Shown piece after piece: positions 1 through 43,056 of a stretch of DNA of 43,056 nt. The stretch is taken from the NCBI GenBank assembly GCA_028066245.1, contig JALCBR010000032.1:1-43056 (forward strand). Direction: 5' to 3'. The stretch comes from Pirellulales bacterium. Lineage in GTDB: Bacteria > Planctomycetota > Planctomycetia > Pirellulales > S012-138. Both the position numbers and the translations under genes were made by a program. Position 1 is the first letter of the stretch; the number at the start of each line of letters is the position of its first letter. Below the pieces are notes generated by a model that worked only from the letters and a program-made list of their open reading frames with translations, was not told the DNA's origin and searched no databases.

Positions 1-366
1 CCATAGTGAGTTCTCCTTATCCGGCATGCCTTCCAAGAAGCCCTTGTGCCTACGCAGCAATTCGCTCAAGAACTTCGCTGCCAGCGATGCGTGGCTGTTG
101 GGATCGTTGATGGTGACACCGCGTTTTGCGTTCGGCTTGAACGTATCGTGCGTGTGAATCAAGATCCGCAACCGCGCGATGTCATCTTCGTTGACAACAG
201 GCTCGGACATCGTAGCCAGCCTAGTCAAATTCTGTTCCAATTCCGTGATATGAGCTCGCACCGTTCCTTCCGGGTGTCCCGCCCGCGGTTGCCCCCAATC
301 AAGATTCTCCAGATACCTCGGATCACTCTGAATGCTGCTAAGGATTTCGTTCCAACTGTGGTTCAT
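1..366 (-). CDS. HD-domain-type hydrolase, N-terminal part, cut by window edge
   Basis: The minus-strand frame is open from an ATG at 366 to the window edge, giving 122 codons with no stop. The product has the pattern of an HD metal-dependent phosphohydrolase: His31 in HPEG, His39, and then H-T-H-D (His71 to Asp74) followed by FK. It continues into a DPNSHASLA segment typical of these soluble proteins. In the HD family these His and Asp residues bind metal; the substrate cannot be told from this fragment. The gene is divergent from the aldehyde dehydrogenase at 708, so 367-707 should hold both promoters. The C-terminal part lies outside the window. The family call is moderate; that the frame is coding is more certain, because the plus-strand frame opposite has no protein-like pattern. 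Confidence 0.68.
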   Translation of the reverse strand, partial: MNHSWNEILSSIQSDPRYLENLDWGQPRAGHPEGTVRAHITELEQNLTRLATMSEPVVNEDDIARLRILIHTHDTFKPNAKRGVTINDPNSHASLAAKFLSELLRRHKGFLEGMPDKENSLW

Positions 367-707
367 GCCAAATTGGACCGGAAAGCGCTGTCTGAGGTTC
401 GCTGCCGTGCGGCTTTTCTCGTTCGACTGATCAGTGGTGTTGCATCTGCGGAGCGGGCTCGAAGTGAACCCAGATTGGCGTGATGCCATGCGTCTGCGAT
501 TTTTCAAGCTGGTAGTCCACAACCGAGTTTGGCCTGCAACTGACGCATACACTAAGTCCACCGCACGGGTCGCTCAGCGAGTCTGGGAGATCGCCGACCT
601 GATTTCTTGCAGGCTTCCAATTGGTGCCTCTCGCCGTCATCCTGACTTTCCGTACAATCACGGACAAGCCCACCTTCTGTACCCCATTCCTCGTTCCCCG
701 TCTTCTC
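367..707. other. Divergent intergenic region
   Basis: This is the spacer between the divergent HD-type gene and the aldehyde dehydrogenase. Reading frames exist on both strands, but none has protein-like composition or a supported start. I see no clear promoter hexamers, terminator or RNA gene. It presumably holds the two divergent promoters. Confidence 0.5.
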
Positions 708-2222
708 ATGTCGCAAAACCTTCCCCAACGTCTTGGCTTGGAATCTCACAACAGCGGCGTCTGCGGCGTTGATTGGATCACTTCGCCTGGTGGCGAGCGG
801 GTTGAATCCGTCAACCCGGCCAACGATACCGCCATGGCCAGTGTGCAAGCCGGCTCTGCGGCAGATTACGAACAAGTGGTGACCGCTGCTATCGAGAAGT
901 TCACGGAATGGCGCATGCGACCGGCGCCAGCCCGGGGCGAGGTTGTGCGACAAATCGGTGAAGCGTTGCGCGAAAAAAAGCGTGAGCTGGGAATGTTGGT
1001 CACGCTGGAAGTCGGCAAAATCAAGAGCGAGGGAGAAGGTGAAGTTCAGGAGATGATCGACATGTGCGACTTCGCCGTCGGTCTTTCTCGACAACTGTAC
1101 GGTTTGACCATCGCCAGCGAACGTCCGCGGCACCGCATGTTTGAACAGTGGCACCCGCTGGGACCTGTGGGCATCATCACCGCGTTCAACTTTCCTGTCG
1201 CCGTTTGGGCTTGGAACGCCATGCTGGCTGGCGTGTGTGGCAACACAATGATCTGGAAACCCAGCCCACAAACCCCGCTGACCGCGGTCGCGGTGCAGCA
1301 CATCGTGAATGAAGTTGCTGATAAGCACGATTGTCGCGGCGTGTTCAACCTTTGTCTGGGCGATGTGGAATTGGGCGAACGTATGGTCAATGATCCGCGG
1401 ATTCCGTTGATCTCCGCGACGGGAAGTTGCCGTATGGGCCGGCGTGTCGCCGAGTTGGCCGGCAAGCGGCTGGCAAGAACATTGCTGGAACTGGGTGGCA
1501 ACAACGCAATGATCGTCTCGCAGCACGCAGACCAAGACCTTGCGTTGCGCGCCGTGTTGTTTGCGGCCGTCGGAACTGCCGGGCAACGTTGCACGAGTCT
1601 GCGACGGTTGATCCTCCATGATTCAATTCACGATGCGTTTGTTGACAAGCTCAGTACCGCGTATGAGAGCATTCCCATTGGTGAGCCTTGGAATGATGGC
1701 GTGCTGATGGGTCCGCTGGTCAATGCCCAAGCCGTTGACATGTTCGAACGGGCGATTGCCACCATTGGCGAACAAGGCGGCGAGGTCGTCCGCGGTGGTA
1801 AGCGGATTGATCGGGCTGGGAATTATGTGGAACCTACAATCGTCAAGGCGACGCCGGACATGGCGATTGTCCACGAGGAAACTTTCGCACCGATTCTGTA
1901 CTGTTTGAAGTACAGCCAGCTTGAAGAGGCGGTCGCCATGCACAACGCGGTGCCGCAAGGGCTCTCGTCTGCCATCTTCAGTCAAGACTTGGGTGAGACG
2001 GAAAGATTCCTGTCGGCGGCCGGTTCCGACTGCGGAATCGCCAACGTTAACATCGGGACCTCTGGCGCGGAAATCGGCGGCGCTTTTGGCGGTGAGAAGC
2101 AAACTGGCGGAGGACGGGAGTCCGGCTCCGATGCCTGGCGGGCCTACATGCGACGCCAAACTTGCACAGTTAACTGGGGTGGCGAACTGCCACTGGCCCA
2201 AGGTGTGAAGTTTGACGTGTAG
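708..2222 (+). CDS. ALDH7-family aldehyde dehydrogenase (aminoadipate-semialdehyde type)
   Basis: This is an NAD(P)-dependent aldehyde dehydrogenase of about 504 residues, the usual size. The LELGGNNAMIV segment and GTAGQRCTSLRRL around the catalytic Cys are close to the antiquitin/ALDH7 pattern. Those enzymes oxidise alpha-aminoadipate semialdehyde (in equilibrium with piperideine-6-carboxylate) in lysine breakdown. The catalytic Glu lies in LELGG and the cofactor-binding ITAFNFPVAVW motif is present. The frame is open from 621, but the ATG at 708 (MSQNLPQ) is preferred because homologues begin about here and the preceding residues look like translated intergenic DNA. No lysine-degradation partner is adjacent, so the substrate is inferred from family only. 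The protein should be cytosolic. Confidence 0.9.
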   Translation: MSQNLPQRLGLESHNSGVCGVDWITSPGGERVESVNPANDTAMASVQAGSAADYEQVVTAAIEKFTEWRMRPAPARGEVVRQIGEALREKKRELGMLVTLEVGKIKSEGEGEVQEMIDMCDFAVGLSRQLYGLTIASERPRHRMFEQWHPLGPVGIITAFNFPVAVWAWNAMLAGVCGNTMIWKPSPQTPLTAVAVQHIVNEVADKHDCRGVFNLCLGDVELGERMVNDPRIPLISATGSCRMGRRVAELAGKRLARTLLELGGNNAMIVSQHADQDLALRAVLFAAVGTAGQRCTSLRRLILHDSIHDAFVDKLSTAYESIPIGEPWNDGVLMGPLVNAQAVDMFERAIATIGEQGGEVVRGGKRIDRAGNYVEPTIVKATPDMAIVHEETFAPILYCLKYSQLEEAVAMHNAVPQGLSSAIFSQDLGETERFLSAAGSDCGIANVNIGTSGAEIGGAFGGEKQTGGGRESGSDAWRAYMRRQTCTVNWGGELPLAQGVKFDV

Positions 2223-2753
2223 CCGCAGTGCAGCGGCAATCCAAACTCATACATTGACGGCAGTGATTTCGTTTCCAAGTGCGCCAAAGAGGAAGCAATC
2301 ACGACTGCTCGATTTGCTCAGCGCATAAAAAAACCCGGCATAGCGGGGCAGGGACTACGCCGGGCGGTTGACCCCAGAAAACCAGGGCCATCTATAGAAT
2401 ATCCGACATGCTTGTCGTTTCAAGCATCGAGTATGCAGTGAACACATTTTGCTTATGTGCGCAGCAAGCCAACGGGACCAGCGCGCAGCTCCAGGAGGAA
2501 TAGCGCGTAGCTCAACCGATCGCGCTTCTGGAATAAGCAAACCTTGATCGAATAGCAAGGGTAGCCAACTCGGTGATAGTGCCAGCCAGCGCAAAGAAGC
2601 TTCCCGTGCAACCAGAGACGGTGATCAAGGGAGGTTCATGAACATTCATCACGCCGGCCACATAGCATTCAAGCTGCGCACTAGCGCAGGAAATAGTTTC
2701 ACGGCAAGTGGGCATTCCCCGGGGAAGCAACGTCTTGTGTTTGGAAGCTGTTC
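2223..2753. other. Convergent intergenic region with structured minus-strand tail
   Basis: About 530 bases separate the convergent dehydrogenase and the large minus-strand gene. Besides the terminator at 2327-2364, it holds a 7-bp inverted repeat (ATGCTTG 2408-2414 with CAAGCAT 2421-2427) and two near-identical GCGC-rich segments around 2480-2515 that could pair locally. Short minus-strand frames exist but lack convincing starts. It may be a long 3' UTR of the 2754-5582 gene or a small RNA. Confidence 0.4.
2327..2364 (-). terminator. Rho-independent terminator (minus strand)
   Basis: A 10-bp stem with one mismatch (CCCGGCATAG with CTACGCCGGG, 2334-2343 and 2355-2364) encloses an 11-base loop. 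Seven A residues lie at 2327-2333, which are seven T on the minus strand directly after the hairpin. It sits about 390 bases past the stop of the minus-strand gene ending at 2754, so it ends either that transcript or a separate small RNA. Confidence 0.75.
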
Positions 2754-5582
2754 TCACCGGCGGTTGCTAGGAGTCTGATTCTCGGCGCTCGGGTTCTGCA
2801 CGAGCGGGTTCTGCACGAGCCGGTCCTTTGCTGGCCCGATCGAAATGCCGACCCAGCCGTCTTCAATTTCCAGTTGCGCCACGCCGAGGCCCTCAAAGCG
2901 AGGGTCAGTGTCGAGAGCTTCGCCGAAGAGCGCAACGGGCTTGTCTTTCTTGAAGACTTTGGCAAACACCCCCCGCAACACCACGGTATCGCGAAATCTC
3001 AGCGAGCGCGAGTCCAAGCTGATTGGACCCTCGCGAAGCAATACATAGCCGGCACCCGCGGGAACCGGTCGATAGCTCACGTAGACGCCTAACGGCCCCC
3101 AGTCGCCCTCCTCCGCTTGCACACGTTGAATTCGCAGGCAAAGTCGTAGCAACCCGCCTTCCATACTGACGGTAATAGGGTTGTGCTGAGCAAACGTAAT
3201 CAACGAGTCGCCATCTTCCATGGCCGTAAAGTCCATCGTCAGTGTTAGCTTGTCCATGACGTGGACGAAGGCCTCTTCCACGGTGAGCGTACGCCCATTG
3301 AAATCCAGGCTTTCCAACATGTTGTTCAACATTGACTGGTGAAGCTGAATGCTGGCGAGACTATTGCTCAACGCACGGGGTCTGGGCGTATGGGCTGCCA
3401 ATTGTCCATTGCTAGCCATCCGCAGGTGTACGGCAAGGCGGGTTTCATCCGGATGTTGGAACCATGCGGCCGGTCGCAAGCCCAGGTCTTGCGCAGTCGC
3501 GAGATGCCTGAACAACTTGGCGTTTAGCTTGGCAAATCCGGCATCAGCTTCCTCATCAACTCGCTTTAAGACTTTGGCGGCAATTCGCTGCTCGATTTCG
3601 CGGCGCGCTTCGTCTTTGCTGTCTGCAACTTTTTGTTCGGCCACCGCTCGAACGATTGAGCCAAACAGCGGAACGCCGTCGAGATCAGTCTCCAGGCACT
3701 GCAAGCGGCTGTCGGCAAAGACCTGAACCTGACCTGGCGTCGTCCGTATGCCTCGGCCGTCCAGGGACAGCCTCTTGTGCACAACGTACGTGGCGTTTGT
3801 GTGGTTGTAGGTTCGCACCAGACCGGAATCCCCGCGGGTGAGCGAATCAACATCACCCATAATCAGAAAATCAAGCCCTGCAGAATCCCCAGGCGCCATA
3901 CGAAAGGCCAACCGCGTTTTGGTATTCGACTGACCGCTGACCGGGACGCCCAAGATGGTATCGTTGGTGAACTCCGTTCGATCGGCTTGCGGTGGCAGGA
4001 TCTTCGTGAGGAAATCACCAGTGACCGCAAACCGCACGTTGTTATTCCGGTAGAACCCTTCAATGGCTTCCGCAAGCTGCACATCTTCGGCTCTGCCGGA
4101 AATCCGTAAGTCCTCCAGGTGCAGCGCGACTTCTTCAGCGTCGTTTGGCAGCCCGGTGTATTCGTATCGCTCGATCGCGGTCAACAAGGCGTTGCGGTCG
4201 ACCGGAGGAGCCGTCATGCGAAGCAGCTGCAAGCGCAACTCTGCTAATTCATTTGTTGCGAGAAAGTTCCTCTGGTCCGCTGTCATGTTCACGCCATCAA
4301 ACCGGCGGCTGACGTCTCGTAGCAATTTCAAAGAAAGTTCATCCGCAACGATCTCATTAGAATTGAGACTGCGCGTTGCGAACTGCGACAATTCGTCTAG
4401 CCGCAAAAAATGGCGCCACGCTTCTCGGTTGCCGCTGCTCGCAAGCCTTGCCTCGACAGACTCAATCCGCTGAGTCAGTTTATGCCTGACTTCCAGTGAC
4501 CATGACTTCGTGTCGAGAGCCGCGGAAACCTTCATTGAGTTGGCAGCTGCTTCCCACGCGGCCAGATTACGTTTCAGTGCATAGGCCGCCCGCCGGAGCA
4601 AGCTCGCGTGCTCCGAGTGCCCCATTTCCGATAACATGCTCTCCGCATATGCAACCTGTTCACGTAACTCCGGCAGAGTCGCCACCAGGTCTTCCGGGCC
4701 GAACGTTTCCTCAATCAACCAGCGGACATCATCCGCCCACATCGCGCACTGCGCGTGATCCTGCAGCTGGTCGAGATACGATTCGATCCGGCGGGGACGG
4801 AGCCAAGGCCAGCGACCGCGGACAATTTCGTCTCGTGAAAGCGGCGTTGTAGGCTCTACCGCGTTGTTGATTGTTACCGGGGTGATGGGAGCTTCCGTGC
4901 GGCCAGGTCGATCTTCGATCGGATCCTGGTCTTCGTGACCGGTATCGCCATCGTCTGTCGCGTTGTTCGGGAGCAACAAGACGTCATTGTTGGCAGGCGA
5001 TTCCAGTCCTTGCGATCGGGGTTCCTGGCTTTGAATTGGCAACTCCGGTTCTTGCAACGATCTCTGCTGTCTCGGTGGTGTCAGCTCCAACTGTTGTGAT
5101 GGCGGTTCCAGTCTTGGCAAGACGGTGTCTTCCGCAGCTGCCACGTCTTCCGCACTTTCCACCGGGCTCATCAAACTCGGGCCAATGGTCGCACCAACGC
5201 CGAAAATACTCGGCCCGGGGATTTCGTCCGCTACCGTCTGAGTGATTTCGGGCTGCGCTGGAGTCACTGGCAATGCCGCGAGCACTTCACCGGGCGGCAG
5301 ATCCCGGGGCGTGTCGACCGGCGGCAGTTGCGTGGCCAGCGGCGACGGCTCAAGAGTTGGCGGTGCAGGCTCTTGGGCTTCTGCGGATTGAGTCAGGCGC
5401 GAACTCGCATGAGTCGAGCGAGAACCCAAGCGGGCAAGTACGGACGGGTGGTCCGTCTTGTTTGAATCCTGCGGTCCCCAAAATCGGGGGGAGACAAGAC
5501 TCAAGAAGAACAACAGGACAAGCCCCAAACCCGCAAGCCACTTGCCAACGCCCGAGGGCCTGTGTTGAGAGTGAAGTTCCAT
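2754..5582 (-). CDS. Large membrane-anchored protein of unknown function
   Basis: This is a 942-residue protein that I do not recognise. A single hydrophobic segment at about residues 14-31 (LAGLGLVLLFFLSLVSP) forms a signal anchor, placing the rest outside the cytoplasm. Residues of about 45-250 are a Pro/Glu/Gln-rich low-complexity linker. From about 255 to 940 the protein appears folded: a helical part (about 255-480), then a mixed region with GDVDSLTRGDSG, and a C-terminal beta-rich part. The last residues contain a tandem LVQNP-LVQNP duplication matching a 15-base DNA repeat near 2793-2822. The ATG at 5582 is preceded by GGAG with six-base spacing. The architecture resembles other secreted planctomycete proteins. 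A role in the envelope is inference only. Confidence 0.85.
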   Translation of the reverse strand: MELHSQHRPSGVGKWLAGLGLVLLFFLSLVSPRFWGPQDSNKTDHPSVLARLGSRSTHASSRLTQSAEAQEPAPPTLEPSPLATQLPPVDTPRDLPPGEVLAALPVTPAQPEITQTVADEIPGPSIFGVGATIGPSLMSPVESAEDVAAAEDTVLPRLEPPSQQLELTPPRQQRSLQEPELPIQSQEPRSQGLESPANNDVLLLPNNATDDGDTGHEDQDPIEDRPGRTEAPITPVTINNAVEPTTPLSRDEIVRGRWPWLRPRRIESYLDQLQDHAQCAMWADDVRWLIEETFGPEDLVATLPELREQVAYAESMLSEMGHSEHASLLRRAAYALKRNLAAWEAAANSMKVSAALDTKSWSLEVRHKLTQRIESVEARLASSGNREAWRHFLRLDELSQFATRSLNSNEIVADELSLKLLRDVSRRFDGVNMTADQRNFLATNELAELRLQLLRMTAPPVDRNALLTAIERYEYTGLPNDAEEVALHLEDLRISGRAEDVQLAEAIEGFYRNNNVRFAVTGDFLTKILPPQADRTEFTNDTILGVPVSGQSNTKTRLAFRMAPGDSAGLDFLIMGDVDSLTRGDSGLVRTYNHTNATYVVHKRLSLDGRGIRTTPGQVQVFADSRLQCLETDLDGVPLFGSIVRAVAEQKVADSKDEARREIEQRIAAKVLKRVDEEADAGFAKLNAKLFRHLATAQDLGLRPAAWFQHPDETRLAVHLRMASNGQLAAHTPRPRALSNSLASIQLHQSMLNNMLESLDFNGRTLTVEEAFVHVMDKLTLTMDFTAMEDGDSLITFAQHNPITVSMEGGLLRLCLRIQRVQAEEGDWGPLGVYVSYRPVPAGAGYVLLREGPISLDSRSLRFRDTVVLRGVFAKVFKKDKPVALFGEALDTDPRFEGLGVAQLEIEDGWVGISIGPAKDRLVQNPLVQNPSAENQTPSNRR

Positions 5583-6147
5583 CTTCTACTCCAATCCGCC
5601 AGCTAGGATAGCAGTATCGCCTCTCTCTGAAGATCGGACATCCTAGCGATTCAAGTAAAATACGTTTTGCGGAAAGACTGCACAAATTGCATAAGTTAAA
5701 TGAGATACAGTTTGGCGATCAGGCATGAAGATAATGGACGTATGGATTGGAGAAACCGAAAACACTAGCTGGGGGCACGCCACAAGGCCTTTTGTGAGAA
5801 TCGTTGCAGTGTCCGTCCCAGAGTGGGAAAAATCTGACGCGTTCCATTCCCGTTGTTGCCAGTCACACTTGGGGAAAGCAAGCCGGACAACACACACAAC
5901 GCTAGCAGACCTGGACGTTTGCGGAACTTGTGGCAGCGAGAATTCGTACCAATCCCATACAACACGCCGCGAGATTGAGTCTGAGCCGAGCTTGCCGGGA
6001 TTTGGCGGCATCGGTAGGATCAGGTAAGTTCTTGCGGTTAGGCAACTTAGTTGAGGCTGACCATCAGCCAGGCTCACGCGGCAAGCACGAAGTTGAGCTT
6101 GGCGAACTGACTTACGCACGACTCGGAAATCGAATTCAGGAGTGCTG
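5583..6147. other. Divergent intergenic region, AT-richer than neighbours
   Basis: About 560 bases lie between the divergent anchor protein gene and the protease gene. An AT-rich stretch around 5650-5710 is the likely promoter zone for the minus-strand gene. A 100-codon plus-strand frame at 5725-6027 lacks a ribosome-binding site and protein-like composition, so I do not call it. The only clear structure is the inverted repeat at 5602-5647. Confidence 0.45.
5602..5647. promoter_or_regulatory. 8-bp inverted repeat in the leader of the anchor-protein gene
   Basis: GCTAGGAT at 5602-5609 and ATCCTAGC at 5640-5647 are perfect inverted repeats separated by 30 bases. They lie 20-65 bases upstream of the start codon at 5582. 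They could be a protein-binding operator or the base of an RNA stem-loop in the 5' UTR. There is no direct evidence for either. Confidence 0.35.
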
Positions 6148-8199
6148 ATGACCTTCTTACAAAACCAACGGACGGCAGTTCTTAGCGCAATCCTGTGCTC
6201 CTTCCTCACGTTGGGAATCCTGACGCCAGGGGTCAAGGCGGATGTCGATCCTCCTAGCGGCCGAGACAAAATCATCACCAACATCGTGACCTATTTCATT
6301 GGTCGCCAGCACATGACCAAGCATGAAATCGATGATGTCATCTCGGCACGGACATTCGATTCCTACATGGAAACGCTGGACCCCATGAAGGTCTATTTCA
6401 CCCAGGACGACATAGATGAGTTTCGTAAGCAGCGTTTGGAGATCGATGATTTGCTCAAGCGCGGCGACGTGAACTTTGCGGTTGATGTCTTCAACCGCTT
6501 CCTGAAACGCGTGGGAGAACGTGTTGCCATCATTGAAGATCTGCTGGATGACGAGATCGATTTCACGATTGATGAAGAGATGATCTCAGACAAGGATGTA
6601 ACCTCGCATCCCAAGACGGAAGACGAAATCCGCGAGCGCTGGCGAAAGCGGATCAAGTATGACTTCTTGATGCAGACTGTCGTCGAGAAGCAATCGATGG
6701 AAGAAGCGCGTAAAAAGTTGACCAAGCGCTACACTGGCTATTTGCGCCGGATGAACCAACTCAACAATGATGACGTGCTGGAGATGTACCTCACGGCTTT
6801 CACGACATCGTTTGATCCTCATACGACATACATGTCTCCGCCCTCCAAGGCGAACTTTGACATCAGTCTGACGCTGCAACTGGAAGGCATCGGAGCGTCA
6901 CTTTCCAACGTTGATGGCGATTGCGTGATTGCCCGTATTGTTCCCGGCGGCGCCGCGGACAAAGATGGCCGCCTCAAGACGCAAGATAAGATCATCGGCG
7001 TCGCTCAAGGGTTAGAGGATGAGGAGTTTGTCGATACATACGACATGAAGTTGGACGATGTCGTGAAAATGATTCGTGGCAAATCGGGGACGGTGGTTCG
7101 TCTCAAGGTTCTGACAGAGGGCGAAGCGGAAGCCAAGGTCATCGATATCACTCGTGCTCGCGTTGAGCTCAAAGATGAAGAGGCCAAGGCCGAAGTCTTC
7201 AAGATCGAGCGGCCCAACAATCAAGCCGCCAAGATCGGTGTGATTGATCTGCCCAGTTTCTATATGGATATGACCGGCGCTCGCCTTGGTAAGCCAGACT
7301 ACAAAAGCTGCACCCGCGATGTCATTGCCATCCTTGATTCTTTCAAGGAACAAGGCGTCGATGCCGTCGTGATGGACCTTCGCCGTAACGGTGGCGGCTC
7401 GCTTACGGAAGCGATCAGCCTAACAGGCCTGTTTATTGACCGTGGACCTGTCGTGCAGGTCAAGGACATCGGCGGCAACGTCACAGCATATGATGACACA
7501 GAACGGGGGATGGCCTGGGAAGGCCCGCTCGTCGTCTTGACGAGTAAGCTGAGCGCCAGTGCCAGCGAAATCTTTGCCGGCGCCATTCAAGATTACGGTC
7601 GTGGCGTCATTGTGGGCGACCCCACAACGCACGGAAAAGGCACCGTGCAGAATTTGTTTGACCTGCAACGCGAACTCTTACAGCAAAATAATGGACCCAA
7701 GCTGGGTGGCCTCAAATTAACGATCAGTCAATTTTACCGCCCCAGCGGTGACAGCACTCAGCTGCGCGGCGTGGTTTCCGATATCGCTTTGCCATCGGTG
7801 ATTTCCCAAATGGACATCGGCGAAGGTGACTTGGACTATGCGATGAAGTTCGATCATGTGGGCAAGGAAAACTTTGCTTCTGTTGGTGCGGTCAACACGG
7901 AGATCATCAAGTCTCTCACCGCTCAGTCACTGCGACGTTTGGAGACGTCTGAACAATTCGGCGCGGTCAAAAAGCAAATTGAGCGCTACGTCGACCGCAA
8001 GTCGCGCACGACTGTCCCGTTGAACAAAGAGAAGTTCATTGCCCTGCGGGAAGATGGCCAGGAAGATTCGGAAATCCTGGAAGAGATCGTCGGTGAACCC
8101 ACCGAGGTTATCGAGCGTGACTATTACCTCAATGAGGCGCTGGACATCACGGCGGACTACGTCCGATTGTTGAGTGGAACACCCATTAGCCGTAAATAG
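6148..8199 (+). CDS. prc: Carboxy-terminal processing protease, Prc/Tsp type (S41)
   Basis: This is a 683-residue tail-specific serine protease, near the length of E. coli Prc and longer than CtpA types. An N-terminal signal peptide (about 1-30) sends it to the periplasm. A helical N-terminal domain follows, then a PDZ domain (about 245-330, LEGIGASLSNVDGDC), the S41 core and a helical C-terminal domain. By alignment to E. coli Prc, the nucleophile is Ser471 in SASASEIFAG and the general base is Lys497 in HGKGTVQ. The family trims or degrades envelope proteins from their C-termini. ATG 6148 is chosen because AGGAG at 6138-6142 is correctly spaced; a GTG at 6142 overlaps that site. A terminator follows at once, so the gene appears to be transcribed alone. 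Confidence 0.93.
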   Translation: MTFLQNQRTAVLSAILCSFLTLGILTPGVKADVDPPSGRDKIITNIVTYFIGRQHMTKHEIDDVISARTFDSYMETLDPMKVYFTQDDIDEFRKQRLEIDDLLKRGDVNFAVDVFNRFLKRVGERVAIIEDLLDDEIDFTIDEEMISDKDVTSHPKTEDEIRERWRKRIKYDFLMQTVVEKQSMEEARKKLTKRYTGYLRRMNQLNNDDVLEMYLTAFTTSFDPHTTYMSPPSKANFDISLTLQLEGIGASLSNVDGDCVIARIVPGGAADKDGRLKTQDKIIGVAQGLEDEEFVDTYDMKLDDVVKMIRGKSGTVVRLKVLTEGEAEAKVIDITRARVELKDEEAKAEVFKIERPNNQAAKIGVIDLPSFYMDMTGARLGKPDYKSCTRDVIAILDSFKEQGVDAVVMDLRRNGGGSLTEAISLTGLFIDRGPVVQVKDIGGNVTAYDDTERGMAWEGPLVVLTSKLSASASEIFAGAIQDYGRGVIVGDPTTHGKGTVQNLFDLQRELLQQNNGPKLGGLKLTISQFYRPSGDSTQLRGVVSDIALPSVISQMDIGEGDLDYAMKFDHVGKENFASVGAVNTEIIKSLTAQSLRRLETSEQFGAVKKQIERYVDRKSRTTVPLNKEKFIALREDGQEDSEILEEIVGEPTEVIERDYYLNEALDITADYVRLLSGTPISRK

Positions 8200-8227
8200 T
8201 CCAAACGACTCAATCCTTGTGGATTCC

Positions 8228-8262
8228 AAGCGCTGCGCGGCACTGGCCGCGCAGCGCTTTTT
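8228..8262 (+). terminator. Strong Rho-independent terminator after prc
   Basis: A perfect 14-bp stem (8228-8241 with 8246-8259, core GCGCTGCGCGGC) closes a four-base loop and runs into five T at 8258-8262. It begins 29 bases after the protease stop codon and separates it from selB. Confidence 0.92.
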
Positions 8263-8301
8263 GTGCTACGAAGGTCCGCAACCTGGCCCTAGAATGTCGC
8301 C

Positions 8302-10212
8302 ATGACCACTGACCTGATTCTGGGAACCGCCGGCCACATCGATCATGGCAAGACAACGTTGATTCGCGTCTTAACCGGCGTGGACACGGACCGATTGCCC
8401 GAAGAGAAGAAGCGCGGCATTACCATTGAACTCGGCTTCGCTGAGTTGGAGTTGGGCGAATTTCGGCTCGGAATCGTGGATGTCCCCGGCCATGAAAGAT
8501 TCGTCCGCAACATGCTGGCCGGGGCCACTGGCATTGACGTTGCACTTTTGGTTGTGGCCGCTGATGACAGCGTCAAACCGCAGACGATTGAGCACTTGGA
8601 AATCCTCAAACTGCTCAACTTGCAGCAAGGCGTGATCGCGTTGACCAAGTGTGACGTCTCGCAAGCGGACTGGATCGATCTTGTGGAGGAAGAGGTCCGC
8701 GAGTTGGTCGACGGAACATTCCTGCAAAATGCGCCGATCATTCGGACCAGTGCGCACACCGGCGCCGGCTTGGGTGAACTTCGCGCGGCTTTGACAGACG
8801 CTGCCACGTCAGCCGCCTCGGATCGATTGAGTTCGGGGCCCTTTCGCTTGCCGATTGATCGATCATTCACGATCGCCGGTCATGGAACGGTTGTGACAGG
8901 AAGCGTCACCAGCGGCAGTGCGCAGGTGGGAGATGAATTGGTCATTGAGCCAGGGGCAACCAAAGTCCGCGTCCGCGGAATTCAGAACCACGATCGACAG
9001 GCAGAGGAGATTCACCGCGGGCAACGAGCTGCGATTAACCTGGCGGGAATTCACCACCAGAAGATTGGCCGTGGACAAGAGCTTTGTTCGGCAGGGCACC
9101 TCCAACCAGCCCGTTTAGTCACAGTCCAGTTGCACTTGCTTCCCATTGCTGGCCGGCCGTTGCGTTCTCGCACGCGAATTCGCGTTCACCTGGGAACTGC
9201 GGAGTTGTTGGGAAGCGTGGTGTTGTTGGGTCGTAGCGAGCTGGGCCCCGGGGAATCCGCCCCGGCACAAATCTTCTTGAGCGAGCCAGTCGTCAGCACC
9301 TGGGGGCAACCGTTGGTCTTGCGCAGCGAGTCACCAGTCTGGACGATCGGCGGGGGGACGATTCTTGATCCAAACGCAGAACGAATTCGGTCATCAGAGA
9401 CCAAGAAGCTGGCGAGAATTACGGACCTTGCTTCAACTGACAACAAAACGCGAGCGATCGCAGCGATCTACTTTACCGGTTTGCGCCCTTGGCGTCCGGA
9501 AGAGCTTGCTCGATCAGCGGGAGTTAAATTGCCCCAGGAGTTGATCGAAGAGCTACGTGCAGATGGAGAACTCCTGGAGTTGAGAGTCTCACCCACGCGA
9601 ATGTTGCTCGTCAGCCGCGATGCGCTCGCGGACATTTTTGACCGGTTCGAGCAGACGTTGGAGAAGCAGCATGAACAGCATCCGCTGAGGTCTCTCCTGG
9701 ATCCCTCCTGGCTCATGAACCGTTTTGCCTATCTGGGTGACGATGCGCTGTTGGGCGTGTTGCTCCAGCAGATGGAAAAACAAAAGCGACTGAAACGCGG
9801 TCGGAACGGAATCTCGCTACCTGGTAAGGGACCGCAACTCTCCAAGAACGAGAGGCAACTCTACGAGACGATCATCGACCGATTCCGCGACGCCGGCCAC
9901 GAGCCCCCTACGGTCAAGGAAGTCCAAAGCGAGACAAGGAAGAACCAAGCGGCCGTTCCCCAGCTCGTCGCGCTCGCCGCCGCGGATGGCTTCTTGGTCG
10001 AGATCAACAAAGATTTCTTCTTGCACGTGGATCGCGAGACGGAATTGCGCGAGCTGATCACTACAGGAATGGCCGAGCATAATGGCTTAACCGTCAGTCA
10101 GATTCGCGAAATCTTAGGCACAAGCCGCAAGTACGCTTTGCCGATGTGCGAATATCTGGACAACATCGGATTTACTCGCCGCGAGGGAGATCTGCGCGTG
10201 CTAGTCAAGTGA
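8302..10212 (+). CDS. selB: Selenocysteine-specific elongation factor SelB
   Basis: This GTPase of 636 residues delivers Sec-tRNA to UGA codons marked by a SECIS hairpin. The G domain shows the P-loop GTAGHIDHGKT (8-18), RGITIE (39-44), DVPGHE (60-65) and TKCD (115-118), all intact. EF-Tu-like beta-barrel domains follow to about 350. The C-terminal part (about 370-636) has the winged-helix repeats that bind SECIS RNA, ending in the typical SRKYALPMCEYLD segment. Length is normal for bacterial SelB. Its presence implies the organism makes selenoproteins, but selA, selD and tRNA-Sec are not in this window. ATG 8302 places the P-loop at the usual position. Confidence 0.96.
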   Translation: MTTDLILGTAGHIDHGKTTLIRVLTGVDTDRLPEEKKRGITIELGFAELELGEFRLGIVDVPGHERFVRNMLAGATGIDVALLVVAADDSVKPQTIEHLEILKLLNLQQGVIALTKCDVSQADWIDLVEEEVRELVDGTFLQNAPIIRTSAHTGAGLGELRAALTDAATSAASDRLSSGPFRLPIDRSFTIAGHGTVVTGSVTSGSAQVGDELVIEPGATKVRVRGIQNHDRQAEEIHRGQRAAINLAGIHHQKIGRGQELCSAGHLQPARLVTVQLHLLPIAGRPLRSRTRIRVHLGTAELLGSVVLLGRSELGPGESAPAQIFLSEPVVSTWGQPLVLRSESPVWTIGGGTILDPNAERIRSSETKKLARITDLASTDNKTRAIAAIYFTGLRPWRPEELARSAGVKLPQELIEELRADGELLELRVSPTRMLLVSRDALADIFDRFEQTLEKQHEQHPLRSLLDPSWLMNRFAYLGDDALLGVLLQQMEKQKRLKRGRNGISLPGKGPQLSKNERQLYETIIDRFRDAGHEPPTVKEVQSETRKNQAAVPQLVALAAADGFLVEINKDFFLHVDRETELRELITTGMAEHNGLTVSQIREILGTSRKYALPMCEYLDNIGFTRREGDLRVLVK

Positions 10213-10312
10213 ATTGCCTAGTGTTGGTGCAAGCCCCCTTTGACCATTCGTTTCAAGTTGAGAATCCTATCTTGGGGGCTCACGCAGCTGGTACCAATTG
10301 CCAGGCGGTTGG

Positions 10313-11395
10313 TTATCCGTAGGTCGATGTCACATGGCTTGCCGGACGCCCGCTTACGGCGTCTTCGGCGCAGGCGGCGATGGCATCACAGATTCGTGGC
10401 CCTTCTGCAAGACTGACATTCAAGTGTGTCACCGCGCGAATCTGCTGCGGACCGAAAGCCATCGCCAGTACGCCGCGCTCCTCCAGTCGGGCGGAAAATT
10501 CGGCGGCTGTTCCCAGATGCATATCGAGGTCAAACAGGACGATGTTTGTTTCCGGCGGAGGACTTAACGTCAGTCCTGGAACCTCAGCAACGGCACTGCC
10601 AATTTGTCTTGCCAACTCATGATCCTCGGCAAGTCGATCGACTTGGTGGCGCAACGCGAACAAAGCTCCGGCGGCAATGATGCCAGCCTGCCGCATTCCA
10701 CCACCGAACATCTTGCGGTGGCGATGAGCAGCCGCAATCATCTCTTTGGTTCCTGCCAATGCTGAGCCAACGGGTGCCCCCAGCCCCTTGCTAAAGCAAA
10801 CACTAACGGTGTCAAAGTACTGACTCCATTCCTTAGCCGCGGTCTTGCTGGCAACAACGGCGTTGAAGAGGCGCGCGCCATCCAGGTGGGTCGCCAACCC
10901 ATTTTCATGTGCCCAGCCGCAGACTTCTTTGACCGATTCCATGGGGAGGATCTTCCCGCCCCCCCGGTTGTGCGTGTTCTCCAACGTCACTAGCCGTGTG
11001 CGCGCCAGATGTTCGTTATCCGGACGAATAAGACCTTGAACTTGGTCCAAACGCAGCACGCCGTACTTGCCATCCACCGTCCGAGGAATGAGTCCGCTCA
11101 ATTGCGCGAAGGCGCCTTGCTCATAGTTGAATACGTGGCAGCCAGACTCACAGATAAACTCATCTCCTTGCTGACAATGCGTCCGCAAAGCGATTTGATT
11201 AGCCATCGATCCCGAGGGCGTAAACAAAGCGGCTTCTTTGCCGAGCAAATCCGCGATCACCTCCTGCAGTTCGTTGACCGCAGGATCTTCACGAAACACG
11301 TCATCGCCCACGGCTGCATCAGCCATCGCGGCACGCATCTCTGGGGTTGGCAAGGTGACCGTGTCGCTGCGGAGATCAATCACGGGAAGGGTCAT
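10313..11395 (-). CDS. ltaE: Low-specificity L-threonine aldolase
   Basis: This PLP enzyme of fold type I (360 residues) cleaves L-threonine or allo-threonine to glycine and acetaldehyde. The N-terminus [15 protein letters not shown], the PLP-phosphate segment [10 protein letters not shown] (58-67), [10 protein letters not shown] (170-179) and the Schiff-base Lys203 in [11 protein letters not shown] are all characteristic. The frame is open upstream to 11548, but the ATG at 11395 is chosen because [11 protein letters not shown] is where the family begins. It is convergent with selB, with a 100-base gap holding an imperfect AGCCCCC/GGGGGCT pairing but no T-run. It should be cytosolic and have a housekeeping role in glycine and threonine metabolism. 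Confidence 0.94.
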
Positions 11396-11845
11396 AGTGC
11401 TGTTCTTTGAGAAACCGAGAAACAATGCTGCCAATATCCGATGAAAGGCGAAAGACCGAGCAGTATACGCCAACACGTAGGGGGAGTTCGAGTTCCTACA
11501 GTCCTTGAAAAACGTCAGCGTGGCGATTTTGATTCGAGCAACATGCAAAAAAACAAATCTCGCATGGCCAGGAAATCACGGCATTTTCTGACGCGATTGG
11601 AATCCGATCTTGAGATTTCCATCGCCCGATGAACGATTCGCCGCGGGCGTTCTCGCGCAGGGATACGGGAAATCAAGAGAAAGCCGTGTTGTGGCAGGCT
11701 TTCGCATCGCTGGCTTGCCGCGTGCCTTTGCTGTTCGCGCGCCGTCATGGCAGAATAGAGTTTCTCTCCGTACAGGCGCGATCACTCGTAGCGTCACGGG
11801 TTGTCATTTTGGGAATGGTGAATTCACGTTGCAAGGCCGCAAACC
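11396..11845. other. Divergent intergenic region
   Basis: About 450 bases lie between the divergent threonine aldolase and hspQ-like genes. Several short overlapping frames occur on both strands, including in-frame extension of the aldolase to 11548, but none has supporting motifs or ribosome-binding sites. I see no terminator or repeat. It should hold both promoters. Confidence 0.45.
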
Positions 11846-12178
11846 ATGATCGCACCCATTCCGCCCCTTCAGCAATTCAAACCCGGCGATCTTGTGAAGC
11901 ACAAACGCTACGGCTACCGCGGAGTCATTGTTGAATGTGATCCGCAATGTTTGGCGTCTGACGCCTGGTACCAGAAGAATCAAACGCAGCCTCCGCGCGA
12001 GCAGCCGTGGTATCACGTGCTGGTTGACTCTCAAGCGTTGTCAACATACGCGGCGCAAAGCAGCCTTGCCGAAGATGACGTGCTTTTGCCCATCGCCCAT
12101 CCACTGGTGGATGTGTTCTTCGCGGAGTTCACAGGCGCCGGCTACGTTCGCAACACCGTGCCTTGGAACGGACAATAG
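11846..12178 (+). CDS. hspQ: HspQ / YccV-like domain protein
   Basis: This is a 110-residue protein with the YccV-like (hemimethylated-DNA-binding/HspQ) fold. Recognisable elements are FKPGDLVKHKRYGYRGVIVE (11-30), Cys-containing DPQC, the QPWYHVLVD signature (about 54-62) and STYAAQSSLAEDD. In E. coli, HspQ modulates Lon-dependent proteolysis and binds hemimethylated DNA; in other bacteria the role is less clear. The C-terminal 30 residues (HPLVDVFFAEFTGAGYV) extend beyond the core. It is convergent with the FkbM-like gene, and a weak 6-bp inverted repeat (GTGCAA 12184-12189, TTGCAC 12199-12204) lies between them without a T-run. No heat-shock promoter is recognisable. Confidence 0.85.
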   Translation: MIAPIPPLQQFKPGDLVKHKRYGYRGVIVECDPQCLASDAWYQKNQTQPPREQPWYHVLVDSQALSTYAAQSSLAEDDVLLPIAHPLVDVFFAEFTGAGYVRNTVPWNGQ

Positions 12179-12209
12179 TCCAGGTGCAAGGCATTCATTT
12201 GCACAGGCG

Positions 12210-13313
12210 TCACGCAGCTTTGCGGCCAAAGATTCTTTTGACCTTGGACGCTAGTCGGGTCATCTTCCCGCGCATCACCAGTGATGCATTCGCCGCTTTA
12301 GATTGAAGCGAACCCGGTTCGTGGATACTCTCGACAGCGAAATCTTCAACGGGAACCAGTTGAGGGTTGATCCATGATTGCATGCCATCAACAAACTGGA
12401 CATCGCCATAAGGCGTTGACGTGCGCGACTCACAGGGATACGCCCGCAGGCATTTCCAACCCTTCGCTGTGAGAAACTGATAGAGCTCAAACTCAATCTC
12501 TCGCGAATGCGTGCCGATGTGGAGTCGCTTCACACGCTTGTTGAGATCTTTGATTGCTCCTTGGACGATCTTGACTTCTTCACCCTGCACGTCCATATCC
12601 AGAAGGTCAATGACGTCAAAGTCACGGAGAAGTTTTGTCGCGGCCATCTGAGGAACTTCGACAGCTTTCCAGCCCGACGCAAACGTCTTGACGTTGTGTC
12701 CTGCATAGGTCTCCGTTGACTGGGCATCGAGACCCGCCTTACCGGAGTCCGAGTTTTGGCTTTTGCTCGGCGCTCCATGAGCGATAGTTTCACTGACGAC
12801 TTCATAGTCTTTGGCCATCGCTTGCCCGTACCAAGAGGCAGGGTCATTGCCTTCGCTGCCATCCGGCATGGCGACATAGAAGTCGACTGAGCCGTCTTTG
12901 TCACTGACGGCAGCCTCATACAGACGAAACTCGTGAGGCTGGAGGCCATTGCAAGTGGCATGCTCTTTGAGCCATTTCACATGCATTGGCTCGGCTTCCG
13001 CAAACCCAATAAAGATGTCCTTGATTCCCGCGTGGCGGGCAGCCAAAGCGCCTCGGACACCCCAGCGGCCGTAGCCAGCTCCAAGCTCAACCATGACAAA
13101 TCGGTCGCGAGCGTAAGCTGCCGTCTCCAAGATGTCGATCCACTCCAGATAGTCCTCATCAACCGGCGGCATACTCTCGACATAGCCTGACGGTGCCGAT
13201 CCACCAAACTCCTGGCTGGTTCGCGCACCGACAAAATCGGTATGCATTCCACTCGGGTCCGATTGGCGCGTCGTGACAAAGCTTTCGAAAACGGGATGGC
13301 GAAATTCCGACAT
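12210..13313 (-). CDS. FkbM-family methyltransferase
   Basis: This 367-residue SAM-dependent methyltransferase has the SAM-binding motif VMVELGAGYGRWG (about 72-84), an acidic strand end (FAEAEP) and the FkbM-type segment FDVIDLLDMDVQGEE (about 232-246). HIGTHSREIE follows. FkbM enzymes O-methylate sugars or other small molecules, and many lie in glycan loci. Here it follows a glycosyltransferase-like gene by 67 bases on the same strand, which supports a role in modifying a surface polysaccharide. ATG 13313 has AGGA at good spacing. The C-terminal 40 residues are basic (KMTRLASKVKRIFGRK), perhaps for membrane association. The acceptor is unknown. Confidence 0.87.
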   Translation of the reverse strand: MSEFRHPVFESFVTTRQSDPSGMHTDFVGARTSQEFGGSAPSGYVESMPPVDEDYLEWIDILETAAYARDRFVMVELGAGYGRWGVRGALAARHAGIKDIFIGFAEAEPMHVKWLKEHATCNGLQPHEFRLYEAAVSDKDGSVDFYVAMPDGSEGNDPASWYGQAMAKDYEVVSETIAHGAPSKSQNSDSGKAGLDAQSTETYAGHNVKTFASGWKAVEVPQMAATKLLRDFDVIDLLDMDVQGEEVKIVQGAIKDLNKRVKRLHIGTHSREIEFELYQFLTAKGWKCLRAYPCESRTSTPYGDVQFVDGMQSWINPQLVPVEDFAVESIHEPGSLQSKAANASLVMRGKMTRLASKVKRIFGRKAA

Positions 13314-13380
13314 GGTCAGTTCCTGTCAGTGGAGGTCTTCGACATCGCGCCGCGGTCCAGCGTTAGCTCAACAGCAACGT

Positions 13381-14745
13381 CTATGCGGCGCGGTTTGAGT
13401 TGGCAATTCCAGACGGCTCCAAGTCAGCCATCTTGGGCGCTATGACTTCATCAGGGAGTTCCCGATGCGCCATGCCCCAATTCTGATCGTTAAACTCGTA
13501 GACACCTTCCGCCTCTTGAATGCGCTCATGAAGCAAGTCCAAGTCTTCATTCGTCAAGAACGGAATTTCTTTTTCACGAAGTCGTTTCCACAATCCATCC
13601 GCGGATTCCGGGGTCCAGCCCCCACGGTGCTCGATGTGATACAAGTGATGGGGAATATGGCGTTCCAACATCCCAGAATGAAATGCGGAATAGACCAAGA
13701 GTGAATCCAAATGCCATGAGAAGATCTCCAATTCGGCATAGCCGCCCAAGCGGCTCCAATCCTCCCGAGACATCAGAGTGAAATCCCCACAGCCATTGGT
13801 GTGCATGCGGCCAAGCGGATTGGTCCAATTGCGCAGACGCCGTTTCAGCCCCATCAAGCTCGCGCGCTTCCATTGCGTTGGGCGAACCGCAAACCGAACT
13901 GCTCGCGGAATCGACGCGAGAGAAACCTTTGCGTAGTGAAACGCAATCCGTTTTGCCAGCCGTGCCGTCCCACGTGCGAGTCGCACGCTCAGCCGCCCCA
14001 TCCTGGCGGAATATCTGACTGCATTGCGGGGAGACATGTTCCACACAGCCGAGCCAAGCCTGCGCAGGACTGGAGGCCGTGGGGCGCGGGGACCACGAGC
14101 TTCATTTCTGTCTGAGAGCACGTGCCTGATTTTTTGCCGCATATGCCGCCACCACGCAATCCCCGGAAGTGGCGTATACGACCAATCAGCTCCGTCGATC
14201 GTGCCATACTTCGTGTGGACTCGCAGCAGGTTGTTGCGGCAGAAAGTTAATTGCTCATCTGAGCCCTGCAAACCCATGACATCCATCGGAACGTCATAGC
14301 GATCCGTGCGGTAATAGTGACCTTGCTTGAGCGGGCGTTTGGCAAGCCAGGCGGCTAACTCGTTTGAGAAGATTAGATCGACGTTTGTTGCCAACACATG
14401 CTCACCGAGAGCCCGTCGGATGCCGACGTTCTTGGCAAGCATCTGGTACAGCGGCAGCTTGTCGCCGCAGGCAAGCCCGAGGTGAACCTCTCGGGGGACG
14501 GTGATGATGCGATAGCTGCACCACCCTCCACAGTCCGGCCAATCAAGCTCATCCGCCAAAGGGCCACGGTCCTCTGGTGGATTCCACTCAACGAAGATCA
14601 ATTCCGCCCGCAACCGGTGTCGCTGGCACTGTTCGGCAACACTATTGATGAAGGTTTGCGTTCGACGGTTCAAATCACCGCCGTGATTGTCGTTCCGAGA
14701 GCTGACGACAATGCTCAAGTAGGGCTTCGATTGCGGTGCCAACAT
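13381..14745 (-). CDS. Glycosyltransferase family 2-like protein
   Basis: This 454-residue protein starts with a GT-A/GT2-like fold: YLSIVVSSRNDNHGG (8-22), a long alpha/beta part, and KNVGIRRALGEHVLATNVDLIFS (about 104-126), which resembles the GT2 segment preceding the DxD metal site. Here the acidic motif is reduced to N-V-D-L. A basic, Arg-rich central insertion (about 200-300) separates this from a C-terminal part with CGDFTLMSREDWSRLGGY and HLDSLLVYSAF, typical of the acceptor side of glycosyltransferases. Its place between the epimerase and the FkbM methyltransferase supports assembly of a surface glycan. Donor and acceptor are unknown. It begins a transcription unit after the terminator at 14815-14840. 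Confidence 0.78.
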   Translation of the reverse strand: MLAPQSKPYLSIVVSSRNDNHGGDLNRRTQTFINSVAEQCQRHRLRAELIFVEWNPPEDRGPLADELDWPDCGGWCSYRIITVPREVHLGLACGDKLPLYQMLAKNVGIRRALGEHVLATNVDLIFSNELAAWLAKRPLKQGHYYRTDRYDVPMDVMGLQGSDEQLTFCRNNLLRVHTKYGTIDGADWSYTPLPGIAWWRHMRQKIRHVLSDRNEARGPRAPRPPVLRRLGSAVWNMSPRNAVRYSARMGRLSVRLARGTARLAKRIAFHYAKVSLASIPRAVRFAVRPTQWKRASLMGLKRRLRNWTNPLGRMHTNGCGDFTLMSREDWSRLGGYAELEIFSWHLDSLLVYSAFHSGMLERHIPHHLYHIEHRGGWTPESADGLWKRLREKEIPFLTNEDLDLLHERIQEAEGVYEFNDQNWGMAHRELPDEVIAPKMADLEPSGIANSNRAA

Positions 14746-14814
14746 GCTGCGACCTCTTACATGTCAACGGCTCGCACGCTCTGCGGCATGAATAGGAGTT
14801 GCTCGCCGAAGCAG

Positions 14815-14840
14815 AAAAAAGGGCGTCCGGCGACGCCCTT
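14815..14840 (-). terminator. Rho-independent terminator after the epimerase gene
   Basis: A perfect 9-bp stem (AAGGGCGTC 14819-14827 with GACGCCCTT 14832-14840) has a four-base loop, and six A at 14815-14820 give a T-run on the minus strand. It lies 26 bases past the epimerase stop at 14866. It therefore ends the upstream polysaccharide unit and splits the locus into two transcription units. Confidence 0.9.
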
Positions 14841-14865
14841 GGCAGGTGACAATCCCAATTCGGGA

Positions 14866-15855
14866 TCACGCGGCTTTTCTGGCGGTGCCAACGCGGGCAG
14901 CCAACTCGCCTTCGATCCATTTGTAGGTTTGAGCCAATCCGTCTTCCAACGAGATCTGTGGTTCCCACCCCAGAACGTCGCGAAGGCGATCGTTGTTGGA
15001 GTTGCGGCCTCGGACACCTTGAGGGCCGTCAATGTGCTTCTTGGTGATCTCAATACCAGCGGCCTCCGCAACGATATCCGCCAACTCGTTGATGCTGATC
15101 AACCGATCCTGACCAAGATTCAACGGTTCGTGATAGTCCGAGTTCATCAACTTGTGGATGCCCTCGACGCAGTCATCCACATGGCAGAAGGAACGAGTTT
15201 GCTCGCCATCCCCCCAGATTTCGATCTCGTGATTGCCAGTCAATTTAGCTTGGGCAATCTTGCGGCACATCGCGGCGGGGGCTTTTTCACGACCACCTTC
15301 CCACGTTCCCAACTGGCCGAAGATGTTGTGGAAGCGGACAATCCGCGTCTCAATTCCGTAGTCTTCACGGTAGTGGATGCAGATTCGCTCCGTGATCAAC
15401 TTCTCCCAGCCGTACGCATCTTGCGGTGCAGCGGGGTAAGCATCTTCTTCTTTGAGCGGAGTCACCTCGACATCCGTTTGTAGGTGCTCTGGATAAATGC
15501 ACGCGGACGATGTGTACAGATACCGGCTGACGCCATTGACGCGAGCGGCTTCCAAGGTGTGGAAGTTGATGGTGGCGTTGTTGTAGAGAATGAGGGCGTG
15601 GTTGGCGGAGATGAAGCCCATGCCACCCATATCCGCAGCCAAAGCATACACCTGGTCAACGTCTCGCGTGGCTTGCAGGCAATTGTCCCAGCGACGGAGG
15701 TCCAGCAACTCAAACTCATCCGCATCGGTTTCAGAGAATTCCGGATGCTTAATGTCCACACCACGAACCCAATAGCCCTGGTTCTTGAGAAACGTAACCA
15801 AGTGATGGCCAATGAATCCGCCTGCGCCGGTGACGAGAACTTTCGCTTGCGACAT
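14866..15855 (-). CDS. GDP-mannose 3,5-epimerase-like NAD-dependent epimerase
   Basis: This short-chain (extended SDR) sugar-nucleotide epimerase has 329 residues. It has the NAD motif TGAGGFIGHH (9-18) and follows the plant GDP-mannose 3,5-epimerase pattern along its length: ADMGGMGFISANH, SSACIYPE with Cys119, YxxxK at Tyr148/Lys152, FHNIFGQLGTWEGGREKAP with Lys191, and GPQGVRGRNSNN. In the plant enzyme the equivalent Cys and Lys are the acid/base pair for C3 and C5 epimerisation of GDP-mannose to GDP-L-galactose or L-gulose. A related activity is therefore likely here. ATG 15855 is chosen for its AGGAGGGG ribosome-binding site; a frame start at 15900 lacks one. It is the last gene before the terminator. 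Confidence 0.9.
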   Translation of the reverse strand: MSQAKVLVTGAGGFIGHHLVTFLKNQGYWVRGVDIKHPEFSETDADEFELLDLRRWDNCLQATRDVDQVYALAADMGGMGFISANHALILYNNATINFHTLEAARVNGVSRYLYTSSACIYPEHLQTDVEVTPLKEEDAYPAAPQDAYGWEKLITERICIHYREDYGIETRIVRFHNIFGQLGTWEGGREKAPAAMCRKIAQAKLTGNHEIEIWGDGEQTRSFCHVDDCVEGIHKLMNSDYHEPLNLGQDRLISINELADIVAEAAGIEITKKHIDGPQGVRGRNSNNDRLRDVLGWEPQISLEDGLAQTYKWIEGELAARVGTARKAA

Positions 15856-15944
15856 TGATGCTCCCCTCCTTGGGATTGCTGCGGCCGATAGCTCGGCCAT
15901 CCAACGTGATTAATCAGGGCAAGTATTGCTGAATTCCATGCACG

Positions 15945-16823
15945 TTAAGCTGCCTGTTTCTGCGCTATGGCAGACGTGGCATCGTACTTTGCCGTGACAC
16001 AAAGATGCCAACCAAAGTGCTGCTCCAACCAGCGGAACATACGCTGAGGTAGGTAACGGAAGTACCAGACTTTCTTGTATCGATACTCTTTGTAATCCTT
16101 GATCACGTACGGGAAGATGTGATCAACAAGCGTTTCGGTGGTCTTAAAGCCGTACTGCGCCAAGAGCTTGGACATCTCCCGGCCACTGTAGGTGTATGTG
16201 ACTGGGCAGCCAGTCTGCGCCTCTGAATATTTCGCCACCAGCTTGCGAGTCTTCCAGAATTGGCCGAAGCCGTAGCGCATGACAATCCAGTAGACTTTCC
16301 ATGCAAAACGGTAATAGTTCATGACCTTGAGCGTTGTACCTTCTCCGGCATAGTGAGAAAGCTGTTGATAGACTCGCTCCGGATGTGGCGTATGGTGAAT
16401 GACGCCAAATGAGTAGATCAAGTCATACTTTTCAACTGGCACAAAGCTGGTCAACTCTTCCGCATTTCCCGGACAGAAGCGAATTCGGTCCGAAAGGCCG
16501 AAGACTTCCGCACGCTGTTTGGCGACAGCCATCGATTCGTCGGAGAGGTCAACGGTGGTGACCTGCGCCCCGTGGCGAGCAAAGTTGATTGTGTCCGTTC
16601 CAATGCCGCAGCCGATCTCAAGGACCTTCTTGCCGTTCCAGGCGGAAAAATCCGCGAACGCTGGAATGTGCGGCTCGACATAGTACTTCCGCGTTTCAAC
16701 TTCGTTGAAGTACTCCTGCGTGCCAACCTCGCGCGGCGAATGCCGGATATTGCAGGGGCGGCGATTCCAATAGTTGCGGACTGAGTCAATTGGGACCACG
16801 TCAAAACTTGTCTCGTTGGCCAA
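15945..16823 (-). CDS. SAM-dependent methyltransferase (class I)
   Basis: This 292-residue methyltransferase has motif I VLEIGCGIGTDT (about 66-77), an acidic end of strand 2 (TVDLSDESM), and motif IV YDLIYSFGVIHHTPHPE (about 133-149), as in the Methyltransf_11/25 group. The C-terminal half is Tyr/Phe/Arg-rich (YRFAWKVYWIVMRYG, KVWYFRYLPQRMFRWLEQ) and may bind a lipid-linked or membrane-near acceptor. The start is a TTG at 16823 with GAGGAG seven bases upstream. It lies between the nucleotide-sugar dehydrogenase and the epimerase, so a sugar or lipid-linked glycan acceptor is the best inference. Confidence 0.86.
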   Translation of the reverse strand: MANETSFDVVPIDSVRNYWNRRPCNIRHSPREVGTQEYFNEVETRKYYVEPHIPAFADFSAWNGKKVLEIGCGIGTDTINFARHGAQVTTVDLSDESMAVAKQRAEVFGLSDRIRFCPGNAEELTSFVPVEKYDLIYSFGVIHHTPHPERVYQQLSHYAGEGTTLKVMNYYRFAWKVYWIVMRYGFGQFWKTRKLVAKYSEAQTGCPVTYTYSGREMSKLLAQYGFKTTETLVDHIFPYVIKDYKEYRYKKVWYFRYLPQRMFRWLEQHFGWHLCVTAKYDATSAIAQKQAA

Positions 16824-16916
16824 AGCCTGTCTCCTCTACGTGTGCAGGCAACAATTCATGCAAGGATCACGATCGAAAGCTCAACTGCTAAGCTGCGTGG
16901 CGTTGCGATTCCTGGA

Positions 16917-18281
16917 CTAAGCCGCTTTGGCTGTGATGTGTTGCGAGTGCGACTCCGCACCGCCATGAGACCTTGCGACATCGCTCGTTCCCCAAGCTAT
17001 GTAGTTGCACACTTTGGAGAACGCGTCGCGATCCAGGACTCGCCAGCAATCAATAATGGTGCGCTCGCCGACGGCATCTTGTGGCTGGATGGCTTTAAAT
17101 TCCGGGCATGGCAACGTCAACACGGCAACATCCGATTGAGCAACGCAGTCTTCGGGCGTGGACGTGTAATTGAGCGAATCGCCGAAGGCTCGCTGGGCGG
17201 TTTCTGTCGCGGCAGGATCGTATGCGATCACATTCACGCCTGCGGCCAGTAAAGATTCAGCCAACATCAAGCCCTGTGCCTTTTCGACAAAGTTTGTATC
17301 AGGCTTGTAGGCCAATCCGAGAATGCCTGCGGTTCCGCCCCTTGGCAGACGCGACATCACTGCTTGATGCAAGCGTGGCACCTGATGGCGATTGATCTCG
17401 TCAGTCGCCAACGGGAGCGGAGCCGTGACTCCGAGCTGTTGGCACATGGCCGTGATCGCCTTGTTGTCTCGCGGGAAGCAAGGACCGCCATAGCCAACAG
17501 AGCCCTTCAGGTATTTGCGGCCGATCCTCGTATCCAACCCGAGCGCGTTGGTGACGACATCGACATTGCCGTCTTCCAGGCGCTCGCAAATCTCCGCGAG
17601 CATGTTGGCGTAGGAGATCTTTGTTGTGACAAAGGTGTTCAGCGCCAGCTTGGTCAACTCGGCGTTGGCAAAACTCATCCGCTGAACGGCGGCGTCATTT
17701 TCCACAACGCTGGTATAGATGCTTTCCAGCAACTCACCGGAGCGCTCGTCGGACTCGCCAATCAGTGTGAAGTCCGGGCAAAGGTAATCGCGGATGACGC
17801 TGCCCAGAGAGATGAATTCCGGGCTGTAGCAGAGTCCGAAGTCTTCGCCACACTTCTTGCCAGAGATCCGCTCAATTTCCGGCAGGAGTTGATTGCCCGT
17901 CGCTCCCGGCATCACGGTGCTTGTTAGCACCACGACGTGAAACTCATCCTTCTCCGCAATCACTTCCGCCACGGGGCGAATTGCGGACATCACGTAGTCG
18001 AGAGAAAAGAAGCCATCGTCCTGGCTTGGCGTGGGAACGATAAGAAACGTGAAATCGCTTTGCCGAACAGCCGACTTGGTGTCGCATGTCGCGGTCAAGT
18101 TGCTGCCTGACTGCTGTAGCAACTCCTGCAAACCGGGCTCAAAGACTGGAGCTTGACCGGCATTGATCTTGGCGACAAAGTCGGCGTTCATATCGACGCC
18201 AACCACTTGGTGCCCCTTGGATGCAAAGCAAGCCGCCATTGGGGAACCTAGCTTCCCCAAGCCAATCACCGCGATCTTCAT
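16917..18281 (-). CDS. UDP-glucose/GDP-mannose-type nucleotide-sugar 6-dehydrogenase
   Basis: This is an NAD-dependent enzyme of 454 residues that oxidises C6 of a nucleotide sugar to the uronate in two steps. The N-terminal Rossmann motif is IAVIGLGKLGSP (3-14). The central domain has ELTKLALNTF with Lys211 and Asn215, and the catalytic Cys268 lies in GYGGPCFPRDN. A C-terminal UDP-binding domain follows with LGLAYKPDTNFV. The GSVIRDYLCPDF segment differs from the usual Ugd pattern, so the substrate (UDP-Glc, UDP-HexNAc or GDP-Man) is open. ATG 18281 has GGGAG upstream. It supplies an acidic sugar for the locus. Confidence 0.92.
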   Translation of the reverse strand: MKIAVIGLGKLGSPMAACFASKGHQVVGVDMNADFVAKINAGQAPVFEPGLQELLQQSGSNLTATCDTKSAVRQSDFTFLIVPTPSQDDGFFSLDYVMSAIRPVAEVIAEKDEFHVVVLTSTVMPGATGNQLLPEIERISGKKCGEDFGLCYSPEFISLGSVIRDYLCPDFTLIGESDERSGELLESIYTSVVENDAAVQRMSFANAELTKLALNTFVTTKISYANMLAEICERLEDGNVDVVTNALGLDTRIGRKYLKGSVGYGGPCFPRDNKAITAMCQQLGVTAPLPLATDEINRHQVPRLHQAVMSRLPRGGTAGILGLAYKPDTNFVEKAQGLMLAESLLAAGVNVIAYDPAATETAQRAFGDSLNYTSTPEDCVAQSDVAVLTLPCPEFKAIQPQDAVGERTIIDCWRVLDRDAFSKVCNYIAWGTSDVARSHGGAESHSQHITAKAA

Positions 18282-18648
18282 TCTCGCTCCCTCGAGTGAT
18301 CTGAAGGTGTTGTCTATGGGCGCGGTCTAAGTTGAGCGCCCAGGCGGAAAGAGCATCGTGCGCCGGCCATCCTTGGCTGACCATCCCCCCGCTCAACATT
18401 GTTTGTGCAGCGATGTTTAATACAAAACAGAAACTGCCGCAAGACAGGAATGCGTCCGAGGTTGCTGCGTGGCGGGCCTGCGGTCGCTTGCCGTGTGGTG
18501 CTAGCAGCGATTCCGAACCTCACAACGGTTGCCCCCTCTGAATGTTCGCCCCGTTGGCACCCATGCTGTCATGAGAAAGCAAGGACCGTGCTGGGCCTGA
18601 CGGCGAGTGACCGGCAAGATGGAACAACAATCACGATGAACGTTCAAC
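18282..18648. other. Intergenic gap inside the polysaccharide locus
   Basis: About 370 bases lie between the stop of the ABC ATPase gene and the start of the dehydrogenase, both on the minus strand. Short frames are present but carry no motif. There is no clear terminator, so the dehydrogenase may have its own promoter here or be read through from the ABC genes. Confidence 0.4.
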
Positions 18649-19410
18649 TCAAGCGGCAAGCTTGGCTGTCTGCTCCGCCTGTTGTGCCGAGTATGCTGCG
18701 ATAACGTCACTCGGCTTGCCCATCTCCCGAATCGTCCCATGATCCATCCAGATCACACGACTGCACAGCTCTTCCATCGCGTTCAAATCGTGGCTTGCCA
18801 GTACCACCAGGCTTGCCGTCTGGAACATCTCATCCATTCGCTGGCGGGCTTTGGCCAGAAAGGCTTTGTCGCCGGCACCCAAAACCTCGTCCACAATCAA
18901 GATCTCAGGATGGATCGCCGTGGCGATGGAAAAACCCAGCCGCACGATCATGCCTGTTGAGTAATAGCGCAACGGCATGTCCAGATACTCGCCCAATTCG
19001 CTGAAATCCGCGATCTCCTTCATCTTCGGCCCGATCGACCGCGGCGTTTCTCCGAGCAGATACGCCCGGTACTTGATGTTCTCCCAGCCGCTAGCATCAA
19101 GCTCAAATCCCAATGTGACATCAAACAGGGAGCTCGTCCGGCCAACAACCTCACGTTTTCCCGTTGTTGGCGGATAGACACCGGCGATTAACTTGAGCAA
19201 GGTGCTTTTTCCAGCGCCATTGTGGCCGATGACGCCAAGCCGGTCGCCCTCGTGAGCTTCAAAAGAGACATCACGTAGCGCATCAACCGTAATGACCGGA
19301 TTGCGCTTGCGACGAAACATCCCCTTCAGCACATATTCCTTGAGTGTGACTCGCCCGTGCCGGCGAACTTCAAACTGAACGTTGACGTTCTGAAGGGAAA
19401 CCTTGACCAT
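18649..19410 (-). CDS. Polysaccharide ABC exporter, ATP-binding subunit (Wzt/KpsT/TagH type)
   Basis: The ATPase has 253 residues. Walker A is GHNGAGKST (62-70), the signature is the STGM variant at 151-154 (usual in polysaccharide exporters instead of LSGGQ), Walker B is ILIVDEVLG (170-178) and the H-loop is His207 in ASHDLN. The N-terminal extension before Walker A, with KEYVLKGMFRRK, is also typical of the export subfamily. It lacks the C-terminal carbohydrate-binding domain of the longer Wzt proteins. It should power export of a lipid-linked polymer through the permease encoded 52 bases upstream. ATG 19410 (MVKVSLQNVNV) is preferred over an in-frame start at 19443. Confidence 0.93.
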   Translation of the reverse strand: MVKVSLQNVNVQFEVRRHGRVTLKEYVLKGMFRRKRNPVITVDALRDVSFEAHEGDRLGVIGHNGAGKSTLLKLIAGVYPPTTGKREVVGRTSSLFDVTLGFELDASGWENIKYRAYLLGETPRSIGPKMKEIADFSELGEYLDMPLRYYSTGMIVRLGFSIATAIHPEILIVDEVLGAGDKAFLAKARQRMDEMFQTASLVVLASHDLNAMEELCSRVIWMDHGTIREMGKPSDVIAAYSAQQAEQTAKLAA

Positions 19411-19462
19411 GGAAGAGAGCGTGGAGCGCTGGAGTCGCGACAAGCAGGATTGGTATCGAAAG

Positions 19463-20257
19463 CTAGAGATAGAAGATCAATCGTTTTTCCACTTTCGCCA
19501 ACGTCAGGCTGGCGACGGTCACCATCAGCAAAACAAAACCACACGCGTATGAAGTCGCGGCGATTGTGGGAAGCTGGCCGTCAAGGACCGGACGTCGTAG
19601 TAGGTCGAGACATGCCGCCAGTGGATTGATGTCCACAATCCAGCCCAGACCGCGATCGCGCAGCATCTTTGCCGGATAAAAGATGGGTGTCATATAGAAC
19701 AAAGCCTGCATGCCAACTTGAACCAGATGCTGAGTGTCTTGAAACACAACATTGATCACGCCAAAAATGATCGACACCGACCAGCCGAGCGCAAAAAACA
19801 GGACCAAGGTTGGTATCAATGTCCACAGCGTGAGCAAATTACCAAACCCGCTGGTCATCCAAACCAACGCCAACAAGACAATCAACGCCACGGCGAAGTG
19901 AATCGCCATCCCTACCGTCGTCCGTAGCGGATAGATCGCCAATGGTGCGGGGGATTGGCGAATGTAAGCTTCTCCAGCGAAGTAGCATTGGCAGCTTTCC
20001 GTCAGCACCCCGGTGAAGTAGCTCCAAAATGCCAAGCCCGAGAGCACGAATGGCGCATACGAGATAATGTCTTGGCCAAAGAGCTGCGAAAAAACGATAC
20101 AGAATACGATCGTCATCGCGACCGGATGCATCAAGGACCAGCCGATGCCCAGCACGCTTCGCCGGTAGCGCTTGCGCAAGTCAACTTTGACCAGCGACAT
20201 CCAGAAGAATCGCTTGCTCCAGATGTCGCGGAAGTATTGCGCCGAATGGAAGAACAT
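19463..20257 (-). CDS. Polysaccharide ABC-2 exporter, permease subunit (Wzm/KpsM/TagG type)
   Basis: This 264-residue integral membrane protein has about six transmembrane segments. An amphipathic N-terminus (FRDIWSKRFFWMSLVKVDLRKRYRRSVLGIGWSL, about 9-42) is the hallmark interface helix of ABC-2 polysaccharide exporters. The segment QVGMQALFYMTPIFYPA (about 173-189) is also typical. It pairs with the ATPase encoded just downstream. Having it as the first gene of the locus suggests the promoter lies in 20258-20500. No ribosome-binding site is obvious before the ATG at 20257. Confidence 0.92.
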   Translation of the reverse strand: MFFHSAQYFRDIWSKRFFWMSLVKVDLRKRYRRSVLGIGWSLMHPVAMTIVFCIVFSQLFGQDIISYAPFVLSGLAFWSYFTGVLTESCQCYFAGEAYIRQSPAPLAIYPLRTTVGMAIHFAVALIVLLALVWMTSGFGNLLTLWTLIPTLVLFFALGWSVSIIFGVINVVFQDTQHLVQVGMQALFYMTPIFYPAKMLRDRGLGWIVDINPLAACLDLLRRPVLDGQLPTIAATSYACGFVLLMVTVASLTLAKVEKRLIFYL

Positions 20258-20983
20258 GTTGTCTCGACCGCGTTGCGCACCTCAAAACAAACCGCTGGGC
20301 CACGAAGGGCCGGAATCATAGCCGCGGCGCAGCAAGGCGGCAATCGCAACATTTCACGGCTAGCAATGCTGCGCGGCAACACCCGTAGCAATACGAGCGA
20401 TGACCAGACACAGCCAGCGTTGTCAAGAAACGGCTCGTGATCTTCCGCCTAGTGATGCAGATGTTCTACCCATACATCAATATGTTCAACGAACTCTCTC
20501 AGCCCTATTAGCCGCTGAACGCCGGTTGGGTTCTGATGGGCTGACGATCAGCCGTCAACTCATATTCACCCCCTCCTTGCGGGTGGTTTTGGCGAAAGTT
20601 CTCACAGGGGCGCCAACAGTGGTTCCACCAGGCGCGCCACCAGTGTTTTTGACAGTCGCGCCAGGAGTGTTTTTGACAGTCGCGCCAGGAGGGGCGCCAA
20701 CCGTTCCTTGAGCCGTAGCAGGGAACAGCCTGAAGGCAAGTGCCGCTGATAATCTTCGCTTTGGGAGCGCAACGCCCTGTTTTCGAATTGACCGGGAGTA
20801 GTTTCGCCTGAATGCTCGGCCTTGGGCGCGGGGCTGTTTCAGTTCTTCGTCTCAACTCAACTTCAAAGCTCCTTTCCGCGCTGCGATCGCCGCCATGCTC
20901 ATGGCTTGAGTCGGGAACTGCCTTTCGCATAATCAGAGGAGAGTCAGTTCTTGGCTATGCTTCCTTCTGTATAGACAATCGCC
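20258..20983. other. Intergenic region with tandem repeat array
   Basis: About 725 bases separate the divergent permease and enoyl-CoA hydratase genes. Besides the array at 20612-20707, there is a 6-bp hairpin (GGCTGA-CGA-TCAGCC, about 20539-20553). On the minus strand, AAGGAGGGGG lies ahead of an ATG whose third codon is a stop, so no gene starts there. A plus-strand frame at 20400-20711 and a minus-strand frame at 20508-20930 both cross the array; neither is called as a gene. Confidence 0.5.
20612..20707. repeat. Degenerate 12-bp tandem repeat array, eight units
   Basis: Eight consecutive 12-base units start at 20612 and every 12 bases after. Two alternate as a perfect 24-base duplication (TTTGACAGTCGC + GCCAGGAGTGTT type units). 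On the plus strand, in the frame of a 103-codon ORF, the units read as tetrapeptides of A-P-x-V and F-L-T-V type, ending at a stop two codons after the array. On the minus strand they read as W-R-D-C/Q-K-H-x. The period is a multiple of three, so the array could be the tail of a short coding region, but no start is supported. Confidence 0.8.
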
Positions 20984-21793
20984 ATGACCAACGAACCTAA
21001 CAACGGAACAGGCGTTGAAGATATCAAGCTTGACGTTCAAAGTCATGCTGCGGTCGTGACGTTAAATCGAGCCGACCAGCGGAATGCTTTGCGGCGAAAG
21101 ACGATCGATCAGCTTAGCCAGGTCCTGGAGAACATTCGCTTGGACAAGGGAGTGCGAGCGGTCATCCTCACCGGCGCCGGTTCGGTGTTCTGCGCCGGGA
21201 TGGACCTGAAAGAGATGGAAGCCGCGGCCGATGCGGACAACGCCCACGACCTGTGGCACGAGGACGCGTTGATCTTTCACGACCTGCTGCTGCAGATGTT
21301 GCGGTTTCCCAAGCCTTTGATTGCGGCGGTTAACGGGCCGGCGCTCGCTGGAGGGACGGGGCTATTCCTCGGTTGCGATCTCGTCGTCGCCTCGGAGACT
21401 GCGTTCGTCAGCCTGCCGGAACCGCTGCGAGGAATTGTCGCGGCCATGGTGACGCCGCTGTTGGCGTTTCGGATTGGTGCGGGCCAATCTGCGCGGCTGC
21501 TGCTGACCGCGGATCGGTTTGACGCGATGGAATCACACCGCATCGGCTTGTTTCACGAGGTGACACCGCCGGATCAGTTGGTTGCTCGGGCGGCGGAGAT
21601 CGCAGCTTCTTGCGCGAAGTGCGCGCCGGAGGCCTTGATGCTGACCAAGAAAATGCTTAACGAGACCGTCGGCGAGCACCTGACAACCTTGCTGGGAGCC
21701 GCGGCGGCGGTCAGCGCATCCGCGCGCACAACGGAAGCCGCCGCTGAAGGATTGGCCGCGTTCCGAGAAAAGCGCGCGCCGGATTGGAAATAG
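20984..21793 (+). CDS. Enoyl-CoA hydratase/isomerase family protein
   Basis: This crotonase-fold protein has 269 residues, the usual length. The oxyanion-hole segments are FCAGMDLKEME (about 66-76) and AVNGPALAGGTGLFLGCDLV (about 107-126), followed by ASETAFVSLPEPLRGIV, where a Glu of the family's active site is expected. The C-terminal helix has ACKE-like FREKRAPDWK. The family acts on acyl-CoA thioesters in fatty-acid or amino-acid degradation, or in isomerase and hydrolase side branches. No other beta-oxidation gene is near, so the substrate is unknown. No strong ribosome-binding site precedes the ATG at 20984. Confidence 0.9.
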   Translation: MTNEPNNGTGVEDIKLDVQSHAAVVTLNRADQRNALRRKTIDQLSQVLENIRLDKGVRAVILTGAGSVFCAGMDLKEMEAAADADNAHDLWHEDALIFHDLLLQMLRFPKPLIAAVNGPALAGGTGLFLGCDLVVASETAFVSLPEPLRGIVAAMVTPLLAFRIGAGQSARLLLTADRFDAMESHRIGLFHEVTPPDQLVARAAEIAASCAKCAPEALMLTKKMLNETVGEHLTTLLGAAAAVSASARTTEAAAEGLAAFREKRAPDWK

Positions 21794-21901
21794 CGCCGGC
21801 GGTCTCACTCAGTACACACTTTTTCGCCACACAGATCCACGATCCTCCTCGCCACAACTTTTCCTTTCTGCTGACTTTCAACCCTACCGATTTGCCGAAG
21901 T

Positions 21902-22639
21902 ATGAACGAGATTCAGTCGCTTGATATTATTGCCGTGGGGGCCCACCCGGACGACGTGGAGATTGCCTGCGGCGGCACGCTTGCCCAATTGGTGCGGCAA
22001 GGGTATCGCGTGGGCATCATCGATCTGACTGATGGAGAGCCGACGCCCGGTTCACCCGGTCCCGAAGTTCGGCTTGCCGAAGCCCAAGCTGCCGCCGACG
22101 TGTTGGGCGTTCATGTTCGCAAAACGCTTGACCTTCCCAATCGAAAGCTCTTCGACACGTACGAGAACCGTGTGTGCCTGGCCAAAGAGTTTCGCCGATA
22201 TCGTCCCAAGCTGGTGGTGGGCTTTGGCGAGAAGACGCCGCTGGCTTCGCCTGACCACTGGCAGGCAATGCAGATCACGGACGCCGCCGTGTTTTATTCG
22301 CGGCTGACCAAGTGGGATGAGGAATTCGATCACCTGCCACCGCATACCATTCAGGCTCAACTTTACTATTCGCTGGCGTTCTACTCACTGGAGATGCCGG
22401 CGGCCGCAGGGCATTTCGTCTCCGATATTTCTGATACTCTGGAGACCAAGATTGAGTCAGTCATCTGCTACCAGACTCAGTTCGAGAAACGCCAGGAGTT
22501 CATCGCCAAACGTATTGAAGCGGTGGCGCTCAACACCGGTATGACGGCAGGGTTCAAGGCCGGTGAGTTATTCCTTACCGCCAAGACTCTCGGCACGAAC
22601 GACATCATGCGTACGGTCTTGGGTGAACCTTCGAATTAA
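21902..22639 (+). CDS. PIG-L family deacetylase, BshB1-like
   Basis: This 245-residue zinc-dependent LmbE/PIG-L de-N-acetylase has the zinc-binding motif A-HPDD-VE at His15 to Asp18 and a third ligand in SPDHWQAM (His119). The ground plan [18 protein letters not shown], then [13 protein letters not shown] and [14 protein letters not shown], is that of BshB1, which removes acetyl from GlcNAc-malate in bacillithiol synthesis. BshA and BshC are not in the window, so another N-acetyl-sugar substrate remains possible. It lies 108 bases after the enoyl-CoA hydratase gene on the same strand. Confidence 0.88.
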
Positions 22640-22962
22640 GTCTCTCCCGAGTTGTTGTTTGATGTTCTGCGCGGGTAGAGCCGTACAGCCCGAGACCTGA
22701 CTGGGCCTGCCAAGTTGCAGTGAGGAGGGATGGCTCAAGCCATGGCTGGGCTCGCAACTCGTGTCCCGTGTGAAAAATCGCGGGGCGCAAAGAGAACCCG
22801 CCTGCGCGGCGCAGAACGCCGAGGCAGGCGGGGCTGTTTCTCAATCACGTTTTCTGACCAAGCGAGGGGCGTATCCCAGGGAGCATTGCTTCCAGAGAAC
22901 ATTGCCCATTCCACGGCACCACGTCTCGCTGTTGTGGAGACACGGTTGCTGAGCATCAGCGC
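22640..22962. other. Convergent intergenic region with GC-rich hairpin
   Basis: This spacer separates the convergent deacetylase and RRM genes. The main element is a hairpin at 22797-22832 (CCCGCCTGC with GCAGGCGGG, with an inner GGCG/CGCC pair). It lacks a clean T-run on either strand, so it may be a weak bidirectional terminator. No gene is supported. Confidence 0.5.
22797..22832. terminator. GC-rich hairpin between convergent genes
   Basis: A perfect 9-bp outer stem (22797-22805 with 22824-22832) and a 4-bp inner stem (22808-22811 with 22817-22820) form a stable hairpin. It sits between two convergent genes but without a flanking T-tract, so the terminator role is inferred from position only. 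Confidence 0.4.
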
Positions 22963-23313
22963 TTAGTAGCGACGACCTCGACCGCCACCACCACCCCCAT
23001 AACCGCCTCCGCCGCCGTAGCCGCCACCACCACCGTAGCCTCCTCCGCCACGGCGAGGACGCTCTTCGCGTGGTCGGGCTTCATTGACCGTCAGCGAACG
23101 ACCGTCATGTTCTTGGGAGTTCAGACCATCAATGGCGGCCTGCGCCTCCTCATCGCTACTCATTTCGACAAATCCAAAGCCTTTGCTTCGCCCGGTTTCA
23201 CGGTCGGCGATGACCTCGGCACTGGCAACGCTCCCATACTGCGAGAACAGCTGCTCCAAATCAGAACTGGAAACGTTGTAGCTTAGGTTTCCACAATACA
23301 ACTTCTTACCCAC
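22963..23313 (-). CDS. Glycine-rich RRM RNA-binding protein
   Basis: This 116-residue protein has a single RNA recognition motif (about 4-80) and a Gly/Tyr/Arg tail. RNP2 is KLYCGNLS and RNP1 is KGFGFVEM, with both aromatic positions kept. The tail is three copies of a YGGGGG-type repeat ending RGRRY, encoded by a low-complexity GCC/ACC-rich DNA stretch at about 22972-23050. Such proteins bind single-stranded RNA and in cyanobacteria respond to cold. The start is a GTG at 23313 with GGAG seven bases upstream; an in-frame GTG at 23352 has no spacing for one. A 7-bp hairpin lies about 30 bases upstream, so mRNA structure may control translation. Confidence 0.92.
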   Translation of the reverse strand: MGKKLYCGNLSYNVSSSDLEQLFSQYGSVASAEVIADRETGRSKGFGFVEMSSDEEAQAAIDGLNSQEHDGRSLTVNEARPREERPRRGGGGYGGGGGYGGGGGYGGGGGGRGRRY

Positions 23314-23341
23314 GATCGATCTCCGGACAAGCAAACTGACG

Positions 23342-23359
23342 CGAAGGAGCACTCCTTCG
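23342..23359 (-). promoter_or_regulatory. Stem-loop in the 5' UTR of the RRM gene
   Basis: CGAAGGA (23342-23348) and TCCTTCG (23353-23359) form a perfect 7-bp stem with a four-base loop, ending about 29 bases before the GTG start. The stem traps a GGAG-like sequence, making it a candidate for structure-dependent control of translation. Confidence 0.4.
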
Positions 23360-23583
23360 ACCTAACAAAGAATTCACAAAGGACCCACCAGATGGGGCGG
23401 ACGAAAGAGCGTCTTCCAAGGGGCCAAAAGAGCGGCCAGCGGCGCAGCAAGCGTTCAAGAACCAACTAGTTGGGTAATTCAAGATAGCAATTTCATCATC
23501 ACCTGTCACCCATGCGGCGCTGAATTGCTCGCTGTTCCCGTTGAGCCAGTAAGTCTCTGGGTGGCAGCTTTGGCGGTTTGCAG

Positions 23584-23626
23584 AAAAAACGTCGTCAGCG
23601 CAAACCGGGTGGTTTTGCTGACGACG
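23584..23626 (-). terminator. Rho-independent terminator downstream of mraZ
   Basis: A perfect 10-bp stem (CGTCGTCAGC 23590-23599 with GCTGACGACG 23617-23626), extended by an AAACC/GGTTT inner pairing, is followed on the minus strand by six T (A at 23584-23589). It isolates mraZ from the RRM gene. Confidence 0.88.
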
Positions 23627-23918
23627 TGAGCTGGAAAACAAACGACCTCGGGCGCTTCCATGCGCCCGCACTCCAGGTCGAGGTTGGCTAGCGAACCGTC
23701 GGTCGAGACAACGGTCCAAGCCGGCCCACAACACCCGAGCTTCTCTGCTGAGCATCCAGAAGACCCAACGGACGAGCCGCTGTTGAACAACTGTCGGTGG
23801 CCGCAACCAGTTGTTCAGTCCCCTGCCAGGCGAGCCATAACGGACGAACGTTCTGCATTTTTCCAATTGGTTCTTTGTGCTGTGACTGAGCCGCTCTGCA
23901 AGTTCTGCCCGTTTACAT

Positions 23919-24410
23919 TCAATCTTGTGCTGGTCTTTCGTTCCGCTGCGGTTTGAAGGCTTCCTCGGCGATCGTGTCGTATTCCGGTTGGTTGTCAGCG
24001 AGATACGCGTCCCACTTGGTCTTTTCCCAGAGCTCCATGTGGTCGTTGACCCCCAAAATGACGACAGCGACTTTCTCGTTTGAGCTGGACTCAATCCCGG
24101 CAGAGGCGGCAAGTTCCGCGGGAAGTCGAATCCGTCCTTGCCGATCAATCTCGACGCGCTTTGCCTGCCCGTACATCAACCGCATATACGTTCGCACGTC
24201 GCGACGATTGGGCGGGCTTGCGGCAAGCCGATCCGCAAAGCGAGCAAATCCTTCCTCCGTGTAAATGGTCAAGCTACCGTCCGTGCCGGGCGCCAAATAC
24301 AAGCCGTTTGTCGGCGCCAGCGTGAGTGATTCCCGAAAGGTCTTGGGAATGGCAATCCGCAGTTTTTCGTCGACAAATCGAACGAAATTTCCCGTCAGCG
24401 GAATCACCAT
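23919..24410 (-). CDS. mraZ: Transcriptional regulator MraZ
   Basis: This 163-residue protein is slightly longer than typical MraZ because of a charged tail. It has two SpoVT-AbrB-like halves: DEKLRIAIPKTFRESL (about 14-29), with LTIYTEEGF, and EIDRQGRIRLPAELAASAG (about 87-105), with MELWEKTKWDAYL. MraZ forms rings and represses its own operon by binding closely spaced TGGGN repeats. In most bacteria the gene heads the dcw cluster with rsmH and fts/mur genes. Here none follows: a terminator lies 290 bases downstream and the next gene is an RRM protein. Its repeats lie over its own ribosome-binding site and start (24405-24439), so autoregulation is likely. Confidence 0.95.
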   Translation of the reverse strand: MVIPLTGNFVRFVDEKLRIAIPKTFRESLTLAPTNGLYLAPGTDGSLTIYTEEGFARFADRLAASPPNRRDVRTYMRLMYGQAKRVEIDRQGRIRLPAELAASAGIESSSNEKVAVVILGVNDHMELWEKTKWDAYLADNQPEYDTIAEEAFKPQRNERPAQD

Positions 24411-24439
24411 TTATCCCCATTCCTCCCCAACCAGGGCCA
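24405..24439 (-). promoter_or_regulatory. MraZ operator: TGGGG repeats with 10-bp period
   Basis: On the minus strand TGGGG occurs at 24429-24425 and 24419-24415 with exactly five bases between. Degenerate copies stand in the same phase at 24439-24435 (TGGCC) and 24409-24405 (TGGTG, covering the mraZ start). TGGGN copies with five-base spacers are the established MraZ binding pattern in E. coli. The repeats overlap the GGAGG ribosome-binding site. Confidence 0.82.
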
Positions 24440-25137
24440 AAGAATAGCCACTCCTGGCAGCACGTCAAGGATTTCATTGCGATGTGGAGAAAACCAAGGA
24501 TCGCCATCGGTTCAAGAGTACCATCAGATAACGAGTTGTGAAAAAAACAACATTCGAAAAAAACGATCTCCCCAAGGCCTTGAGGGCGTTGTTCAACAGC
24601 GAGATTCACCTCCACTGTCACACCGCCCTTTGAGTAGATATCATCCTAAAGCATTGTTTTAAAATAAGTTAAGACAATAACCCAAGGCCATCTTGTTTTT
24701 AGGGCTAATCCCCACCAAGCCCCACAAACTCCTTGATCCATCCCCACTCGCGCATTGCCTGCTGCCCATACCCTGAGTTGGCCACCGAGCGAGCGGGCGA
24801 TACAAACGGGTTCTGGCTGAAAACGCATCGAGTACGTCTCTCGGCAGTCAACCAAGTGCCGTTCCAGCAGACTGCCCCCCATAGGTCTTGCCCAACCGTT
24901 ACTCTTTCCTGCTCCTTCACGCACGAGTCCTGTGCTCATCAGCAGAATCGCTATTTCTCGTTGCCACATTTTGACTTACAGCCATAGACGCGTTTTTGGC
25001 CTTCGGTTAGCCTGGAGCCCTTGGTTGCCGCAATGGAAACGCGGCTCCGAGCTTGAGCCGGAGGTTGACCGGGGCTGCCAACCGCTTCCGCAATGGCACG
25101 TCCTGATTCCGGCTATTGAAATGCTTCTCAAATTGCG
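24411..25137. other. Divergent intergenic region between mraZ and the RND gene
   Basis: About 725 bases hold the MraZ repeats at both ends of the mraZ leader. An AT-rich stretch around 24640-24680 (TTTTAAAATAAGTTAAG) is the best place for an mraZ promoter, which would give a leader of about 250 bases. The short frames in both directions are not protein-like. No promoter for the RND gene is recognisable. Confidence 0.45.
24710..24724 (-). promoter_or_regulatory. Second pair of MraZ-type boxes, 300 bp upstream
   Basis: On the minus strand TGGGG at 24724-24720 and TGGGG at 24714-24710 are separated by exactly five bases, the same layout as the boxes at the mraZ start. A third TGGGG at 24746-24742 is out of phase. 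The pair lies near the AT-rich likely promoter region. It could be an upstream operator for mraZ or a site for the divergent RND gene. Confidence 0.55.
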
Positions 25138-27897
25138 ATGAACGCACTCTACCGGCTGCACGCACGCCTGCTTCAGAAGCACAGCTTTGCGATTGTCTGC
25201 GTCTTTGGACTGTTGCTGGGGCTGATCCTGCCTGGAGCGTATTTCGCGGTCGTCAGCAATACCAACGACGTCACGGACTGGCTTCCGGACAAGTATCCGG
25301 AAACCCGTGACCTGCGCTGGTATCAACAATATTTCAAAGCCGGCAGTGACCACATCGTCATCATCTCCTGGGACGGGTGCACGCTGACTGACGATCGCGT
25401 TGAGCTGTATGCCAACAAGCTGCGCAATTGCCCCCAGATCGACTCGGTCGTCACTGGGCAGGAGCTGGTCGATCAGATCTCTCAGACATTAGATGGCAGC
25501 GAAGATCCCCGCAGCGAAGCAATCAACCGACTGCAAGGCTCTTTGATTGGGCCGGACTACGTGCATGGTCTGAAGTTGACCGATGATGCCCAAGGTCAGG
25601 CCGTGATTACGGCGGTCGCGGTGGGTTCAGCCGCTGAATCGGCCGGCCTGCACGTGGGACAAACCATCACCCGCATCAATCGTACGGCAACCTCCAACAC
25701 GGCCGAGGCTCTGGCCGTGCTGGAATCCACCTACACGGCTGAAGACGCCGACACCGGGCAGCAGTGGCTCTCCATTTACACGGACGGCGGCGACATCCCG
25801 TATCGCTGGCAGTGGAGCGGCACGCGTCCGGGCCGGCAAACGGCCATCTTGGCAACGCTTTCCGCGGACGGCCGCGACGAAAAGAAGCTGGAATCCGCGC
25901 TGAATGAAATCCGCCGTATTGGTGAGCAAGAGTGCGCCATCGTTGGTCCAGACCAACGCATCCGCTTGGGTGGACCTTCGGTGGATAACGTCGCCATTGA
26001 CCAGGAGGGCAAACGAACTCTGGCGGTGGTCGCCACGCTGTCGTTCGTCGTCGGCCTGGGAATGTGCTGGCTGTGTTTCCGTGATATCAAGATCACGTTC
26101 CTTGTGTTCTTCGTGTCGATTTTCAGCGAAGCCACAAGCTTGGCCATCGTCTATTACTCGGGAGTGCCGGTCAACGCGATCTTGCTGTCGATGCCGACGC
26201 TGATCTACGTACTGACGATCTCCGGCGCGATTCACATCGTCAACTACTATCGCGATTCGGTGGTTGAGACTGGCATCAAGGACGCGCCGCATCAAGCCAT
26301 CCGCAAAGGATTCGTTCCGTCATCGCTGTCGGCCGTTACCACGGCGATGGGGATGTCGTCGCTGTTGATTGCCGACCTGCGGCCAATTCGCTTGTTCGGC
26401 GGTTTTTCGGCACTCGCGGTGGTTTCCACGTTGATGTGGCTGTTCTTGCTGCTGCCGGCGGTACTGCAACTTTCGCCGCTTTCTGCGCGGACGGTTCGCA
26501 GATTGAAGGTTCGGGCCAAGCGTCCGTTGCAGATCGACCGCATGTGGACGCGGATTGGACGTGGCGTGGTGGCCCGGCCGACAGTGATCTTCCTGCTCTT
26601 CGCCGGCATCTTGTTTGGCGTGGGCGCAGGCGTCCACAAGCTCCAGAGTTCAATCAACTTGATGAAGCTCTTCAGCGATGATGCGCCGATCATTCATGAC
26701 TATGTCTGGCTGGAATCCCGCCTGGGACCGCTGGTGCCGATGGAAGTTGTCGTCCGATTTGACGAGGCCAATTTTTCCGAGGATGAAACCACCGGGCGGC
26801 ACGGCGTCGGAATCGCTCGTCGCCTGATGCTTGTCAACGAGATCCGCAATGCGCTGGAGGAAATGCCTGAGGTGGACGCGACGATGTCCGCCGTGACGTT
26901 TGTTCCGGAGATTCCCACCGGAACTAGCGGACGAGCCGTTGCGACAATTCGCCGCATCAACAAAGAGCTTGGCAAGAGCTTGGGCGATCTCGAGTCCGCC
27001 GGCTGGATTGCGCAGTCAGGCGATGAGCAGCTCTTCCGCATCAGCCTGCGGCTGGGAGCGTTCAGCGGCATTGATTACGGCAGCTTCGTCACCAACGTTC
27101 GTGAAGCCGTGACTCAAAACGCGCTGGATGACGAAGTCAAAACGCACCTGGAAACCTTTGCCAAAGCGGGCATGATCGACGAGGCAGGTGGCCTGGATGT
27201 GACCTATACCGGCGTTGTGCCGATTGTCTACAAGTCACAATCCGAGTTGATGAATGGGCTGCGAGAAAGCTACCTCTTCGCGTTCGCTATGATCGCCGGG
27301 ATGATGGTGTTGTTGATCTGGCCGACTGCCGGCGGGCTGAAAGCCTTCCCTGCGGCCGCGTTGATGATGATTCCCAACATCTTCCCCACCGCCATGGTGT
27401 TTGGAACCATGGCCTGGATGAACCACGCCGTGGATATCGGCTCCATGATGACCGCCAGCATTGCCCTGGGCGTTGCTGTTGATGATACCGTGCATTACCT
27501 GTCCTGGTTCCGCCGTGGTCTGCACCGCGGTCTCACACGGCGTGATTCCGTCTACGACGCGTACTCGCATTGTGCCAGAGCGATGACGCAGACAACACTC
27601 GTCGCCGGGTTTGGCATCGCCATGCACGTCTTTAGTACATTCACGCCGACCATGATGTTTGGCGTGCTGATGATTCCGCTGTTGGGTTCTGCCCTGGTGG
27701 GCGACCTCATCATGTTGCCGGCGATGTTGGTGAGCCCCTTTGGCCGCATTGTCTGCCGCCGCGAGAAGAAATCAACAGCCGTACCGCTCAGTGAAGATGG
27801 CCCGACCGGCGATGAACTAGCCATCGTGCCGGCGCCCACACTTGCGGCTCACCGCCCAGAGCGGAGAGTTCGCATGGACCAGCGTTTTGGTACGTGA
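25138..27897 (+). CDS. RND/MMPL-family exporter with PDZ-like insertion
   Basis: This 919-residue protein of the RND superfamily (MMPL/SSD-like, COG1033 type) has TM1 at about 17-38. Two further membrane blocks follow, at about 293-470 (with ILLSMPTLIYVLTISGAIHIVNYYRDS) and at about 708-880 (with IALGVAVDDTVHYLSWFRRGL). The conserved Asp pair sits in VAVDDT, usual for proton coupling. The first external loop contains a segment at about 150-225 (GSAAESAGLHVGQTITRIN) that fits a PDZ domain, which is unusual. Such proteins move lipids or hydrophobic compounds across the inner membrane. No membrane-fusion or outer-membrane partner is adjacent. The start has no clear ribosome-binding site. Confidence 0.9.
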   Translation: MNALYRLHARLLQKHSFAIVCVFGLLLGLILPGAYFAVVSNTNDVTDWLPDKYPETRDLRWYQQYFKAGSDHIVIISWDGCTLTDDRVELYANKLRNCPQIDSVVTGQELVDQISQTLDGSEDPRSEAINRLQGSLIGPDYVHGLKLTDDAQGQAVITAVAVGSAAESAGLHVGQTITRINRTATSNTAEALAVLESTYTAEDADTGQQWLSIYTDGGDIPYRWQWSGTRPGRQTAILATLSADGRDEKKLESALNEIRRIGEQECAIVGPDQRIRLGGPSVDNVAIDQEGKRTLAVVATLSFVVGLGMCWLCFRDIKITFLVFFVSIFSEATSLAIVYYSGVPVNAILLSMPTLIYVLTISGAIHIVNYYRDSVVETGIKDAPHQAIRKGFVPSSLSAVTTAMGMSSLLIADLRPIRLFGGFSALAVVSTLMWLFLLLPAVLQLSPLSARTVRRLKVRAKRPLQIDRMWTRIGRGVVARPTVIFLLFAGILFGVGAGVHKLQSSINLMKLFSDDAPIIHDYVWLESRLGPLVPMEVVVRFDEANFSEDETTGRHGVGIARRLMLVNEIRNALEEMPEVDATMSAVTFVPEIPTGTSGRAVATIRRINKELGKSLGDLESAGWIAQSGDEQLFRISLRLGAFSGIDYGSFVTNVREAVTQNALDDEVKTHLETFAKAGMIDEAGGLDVTYTGVVPIVYKSQSELMNGLRESYLFAFAMIAGMMVLLIWPTAGGLKAFPAAALMMIPNIFPTAMVFGTMAWMNHAVDIGSMMTASIALGVAVDDTVHYLSWFRRGLHRGLTRRDSVYDAYSHCARAMTQTTLVAGFGIAMHVFSTFTPTMMFGVLMIPLLGSALVGDLIMLPAMLVSPFGRIVCRREKKSTAVPLSEDGPTGDELAIVPAPTLAAHRPERRVRMDQRFGT

Positions 27898-28029
27898 GCT
27901 GCGCACCTCCTCGGGCAACCACGATCCACGGTTGGTTAGCTCGCAAGACGAGGAGCGCTCTGGCAGTTCGCAACATGGGATGGCGAGCACGCGAATCTGG
28001 GCTATTCCCGAAATTCACCGCGACACTGC

Positions 28030-29943
28030 TTACAGCACTTCCACCAGCGTCTCGTATTCGCCGTCTGTCTCAAACCGCGCGGCCAGCAACTCGCTGGAGA
28101 CGTTGATCCCCAAGAATGTGCGATTGCCGCGAGCGCCGACAGACCGATAAAAGACCCAGTGTTTGGCGCCAATCTGAACGCGCTGCGCCACAGCCAGATC
28201 CGCCGGCAGAATTTCCCGCTCTGACGCCACTGTCAACGAGCGCCAGGTGTAGGATCGTCGCAACCGTGTTGGATCCAAGTCAATGAACACCCCAGCGTAG
28301 AGCCCCCAGCCACGTTGGCGATGCTGCAGGGCCAGCTGCCCTTCGGCAGCGGACAAGTTGCCTGCATGCGCGGCAGAACGCCACTCCGGCAAAGCCAGCG
28401 GCATCACGCGTGCCACAGGCTTCTTCTTCATGGTCAACTCTGCCTCGGTGTGCTCAGAATCAAATTTGCCACCGACGCCTGCCGCCAACGGCACGCTCAA
28501 CCGATACTCCAATTCGTGCTCTCGCCCGCACGCAACCGAATCGGCCACCCAGGCGAAACAATCCTCGTGGGCGAGCATGATGCTTCGCTGCAGGATCATG
28601 CCGGGCGCTGGGTGAGCTTCCAATTCCAGGTAGTCGCAATCGCTGTCAGACTGCCAGCAAACGCACGTCCAGCTGGGCGACATGGAAAGTGGATTGCCGT
28701 CGACGGAAATTTCCGTGACCATCGTACCGCCGCAAAGCGGACCTTTCTTTGCCGATAGCTCCAGGCCGATTTCCGGCTGGCCGTAGTCGACGAGAATTCG
28801 AGGGGAGGATCGCTGCCAGGATGTGCGCAAGGCGGCCAGTTCGCTCCACTCGGCGTTTCCACCAACGTTATGGTTGTCATCCGCTTGTTCAACTTGAGCG
28901 GGACGCGTTGATATCCCCAGCGCCACGCGCAGCGCTTCCCCTGCGTCCTGGTCGTCAGCGGCTGCGGCCAGATGTTGCATCCACTGGTTTGTCACGGCCG
29001 CCGCGGGCGAGGCAGACTTTTTCTTGCCATTCTTTGAGGGCTTGCGGACAGGGCCAAAATGCTGTGAACCATCCAAGCGGGTCAAGTTGGCGATGGCCAA
29101 CAGCACATCATCAAACTGCTTGAATGCCTTGCGGAGTTGCTTTGTCGCTAGCGAGGCATTGTCCTTGAGCAGGACCTGACATCGGAGCCAGGAAGCCGCC
29201 AGTGAGCGAATGTCGACCAAGTAATCGCGATGAGGTGTGCCGGCACCATCGAGCAATTGGTCGAAAGCGGCGATGGTCGCCGCGCAGCCAGCTTTGGCAA
29301 ACTCACGACAAACGCGCAGCTCTGGTGCGACGACCGCCAGCGCCAAAGCGGCTTCGCCAGCAAGCATTTGATAGGCGGCCGCGCCTGCTTGCGGGTCCTG
29401 CTGTTGCGCTTCCTGGACCGTTTCCACCAGCCGGGCCAGCAGATCCCACCACAGATCGGCAGGCAAGTCTTTGGTCAGCCGCGGCGCTGCGTAGCATAAC
29501 GCCAGCGTTTCCGCGGCAAGCTGTGATGCAGCGGCAACGCCAGCGGATTCGGCCAGCCATGCCTTGACGGCTTGCTCAGCGGCAAACTCACGCTGCGGTT
29601 TTTTCCCTCGAGCTGCTTTCTTCTTTCCGGAAGCTTCCGTTCGGACAGAAGTGTAGGCGTGGATGTCATCCAACATCCCAAAGTCAACGGGCTGCACGTC
29701 TTCCATCCCCCAGCGGAAGGGAGATGTGCTTTCGCGCTTCCAATGAGACAGAGACGCGGCACGGGGCTTGAGCAAATCCTGCCAGGCATCCCAGGCGGGA
29801 GTCTCCGCGAACGTGATCTCACCGTTTCTCAGCTTGGCGGGAGCCGATTTTCGCCAGGGGCGTTCACCAAAGACCGCAGGTAGATTGGACAGCGAATCGG
29901 ACGGAGTGCTGTTTTGTTCGACAGGTGTCGTTGTGATCGACAT
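28030..29943 (-). CDS. Protein of unknown function, helical domain plus beta-rich domain
   Basis: This 637-residue protein has no signal peptide that I can see and is not recognised with certainty. Residues of about 75-330 are Ala/Leu-rich and helical; a Lys-rich linker (KPSKNGKKKSASPA) follows. The C-terminal half (about 370-637) is beta-rich with WTCVCWQSDSDCDYLELE, RSIMLAHEDCFAWVADSV and HELEYRLSVPL. That layout, a helical part then a sandwich with an R-x-hydrophobic...WVADSV strand pair, recalls heparinase II/III-type lyases, but catalytic residues are not evident. This is a weak analogy. The ATG at 29943 (MSITTTPVEQ) is preferred over a GTG at 29991. It is convergent with the RND gene, with 132 bases and no terminator between. 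Confidence 0.8.
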   Translation of the reverse strand: MSITTTPVEQNSTPSDSLSNLPAVFGERPWRKSAPAKLRNGEITFAETPAWDAWQDLLKPRAASLSHWKRESTSPFRWGMEDVQPVDFGMLDDIHAYTSVRTEASGKKKAARGKKPQREFAAEQAVKAWLAESAGVAAASQLAAETLALCYAAPRLTKDLPADLWWDLLARLVETVQEAQQQDPQAGAAAYQMLAGEAALALAVVAPELRVCREFAKAGCAATIAAFDQLLDGAGTPHRDYLVDIRSLAASWLRCQVLLKDNASLATKQLRKAFKQFDDVLLAIANLTRLDGSQHFGPVRKPSKNGKKKSASPAAAVTNQWMQHLAAAADDQDAGEALRVALGISTRPAQVEQADDNHNVGGNAEWSELAALRTSWQRSSPRILVDYGQPEIGLELSAKKGPLCGGTMVTEISVDGNPLSMSPSWTCVCWQSDSDCDYLELEAHPAPGMILQRSIMLAHEDCFAWVADSVACGREHELEYRLSVPLAAGVGGKFDSEHTEAELTMKKKPVARVMPLALPEWRSAAHAGNLSAAEGQLALQHRQRGWGLYAGVFIDLDPTRLRRSYTWRSLTVASEREILPADLAVAQRVQIGAKHWVFYRSVGARGNRTFLGINVSSELLAARFETDGEYETLVEVL

Positions 29944-30252
29944 GTGTTTGCAGAGCTTTGGCGGCAGTTCTATTTTCGCGAGATCCAGCACGGCACAGGT
30001 TTGGAACCTGCATGCGCATGGTAGCCCCGCTCATTCGACAGGATTCTGAGGAAGCGATATCTTAGCAATCACGGGTTCTCTCGCCAGGGTGCGTGCTTGA
30101 GCCGCCGGCTCAACGTCTCACGGAATGGGATTTGCTTTGACAATGATTACGTGAGCTCTGACAGTTTGTGAACGATCGGCCGGTTTTCAGTGAACTTAAC
30201 AAAGCACCTGCCGCTGATCGTGAATCACTTTTTTGACGACGCAAGGAAATCC
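29944..30252. other. Divergent intergenic region
   Basis: About 310 bases lie between the unknown protein gene and the YdjY lipoprotein gene. A TTGACA lies at about 30137-30142, but no matching -10 element stands at the right distance. An in-frame upstream ATG/GTG extends both neighbours, without ribosome-binding sites. Nothing else is visible. Confidence 0.4.
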
Positions 30253-31341
30253 ATGAACACTGCTGCCGGAATCGCCAGGTTGATCTGTTGTGTCACCGCG
30301 TGGTGTGGAATCTTGCAGCTGTGCGGCTGCGAGGATCCGTCAACCGTTGATTCAACAGAGCCAGGCTCAGCTCAGCGGCAAACTCAGAACAAGGAGCCGC
30401 AAGGCGATCACGTGACCGCCCAACAGGCTGAAGCCAAGTTGCCGAACGATAGCGGTTTGGTTGGCACCGGCGCGGGGAATGATGAAATCAAAGATGATAA
30501 ATCTGAAGAGGGCGATGGATCTCAAGTCGAGACTAAAGACAACGCCGCCGGGCAATCAGAACAGGGAGATCAGCAGGACAAACAATCGGACGATGCTCAA
30601 TCTGATCACCAGGATCAAGAACACGGACGAGCAGAGATTGACTGGGATGCGCCCATCAAGCAGCCGCCGGAGGCTGAGGGCATGGCCGCGCCGTTTGAAA
30701 AAGCGGATGTGTGGGTTGATCTGGAGAAGAAGAAAATTGTGATGGCCGGCAGAGTGTGCCAGAGTGCCGGATTTTTGGAGTTCTTCGCTACGCTCCGCGG
30801 CTACCAGGAACATGAAGCGATCGTCACTGTTCGCACAAAGTCAAGCTTCATCCATGGGCTCTTGCTGGCCATTGGCGTTGAGCCCGGACGCCCTGTGCAA
30901 TACCGACCGGAGTTCCGTGCCGCCGAAGGTCCGGAGATCAACGTGACCGTTTACTGGACGGATAAAGACGGCAAGCGTCAATCCGCAAAAGCCCAAGATT
31001 GGATCAGGAACGCGGAAACCGGCAAGGCCATGGAGCACCCATTTGTGTTCGCGGGCAGCAAGTTCGTCTCAACGGGCGAAGGCCAACCAGAACACTACAC
31101 CGCTGATGATGGCTACTTGATTTGCGTTTCCAACTTCCCTACCGCCATGCTCGATCTCCCAATCGCCAGCACGGACTCAAACGCAAGATTGATGTTCGAG
31201 GCATTTGAAGGCCGAGTCCCGGCAGTCGGGACGGAGATCACGGTTGTACTCGAACCGAAGGACAAGCCAGCCGACAAAGGCGATGCAGACGCCAGCAAAG
31301 GTGGAGCGGACAAAAGCGCATCAGCCGGCGATGACGGCTGA
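30253..31341 (+). CDS. YdjY-domain lipoprotein
   Basis: This 362-residue lipoprotein has a signal peptide ending in a lipobox-like L-C-G-C at about residue 26, after which residues 27-150 are an acidic Gln/Asp/Glu-rich linker. The folded part (about 155-335) matches the YdjY pattern: VWVDLEKKKIVMAGRVC, LEFFATLRGYQEHEAIV, SSFIHGLLLAIGVEPG and GYLICVSNFPTAMLDLP. The function of YdjY is unknown; in planctomycetes such proteins are common beside redox proteins. A Lys/Asp/Gly-rich tail ends the protein. ATG 30253 has AAGGA six bases upstream; an earlier start at 30190 lacks this and would bury the signal peptide. It is convergent with the giant heme/copper protein. Confidence 0.88.
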   Translation: MNTAAGIARLICCVTAWCGILQLCGCEDPSTVDSTEPGSAQRQTQNKEPQGDHVTAQQAEAKLPNDSGLVGTGAGNDEIKDDKSEEGDGSQVETKDNAAGQSEQGDQQDKQSDDAQSDHQDQEHGRAEIDWDAPIKQPPEAEGMAAPFEKADVWVDLEKKKIVMAGRVCQSAGFLEFFATLRGYQEHEAIVTVRTKSSFIHGLLLAIGVEPGRPVQYRPEFRAAEGPEINVTVYWTDKDGKRQSAKAQDWIRNAETGKAMEHPFVFAGSKFVSTGEGQPEHYTADDGYLICVSNFPTAMLDLPIASTDSNARLMFEAFEGRVPAVGTEITVVLEPKDKPADKGDADASKGGADKSASAGDDG

Positions 31342-31387
31342 AGACTTGGCCTGCCAACATGCCCACACGCCCTTGGCCTTGATTTCC

Positions 31388-34300
31388 TTATTGCCGGTAG
31401 ACGCTGCTTCCCGGATCACCGCCGGAAAGCACGTACGCGAGAATGTCCAGGATCTCCTCACGCGTGAATGTATTCATCAGCTTCTCCGGCATCAGGCTCA
31501 ATTCGGCTTTGAATTGTTCCTCAATGTTGGATTTGTCGATCCGTTTAGGCTCGATCAGCGGGTTTGAAGTCACGCGGACATAATCATCCGTTTCTTCCAC
31601 AATCACGCCGGTCACCAATTGGCCGTCGGCGGTTTCAAAGATGTACGAGGTGAACTGCTCGTTGATGGTGTGAGACGGCTCAATGATGTCGCGAAGGACC
31701 TGTTCGCGGGTTTTCTTGCCGTTGGCCAGTTGTTCCTGCAGGTCAAACAGGTTGGGCCCAACTTCGCCGCCCTCGTTCCCCATCTTGTGACACTGAGCAC
31801 AGCTCGCCGCCGTGAACGCTTCTTTGCCGGCGTCAAAGCTCTGCGTTGAGCCCACGCTGGCAACGTCCTCAATGAGGTCGGCAAATGTCCAATCGCGGAC
31901 GAATGGCCGGATGGCCACGTCCTCAGAAACATCAGGCTGGAGATCAGCGAGCGGGATCGCAGACAGATCCGGCACAACGTACATCACGCCATTCATCCGC
32001 CTCCAATGTCCCGGAAACGTACAAACGTAAGGGTACTCGCCCGGTGTTGAGGGGGCGGTGAACTGCAATCGCTGGCTTGCTCCGGGCGGCAGCAAGCGCG
32101 TGCCGAGCATGACCTCAGACAGGTTCGGCGTAAAACCCTTCGCGAACGCATCGGGTTGTGTCGCCATCCGCTCGGCCGCCTCGCCAACTTTCTGCATTGC
32201 CCCGGGCGCGGTGATCAGCAGGTTGTGCGACATGATGTCGGAGTTCTCCAACACCAGTTCGACAGGCTTGCCCGCCTCAACATAGATCCGGGATCGATTG
32301 TAAATCATCTTGTGTGGCACCGTACGAATGTGCACGACGTTCACACCCAACTCGCCCAATTCCTTGCGGAGTGCTGTTGCTTCCGCGGAGGGCAACCGCA
32401 TGGCCATTTCATTGGCCAGCCCCAGCGCGTCGATCACTTCCGGCTCGGTGCGACGTTCCACCGGGATTGACGTCACGTGGTCCTTCAAAGTCTTAATCAG
32501 CGGACGAAGTTCATCCGCCGGCCAGAAGCCTGGCTGAATGCGGCTGATTGCGGAAATGGCCGTCGCGCGGAGTTTACCGCGATTGACATAGCCAGCCAGC
32601 GTGCGGAACGAGTCCTCTTCATGCCCAGGAATAGAGACCACCGCGTACATGGCCGCGCGCAACATGGAAGACACCGGGTCTTCCGGCAGCGCAATGTTCA
32701 CCTGTCGCGGCGGCGCGGGATTGTTGGCCTGCCGAAAGATCGCCCGCCGGTTCTCATCCAGCACGGTGACACGAAAGTTGTCCAAACGCTTGGCAAATTG
32801 CCCGTTAGCTTCGTCTCGGTTCCAGACGACAATCGAGTCAATCGGCACGGACCGTTTGAGGTCCAGTTCCCACCACGGATTGCGCGTGTTCTCGCGCGTG
32901 TGCGTTTGGCCATTGTCTTGAAAAGTGCCGCTGTAGTTTCCGTCGATGGCGCGGTTCGCTCGACCGCTGTGGGCTCTCGTTGATTGGGACGCGGTCCCGT
33001 CACGTGCGACATTGACTCCGTTGGAGAAGACTTCAACTTCGGCCAAAGTCAATGTGCGGCGGTTCCCCGGCAGATCAATCCGGACGTAGCGTCCCACAGG
33101 GGTTTGGCTTTGCAACGCCTGAATTTCTGGGGGTAATTCTTTGAGCAGCGGCGCTACGTGTTCGTACGTCTTCGCTCGCATTGCTTCGTGATGTAAGAGT
33201 GGGATTGCGCTGATCAAATCATCAAGCCGCTCAGGATTGGCCATCCCCGCTTGCCAGGCTTCTTCGAAATCGTGTGAACCACTGATGAAGGCCACCCAGG
33301 CAACTTGGCGAGTGATGGCCCGCGCGCCTTGCTGGGCCATGGTCAGTAATTGCTCTTTGCGGTTCATCAATCCCTGCGGAGGTTTCATTGTCAGCAGGTG
33401 AGCGAAATCATTGAGCACCCGACCGGCGAACTCGTCGTCGCTGGCGTCCAGGCGATTGATCGCGGCCAGCAGTTCCGTCAGTTCGTCTGTACCATTGAGT
33501 TCGGCCAGACCGGTCAGGGCCTTCTTGCGGTAGTCCTCCAGAATGTTTGGTCGGGCGAGCATTTCCTCATAGACTCGTTGGGTGCGGTGCATGCGCAGCA
33601 AGTCTGATGTGGACGTCTCCGCCAAGATGTAATCCAAGCCAGCGGGGTTGTCTTCGCAAAAGGGCTCGCCCGCCGCCACAGCCGCTGCCCAGTGTGGCTT
33701 CAGCCCACGAATGGTTTCCTTGAGCGCGAAATTCAGGAACCGATCGCGGGGGTGATTGAGCGCCAGCAAGGCCACCTCGGCCGCGGCGACATCATTGAAG
33801 AAGCTACACGCACGCACGGCTTCTAACCGCACGCGAGGAAACTCATCCTGGGCCAAGTTCTTCAGCAGCTCCAGCGGGTCATCCACGCGATCACGCCAAT
33901 AGCACAAGACACGTGTCGCCGCCGCGCGGGCACGCGGCTCATCTGACGTCAACATCCGCCGCAGCAAGTCTTGATCGACCACATCATGCTGCTGATGGAT
34001 CCAAAGAGCTTCCAACAGGTTGTGTTCGTACTTAGGGGAGGATCTATCGAGGTCGGCTGTCCAAGTGCTCGCCGCCGCGATCACATCGGCACTTGCGCGG
34101 TGAGAGAGTTCCAGCCGTGCGCGGTAGCGCTCACGATCGTTGTTGGACTTCAAGACCTCTAACAACTCCGGAATCGTGGCTCCGGCAATCCTGGGAGGAT
34201 CCAACAATGCGCGATCTTTGAAGGAGATTCGATACACACGGCCGTGCGCAATGTCGCGATTGGGATCGCGAATGTGATGCTGCATGTGGCCGATGATTGG

Positions 34301-36397
34301 GTTGTGCCAGTCCAAGAAATACACCGCACCGTCCGGGCCGATTTCAACATCGACGGGACGAAAATGTCGATGTGACGAGACAACCAACGGTTCGACTTCG
34401 ACGGCAGAGAAACCGGACCCGTCCTCGGAAACCTTGTAGTTCTGAATGCCCTGGAATCCAATCACGTTGGCGATCAGATAGTTGCCCTGCAGTTCATCCG
34501 GGAAGTGCGCGCTGGAAAGGAACTCTGTTCCGCCTGCGGGCCGCGTTCTTTGCTGAAAGAACGGGAAATAGCCGCGGTGCTTGGCCGGATGTTCCAGATA
34601 GGTTGAAAACGGCGCGGCATAATAGTTGACGTTGCCGGTGCCATCGGTGACGAAATCTTGTCCCCAATAGTCAAAGATGTGTCCATGGGGATTGGCGAAT
34701 CCATACGGAACATAGACTTCAGTCTTCCACGTCCGCGGCTCAAAGCGGAACACGGCCGCGTTAGCGCTACGGACGGTTGACCGCCAAGGTGTTTCAATCT
34801 GTGAGTGGTGAAACGTGCCTTCCTGAAAATACAGTGCGCCTCCGGGACCAATGACGAAGCTGTTAAGCGCGTGATGCGTATCGGCGGAATCAATGCCGTG
34901 CAAAACGCGTTGGCGAACATCAGCGATGCTGTCGCCGTCCGTGTCTTCTAGGAAAAGCAAATCCGGCTGTTGCCCGACGAAGACGCCGCCATTCCAGAAC
35001 TCCAGGCCTGTCGGCACGTGAAGTCCGTCGGCAAACACGGTGCACTTGTCCGCTTTGCCGTCTCCGCTGGTATCTTCCAGGATGAGGATTTTGTCCGCCA
35101 TCTCATCCTTGGGCTTCCAGTGCGGATAGCTAGGCATCACGGCCACCCACAATCGGCCCTGCATGTCAAAGGCCATCTGCACAGGATTGGCCAACTCGGA
35201 GAACATCTCTTCCGACGCGAACAGGTTCACCTCAGCGCCCGGATAAGGAGTCATCATGCTGATGGCTTCCTCAGCAGGAACAAACTCATGCTTGCCACCG
35301 GGCAAAGGTCCCGGAAAGTTTGTCCTGACCGGAATGAAATCCGGTGTGTTGCTATCATCGGCCACAAAGGGCTTGTCCGGTGTGGCGTTTCCGGCGGCGA
35401 TGGCCCAGATCTTCTCGTCGCGATTGGCGGTCATCACGTCCAGGACTTGCATCTCGCGCTGCATGACGTCCCAGTTGGTGATGTCATCCTCATACTTGAG
35501 CGAGGACCGCCCGCCGTAGACGTTGTAGCCATCCACAGTGCGGTAGCGGTGAAACCAGTGGAAGTTCTTGTCCACCACGGCAGAACGTAGATAGTCCAAT
35601 TGCTCTTGGTTGATATCCCTCAGTCTTTGGCGATCGCGGTCGGGCAGCAACGTTTCAATGACACAGTCGGCAACCATCATATTGCCGCTGGTGTTGAGAT
35701 GGATGCCGTTAATCGTCGCTGGCGAACTCAGCACCGCATAGGACTCTTGAGTGAACCGGAACAAGTCGACAAACGGAACGCCCTTGGCTGTGGCAACTTC
35801 GGCCATGGCGTGAGCGTACATGCCAATCCGTTGATTGGCTTCGCGCGTATTGGGCAGGCTCTCGCTTTTCAGGTCTTCATGCGCAATCGGAGAAAACAGC
35901 ACGATCCTGGCGTTACCTCGGCCGCTATAGTTTTGTGACTGCGTATGGTCAATCAGGTTTTCCAGCTCGCGACGGAATTGGGGCAACCCCTCTGCGCCGG
36001 CAAATGACTCGTTGTAGCCAAAGAACGCAAAGACAACGTCTGCCTTGCTGTGTTTGAGGTGGTCGTCTGGTGAGCCGAAATTGGCTGATCGCATTCGGTG
36101 GTTGATCTCGTCTCCAGAAAATCCCAGGTTGCGGAAGGAGAGCTTGAGTTCCGGCGCTACGATCTGGAAAGCCGTCTCCAGCCAGCCGTCATGCTGCATT
36201 CGCTCAGCGAGCGTATTCCCGATCAAGCAGACCGAATCTCCCTGGGTAAAGAGTTCGGCAACCTGTGCCTGAGCAACCTCCGGTGACGACGCACCAGCAG
36301 AAAGATCCGCCCGAGGAGGGGCGGTTGCGTCCAAAAAGCAAACGACCGTCGCCAGGACTAGGACAGATAGAGTCAAGGAGGCAAACCGTGCAGTCAT
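31388..36397 (-). CDS. Secreted multimodule protein: SGNH-like, propeller, HEAT, discoidin-like, cupredoxin, cytochrome c
   Basis: This is a 1669-residue exported protein with a signal peptide at 1-25. Modules in order: SGNH/GDSL-like (about 45-250); six-bladed propeller of the PVC membrane-bound dehydrogenase type (about 380-735, TYLEHPAKHRG); HEAT-like repeats (about 740-960); discoidin/F5-8C-like sandwich (about 1095-1240); azurin-type cupredoxin (about 1365-1480) with copper ligands His1391, Cys1459, His1464 and Met1468; and a c-type cytochrome (about 1510-1665) with C-A-Q-C-H at 1533-1537. The SGNH part is degenerate: G-N-T (60-62) replaces G-D-S and N-G-I-H (230-233) replaces D-x-x-H, while G-Y-N-E is kept. 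A complete copper-to-heme path suggests periplasmic oxidation of a sugar-like substrate. Substrate and electron acceptor are unknown. Confidence 0.93.
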   Translation of the reverse strand: MTARFASLTLSVLVLATVVCFLDATAPPRADLSAGASSPEVAQAQVAELFTQGDSVCLIGNTLAERMQHDGWLETAFQIVAPELKLSFRNLGFSGDEINHRMRSANFGSPDDHLKHSKADVVFAFFGYNESFAGAEGLPQFRRELENLIDHTQSQNYSGRGNARIVLFSPIAHEDLKSESLPNTREANQRIGMYAHAMAEVATAKGVPFVDLFRFTQESYAVLSSPATINGIHLNTSGNMMVADCVIETLLPDRDRQRLRDINQEQLDYLRSAVVDKNFHWFHRYRTVDGYNVYGGRSSLKYEDDITNWDVMQREMQVLDVMTANRDEKIWAIAAGNATPDKPFVADDSNTPDFIPVRTNFPGPLPGGKHEFVPAEEAISMMTPYPGAEVNLFASEEMFSELANPVQMAFDMQGRLWVAVMPSYPHWKPKDEMADKILILEDTSGDGKADKCTVFADGLHVPTGLEFWNGGVFVGQQPDLLFLEDTDGDSIADVRQRVLHGIDSADTHHALNSFVIGPGGALYFQEGTFHHSQIETPWRSTVRSANAAVFRFEPRTWKTEVYVPYGFANPHGHIFDYWGQDFVTDGTGNVNYYAAPFSTYLEHPAKHRGYFPFFQQRTRPAGGTEFLSSAHFPDELQGNYLIANVIGFQGIQNYKVSEDGSGFSAVEVEPLVVSSHRHFRPVDVEIGPDGAVYFLDWHNPIIGHMQHHIRDPNRDIAHGRVYRISFKDRALLDPPRIAGATIPELLEVLKSNNDRERYRARLELSHRASADVIAAASTWTADLDRSSPKYEHNLLEALWIHQQHDVVDQDLLRRMLTSDEPRARAAATRVLCYWRDRVDDPLELLKNLAQDEFPRVRLEAVRACSFFNDVAAAEVALLALNHPRDRFLNFALKETIRGLKPHWAAAVAAGEPFCEDNPAGLDYILAETSTSDLLRMHRTQRVYEEMLARPNILEDYRKKALTGLAELNGTDELTELLAAINRLDASDDEFAGRVLNDFAHLLTMKPPQGLMNRKEQLLTMAQQGARAITRQVAWVAFISGSHDFEEAWQAGMANPERLDDLISAIPLLHHEAMRAKTYEHVAPLLKELPPEIQALQSQTPVGRYVRIDLPGNRRTLTLAEVEVFSNGVNVARDGTASQSTRAHSGRANRAIDGNYSGTFQDNGQTHTRENTRNPWWELDLKRSVPIDSIVVWNRDEANGQFAKRLDNFRVTVLDENRRAIFRQANNPAPPRQVNIALPEDPVSSMLRAAMYAVVSIPGHEEDSFRTLAGYVNRGKLRATAISAISRIQPGFWPADELRPLIKTLKDHVTSIPVERRTEPEVIDALGLANEMAMRLPSAEATALRKELGELGVNVVHIRTVPHKMIYNRSRIYVEAGKPVELVLENSDIMSHNLLITAPGAMQKVGEAAERMATQPDAFAKGFTPNLSEVMLGTRLLPPGASQRLQFTAPSTPGEYPYVCTFPGHWRRMNGVMYVVPDLSAIPLADLQPDVSEDVAIRPFVRDWTFADLIEDVASVGSTQSFDAGKEAFTAASCAQCHKMGNEGGEVGPNLFDLQEQLANGKKTREQVLRDIIEPSHTINEQFTSYIFETADGQLVTGVIVEETDDYVRVTSNPLIEPKRIDKSNIEEQFKAELSLMPEKLMNTFTREEILDILAYVLSGGDPGSSVYRQ

Positions 36398-36866
36398 GGA
36401 ACTAAGTCTGCGATTGAAGTTGGCGCGAGCAACCCCGAGTAATCAAGCTGGGAAGGCAAGACGAGCGAGCGCCGGCGGAGCGCGGAAAAGCGGAATATTC
36501 TGTGCCGGACGCACTGCGCGAAAAACTATGGTATTGCGCCGGACAGACTCCGAGCAAGCATTCATTGGAGGGCTGCGGGGAGGCAGGGAACTTGCCCGAA
36601 GCCCTGTTGAAGCGTCCAGGTGGCTTGACGCGAACGGGATTTCTTCTGTCTCGAATGTGAAACCGGCATGAGTTTTGAGCAAGACCGACAAGATCGAATC
36701 ACTGCTGGCGAATAGCCACCTGTCGCGTAGTTGCGTCCGGATTCCGACATTTGGCCTCAAGTTCACGTTGCGAAACGAAAGTTTGCCAGTGCTGGAAAAT
36801 CACCGCGGGAAACTGTAGAGTTTGGCCATTCATTGACCTCATGCTTGGCTCCCTGGGAAGATCATC
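36398..36866. other. Divergent intergenic region
   Basis: About 470 bases lie between the giant secreted protein gene and the membrane protein gene. Overlapping short frames occur on both strands, without motifs. I see no repeat, terminator or RNA gene. It should hold the two promoters, which I cannot place. Confidence 0.45.
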
Positions 36867-37604
36867 ATGGCAGAAGAAACAACGAAAGAGACAGGCGGCA
36901 AATCCAGCGAGTCGACGGACAAGGAGTCCCTCAACCAGATCATTCTCCGGCCATATCCCAAGGTCGTTTTCTTATGGCCAACCTTCATGGTCACGCTGGG
37001 CGTGGCGCTCTGGCTGTCGTTTACTGTCGATGAGCAAGGCTTGAGCAATAGCAATCCGGCACACTACATGCCCAGCCTGATCTTCCTGGTGGTGTTTTCG
37101 ATCAATCTGGTCGTGATCGCGTTTGATTTTCCGCGGACAACTTCACTGACGTTGTTCTTCCTGTTGACGGCGGTCGTATGCGGAGGCGTCCTGCTGTTCA
37201 CTTACAAGCCGGAGTGGGCTTCGGCCATGAGCGGGTTCTTTGAACTCTTGCGCCCAACTGCGGACGCGCTGTTCTACTGGTTAATCACCATCATGTTAGG
37301 CATCATCTACGTCATCGTGATGATTGCCGTTCGCTTCGATTACTGGGAAGTGCGGCCCAATGAACTGCTGCATCACCACGGCATCTTGAGCAACCTGGAA
37401 CGCTTCTCCGCTCCCAATCTGCGGATCGAGAAGGAAATCAACGACGTCTTTGAATATCTTCTGTTGCGCTCAGGCCGATTGATCCTCTCACCGCGCGATG
37501 TCCAACGGCCGATTGTGCTGGATAACGTCCTGTTCATCAGCAAGAAGGAACAGGCAATCACCAAGATGCTGAGCGCACTCCAAGTCCAAGTACGTAACGA
37601 TTGA
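36867..37604 (+). CDS. Four-TM membrane protein with C-terminal cytoplasmic domain
   Basis: This 245-residue protein is not recognised by name. A hydrophilic N-terminus (1-30) precedes four membrane segments at about 33-53, 68-87, 92-112 and 137-157. The C-terminal domain (about 160-245) begins RFDYWEVRPNELLHHHGILSN and continues DVQRPIVLDNVLFISKKEQ. This pattern of short strands resembles the bacterial PH-like domains attached to membrane proteins, but this is a weak inference. The ATG at 36867 has GGAAG with good spacing. The gene stands alone; 220 bases separate it from the next lipoprotein gene on the same strand. Confidence 0.86.
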   Translation: MAEETTKETGGKSSESTDKESLNQIILRPYPKVVFLWPTFMVTLGVALWLSFTVDEQGLSNSNPAHYMPSLIFLVVFSINLVVIAFDFPRTTSLTLFFLLTAVVCGGVLLFTYKPEWASAMSGFFELLRPTADALFYWLITIMLGIIYVIVMIAVRFDYWEVRPNELLHHHGILSNLERFSAPNLRIEKEINDVFEYLLLRSGRLILSPRDVQRPIVLDNVLFISKKEQAITKMLSALQVQVRND

Positions 37605-37827
37605 GCAGAAGAACCCTCCTCAGTTCATGTGGTACGCAAGCACTGCGCGCATAACGATTGCGCATTTGCGGTGACTTCATTCCACACAGACTTGGCTTGA
37701 CCCAAGTTGGCGAAATTGCAAGACTCTCGGCTCGCTGCCGGCTGGCAGCAACCGGCGAGTGGCCAGGACGGCCAAGCTCGCGTGTTGAATTCACGCTCAA
37801 GCGCTTTCGCAAGGGAGGCGAACCACC

Positions 37828-38595
37828 ATGGTTGTATCGCGATGGACTAGCGCGATTGTTGTTTCGTTGGTGACGGTGCTGGCAGGTTGCGGCGGGGGCG
37901 ATGACGAAGGCAAAGAGCCTGGCGGCAATTCTGAGGCCAATGCCACGGGAGCTACGGATTCCGGTCCGACAGACGCCGAACTCTTGGCCGGTATTCCCAT
38001 TCCGCCGGAAAAGTCACAGACGCCTATGGACGTGATGCGGAGGTTTCTCGCCGCCGTCCGAGAAGGGGATGATGACACGCTTGGCGGTGAAGCCTTGCTC
38101 ACGCATACCGCGATTCTGGCCAACAAGCGCGCTGGGACGGAGTTTGCCCCCCCAGGCAGCCCGAACGCTCAGTTTGCGGTGATTGAGCAGGAATTGCTTA
38201 GTGACAACAAGGGAGCACACGTTCTCACACAATGGACGGACCCCGGTGATCCGAAATTTGATGTTGCCCCCAGTACCATGGATATCATCTGGGTGCTTAG
38301 GAAAGAGGACAACGTCGGGTGGGGTGTGATGGGCGCAATGTTTAAGCCCTTCCCAGACATGAAGGAGCCGGTGGTGCTAGATTTTGAAGATCCGGCAGAC
38401 TTCGAGAAGACAATCGCCTGGATCAACGAAGAAGGCGAGCGGCGTGCGCTCCGTGTCGCAACGGCTCCGCAAAACCCGCCGATCAATCGCGGGCCCGTTG
38501 GTCAAGCCCAAGGTGGTGGTGGCGTCGGTCAACAGCCGCCAGCCGTTCAAAACGGCAACGGCGGAGGCCCACCGCTGGGCGGTGGCATCCAATAG
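37828..38595 (+). CDS. Lipoprotein with Gly/Pro/Gln-rich tail
   Basis: This 255-residue lipoprotein has a signal peptide ending at the lipobox V-L-A-G-C (Cys at 21). A Gly/Glu/Asp-rich linker leads to a folded part of about 60-200, starting PPEKSQTPMDVMRRFLAAVREGDDD. That opening resembles small domains that occur as single extracytoplasmic units (NTF2-like/DUF4878 type); the assignment is tentative. The last 45 residues are Gly/Gln/Pro-rich and probably disordered. GGAGG lies ten bases before the ATG. A terminator follows the stop codon. Confidence 0.86.
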   Translation: MVVSRWTSAIVVSLVTVLAGCGGGDDEGKEPGGNSEANATGATDSGPTDAELLAGIPIPPEKSQTPMDVMRRFLAAVREGDDDTLGGEALLTHTAILANKRAGTEFAPPGSPNAQFAVIEQELLSDNKGAHVLTQWTDPGDPKFDVAPSTMDIIWVLRKEDNVGWGVMGAMFKPFPDMKEPVVLDFEDPADFEKTIAWINEEGERRALRVATAPQNPPINRGPVGQAQGGGGVGQQPPAVQNGNGGGPPLGGGIQ

Positions 38596-38624
38596 TCTGG
38601 GCGACCATGACTTCGATCAAAAGG

Positions 38625-38657
38625 AAAGAGGCCTTTCCCAAAAGGGAAGGCCTTTTT
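38625..38657 (+). terminator. Rho-independent terminator after the lipoprotein gene
   Basis: AGGCCTTTCCC (38629-38639) pairs with GGGAAGGCCT (38644-38653) around a four-A loop, with one bulged base. It runs into five T at 38653-38657, 30 bases after the lipoprotein stop. Confidence 0.85.
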
Positions 38658-38804
38658 CTTACCCTTTGCTCATTGGGGAAACAGGCGTTAACCCACAAGC
38701 TCTGTTTCAATCGCCGAGACTTGCATCGGGTCGCTAAAGGTCGGCGAAAGTCGTTCAGCCTCGCCGGCGTGTCCATCCAAACTGGATGGGTGGGCGGCAA
38801 CGCC

Positions 38805-38897
38805 TCACGTAGTGCACGAATCAAAAAAGTCCGTGACAGATGCGCATCCTGCGTTTGCTGTCACCACTAGAACTGCTGCCAGGGCGTACTTCTTCAT
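38805..38897 (-). CDS. Tiny lipoprotein, 30 codons
   Basis: The minus-strand frame from ATG 38897 to TGA 38805 encodes 30 residues: two Lys, a hydrophobic core (YALAAVLVVTA), and a lipobox N-A-G-C with Cys18, then ASVTDFFDSCTT. GAGG lies six bases before the ATG. The combination of ribosome-binding site, charged start, hydrophobic core and lipobox in so short a frame makes it probably genuine. It would leave a 13-residue lipidated peptide, similar in style to entericidin-like peptides, but there is no sequence match that I can claim. It lies about 140 bases downstream of the UDP-GlcNAc 2-epimerase gene on the same strand. Confidence 0.65.
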   Translation of the reverse strand: MKKYALAAVLVVTANAGCASVTDFFDSCTT

Positions 38898-39037
38898 TTG
38901 TATCCTCACAAGTGAAGGGTCAGGGGGTGTTGGGTTTCGTATCGGCAATCACCTCAAGCCCATCCAGCCGAAATGAGAAACCGTGAGGTTGCTCGCGCAG
39001 GAAGTGTCAGCGGCGTCGCTGAATGCTCTCACCCACG

Positions 39038-40204
39038 CTACTTGGTTCCCGCGATCCGTTTCAGCATCCAATCCGTGATGCGCTCTGCTGCATGTCCATC
39101 GCCGAAGAGACTTGAGTGGATAATCGCGCTGCCTGAATCACCATCGGTCGCTTTGCCTGTAACGTCAGTGCCAACGCGTTCAAGTACAGAAGAGACGGTG
39201 TCCACAATCCGCTCAACTGAAGATCCAACCAGGTAGCACTCCGTTGCATCCAGTACTTCAGGACGTTCCGTCGTTTCCCTCATCACAACGACTGGCTTGT
39301 CCAGGCTGGCGGCTTCTTCCTGCACCCCGCCGGAATCAGTCAGCAGCACGCTGGCGCGGTCCATCAACCAGACAAATTCCGGGTAAGCAGCCGGCTCCAA
39401 GAGTGCAACATTTGCTTGATTGCCCAACAGTTTGTTGACCGGCTGGCGAACGTTCGGATTGAGATGCACAGGGTAGAGGAATTGCGCTTCCGGGAACCGA
39501 GCAGACAGTTGCAGGATCGCTTGGCAGATATTTTCCATTCCTCCGCCGAAGTTCTCGCGACGATGGGCCGTGATCAGGCACATCGGCGCGGCGCCTGCTA
39601 AGTTGGGATGCCGCTTGGTCCAGGCAGCCGAGTTGGCTCTCTCGCGTTCGATGGTCATTCGCAGCGCGTCGACGACCGTATTGCCGGTGACGGAGATTTG
39701 TGCGTCGGGAACGCCTTCGCGGCGCAAGTTCTCCGCGGCGCCGGCCGTCGGCGCACAGTGCAAACTGGCGACGATTCCCGCCACGCGACGATTAAATTCC
39801 TCCGGCCAGGGCGCCTGCAGGTTGCCGGTCCGCAAACCGGCTTCAACATGCACGAATGGAACATGCCGATAAAACGCGATCATGGCGGCTGTCATCACGG
39901 TCGCCGTGTCGCCCTGTGCGACGAGACAATCAGGCGAATGCTCGGTGACGAGTTGATCCAGCGCTGTGACCAATTTGGCCGTCAAACTCGCCAGCGTTTG
40001 GTTCTCCGCCATCACGTCCAAGTCAAGATCGGGCGTAATAGAAAAGTAGTCCAAGATTGGCCGGGCCATGTGCCGATGCTGGCCGCTCAGACAGACCAAG
40101 GGCTGCACCGCATCCGCACGTGCCTGACAGGCAAGAATCACCGGAGCCATCTTGATGGCCTCCGGACGCGTTCCCAAGATCAGCAAAGGGCGGAGCTTGT
40201 CCAT
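39038..40204 (-). CDS. wecB: UDP-N-acetylglucosamine 2-epimerase (non-hydrolysing)
   Basis: This 388-residue enzyme interconverts UDP-GlcNAc and UDP-ManNAc for surface glycan synthesis. The GT-B-type fold shows LILGTRPEAIKMAPV (about 8-22), GDTATVMTAAMIAFY, VHVEAGLRTGN (about 118-128), PEEFNRR, TGNTVVDAL, TAHRRENFG (about 212-220) and LTDSGGVQEEAASLDKPVVVMRETTERPE with the UDP-binding Glu pair. All catalytic segments are intact. An in-frame extension to 40288 is not used because homologues begin near MDKLRPLLILG. It lies 19 kb from the polysaccharide locus but could feed it, since the dehydrogenase there might use UDP-ManNAc. Confidence 0.94.
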   Translation of the reverse strand: MDKLRPLLILGTRPEAIKMAPVILACQARADAVQPLVCLSGQHRHMARPILDYFSITPDLDLDVMAENQTLASLTAKLVTALDQLVTEHSPDCLVAQGDTATVMTAAMIAFYRHVPFVHVEAGLRTGNLQAPWPEEFNRRVAGIVASLHCAPTAGAAENLRREGVPDAQISVTGNTVVDALRMTIERERANSAAWTKRHPNLAGAAPMCLITAHRRENFGGGMENICQAILQLSARFPEAQFLYPVHLNPNVRQPVNKLLGNQANVALLEPAAYPEFVWLMDRASVLLTDSGGVQEEAASLDKPVVVMRETTERPEVLDATECYLVGSSVERIVDTVSSVLERVGTDVTGKATDGDSGSAIIHSSLFGDGHAAERITDWMLKRIAGTK

Positions 40205-40415
40205 GCAATGAGTGTGAAAGTCTGGCACTGACACTTGGAAGAACAACCGCCAGAAGCGATGACCGATCTGATTGTCGCAAATTGCCAAGCCGTGCCAAGG
40301 CTCAGCTCAGCGGCTGAAACCGATTGACGATCACCCCGTCATGCGCTCGCTTTGCTTCAATGCCTCTCGCCCATGCTCCTTTCGCCGTCTCGTCATGGCG
40401 ATGTGCTACGAAGCT

Positions 40416-41222
40416 TCACCCTTGCCCAAGTTGGCTGGCGATGTCCCGGGACGCGCGAAGATCTTCTTCCAGCAGACCGATTTGCTCGTCCAACTCCCAG
40501 ACGGTTAGATTGCGGGCCGACGCACGCAGCTCGCGCAAGGATTCCGCTAGGCCAATCATCGTTGACTTCATATTGGTGGCCAAGGCTTTCAGTTGCTTGG
40601 ACCGCGCTTCATTCTGAGTCCGCAACGAGTTGGCCGTCCGCGTCAGGCGGTAGTCAATCCGCACGGAACGGAGTGCCGTCTCGATCACTTCACGAACCAG
40701 GAATGCATCCATCCGCGACCGATCCAGGAAATCGCGAGCACCCGATTTCATTGCCGCTGCGGTGTTTGCCCCATCCCAGGCGGAGCCGAGCAGGATCATG
40801 GCGGTGTCTTCCAGCATTTCAGCCGCCTGTGAGATGAACTCCGTGCCGTCCATGTCCGTCAGGCGGTAGCCGACGAGAATCACGTCAACGTTGGTCCTGC
40901 GAATGGTTTCCAGCGCGGCCTGGCCCGATTCGCGATGGTACAACCGCAGGTTGCGAGGGTAGACCGCGGTCAGTACATCAATCAACCGTTGAGTGTCCGT
41001 CGCGTTGTCATCAATGATCAGGATTGATTCAGGAGCCAAAACCATCGACTGCGACGGCGATCCTGCACGCACCGCCATCCGGACAGCATTGTTTTTCTGG
41101 ATGGAAGGCGTCCCCGTGAGTGGTTCACGCTGCATGGGAGCGGAGGCGCCAGCTGTTCCAGGAGAAACGCGGAGTGGGCGCGGACGAGTTGAAACGCTGT
41201 TGGGAGGGTTGATTGTGGACAT
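40416..41222 (-). CDS. Atypical receiver-domain protein lacking the phosphorylatable Asp
   Basis: This 268-residue protein has a Ser/Pro/Arg-rich N-terminus (1-60), a receiver domain (about 63-190) and a helical tail (about 195-268), with no DNA-binding or enzymatic output. The acidic pair Asp71-Asp72 in ILIIDDNATD is present, but the phosphorylation site is Gly118 in ILVGYRLTDMDG and the conserved Lys is Arg168 in DFLDRSR. Ser147 replaces the switch Thr. Ordinary His-Asp phosphotransfer is therefore not expected; it may signal by binding partners through its tail. ATG 41222 has AGGAAGG upstream; the frame extends to 41414 without one. No histidine kinase is near. Confidence 0.86.
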   Translation of the reverse strand: MSTINPPNSVSTRPRPLRVSPGTAGASAPMQREPLTGTPSIQKNNAVRMAVRAGSPSQSMVLAPESILIIDDNATDTQRLIDVLTAVYPRNLRLYHRESGQAALETIRRTNVDVILVGYRLTDMDGTEFISQAAEMLEDTAMILLGSAWDGANTAAAMKSGARDFLDRSRMDAFLVREVIETALRSVRIDYRLTRTANSLRTQNEARSKQLKALATNMKSTMIGLAESLRELRASARNLTVWELDEQIGLLEEDLRASRDIASQLGQG

Positions 41223-41529
41223 GCTGAGGGCCCTTCCTGGGGAGTTCGCGGATCGCGGAATGGGGAGGACCGTCCGTGCCATGATTGGGTGAGAGCCGTA
41301 GCTCACCGCCGGCTTCCTGCTGGCCGAAGTGGAATCGTCACCGCAGCCGGAAAATCTTTCGCTGCCTGACAGTTCGCGCCCTAATCGGCAAGGTTTAACA
41401 TGTTTCGAGGGCAACTTGTGTTAACCCCTGACACATGAGCTCCAATTCTCGCTAAAATCAATACATTGCCCATGGTCCCTAGAATGGACATTCTTCTACT
41501 GCGTATCCCCCATGCCTGAGCCATTCTTC
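41223..41529. other. Divergent intergenic region
   Basis: About 310 bases lie between the receiver protein and lipoprotein genes. A possible promoter for the plus-strand gene is TAAAAT at 41453-41458 with CTGACA at 41428-41433, but the 19-base spacing is long. No other structure is visible. Confidence 0.35.
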
Positions 41530-42663
41530 ATGTCGCAAAATCGCCTGCTCAGCTTTGTCGTTGCGTTTCTCCTCATGGTGGCGCTCTCGACATCTACCGG
41601 CTGCGGTGACGCACTTTCGCAAGGTGGCACGCCTCTTGCTGATTCTCCGGCACAACCAAACGATGATTCGGGGAGCGGTTCTAGCACAACAGCGGCAGGC
41701 GACATAGCTTTGCGTGACCGCATCGACGCCGTGCTTGACTTTTCTGCCAAACGCTACTTGGATACGAGCAAGCACGGAGCCTGGCAGATTCTGCATGGTG
41801 TGTTGGCTTTTGGACCGGAACTGAGAATCCGACACGAGGGCCAACTGAAGCGCGCAGTCGATGTGATCTCAGAAGGGGGCATGATCTACGGGTTCCTGCT
41901 CCGCCCAACCGAGCACGGCTTGGATTCCATCGTTCAAGCTGGTTCCCTGCAGGGGCAAGGACATGACGATCAATGGCTGGCCGAGCTGACCCAGGCGAAT
42001 CTGAACCTCGACTTCCCGATTCGTTGGGGCGAGAAAGACTATACGCTTGGCGACATGCTCAGGCAGGCTCAATGGGACCTGAATGCCAACTCGGAAGCAA
42101 CGTGGACTCTGATGGCGCTCGCCACGTTTCTGCCCATTGACGCGGAGTGGGATTCTAGCGACGGGACCACCTGGAACTTTCCCAAGCTGCTTGAATTAGA
42201 GGTCAGCCGAGACATCAATGATCCGGAAATCAGCGCGTGCGGCGGAACTCATCGGTTGGTGGGGCTTTGCCTGGCTGTCAACAACTACATGGCCTCCCAC
42301 CCCGGGGCCAAGCTGACGGGCCCTTGGGCAAAAGCCGACCTCAAGATCCAAGAAGCGATCACCAAAGCGAAAGAGTTTCAACAATCAGACGGTGCATTCT
42401 CGGCGCAGTATTTCGTTCGGCCGGCAGTCACTCCCGAGGTTGAAGAACGGATTGGCACAACTGGCCATACGCTTGAGTTTCTCAGCTTCGCAATGACAAA
42501 ACAGCAATTCGAAGAGCGCTGGGTCGCCAATGCGGCCAATCATTTATGCGAGTTGCTCGAAGCCACAAAGGATCAGCCTGTGGAATGCGGAGCTCTCTAC
42601 CATGCCATACACGGCCTGCAGCGATACCGCTACCGCATCTGGGGTCCGCCGGAAGTTAAGTAG
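41530..42663 (+). CDS. Lipoprotein with helical toroid-like domain, unknown function
   Basis: This 377-residue lipoprotein has a signal peptide ending in the lipobox S-T-G-C at about residue 25, followed by a Ser/Gly/Pro/Asp-rich linker (26-60). The remainder (about 65-375) is rich in helices with conserved-looking Trp, His and Cys (HGAWQILHGVLAFG, ACGGTHRLVGLCLAVNN, GTTGHTLEFLSFAM, ECGALYHAIHGLQRYRY). Regular pairs of helices with GTTGHTLEFL-type turns suggest an alpha/alpha toroid as in some terpenoid-cyclase-like or glycoside-processing folds; this is inference. ATG 41530 (MSQNRLL) gives the better signal peptide; an in-frame ATG at 41512 adds six residues. It is a recurring type of planctomycete lipoprotein. 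Confidence 0.87.
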   Translation: MSQNRLLSFVVAFLLMVALSTSTGCGDALSQGGTPLADSPAQPNDDSGSGSSTTAAGDIALRDRIDAVLDFSAKRYLDTSKHGAWQILHGVLAFGPELRIRHEGQLKRAVDVISEGGMIYGFLLRPTEHGLDSIVQAGSLQGQGHDDQWLAELTQANLNLDFPIRWGEKDYTLGDMLRQAQWDLNANSEATWTLMALATFLPIDAEWDSSDGTTWNFPKLLELEVSRDINDPEISACGGTHRLVGLCLAVNNYMASHPGAKLTGPWAKADLKIQEAITKAKEFQQSDGAFSAQYFVRPAVTPEVEERIGTTGHTLEFLSFAMTKQQFEERWVANAANHLCELLEATKDQPVECGALYHAIHGLQRYRYRIWGPPEVK

Positions 42664-43056
42664 GCGCGAGGGAAGGATTGTGGGCGGCGATTCGCCGCGG
42701 CATTTCATTCGCACACCCATTTGCGAAGCCTCTCACCTCCAAGTTTGAGGAGAGAAATGGCTACCGTGAGGAGCGTTTGAGCACGCTAGAGCGTTTTTCT
42801 TGTTGCTGTTCTGTCGCCAACATTGACGGCTTCAGATACCGCTGAGGTGTTGAGCGACATCCGGCTGCGAGCAGAACAGGAATCATCAAAGCGCTCGAGA
42901 GCATGTTCTGGATCTGCGTTCTGTTCGTCGGCGCCCATCGCTTCACGGACGCGTGAAGAATTGCCGCTGTGTTCCCCGCGCGCCTTACCCTCACGCGTAC
43001 AGGCGAAATTGACATTGGTCAAATTTTGGGATGTTTCCGGCGAACATGCGCGCTGC
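42664..43056. other. Right-end region, mostly without supported genes
   Basis: About 390 bases to the window edge. A hairpin (CTCTC...CTC with GAG-GAGAG, about 42730-42754) and a 6-bp hairpin near 42687-42702 lie downstream of the lipoprotein gene, without a convincing T-run. The only candidate gene is the short minus-strand lipoprotein frame at 42761-42904. Confidence 0.4.
42761..42904 (-). CDS. Possible small lipoprotein, 47 codons
   Basis: A minus-strand frame from ATG 42904 to TAG encodes a short hydrophobic stretch (MLSSALMIPVLLAAGC) ending in a good lipobox L-A-A-G-C at Cys16, then a basic/Gln-rich tail (RSTPQRYLKPSML...). It lacks a strong ribosome-binding site and is part of a longer frame open to 43015. 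A second frame on the same strand overlaps it. The lipobox is the sole support. Confidence 0.35.
   Translation of the reverse strand: MLSSALMIPVLLAAGCRSTPQRYLKPSMLATEQQQEKRSSVLKRSSR

What the first reader, a model, noticed from the sequence alone, without database searches (positions are those of the whole stretch)
31388..36397. Single polypeptide joining SGNH-like, propeller, HEAT, discoidin-like, type-1 copper and heme c modules
The order gives a binding part (discoidin-like), a likely dehydrogenase-type propeller, and two successive redox centres with complete ligands (His1391/Cys1459/His1464/Met1468 and C-A-Q-C-H). This looks like a self-contained extracellular oxidoreductase that binds polymer and passes electrons through copper to heme. 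Parts of this set are known in PVC bacteria; the full combination is worth attention.
Basis: partly seen in the sequence, partly recalled or inferred. Interest (0 to 1): 0.72.

Follow-up and report, generated by a model that had tools for sequence, protein, structure and literature searches.

The report
Planctomycete multidomain copper-heme propeller protein
This is one member of a widespread but barely studied family of large secreted planctomycete proteins that join a sugar-dehydrogenase-like propeller to a sugar-binding part, a blue-copper part and a heme part; it probably acts on carbohydrates and passes electrons on, and the architecture is common rather than unique.

Summary
The ORF 31388-36397(-), 1669 aa, has every module claimed, in the order claimed, supported by Pfam/NCBIfam profiles, AlphaFold models and fold searches. 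All four copper ligands and all heme ligands (CAQCH plus Met1636) are invariant in 30 homologues. Refinements: the 'discoidin' is an F-type lectin; the propeller is six-bladed and closest to PQQ sugar dehydrogenases; the cupredoxin is auracyanin-like; the heme module is the planctomycete TIGR02603 type seen in Kustd1711. The SGNH domain lacks the catalytic serine in almost all members and carries an almost invariant 'ERMQHDGW' motif instead.

It is not a one-off. NCBI already names the family ('PVC-type heme-binding CxxCH protein', TIGR02604/TIGR02603). I found 27 other single ORFs with the same five-module order, and relatives with the carriers split, lost or swapped. A tested TIGR02604-HEAT-TIGR02603 relative was reported as a beta-galactosidase, so 'dehydrogenase' is likely but unproven. 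Half of the PQQ-site residues are conserved; the arginine that activates PQQ is not.

Verdict: real, correctly read, new member of a known, uncharacterised kind. Best mechanism: carbohydrate oxidoreductase relaying electrons to copper and heme (about 0.5).

The parts
31388..36397 (-). whole gene, 1669 aa, TIGR02604/TIGR02603 family protein
36320..36397 (-). N-terminal secretion signal (about residues 1-26, MTARFASLTLSVLVLATVVCFLDATA)
   Evidence: read by eye from the sequence; no signal-peptide program was run
35633..36250 (-). SGNH-like domain, residues about 50-255; the GDS nucleophile block reads G60-N61-T62 followed by the motif ERMQHDGW; N129 and H233 kept, N230 in place of the triad Asp
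   Evidence: Pfam GDSL_2; fold match to acetylxylan-esterase-type SGNH structures; conservation
34193..35272 (-). six-bladed propeller, residues 376-735 (DUF7133/TIGR02604); invariant H508/H509, N569, R680
33113..34180 (-). HEAT-type helical repeat region, residues about 740-1095
   Evidence: Pfam HEAT_2; model pLDDT mostly above 85; alphaRep/HEAT matches
32693..33100 (-). F-type lectin (fucolectin-like) domain, residues 1100-1235
32348..32680 (-). second, short all-helical stretch, residues about 1240-1350
   Evidence: helices 142-251 of the C-part model
31970..32344 (-). type-1 copper (auracyanin-like cupredoxin) domain, residues 1352-1476; ligands H1391, C1459, H1464, M1468
31412..31855 (-). 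heme c domain TIGR02603, residues about 1515-1662; C1533-A-Q-C1536-H1537 and axial M1636, with a beta insertion between them like the 'nose' domain of Kustd1711
   Evidence: PMC11791136

Best explanation
A Sec-exported carbohydrate-active oxidoreductase of the TIGR02604/TIGR02603 family. Shown (by sequence and model): SGNH-derived domain, six-bladed sugar-dehydrogenase-fold propeller, HEAT spacer, F-type lectin, type-1 copper domain, His/Met heme c domain, in one chain. Inferred: the lectin or a PA14-type module holds the protein on a glycan; the propeller oxidises a sugar or glycan at the pocket around H509/N569/R680; electrons pass to the copper and then to the heme, and on to a soluble or membrane cytochrome; the SGNH-derived domain is not a serine hydrolase but helps shape or cap the substrate site. 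The cofactor of the propeller is left open: PQQ or another one.
For: The top ten fold matches of the propeller are PQQ sugar dehydrogenases and fungal AA12 pyranose dehydrogenases (Z 25-28), above the DFPase/SMP30 lactonases at about 24. Profile alignment to E. coli aldose sugar dehydrogenase YliI (E 6.6e-9) puts invariant H509 on the catalytic His, N569 on the Asn of the RNP motif and R680 on the C-terminal Arg. Cu and heme ligands are invariant in 31 sequences. Across 86 cores, carriers are exchanged but usually present: Cu+heme in 45, Cu only in 15, a classical heme c in 5 Bacteroidota, heme in the next gene in 5, Cu+heme in the next gene in 1. A Ketogulonicigenium propeller-only relative is preceded by a c-type cytochrome gene. 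Sulfatase-family genes directly flank seven homologues, another sulfatase overlaps the start of L073 and glucuronoyl esterases lie near L031 and L073; PSCyt proteins were linked to polysaccharide use before (PMC5615132). The fungal quinohemoprotein CcPDH combines an AA12 propeller, a cytochrome and a carbohydrate-binding module and shows propeller-to-heme electron transfer (PMC4332668).
Against: Three of six sGDH PQQ-site positions differ, including the Arg that activates PQQ (A568). No PqqC and no PqqE above cut-off in the genome (the PqqC test had no positive control). A related protein was reported as a hydrolase (PMC5342196). Several SGNH-propeller genes have no carrier in the same or an adjacent gene. 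Domain placement in the C-terminal model is uncertain (pTM 0.52), so the Cu-heme distance is unknown. The lectin's fucose-binding loop looks altered in this member.
Confidence: 0.5

Rival explanations
1. The propeller is a glycoside hydrolase (beta-galactosidase-like), and the copper and heme modules serve another purpose, such as delivering electrons to a partner or sensing redox state.
For: Lac161_ORF7 (AGW45552; TIGR02604-HEAT-TIGR02603) was purified and released glucose from lactose, Km 1.8 mM, kcat 13 per s (PMC5342196). Eighteen propeller homologues of it were counted in Paludisphaera borealis as putative glycoside hydrolases (PMC5352709). Some SGNH-propeller genes have no carrier nearby.
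Against: That protein was made in E. coli, where trace LacZ or missing heme are concerns, and I know of no independent repeat; its similarity to this protein was not measured because its sequence was not at hand. The closest folds are dehydrogenases.
Confidence: 0.2
2. A true PQQ-dependent sugar dehydrogenase, with the sGDH mechanism (His base, PQQ, Ca2+) and intramolecular relay to copper and heme. (A narrower version of the best explanation.)
For: Fold rank; H509, N569 and R680 invariant. Fungal AA12 enzymes bind PQQ while also lacking the sGDH Lys377 and Arg408 equivalents (PMC6881789).
Against: The Arg228/Arg430 equivalent is Ala, Pro, Leu or Thr throughout the family; PQQ biosynthesis was not detected in the genome.
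Confidence: 0.2
3. A non-catalytic surface or periplasmic redox scaffold: the propeller and SGNH-derived domain bind ligands, and the copper and heme pass electrons between partner proteins.
For: The SGNH nucleophile is lost; there are many repeat and binding modules.
Against: The dense invariant polar residues of the propeller (D506, H508, H509, N569, R680 and others) point to catalysis.
Confidence: 0.1

Closest known systems
NCBI 'PVC-type heme-binding CxxCH protein' (TIGR02604 with TIGR02603)
   Same: Both models match above their cut-offs; same propeller-HEAT-heme order
   Different: Members with this name need not have the SGNH-like or copper domain; three paralogues in the same genome have TIGR02604 and TIGR02603, and the SGNH profile found nothing in the pieces of them held here
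Full-length homologues in Pirellulaceae, Gemmataceae and other Planctomycetota (e.g. L007, L008, L009)
   Same: All five modules in the same order in one ORF, about 45-53% identity
   Different: The carbohydrate module is replaced by a PA14-like one in L041 and L065 and absent in L068; heme absent in L091, L095, L096
Lac161_ORF7 (AGW45552), reported beta-galactosidase
   Same: TIGR02604-HEAT-TIGR02603 architecture (PMC5342196)
   Different: No SGNH, lectin or copper module reported
CcPDH, fungal AA12 pyranose dehydrogenase with AA8 cytochrome and CBM1
   Same: Works-like: sugar-dehydrogenase propeller, cytochrome and carbohydrate-binding module in one secreted chain; same propeller fold (6jt5, Z 25.4)
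   Different: Heme b not heme c, no copper domain, keeps the PQQ-activating Arg; no direct sequence family link found here
Kustd1711, anammox diheme cytochrome c
   Same: Its C-terminal heme domain with the inserted 'nose' beta domain matches ours
   Different: Two hemes, no other modules
Auracyanin
   Same: Closest cupredoxin fold, Z 19.4, same kind of ligand set
   Different: Stand-alone protein of phototrophic Chloroflexota electron transport

Membership tests
TIGR02604/TIGR02603 PVC-type heme-binding CxxCH protein | TIGR02604 score above the curated cut-off | tested here: met
   219.3 bits against 122.2
TIGR02604/TIGR02603 PVC-type heme-binding CxxCH protein | C-terminal TIGR02603 domain with CxxCH and distal Met | tested here: met
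   92.9 bits against 68.15; C1533, C1536, H1537, M1636 invariant
Type-1 copper protein (auracyanin/azurin family) | cupredoxin fold with His, Cys, His, Met ligands | tested here: met
   Z 19.4 to 6kol; four ligands invariant
Type-1 copper protein (auracyanin/azurin family) | bound blue copper | not testable with these tools
   needs spectroscopy
PQQ sugar dehydrogenase (sGDH/Asd) | six-bladed propeller of that fold | tested here: met
   3a9g Z 27.8, 2g8s Z 25.4
PQQ sugar dehydrogenase (sGDH/Asd) | PF07995 (GSDH) score above the gathering score | tested here: not met
   11.4 bits against 25
PQQ sugar dehydrogenase (sGDH/Asd) | catalytic His, PQQ-activating Arg, Asn, Lys377 and Arg406/Arg408 equivalents | tested here: not met
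   His, Asn and one Arg kept; activating Arg, Lys and second Arg replaced
SGNH/GDSL hydrolase | fold and Pfam score | tested here: met
   GDSL_2 55 bits against 32.9; Foldseek TMt about 0.7
SGNH/GDSL hydrolase | Ser nucleophile in GDS and Asp in DxxH | tested here: not met
   T62 and N230; across 72 homologues the Ser position is T/A/G/V/E, with Ser in 5
F-type lectin | sequence family | tested here: met
   3cqo 1.1e-33, 2j1r 4.9e-17
F-type lectin | fucose-binding HX24-27-RXDX4-R/K motif (motif from my own knowledge) | tested here: not met
   H and R kept, but RDEANGQFAK has Glu for Asp and two extra residues; the strict motif is matched in only 6 of the lectin-bearing relatives
TIGR02604 beta-galactosidase (AGW45552 group) | lactose hydrolysis | not testable with these tools
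   reported for one relative only (PMC5342196)

The most novel reading that the evidence does not exclude
The SGNH-derived domain, stripped of its serine nucleophile and given an almost invariant ERMQHDGW motif, forms a joint active site with the propeller, making a new bipartite glycan-oxidising (or oxidative glycan-cleaving) enzyme class that feeds electrons through copper to heme.
Probability: 0.12. Interest if true: 0.65.

Novelty: new member of a known kind. Interest (0 to 1): 0.36.

Why it matters
PVC bacteria carry many of these cytochrome-tagged propeller proteins and the function of most is unknown. A member with the whole chain from glycan binding to heme in one polypeptide is a good test object: if substrate reduces the heme, it would show that these bacteria attack polysaccharides by oxidation and would explain why such genes often lie beside sulfatases. 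If it does not, the only reported activity (hydrolysis) would gain weight. The lost serine with a new conserved motif in the SGNH domain is the least expected feature; I found no description of it in the papers I could search.

Tried and rejected
Uniqueness of the module order: rejected, 27 other single ORFs carry it. Active SGNH esterase: rejected as the default, nucleophile absent; I checked loci from an unbiased phylum search too, because one retrieval pattern was ERMQHDGW itself. Operon partners in the window: none of ten neighbouring genes has a relative beside the homologues. PQQ synthesis as support: no PqqC and no PqqE above cut-off, not decisive because the PqqC control set rang nowhere and E. 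coli also has Asd. Papers on TIGR02604 by name: only one found. Sequence profile search of the SGNH-propeller-HEAT part against PDB chains listed no sugar-dehydrogenase propeller; the fold search did. Promoter and terminator scans gave nothing above chance.

Full report
What is there. The minus-strand ORF 31388-36397 encodes 1669 aa. Profile searches place an SGNH domain, DUF7133/TIGR02604 propeller, HEAT repeats, an F5/F8-type module, a plastocyanin/azurin-type copper domain and a cytochrome c in that order. NCBI's curated models TIGR02604 and TIGR02603 both score well above cut-off, so under NCBI's scheme it would be called 'PVC-type heme-binding CxxCH protein'.

Structure. An AlphaFold2 model of residues 46-1108 from 44 window and homologue sequences has pLDDT 92 and pTM 0.87. 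The propeller's best matches are PQQ-dependent sugar dehydrogenases (3a9g Z 27.8, 2ism 26.2, 2g8s 25.4) and fungal AA12 enzymes (6i1q 26.3, 6jt5 25.4), with DFPase and SMP30 lactonases just below at about 24, so fold alone does not separate dehydrogenase from lactonase. The model of residues 1100-1669 has pLDDT 86 but pTM 0.52: domains are reliable, their arrangement is not. Its copper domain is auracyanin-like (Z 19.4, rmsd 1.3 A). Its heme domain matches the second domain of anammox Kustd1711 with its beta insertion; that protein has unusually high heme potentials of about +350 mV tuned by calcium (PMC11791136).

Active-site residues. Aligning the propeller profile with E. coli aldose sugar dehydrogenase YliI (E 6.6e-9) places H509 on the catalytic His, N569 on the Asn of the RNP motif and R680 on the C-terminal Arg; all are invariant wherever the region is present. 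The PQQ-activating Arg is A568 (Ala, Pro, Leu or Thr in the family), the Lys is I646 and the second Arg is V682. AA12 enzymes also lack the sGDH Lys and second Arg (PMC6881789), so the main departure is the activating Arg. The PQQ reading is possible, not established. The mapping of sGDH numbers onto YliI rests on the shared motifs and my own knowledge.

SGNH domain. The fold and Pfam score are those of SGNH hydrolases, but the GDS block reads G60-N61-T62; over 72 homologues the Ser position is Thr, Ala, Gly, Val or Glu, with Ser in five, and Asn replaces the triad Asp in most. What is conserved instead is ERMQHDGW. The same holds in loci found by an unbiased phylum search. I read this as a repurposed SGNH domain.

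Lectin. The 'discoidin-like' module is an F-type lectin (FBP32 1.1e-33). The fucose-binding loop is altered in this member, so its ligand is uncertain. L041 and L065 carry a PA14-like module in its place (my reading of the alignment), consistent with an exchangeable carbohydrate-binding part.

Distribution. Of 73 related loci, 27 carry all five modules in order in one ORF and three more lack only the lectin; in a sample of 294 genomes of the phylum 124 had a match, many to the propeller only. A tree of 86 SGNH-propeller cores shows Cu+heme in 45, Cu only in 15, classical heme c in five Bacteroidota, heme in the next gene in five, Cu+heme in the next gene in one, and no carrier found in 15, some of them on truncated contigs. 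Verrucomicrobial members often carry the lectin at the N-terminus and no heme. The core is constant; binding and carrier modules move. In the window's genome there are four TIGR02604/TIGR02603 proteins.

Context. In the window no neighbour is shared with homologues. Elsewhere, genes of a sulfatase family directly flank L031, L041, L054, L058, L065, L067 and L074 (three members of the cluster checked by Pfam), another sulfatase overlaps the start of L073, and glucuronoyl esterases lie near L031 and L073. He et al. linked such cytochromes to polysaccharide use in Verrucomicrobia and described their function as unknown (PMC5615132).

Function. Best reading: a carbohydrate oxidoreductase with built-in copper and heme carriers, working like the fungal quinohemoprotein CcPDH (PMC4332668). 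The serious rival is hydrolysis, because a purified TIGR02604-HEAT-TIGR02603 protein released glucose from lactose (PMC5342196). Neither has been tested for this protein. Electron transfer from copper to heme is inferred from adjacency and conserved ligands only.

Novelty. A new member of a known, named, uncharacterised kind. The full architecture was not found described in the papers searched, but it is common in genomes. The lost nucleophile and the ERMQHDGW motif deserve a note.

Noticed in passing
residues 60-72 of the ORF (window 36182-36220) and all SGNH-bearing homologues: SGNH domain without its serine nucleophile but with an almost invariant ERMQHDGW motif; possible repurposed active site.
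   Followed up: partly
L045-L047, L050, L051, L053-L055: Verrucomicrobial relatives carry the F-type lectin at the N-terminus, before the SGNH domain, and end after the copper domain with no heme.
   Followed up: partly
L048, L052, L056, L061, L063: Bacteroidota relatives carry a short C-terminal heme c (CI[ST]CH) and no copper or lectin module.
   Followed up: partly
L041:12775-15261, L065:12847-15300, L058:10866-12314, L067:4616-6910: Sulfatase-family genes directly beside SGNH-propeller genes.
   Followed up: partly
window 30190-31341 (+): Convergent gene next to the finding encodes a low-complexity-rich protein with a YdjY domain (NF040466, 185 bits).
   Followed up: no
window 8302-10212 (+): SelB (selenocysteine elongation factor) gene, with no tRNA in the window.
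   Followed up: no
window 12210-22639: Surface-polysaccharide type cluster: FkbM methyltransferase, sugar epimerase/dehydratase, UDP-sugar dehydrogenase, ABC-2 transporter, PIG-L deacetylase.
   Followed up: no
window 25138-27897 (+): MMPL-family transporter with a PDZ domain.
   Followed up: no
G000 genome (contigs C57, C59, C77, C87, C94, C113, C156, C159): Nine PF06439 (3-keto-disaccharide hydrolase) matches, a possible partner activity if propellers make 3-keto sugars.
   Followed up: no
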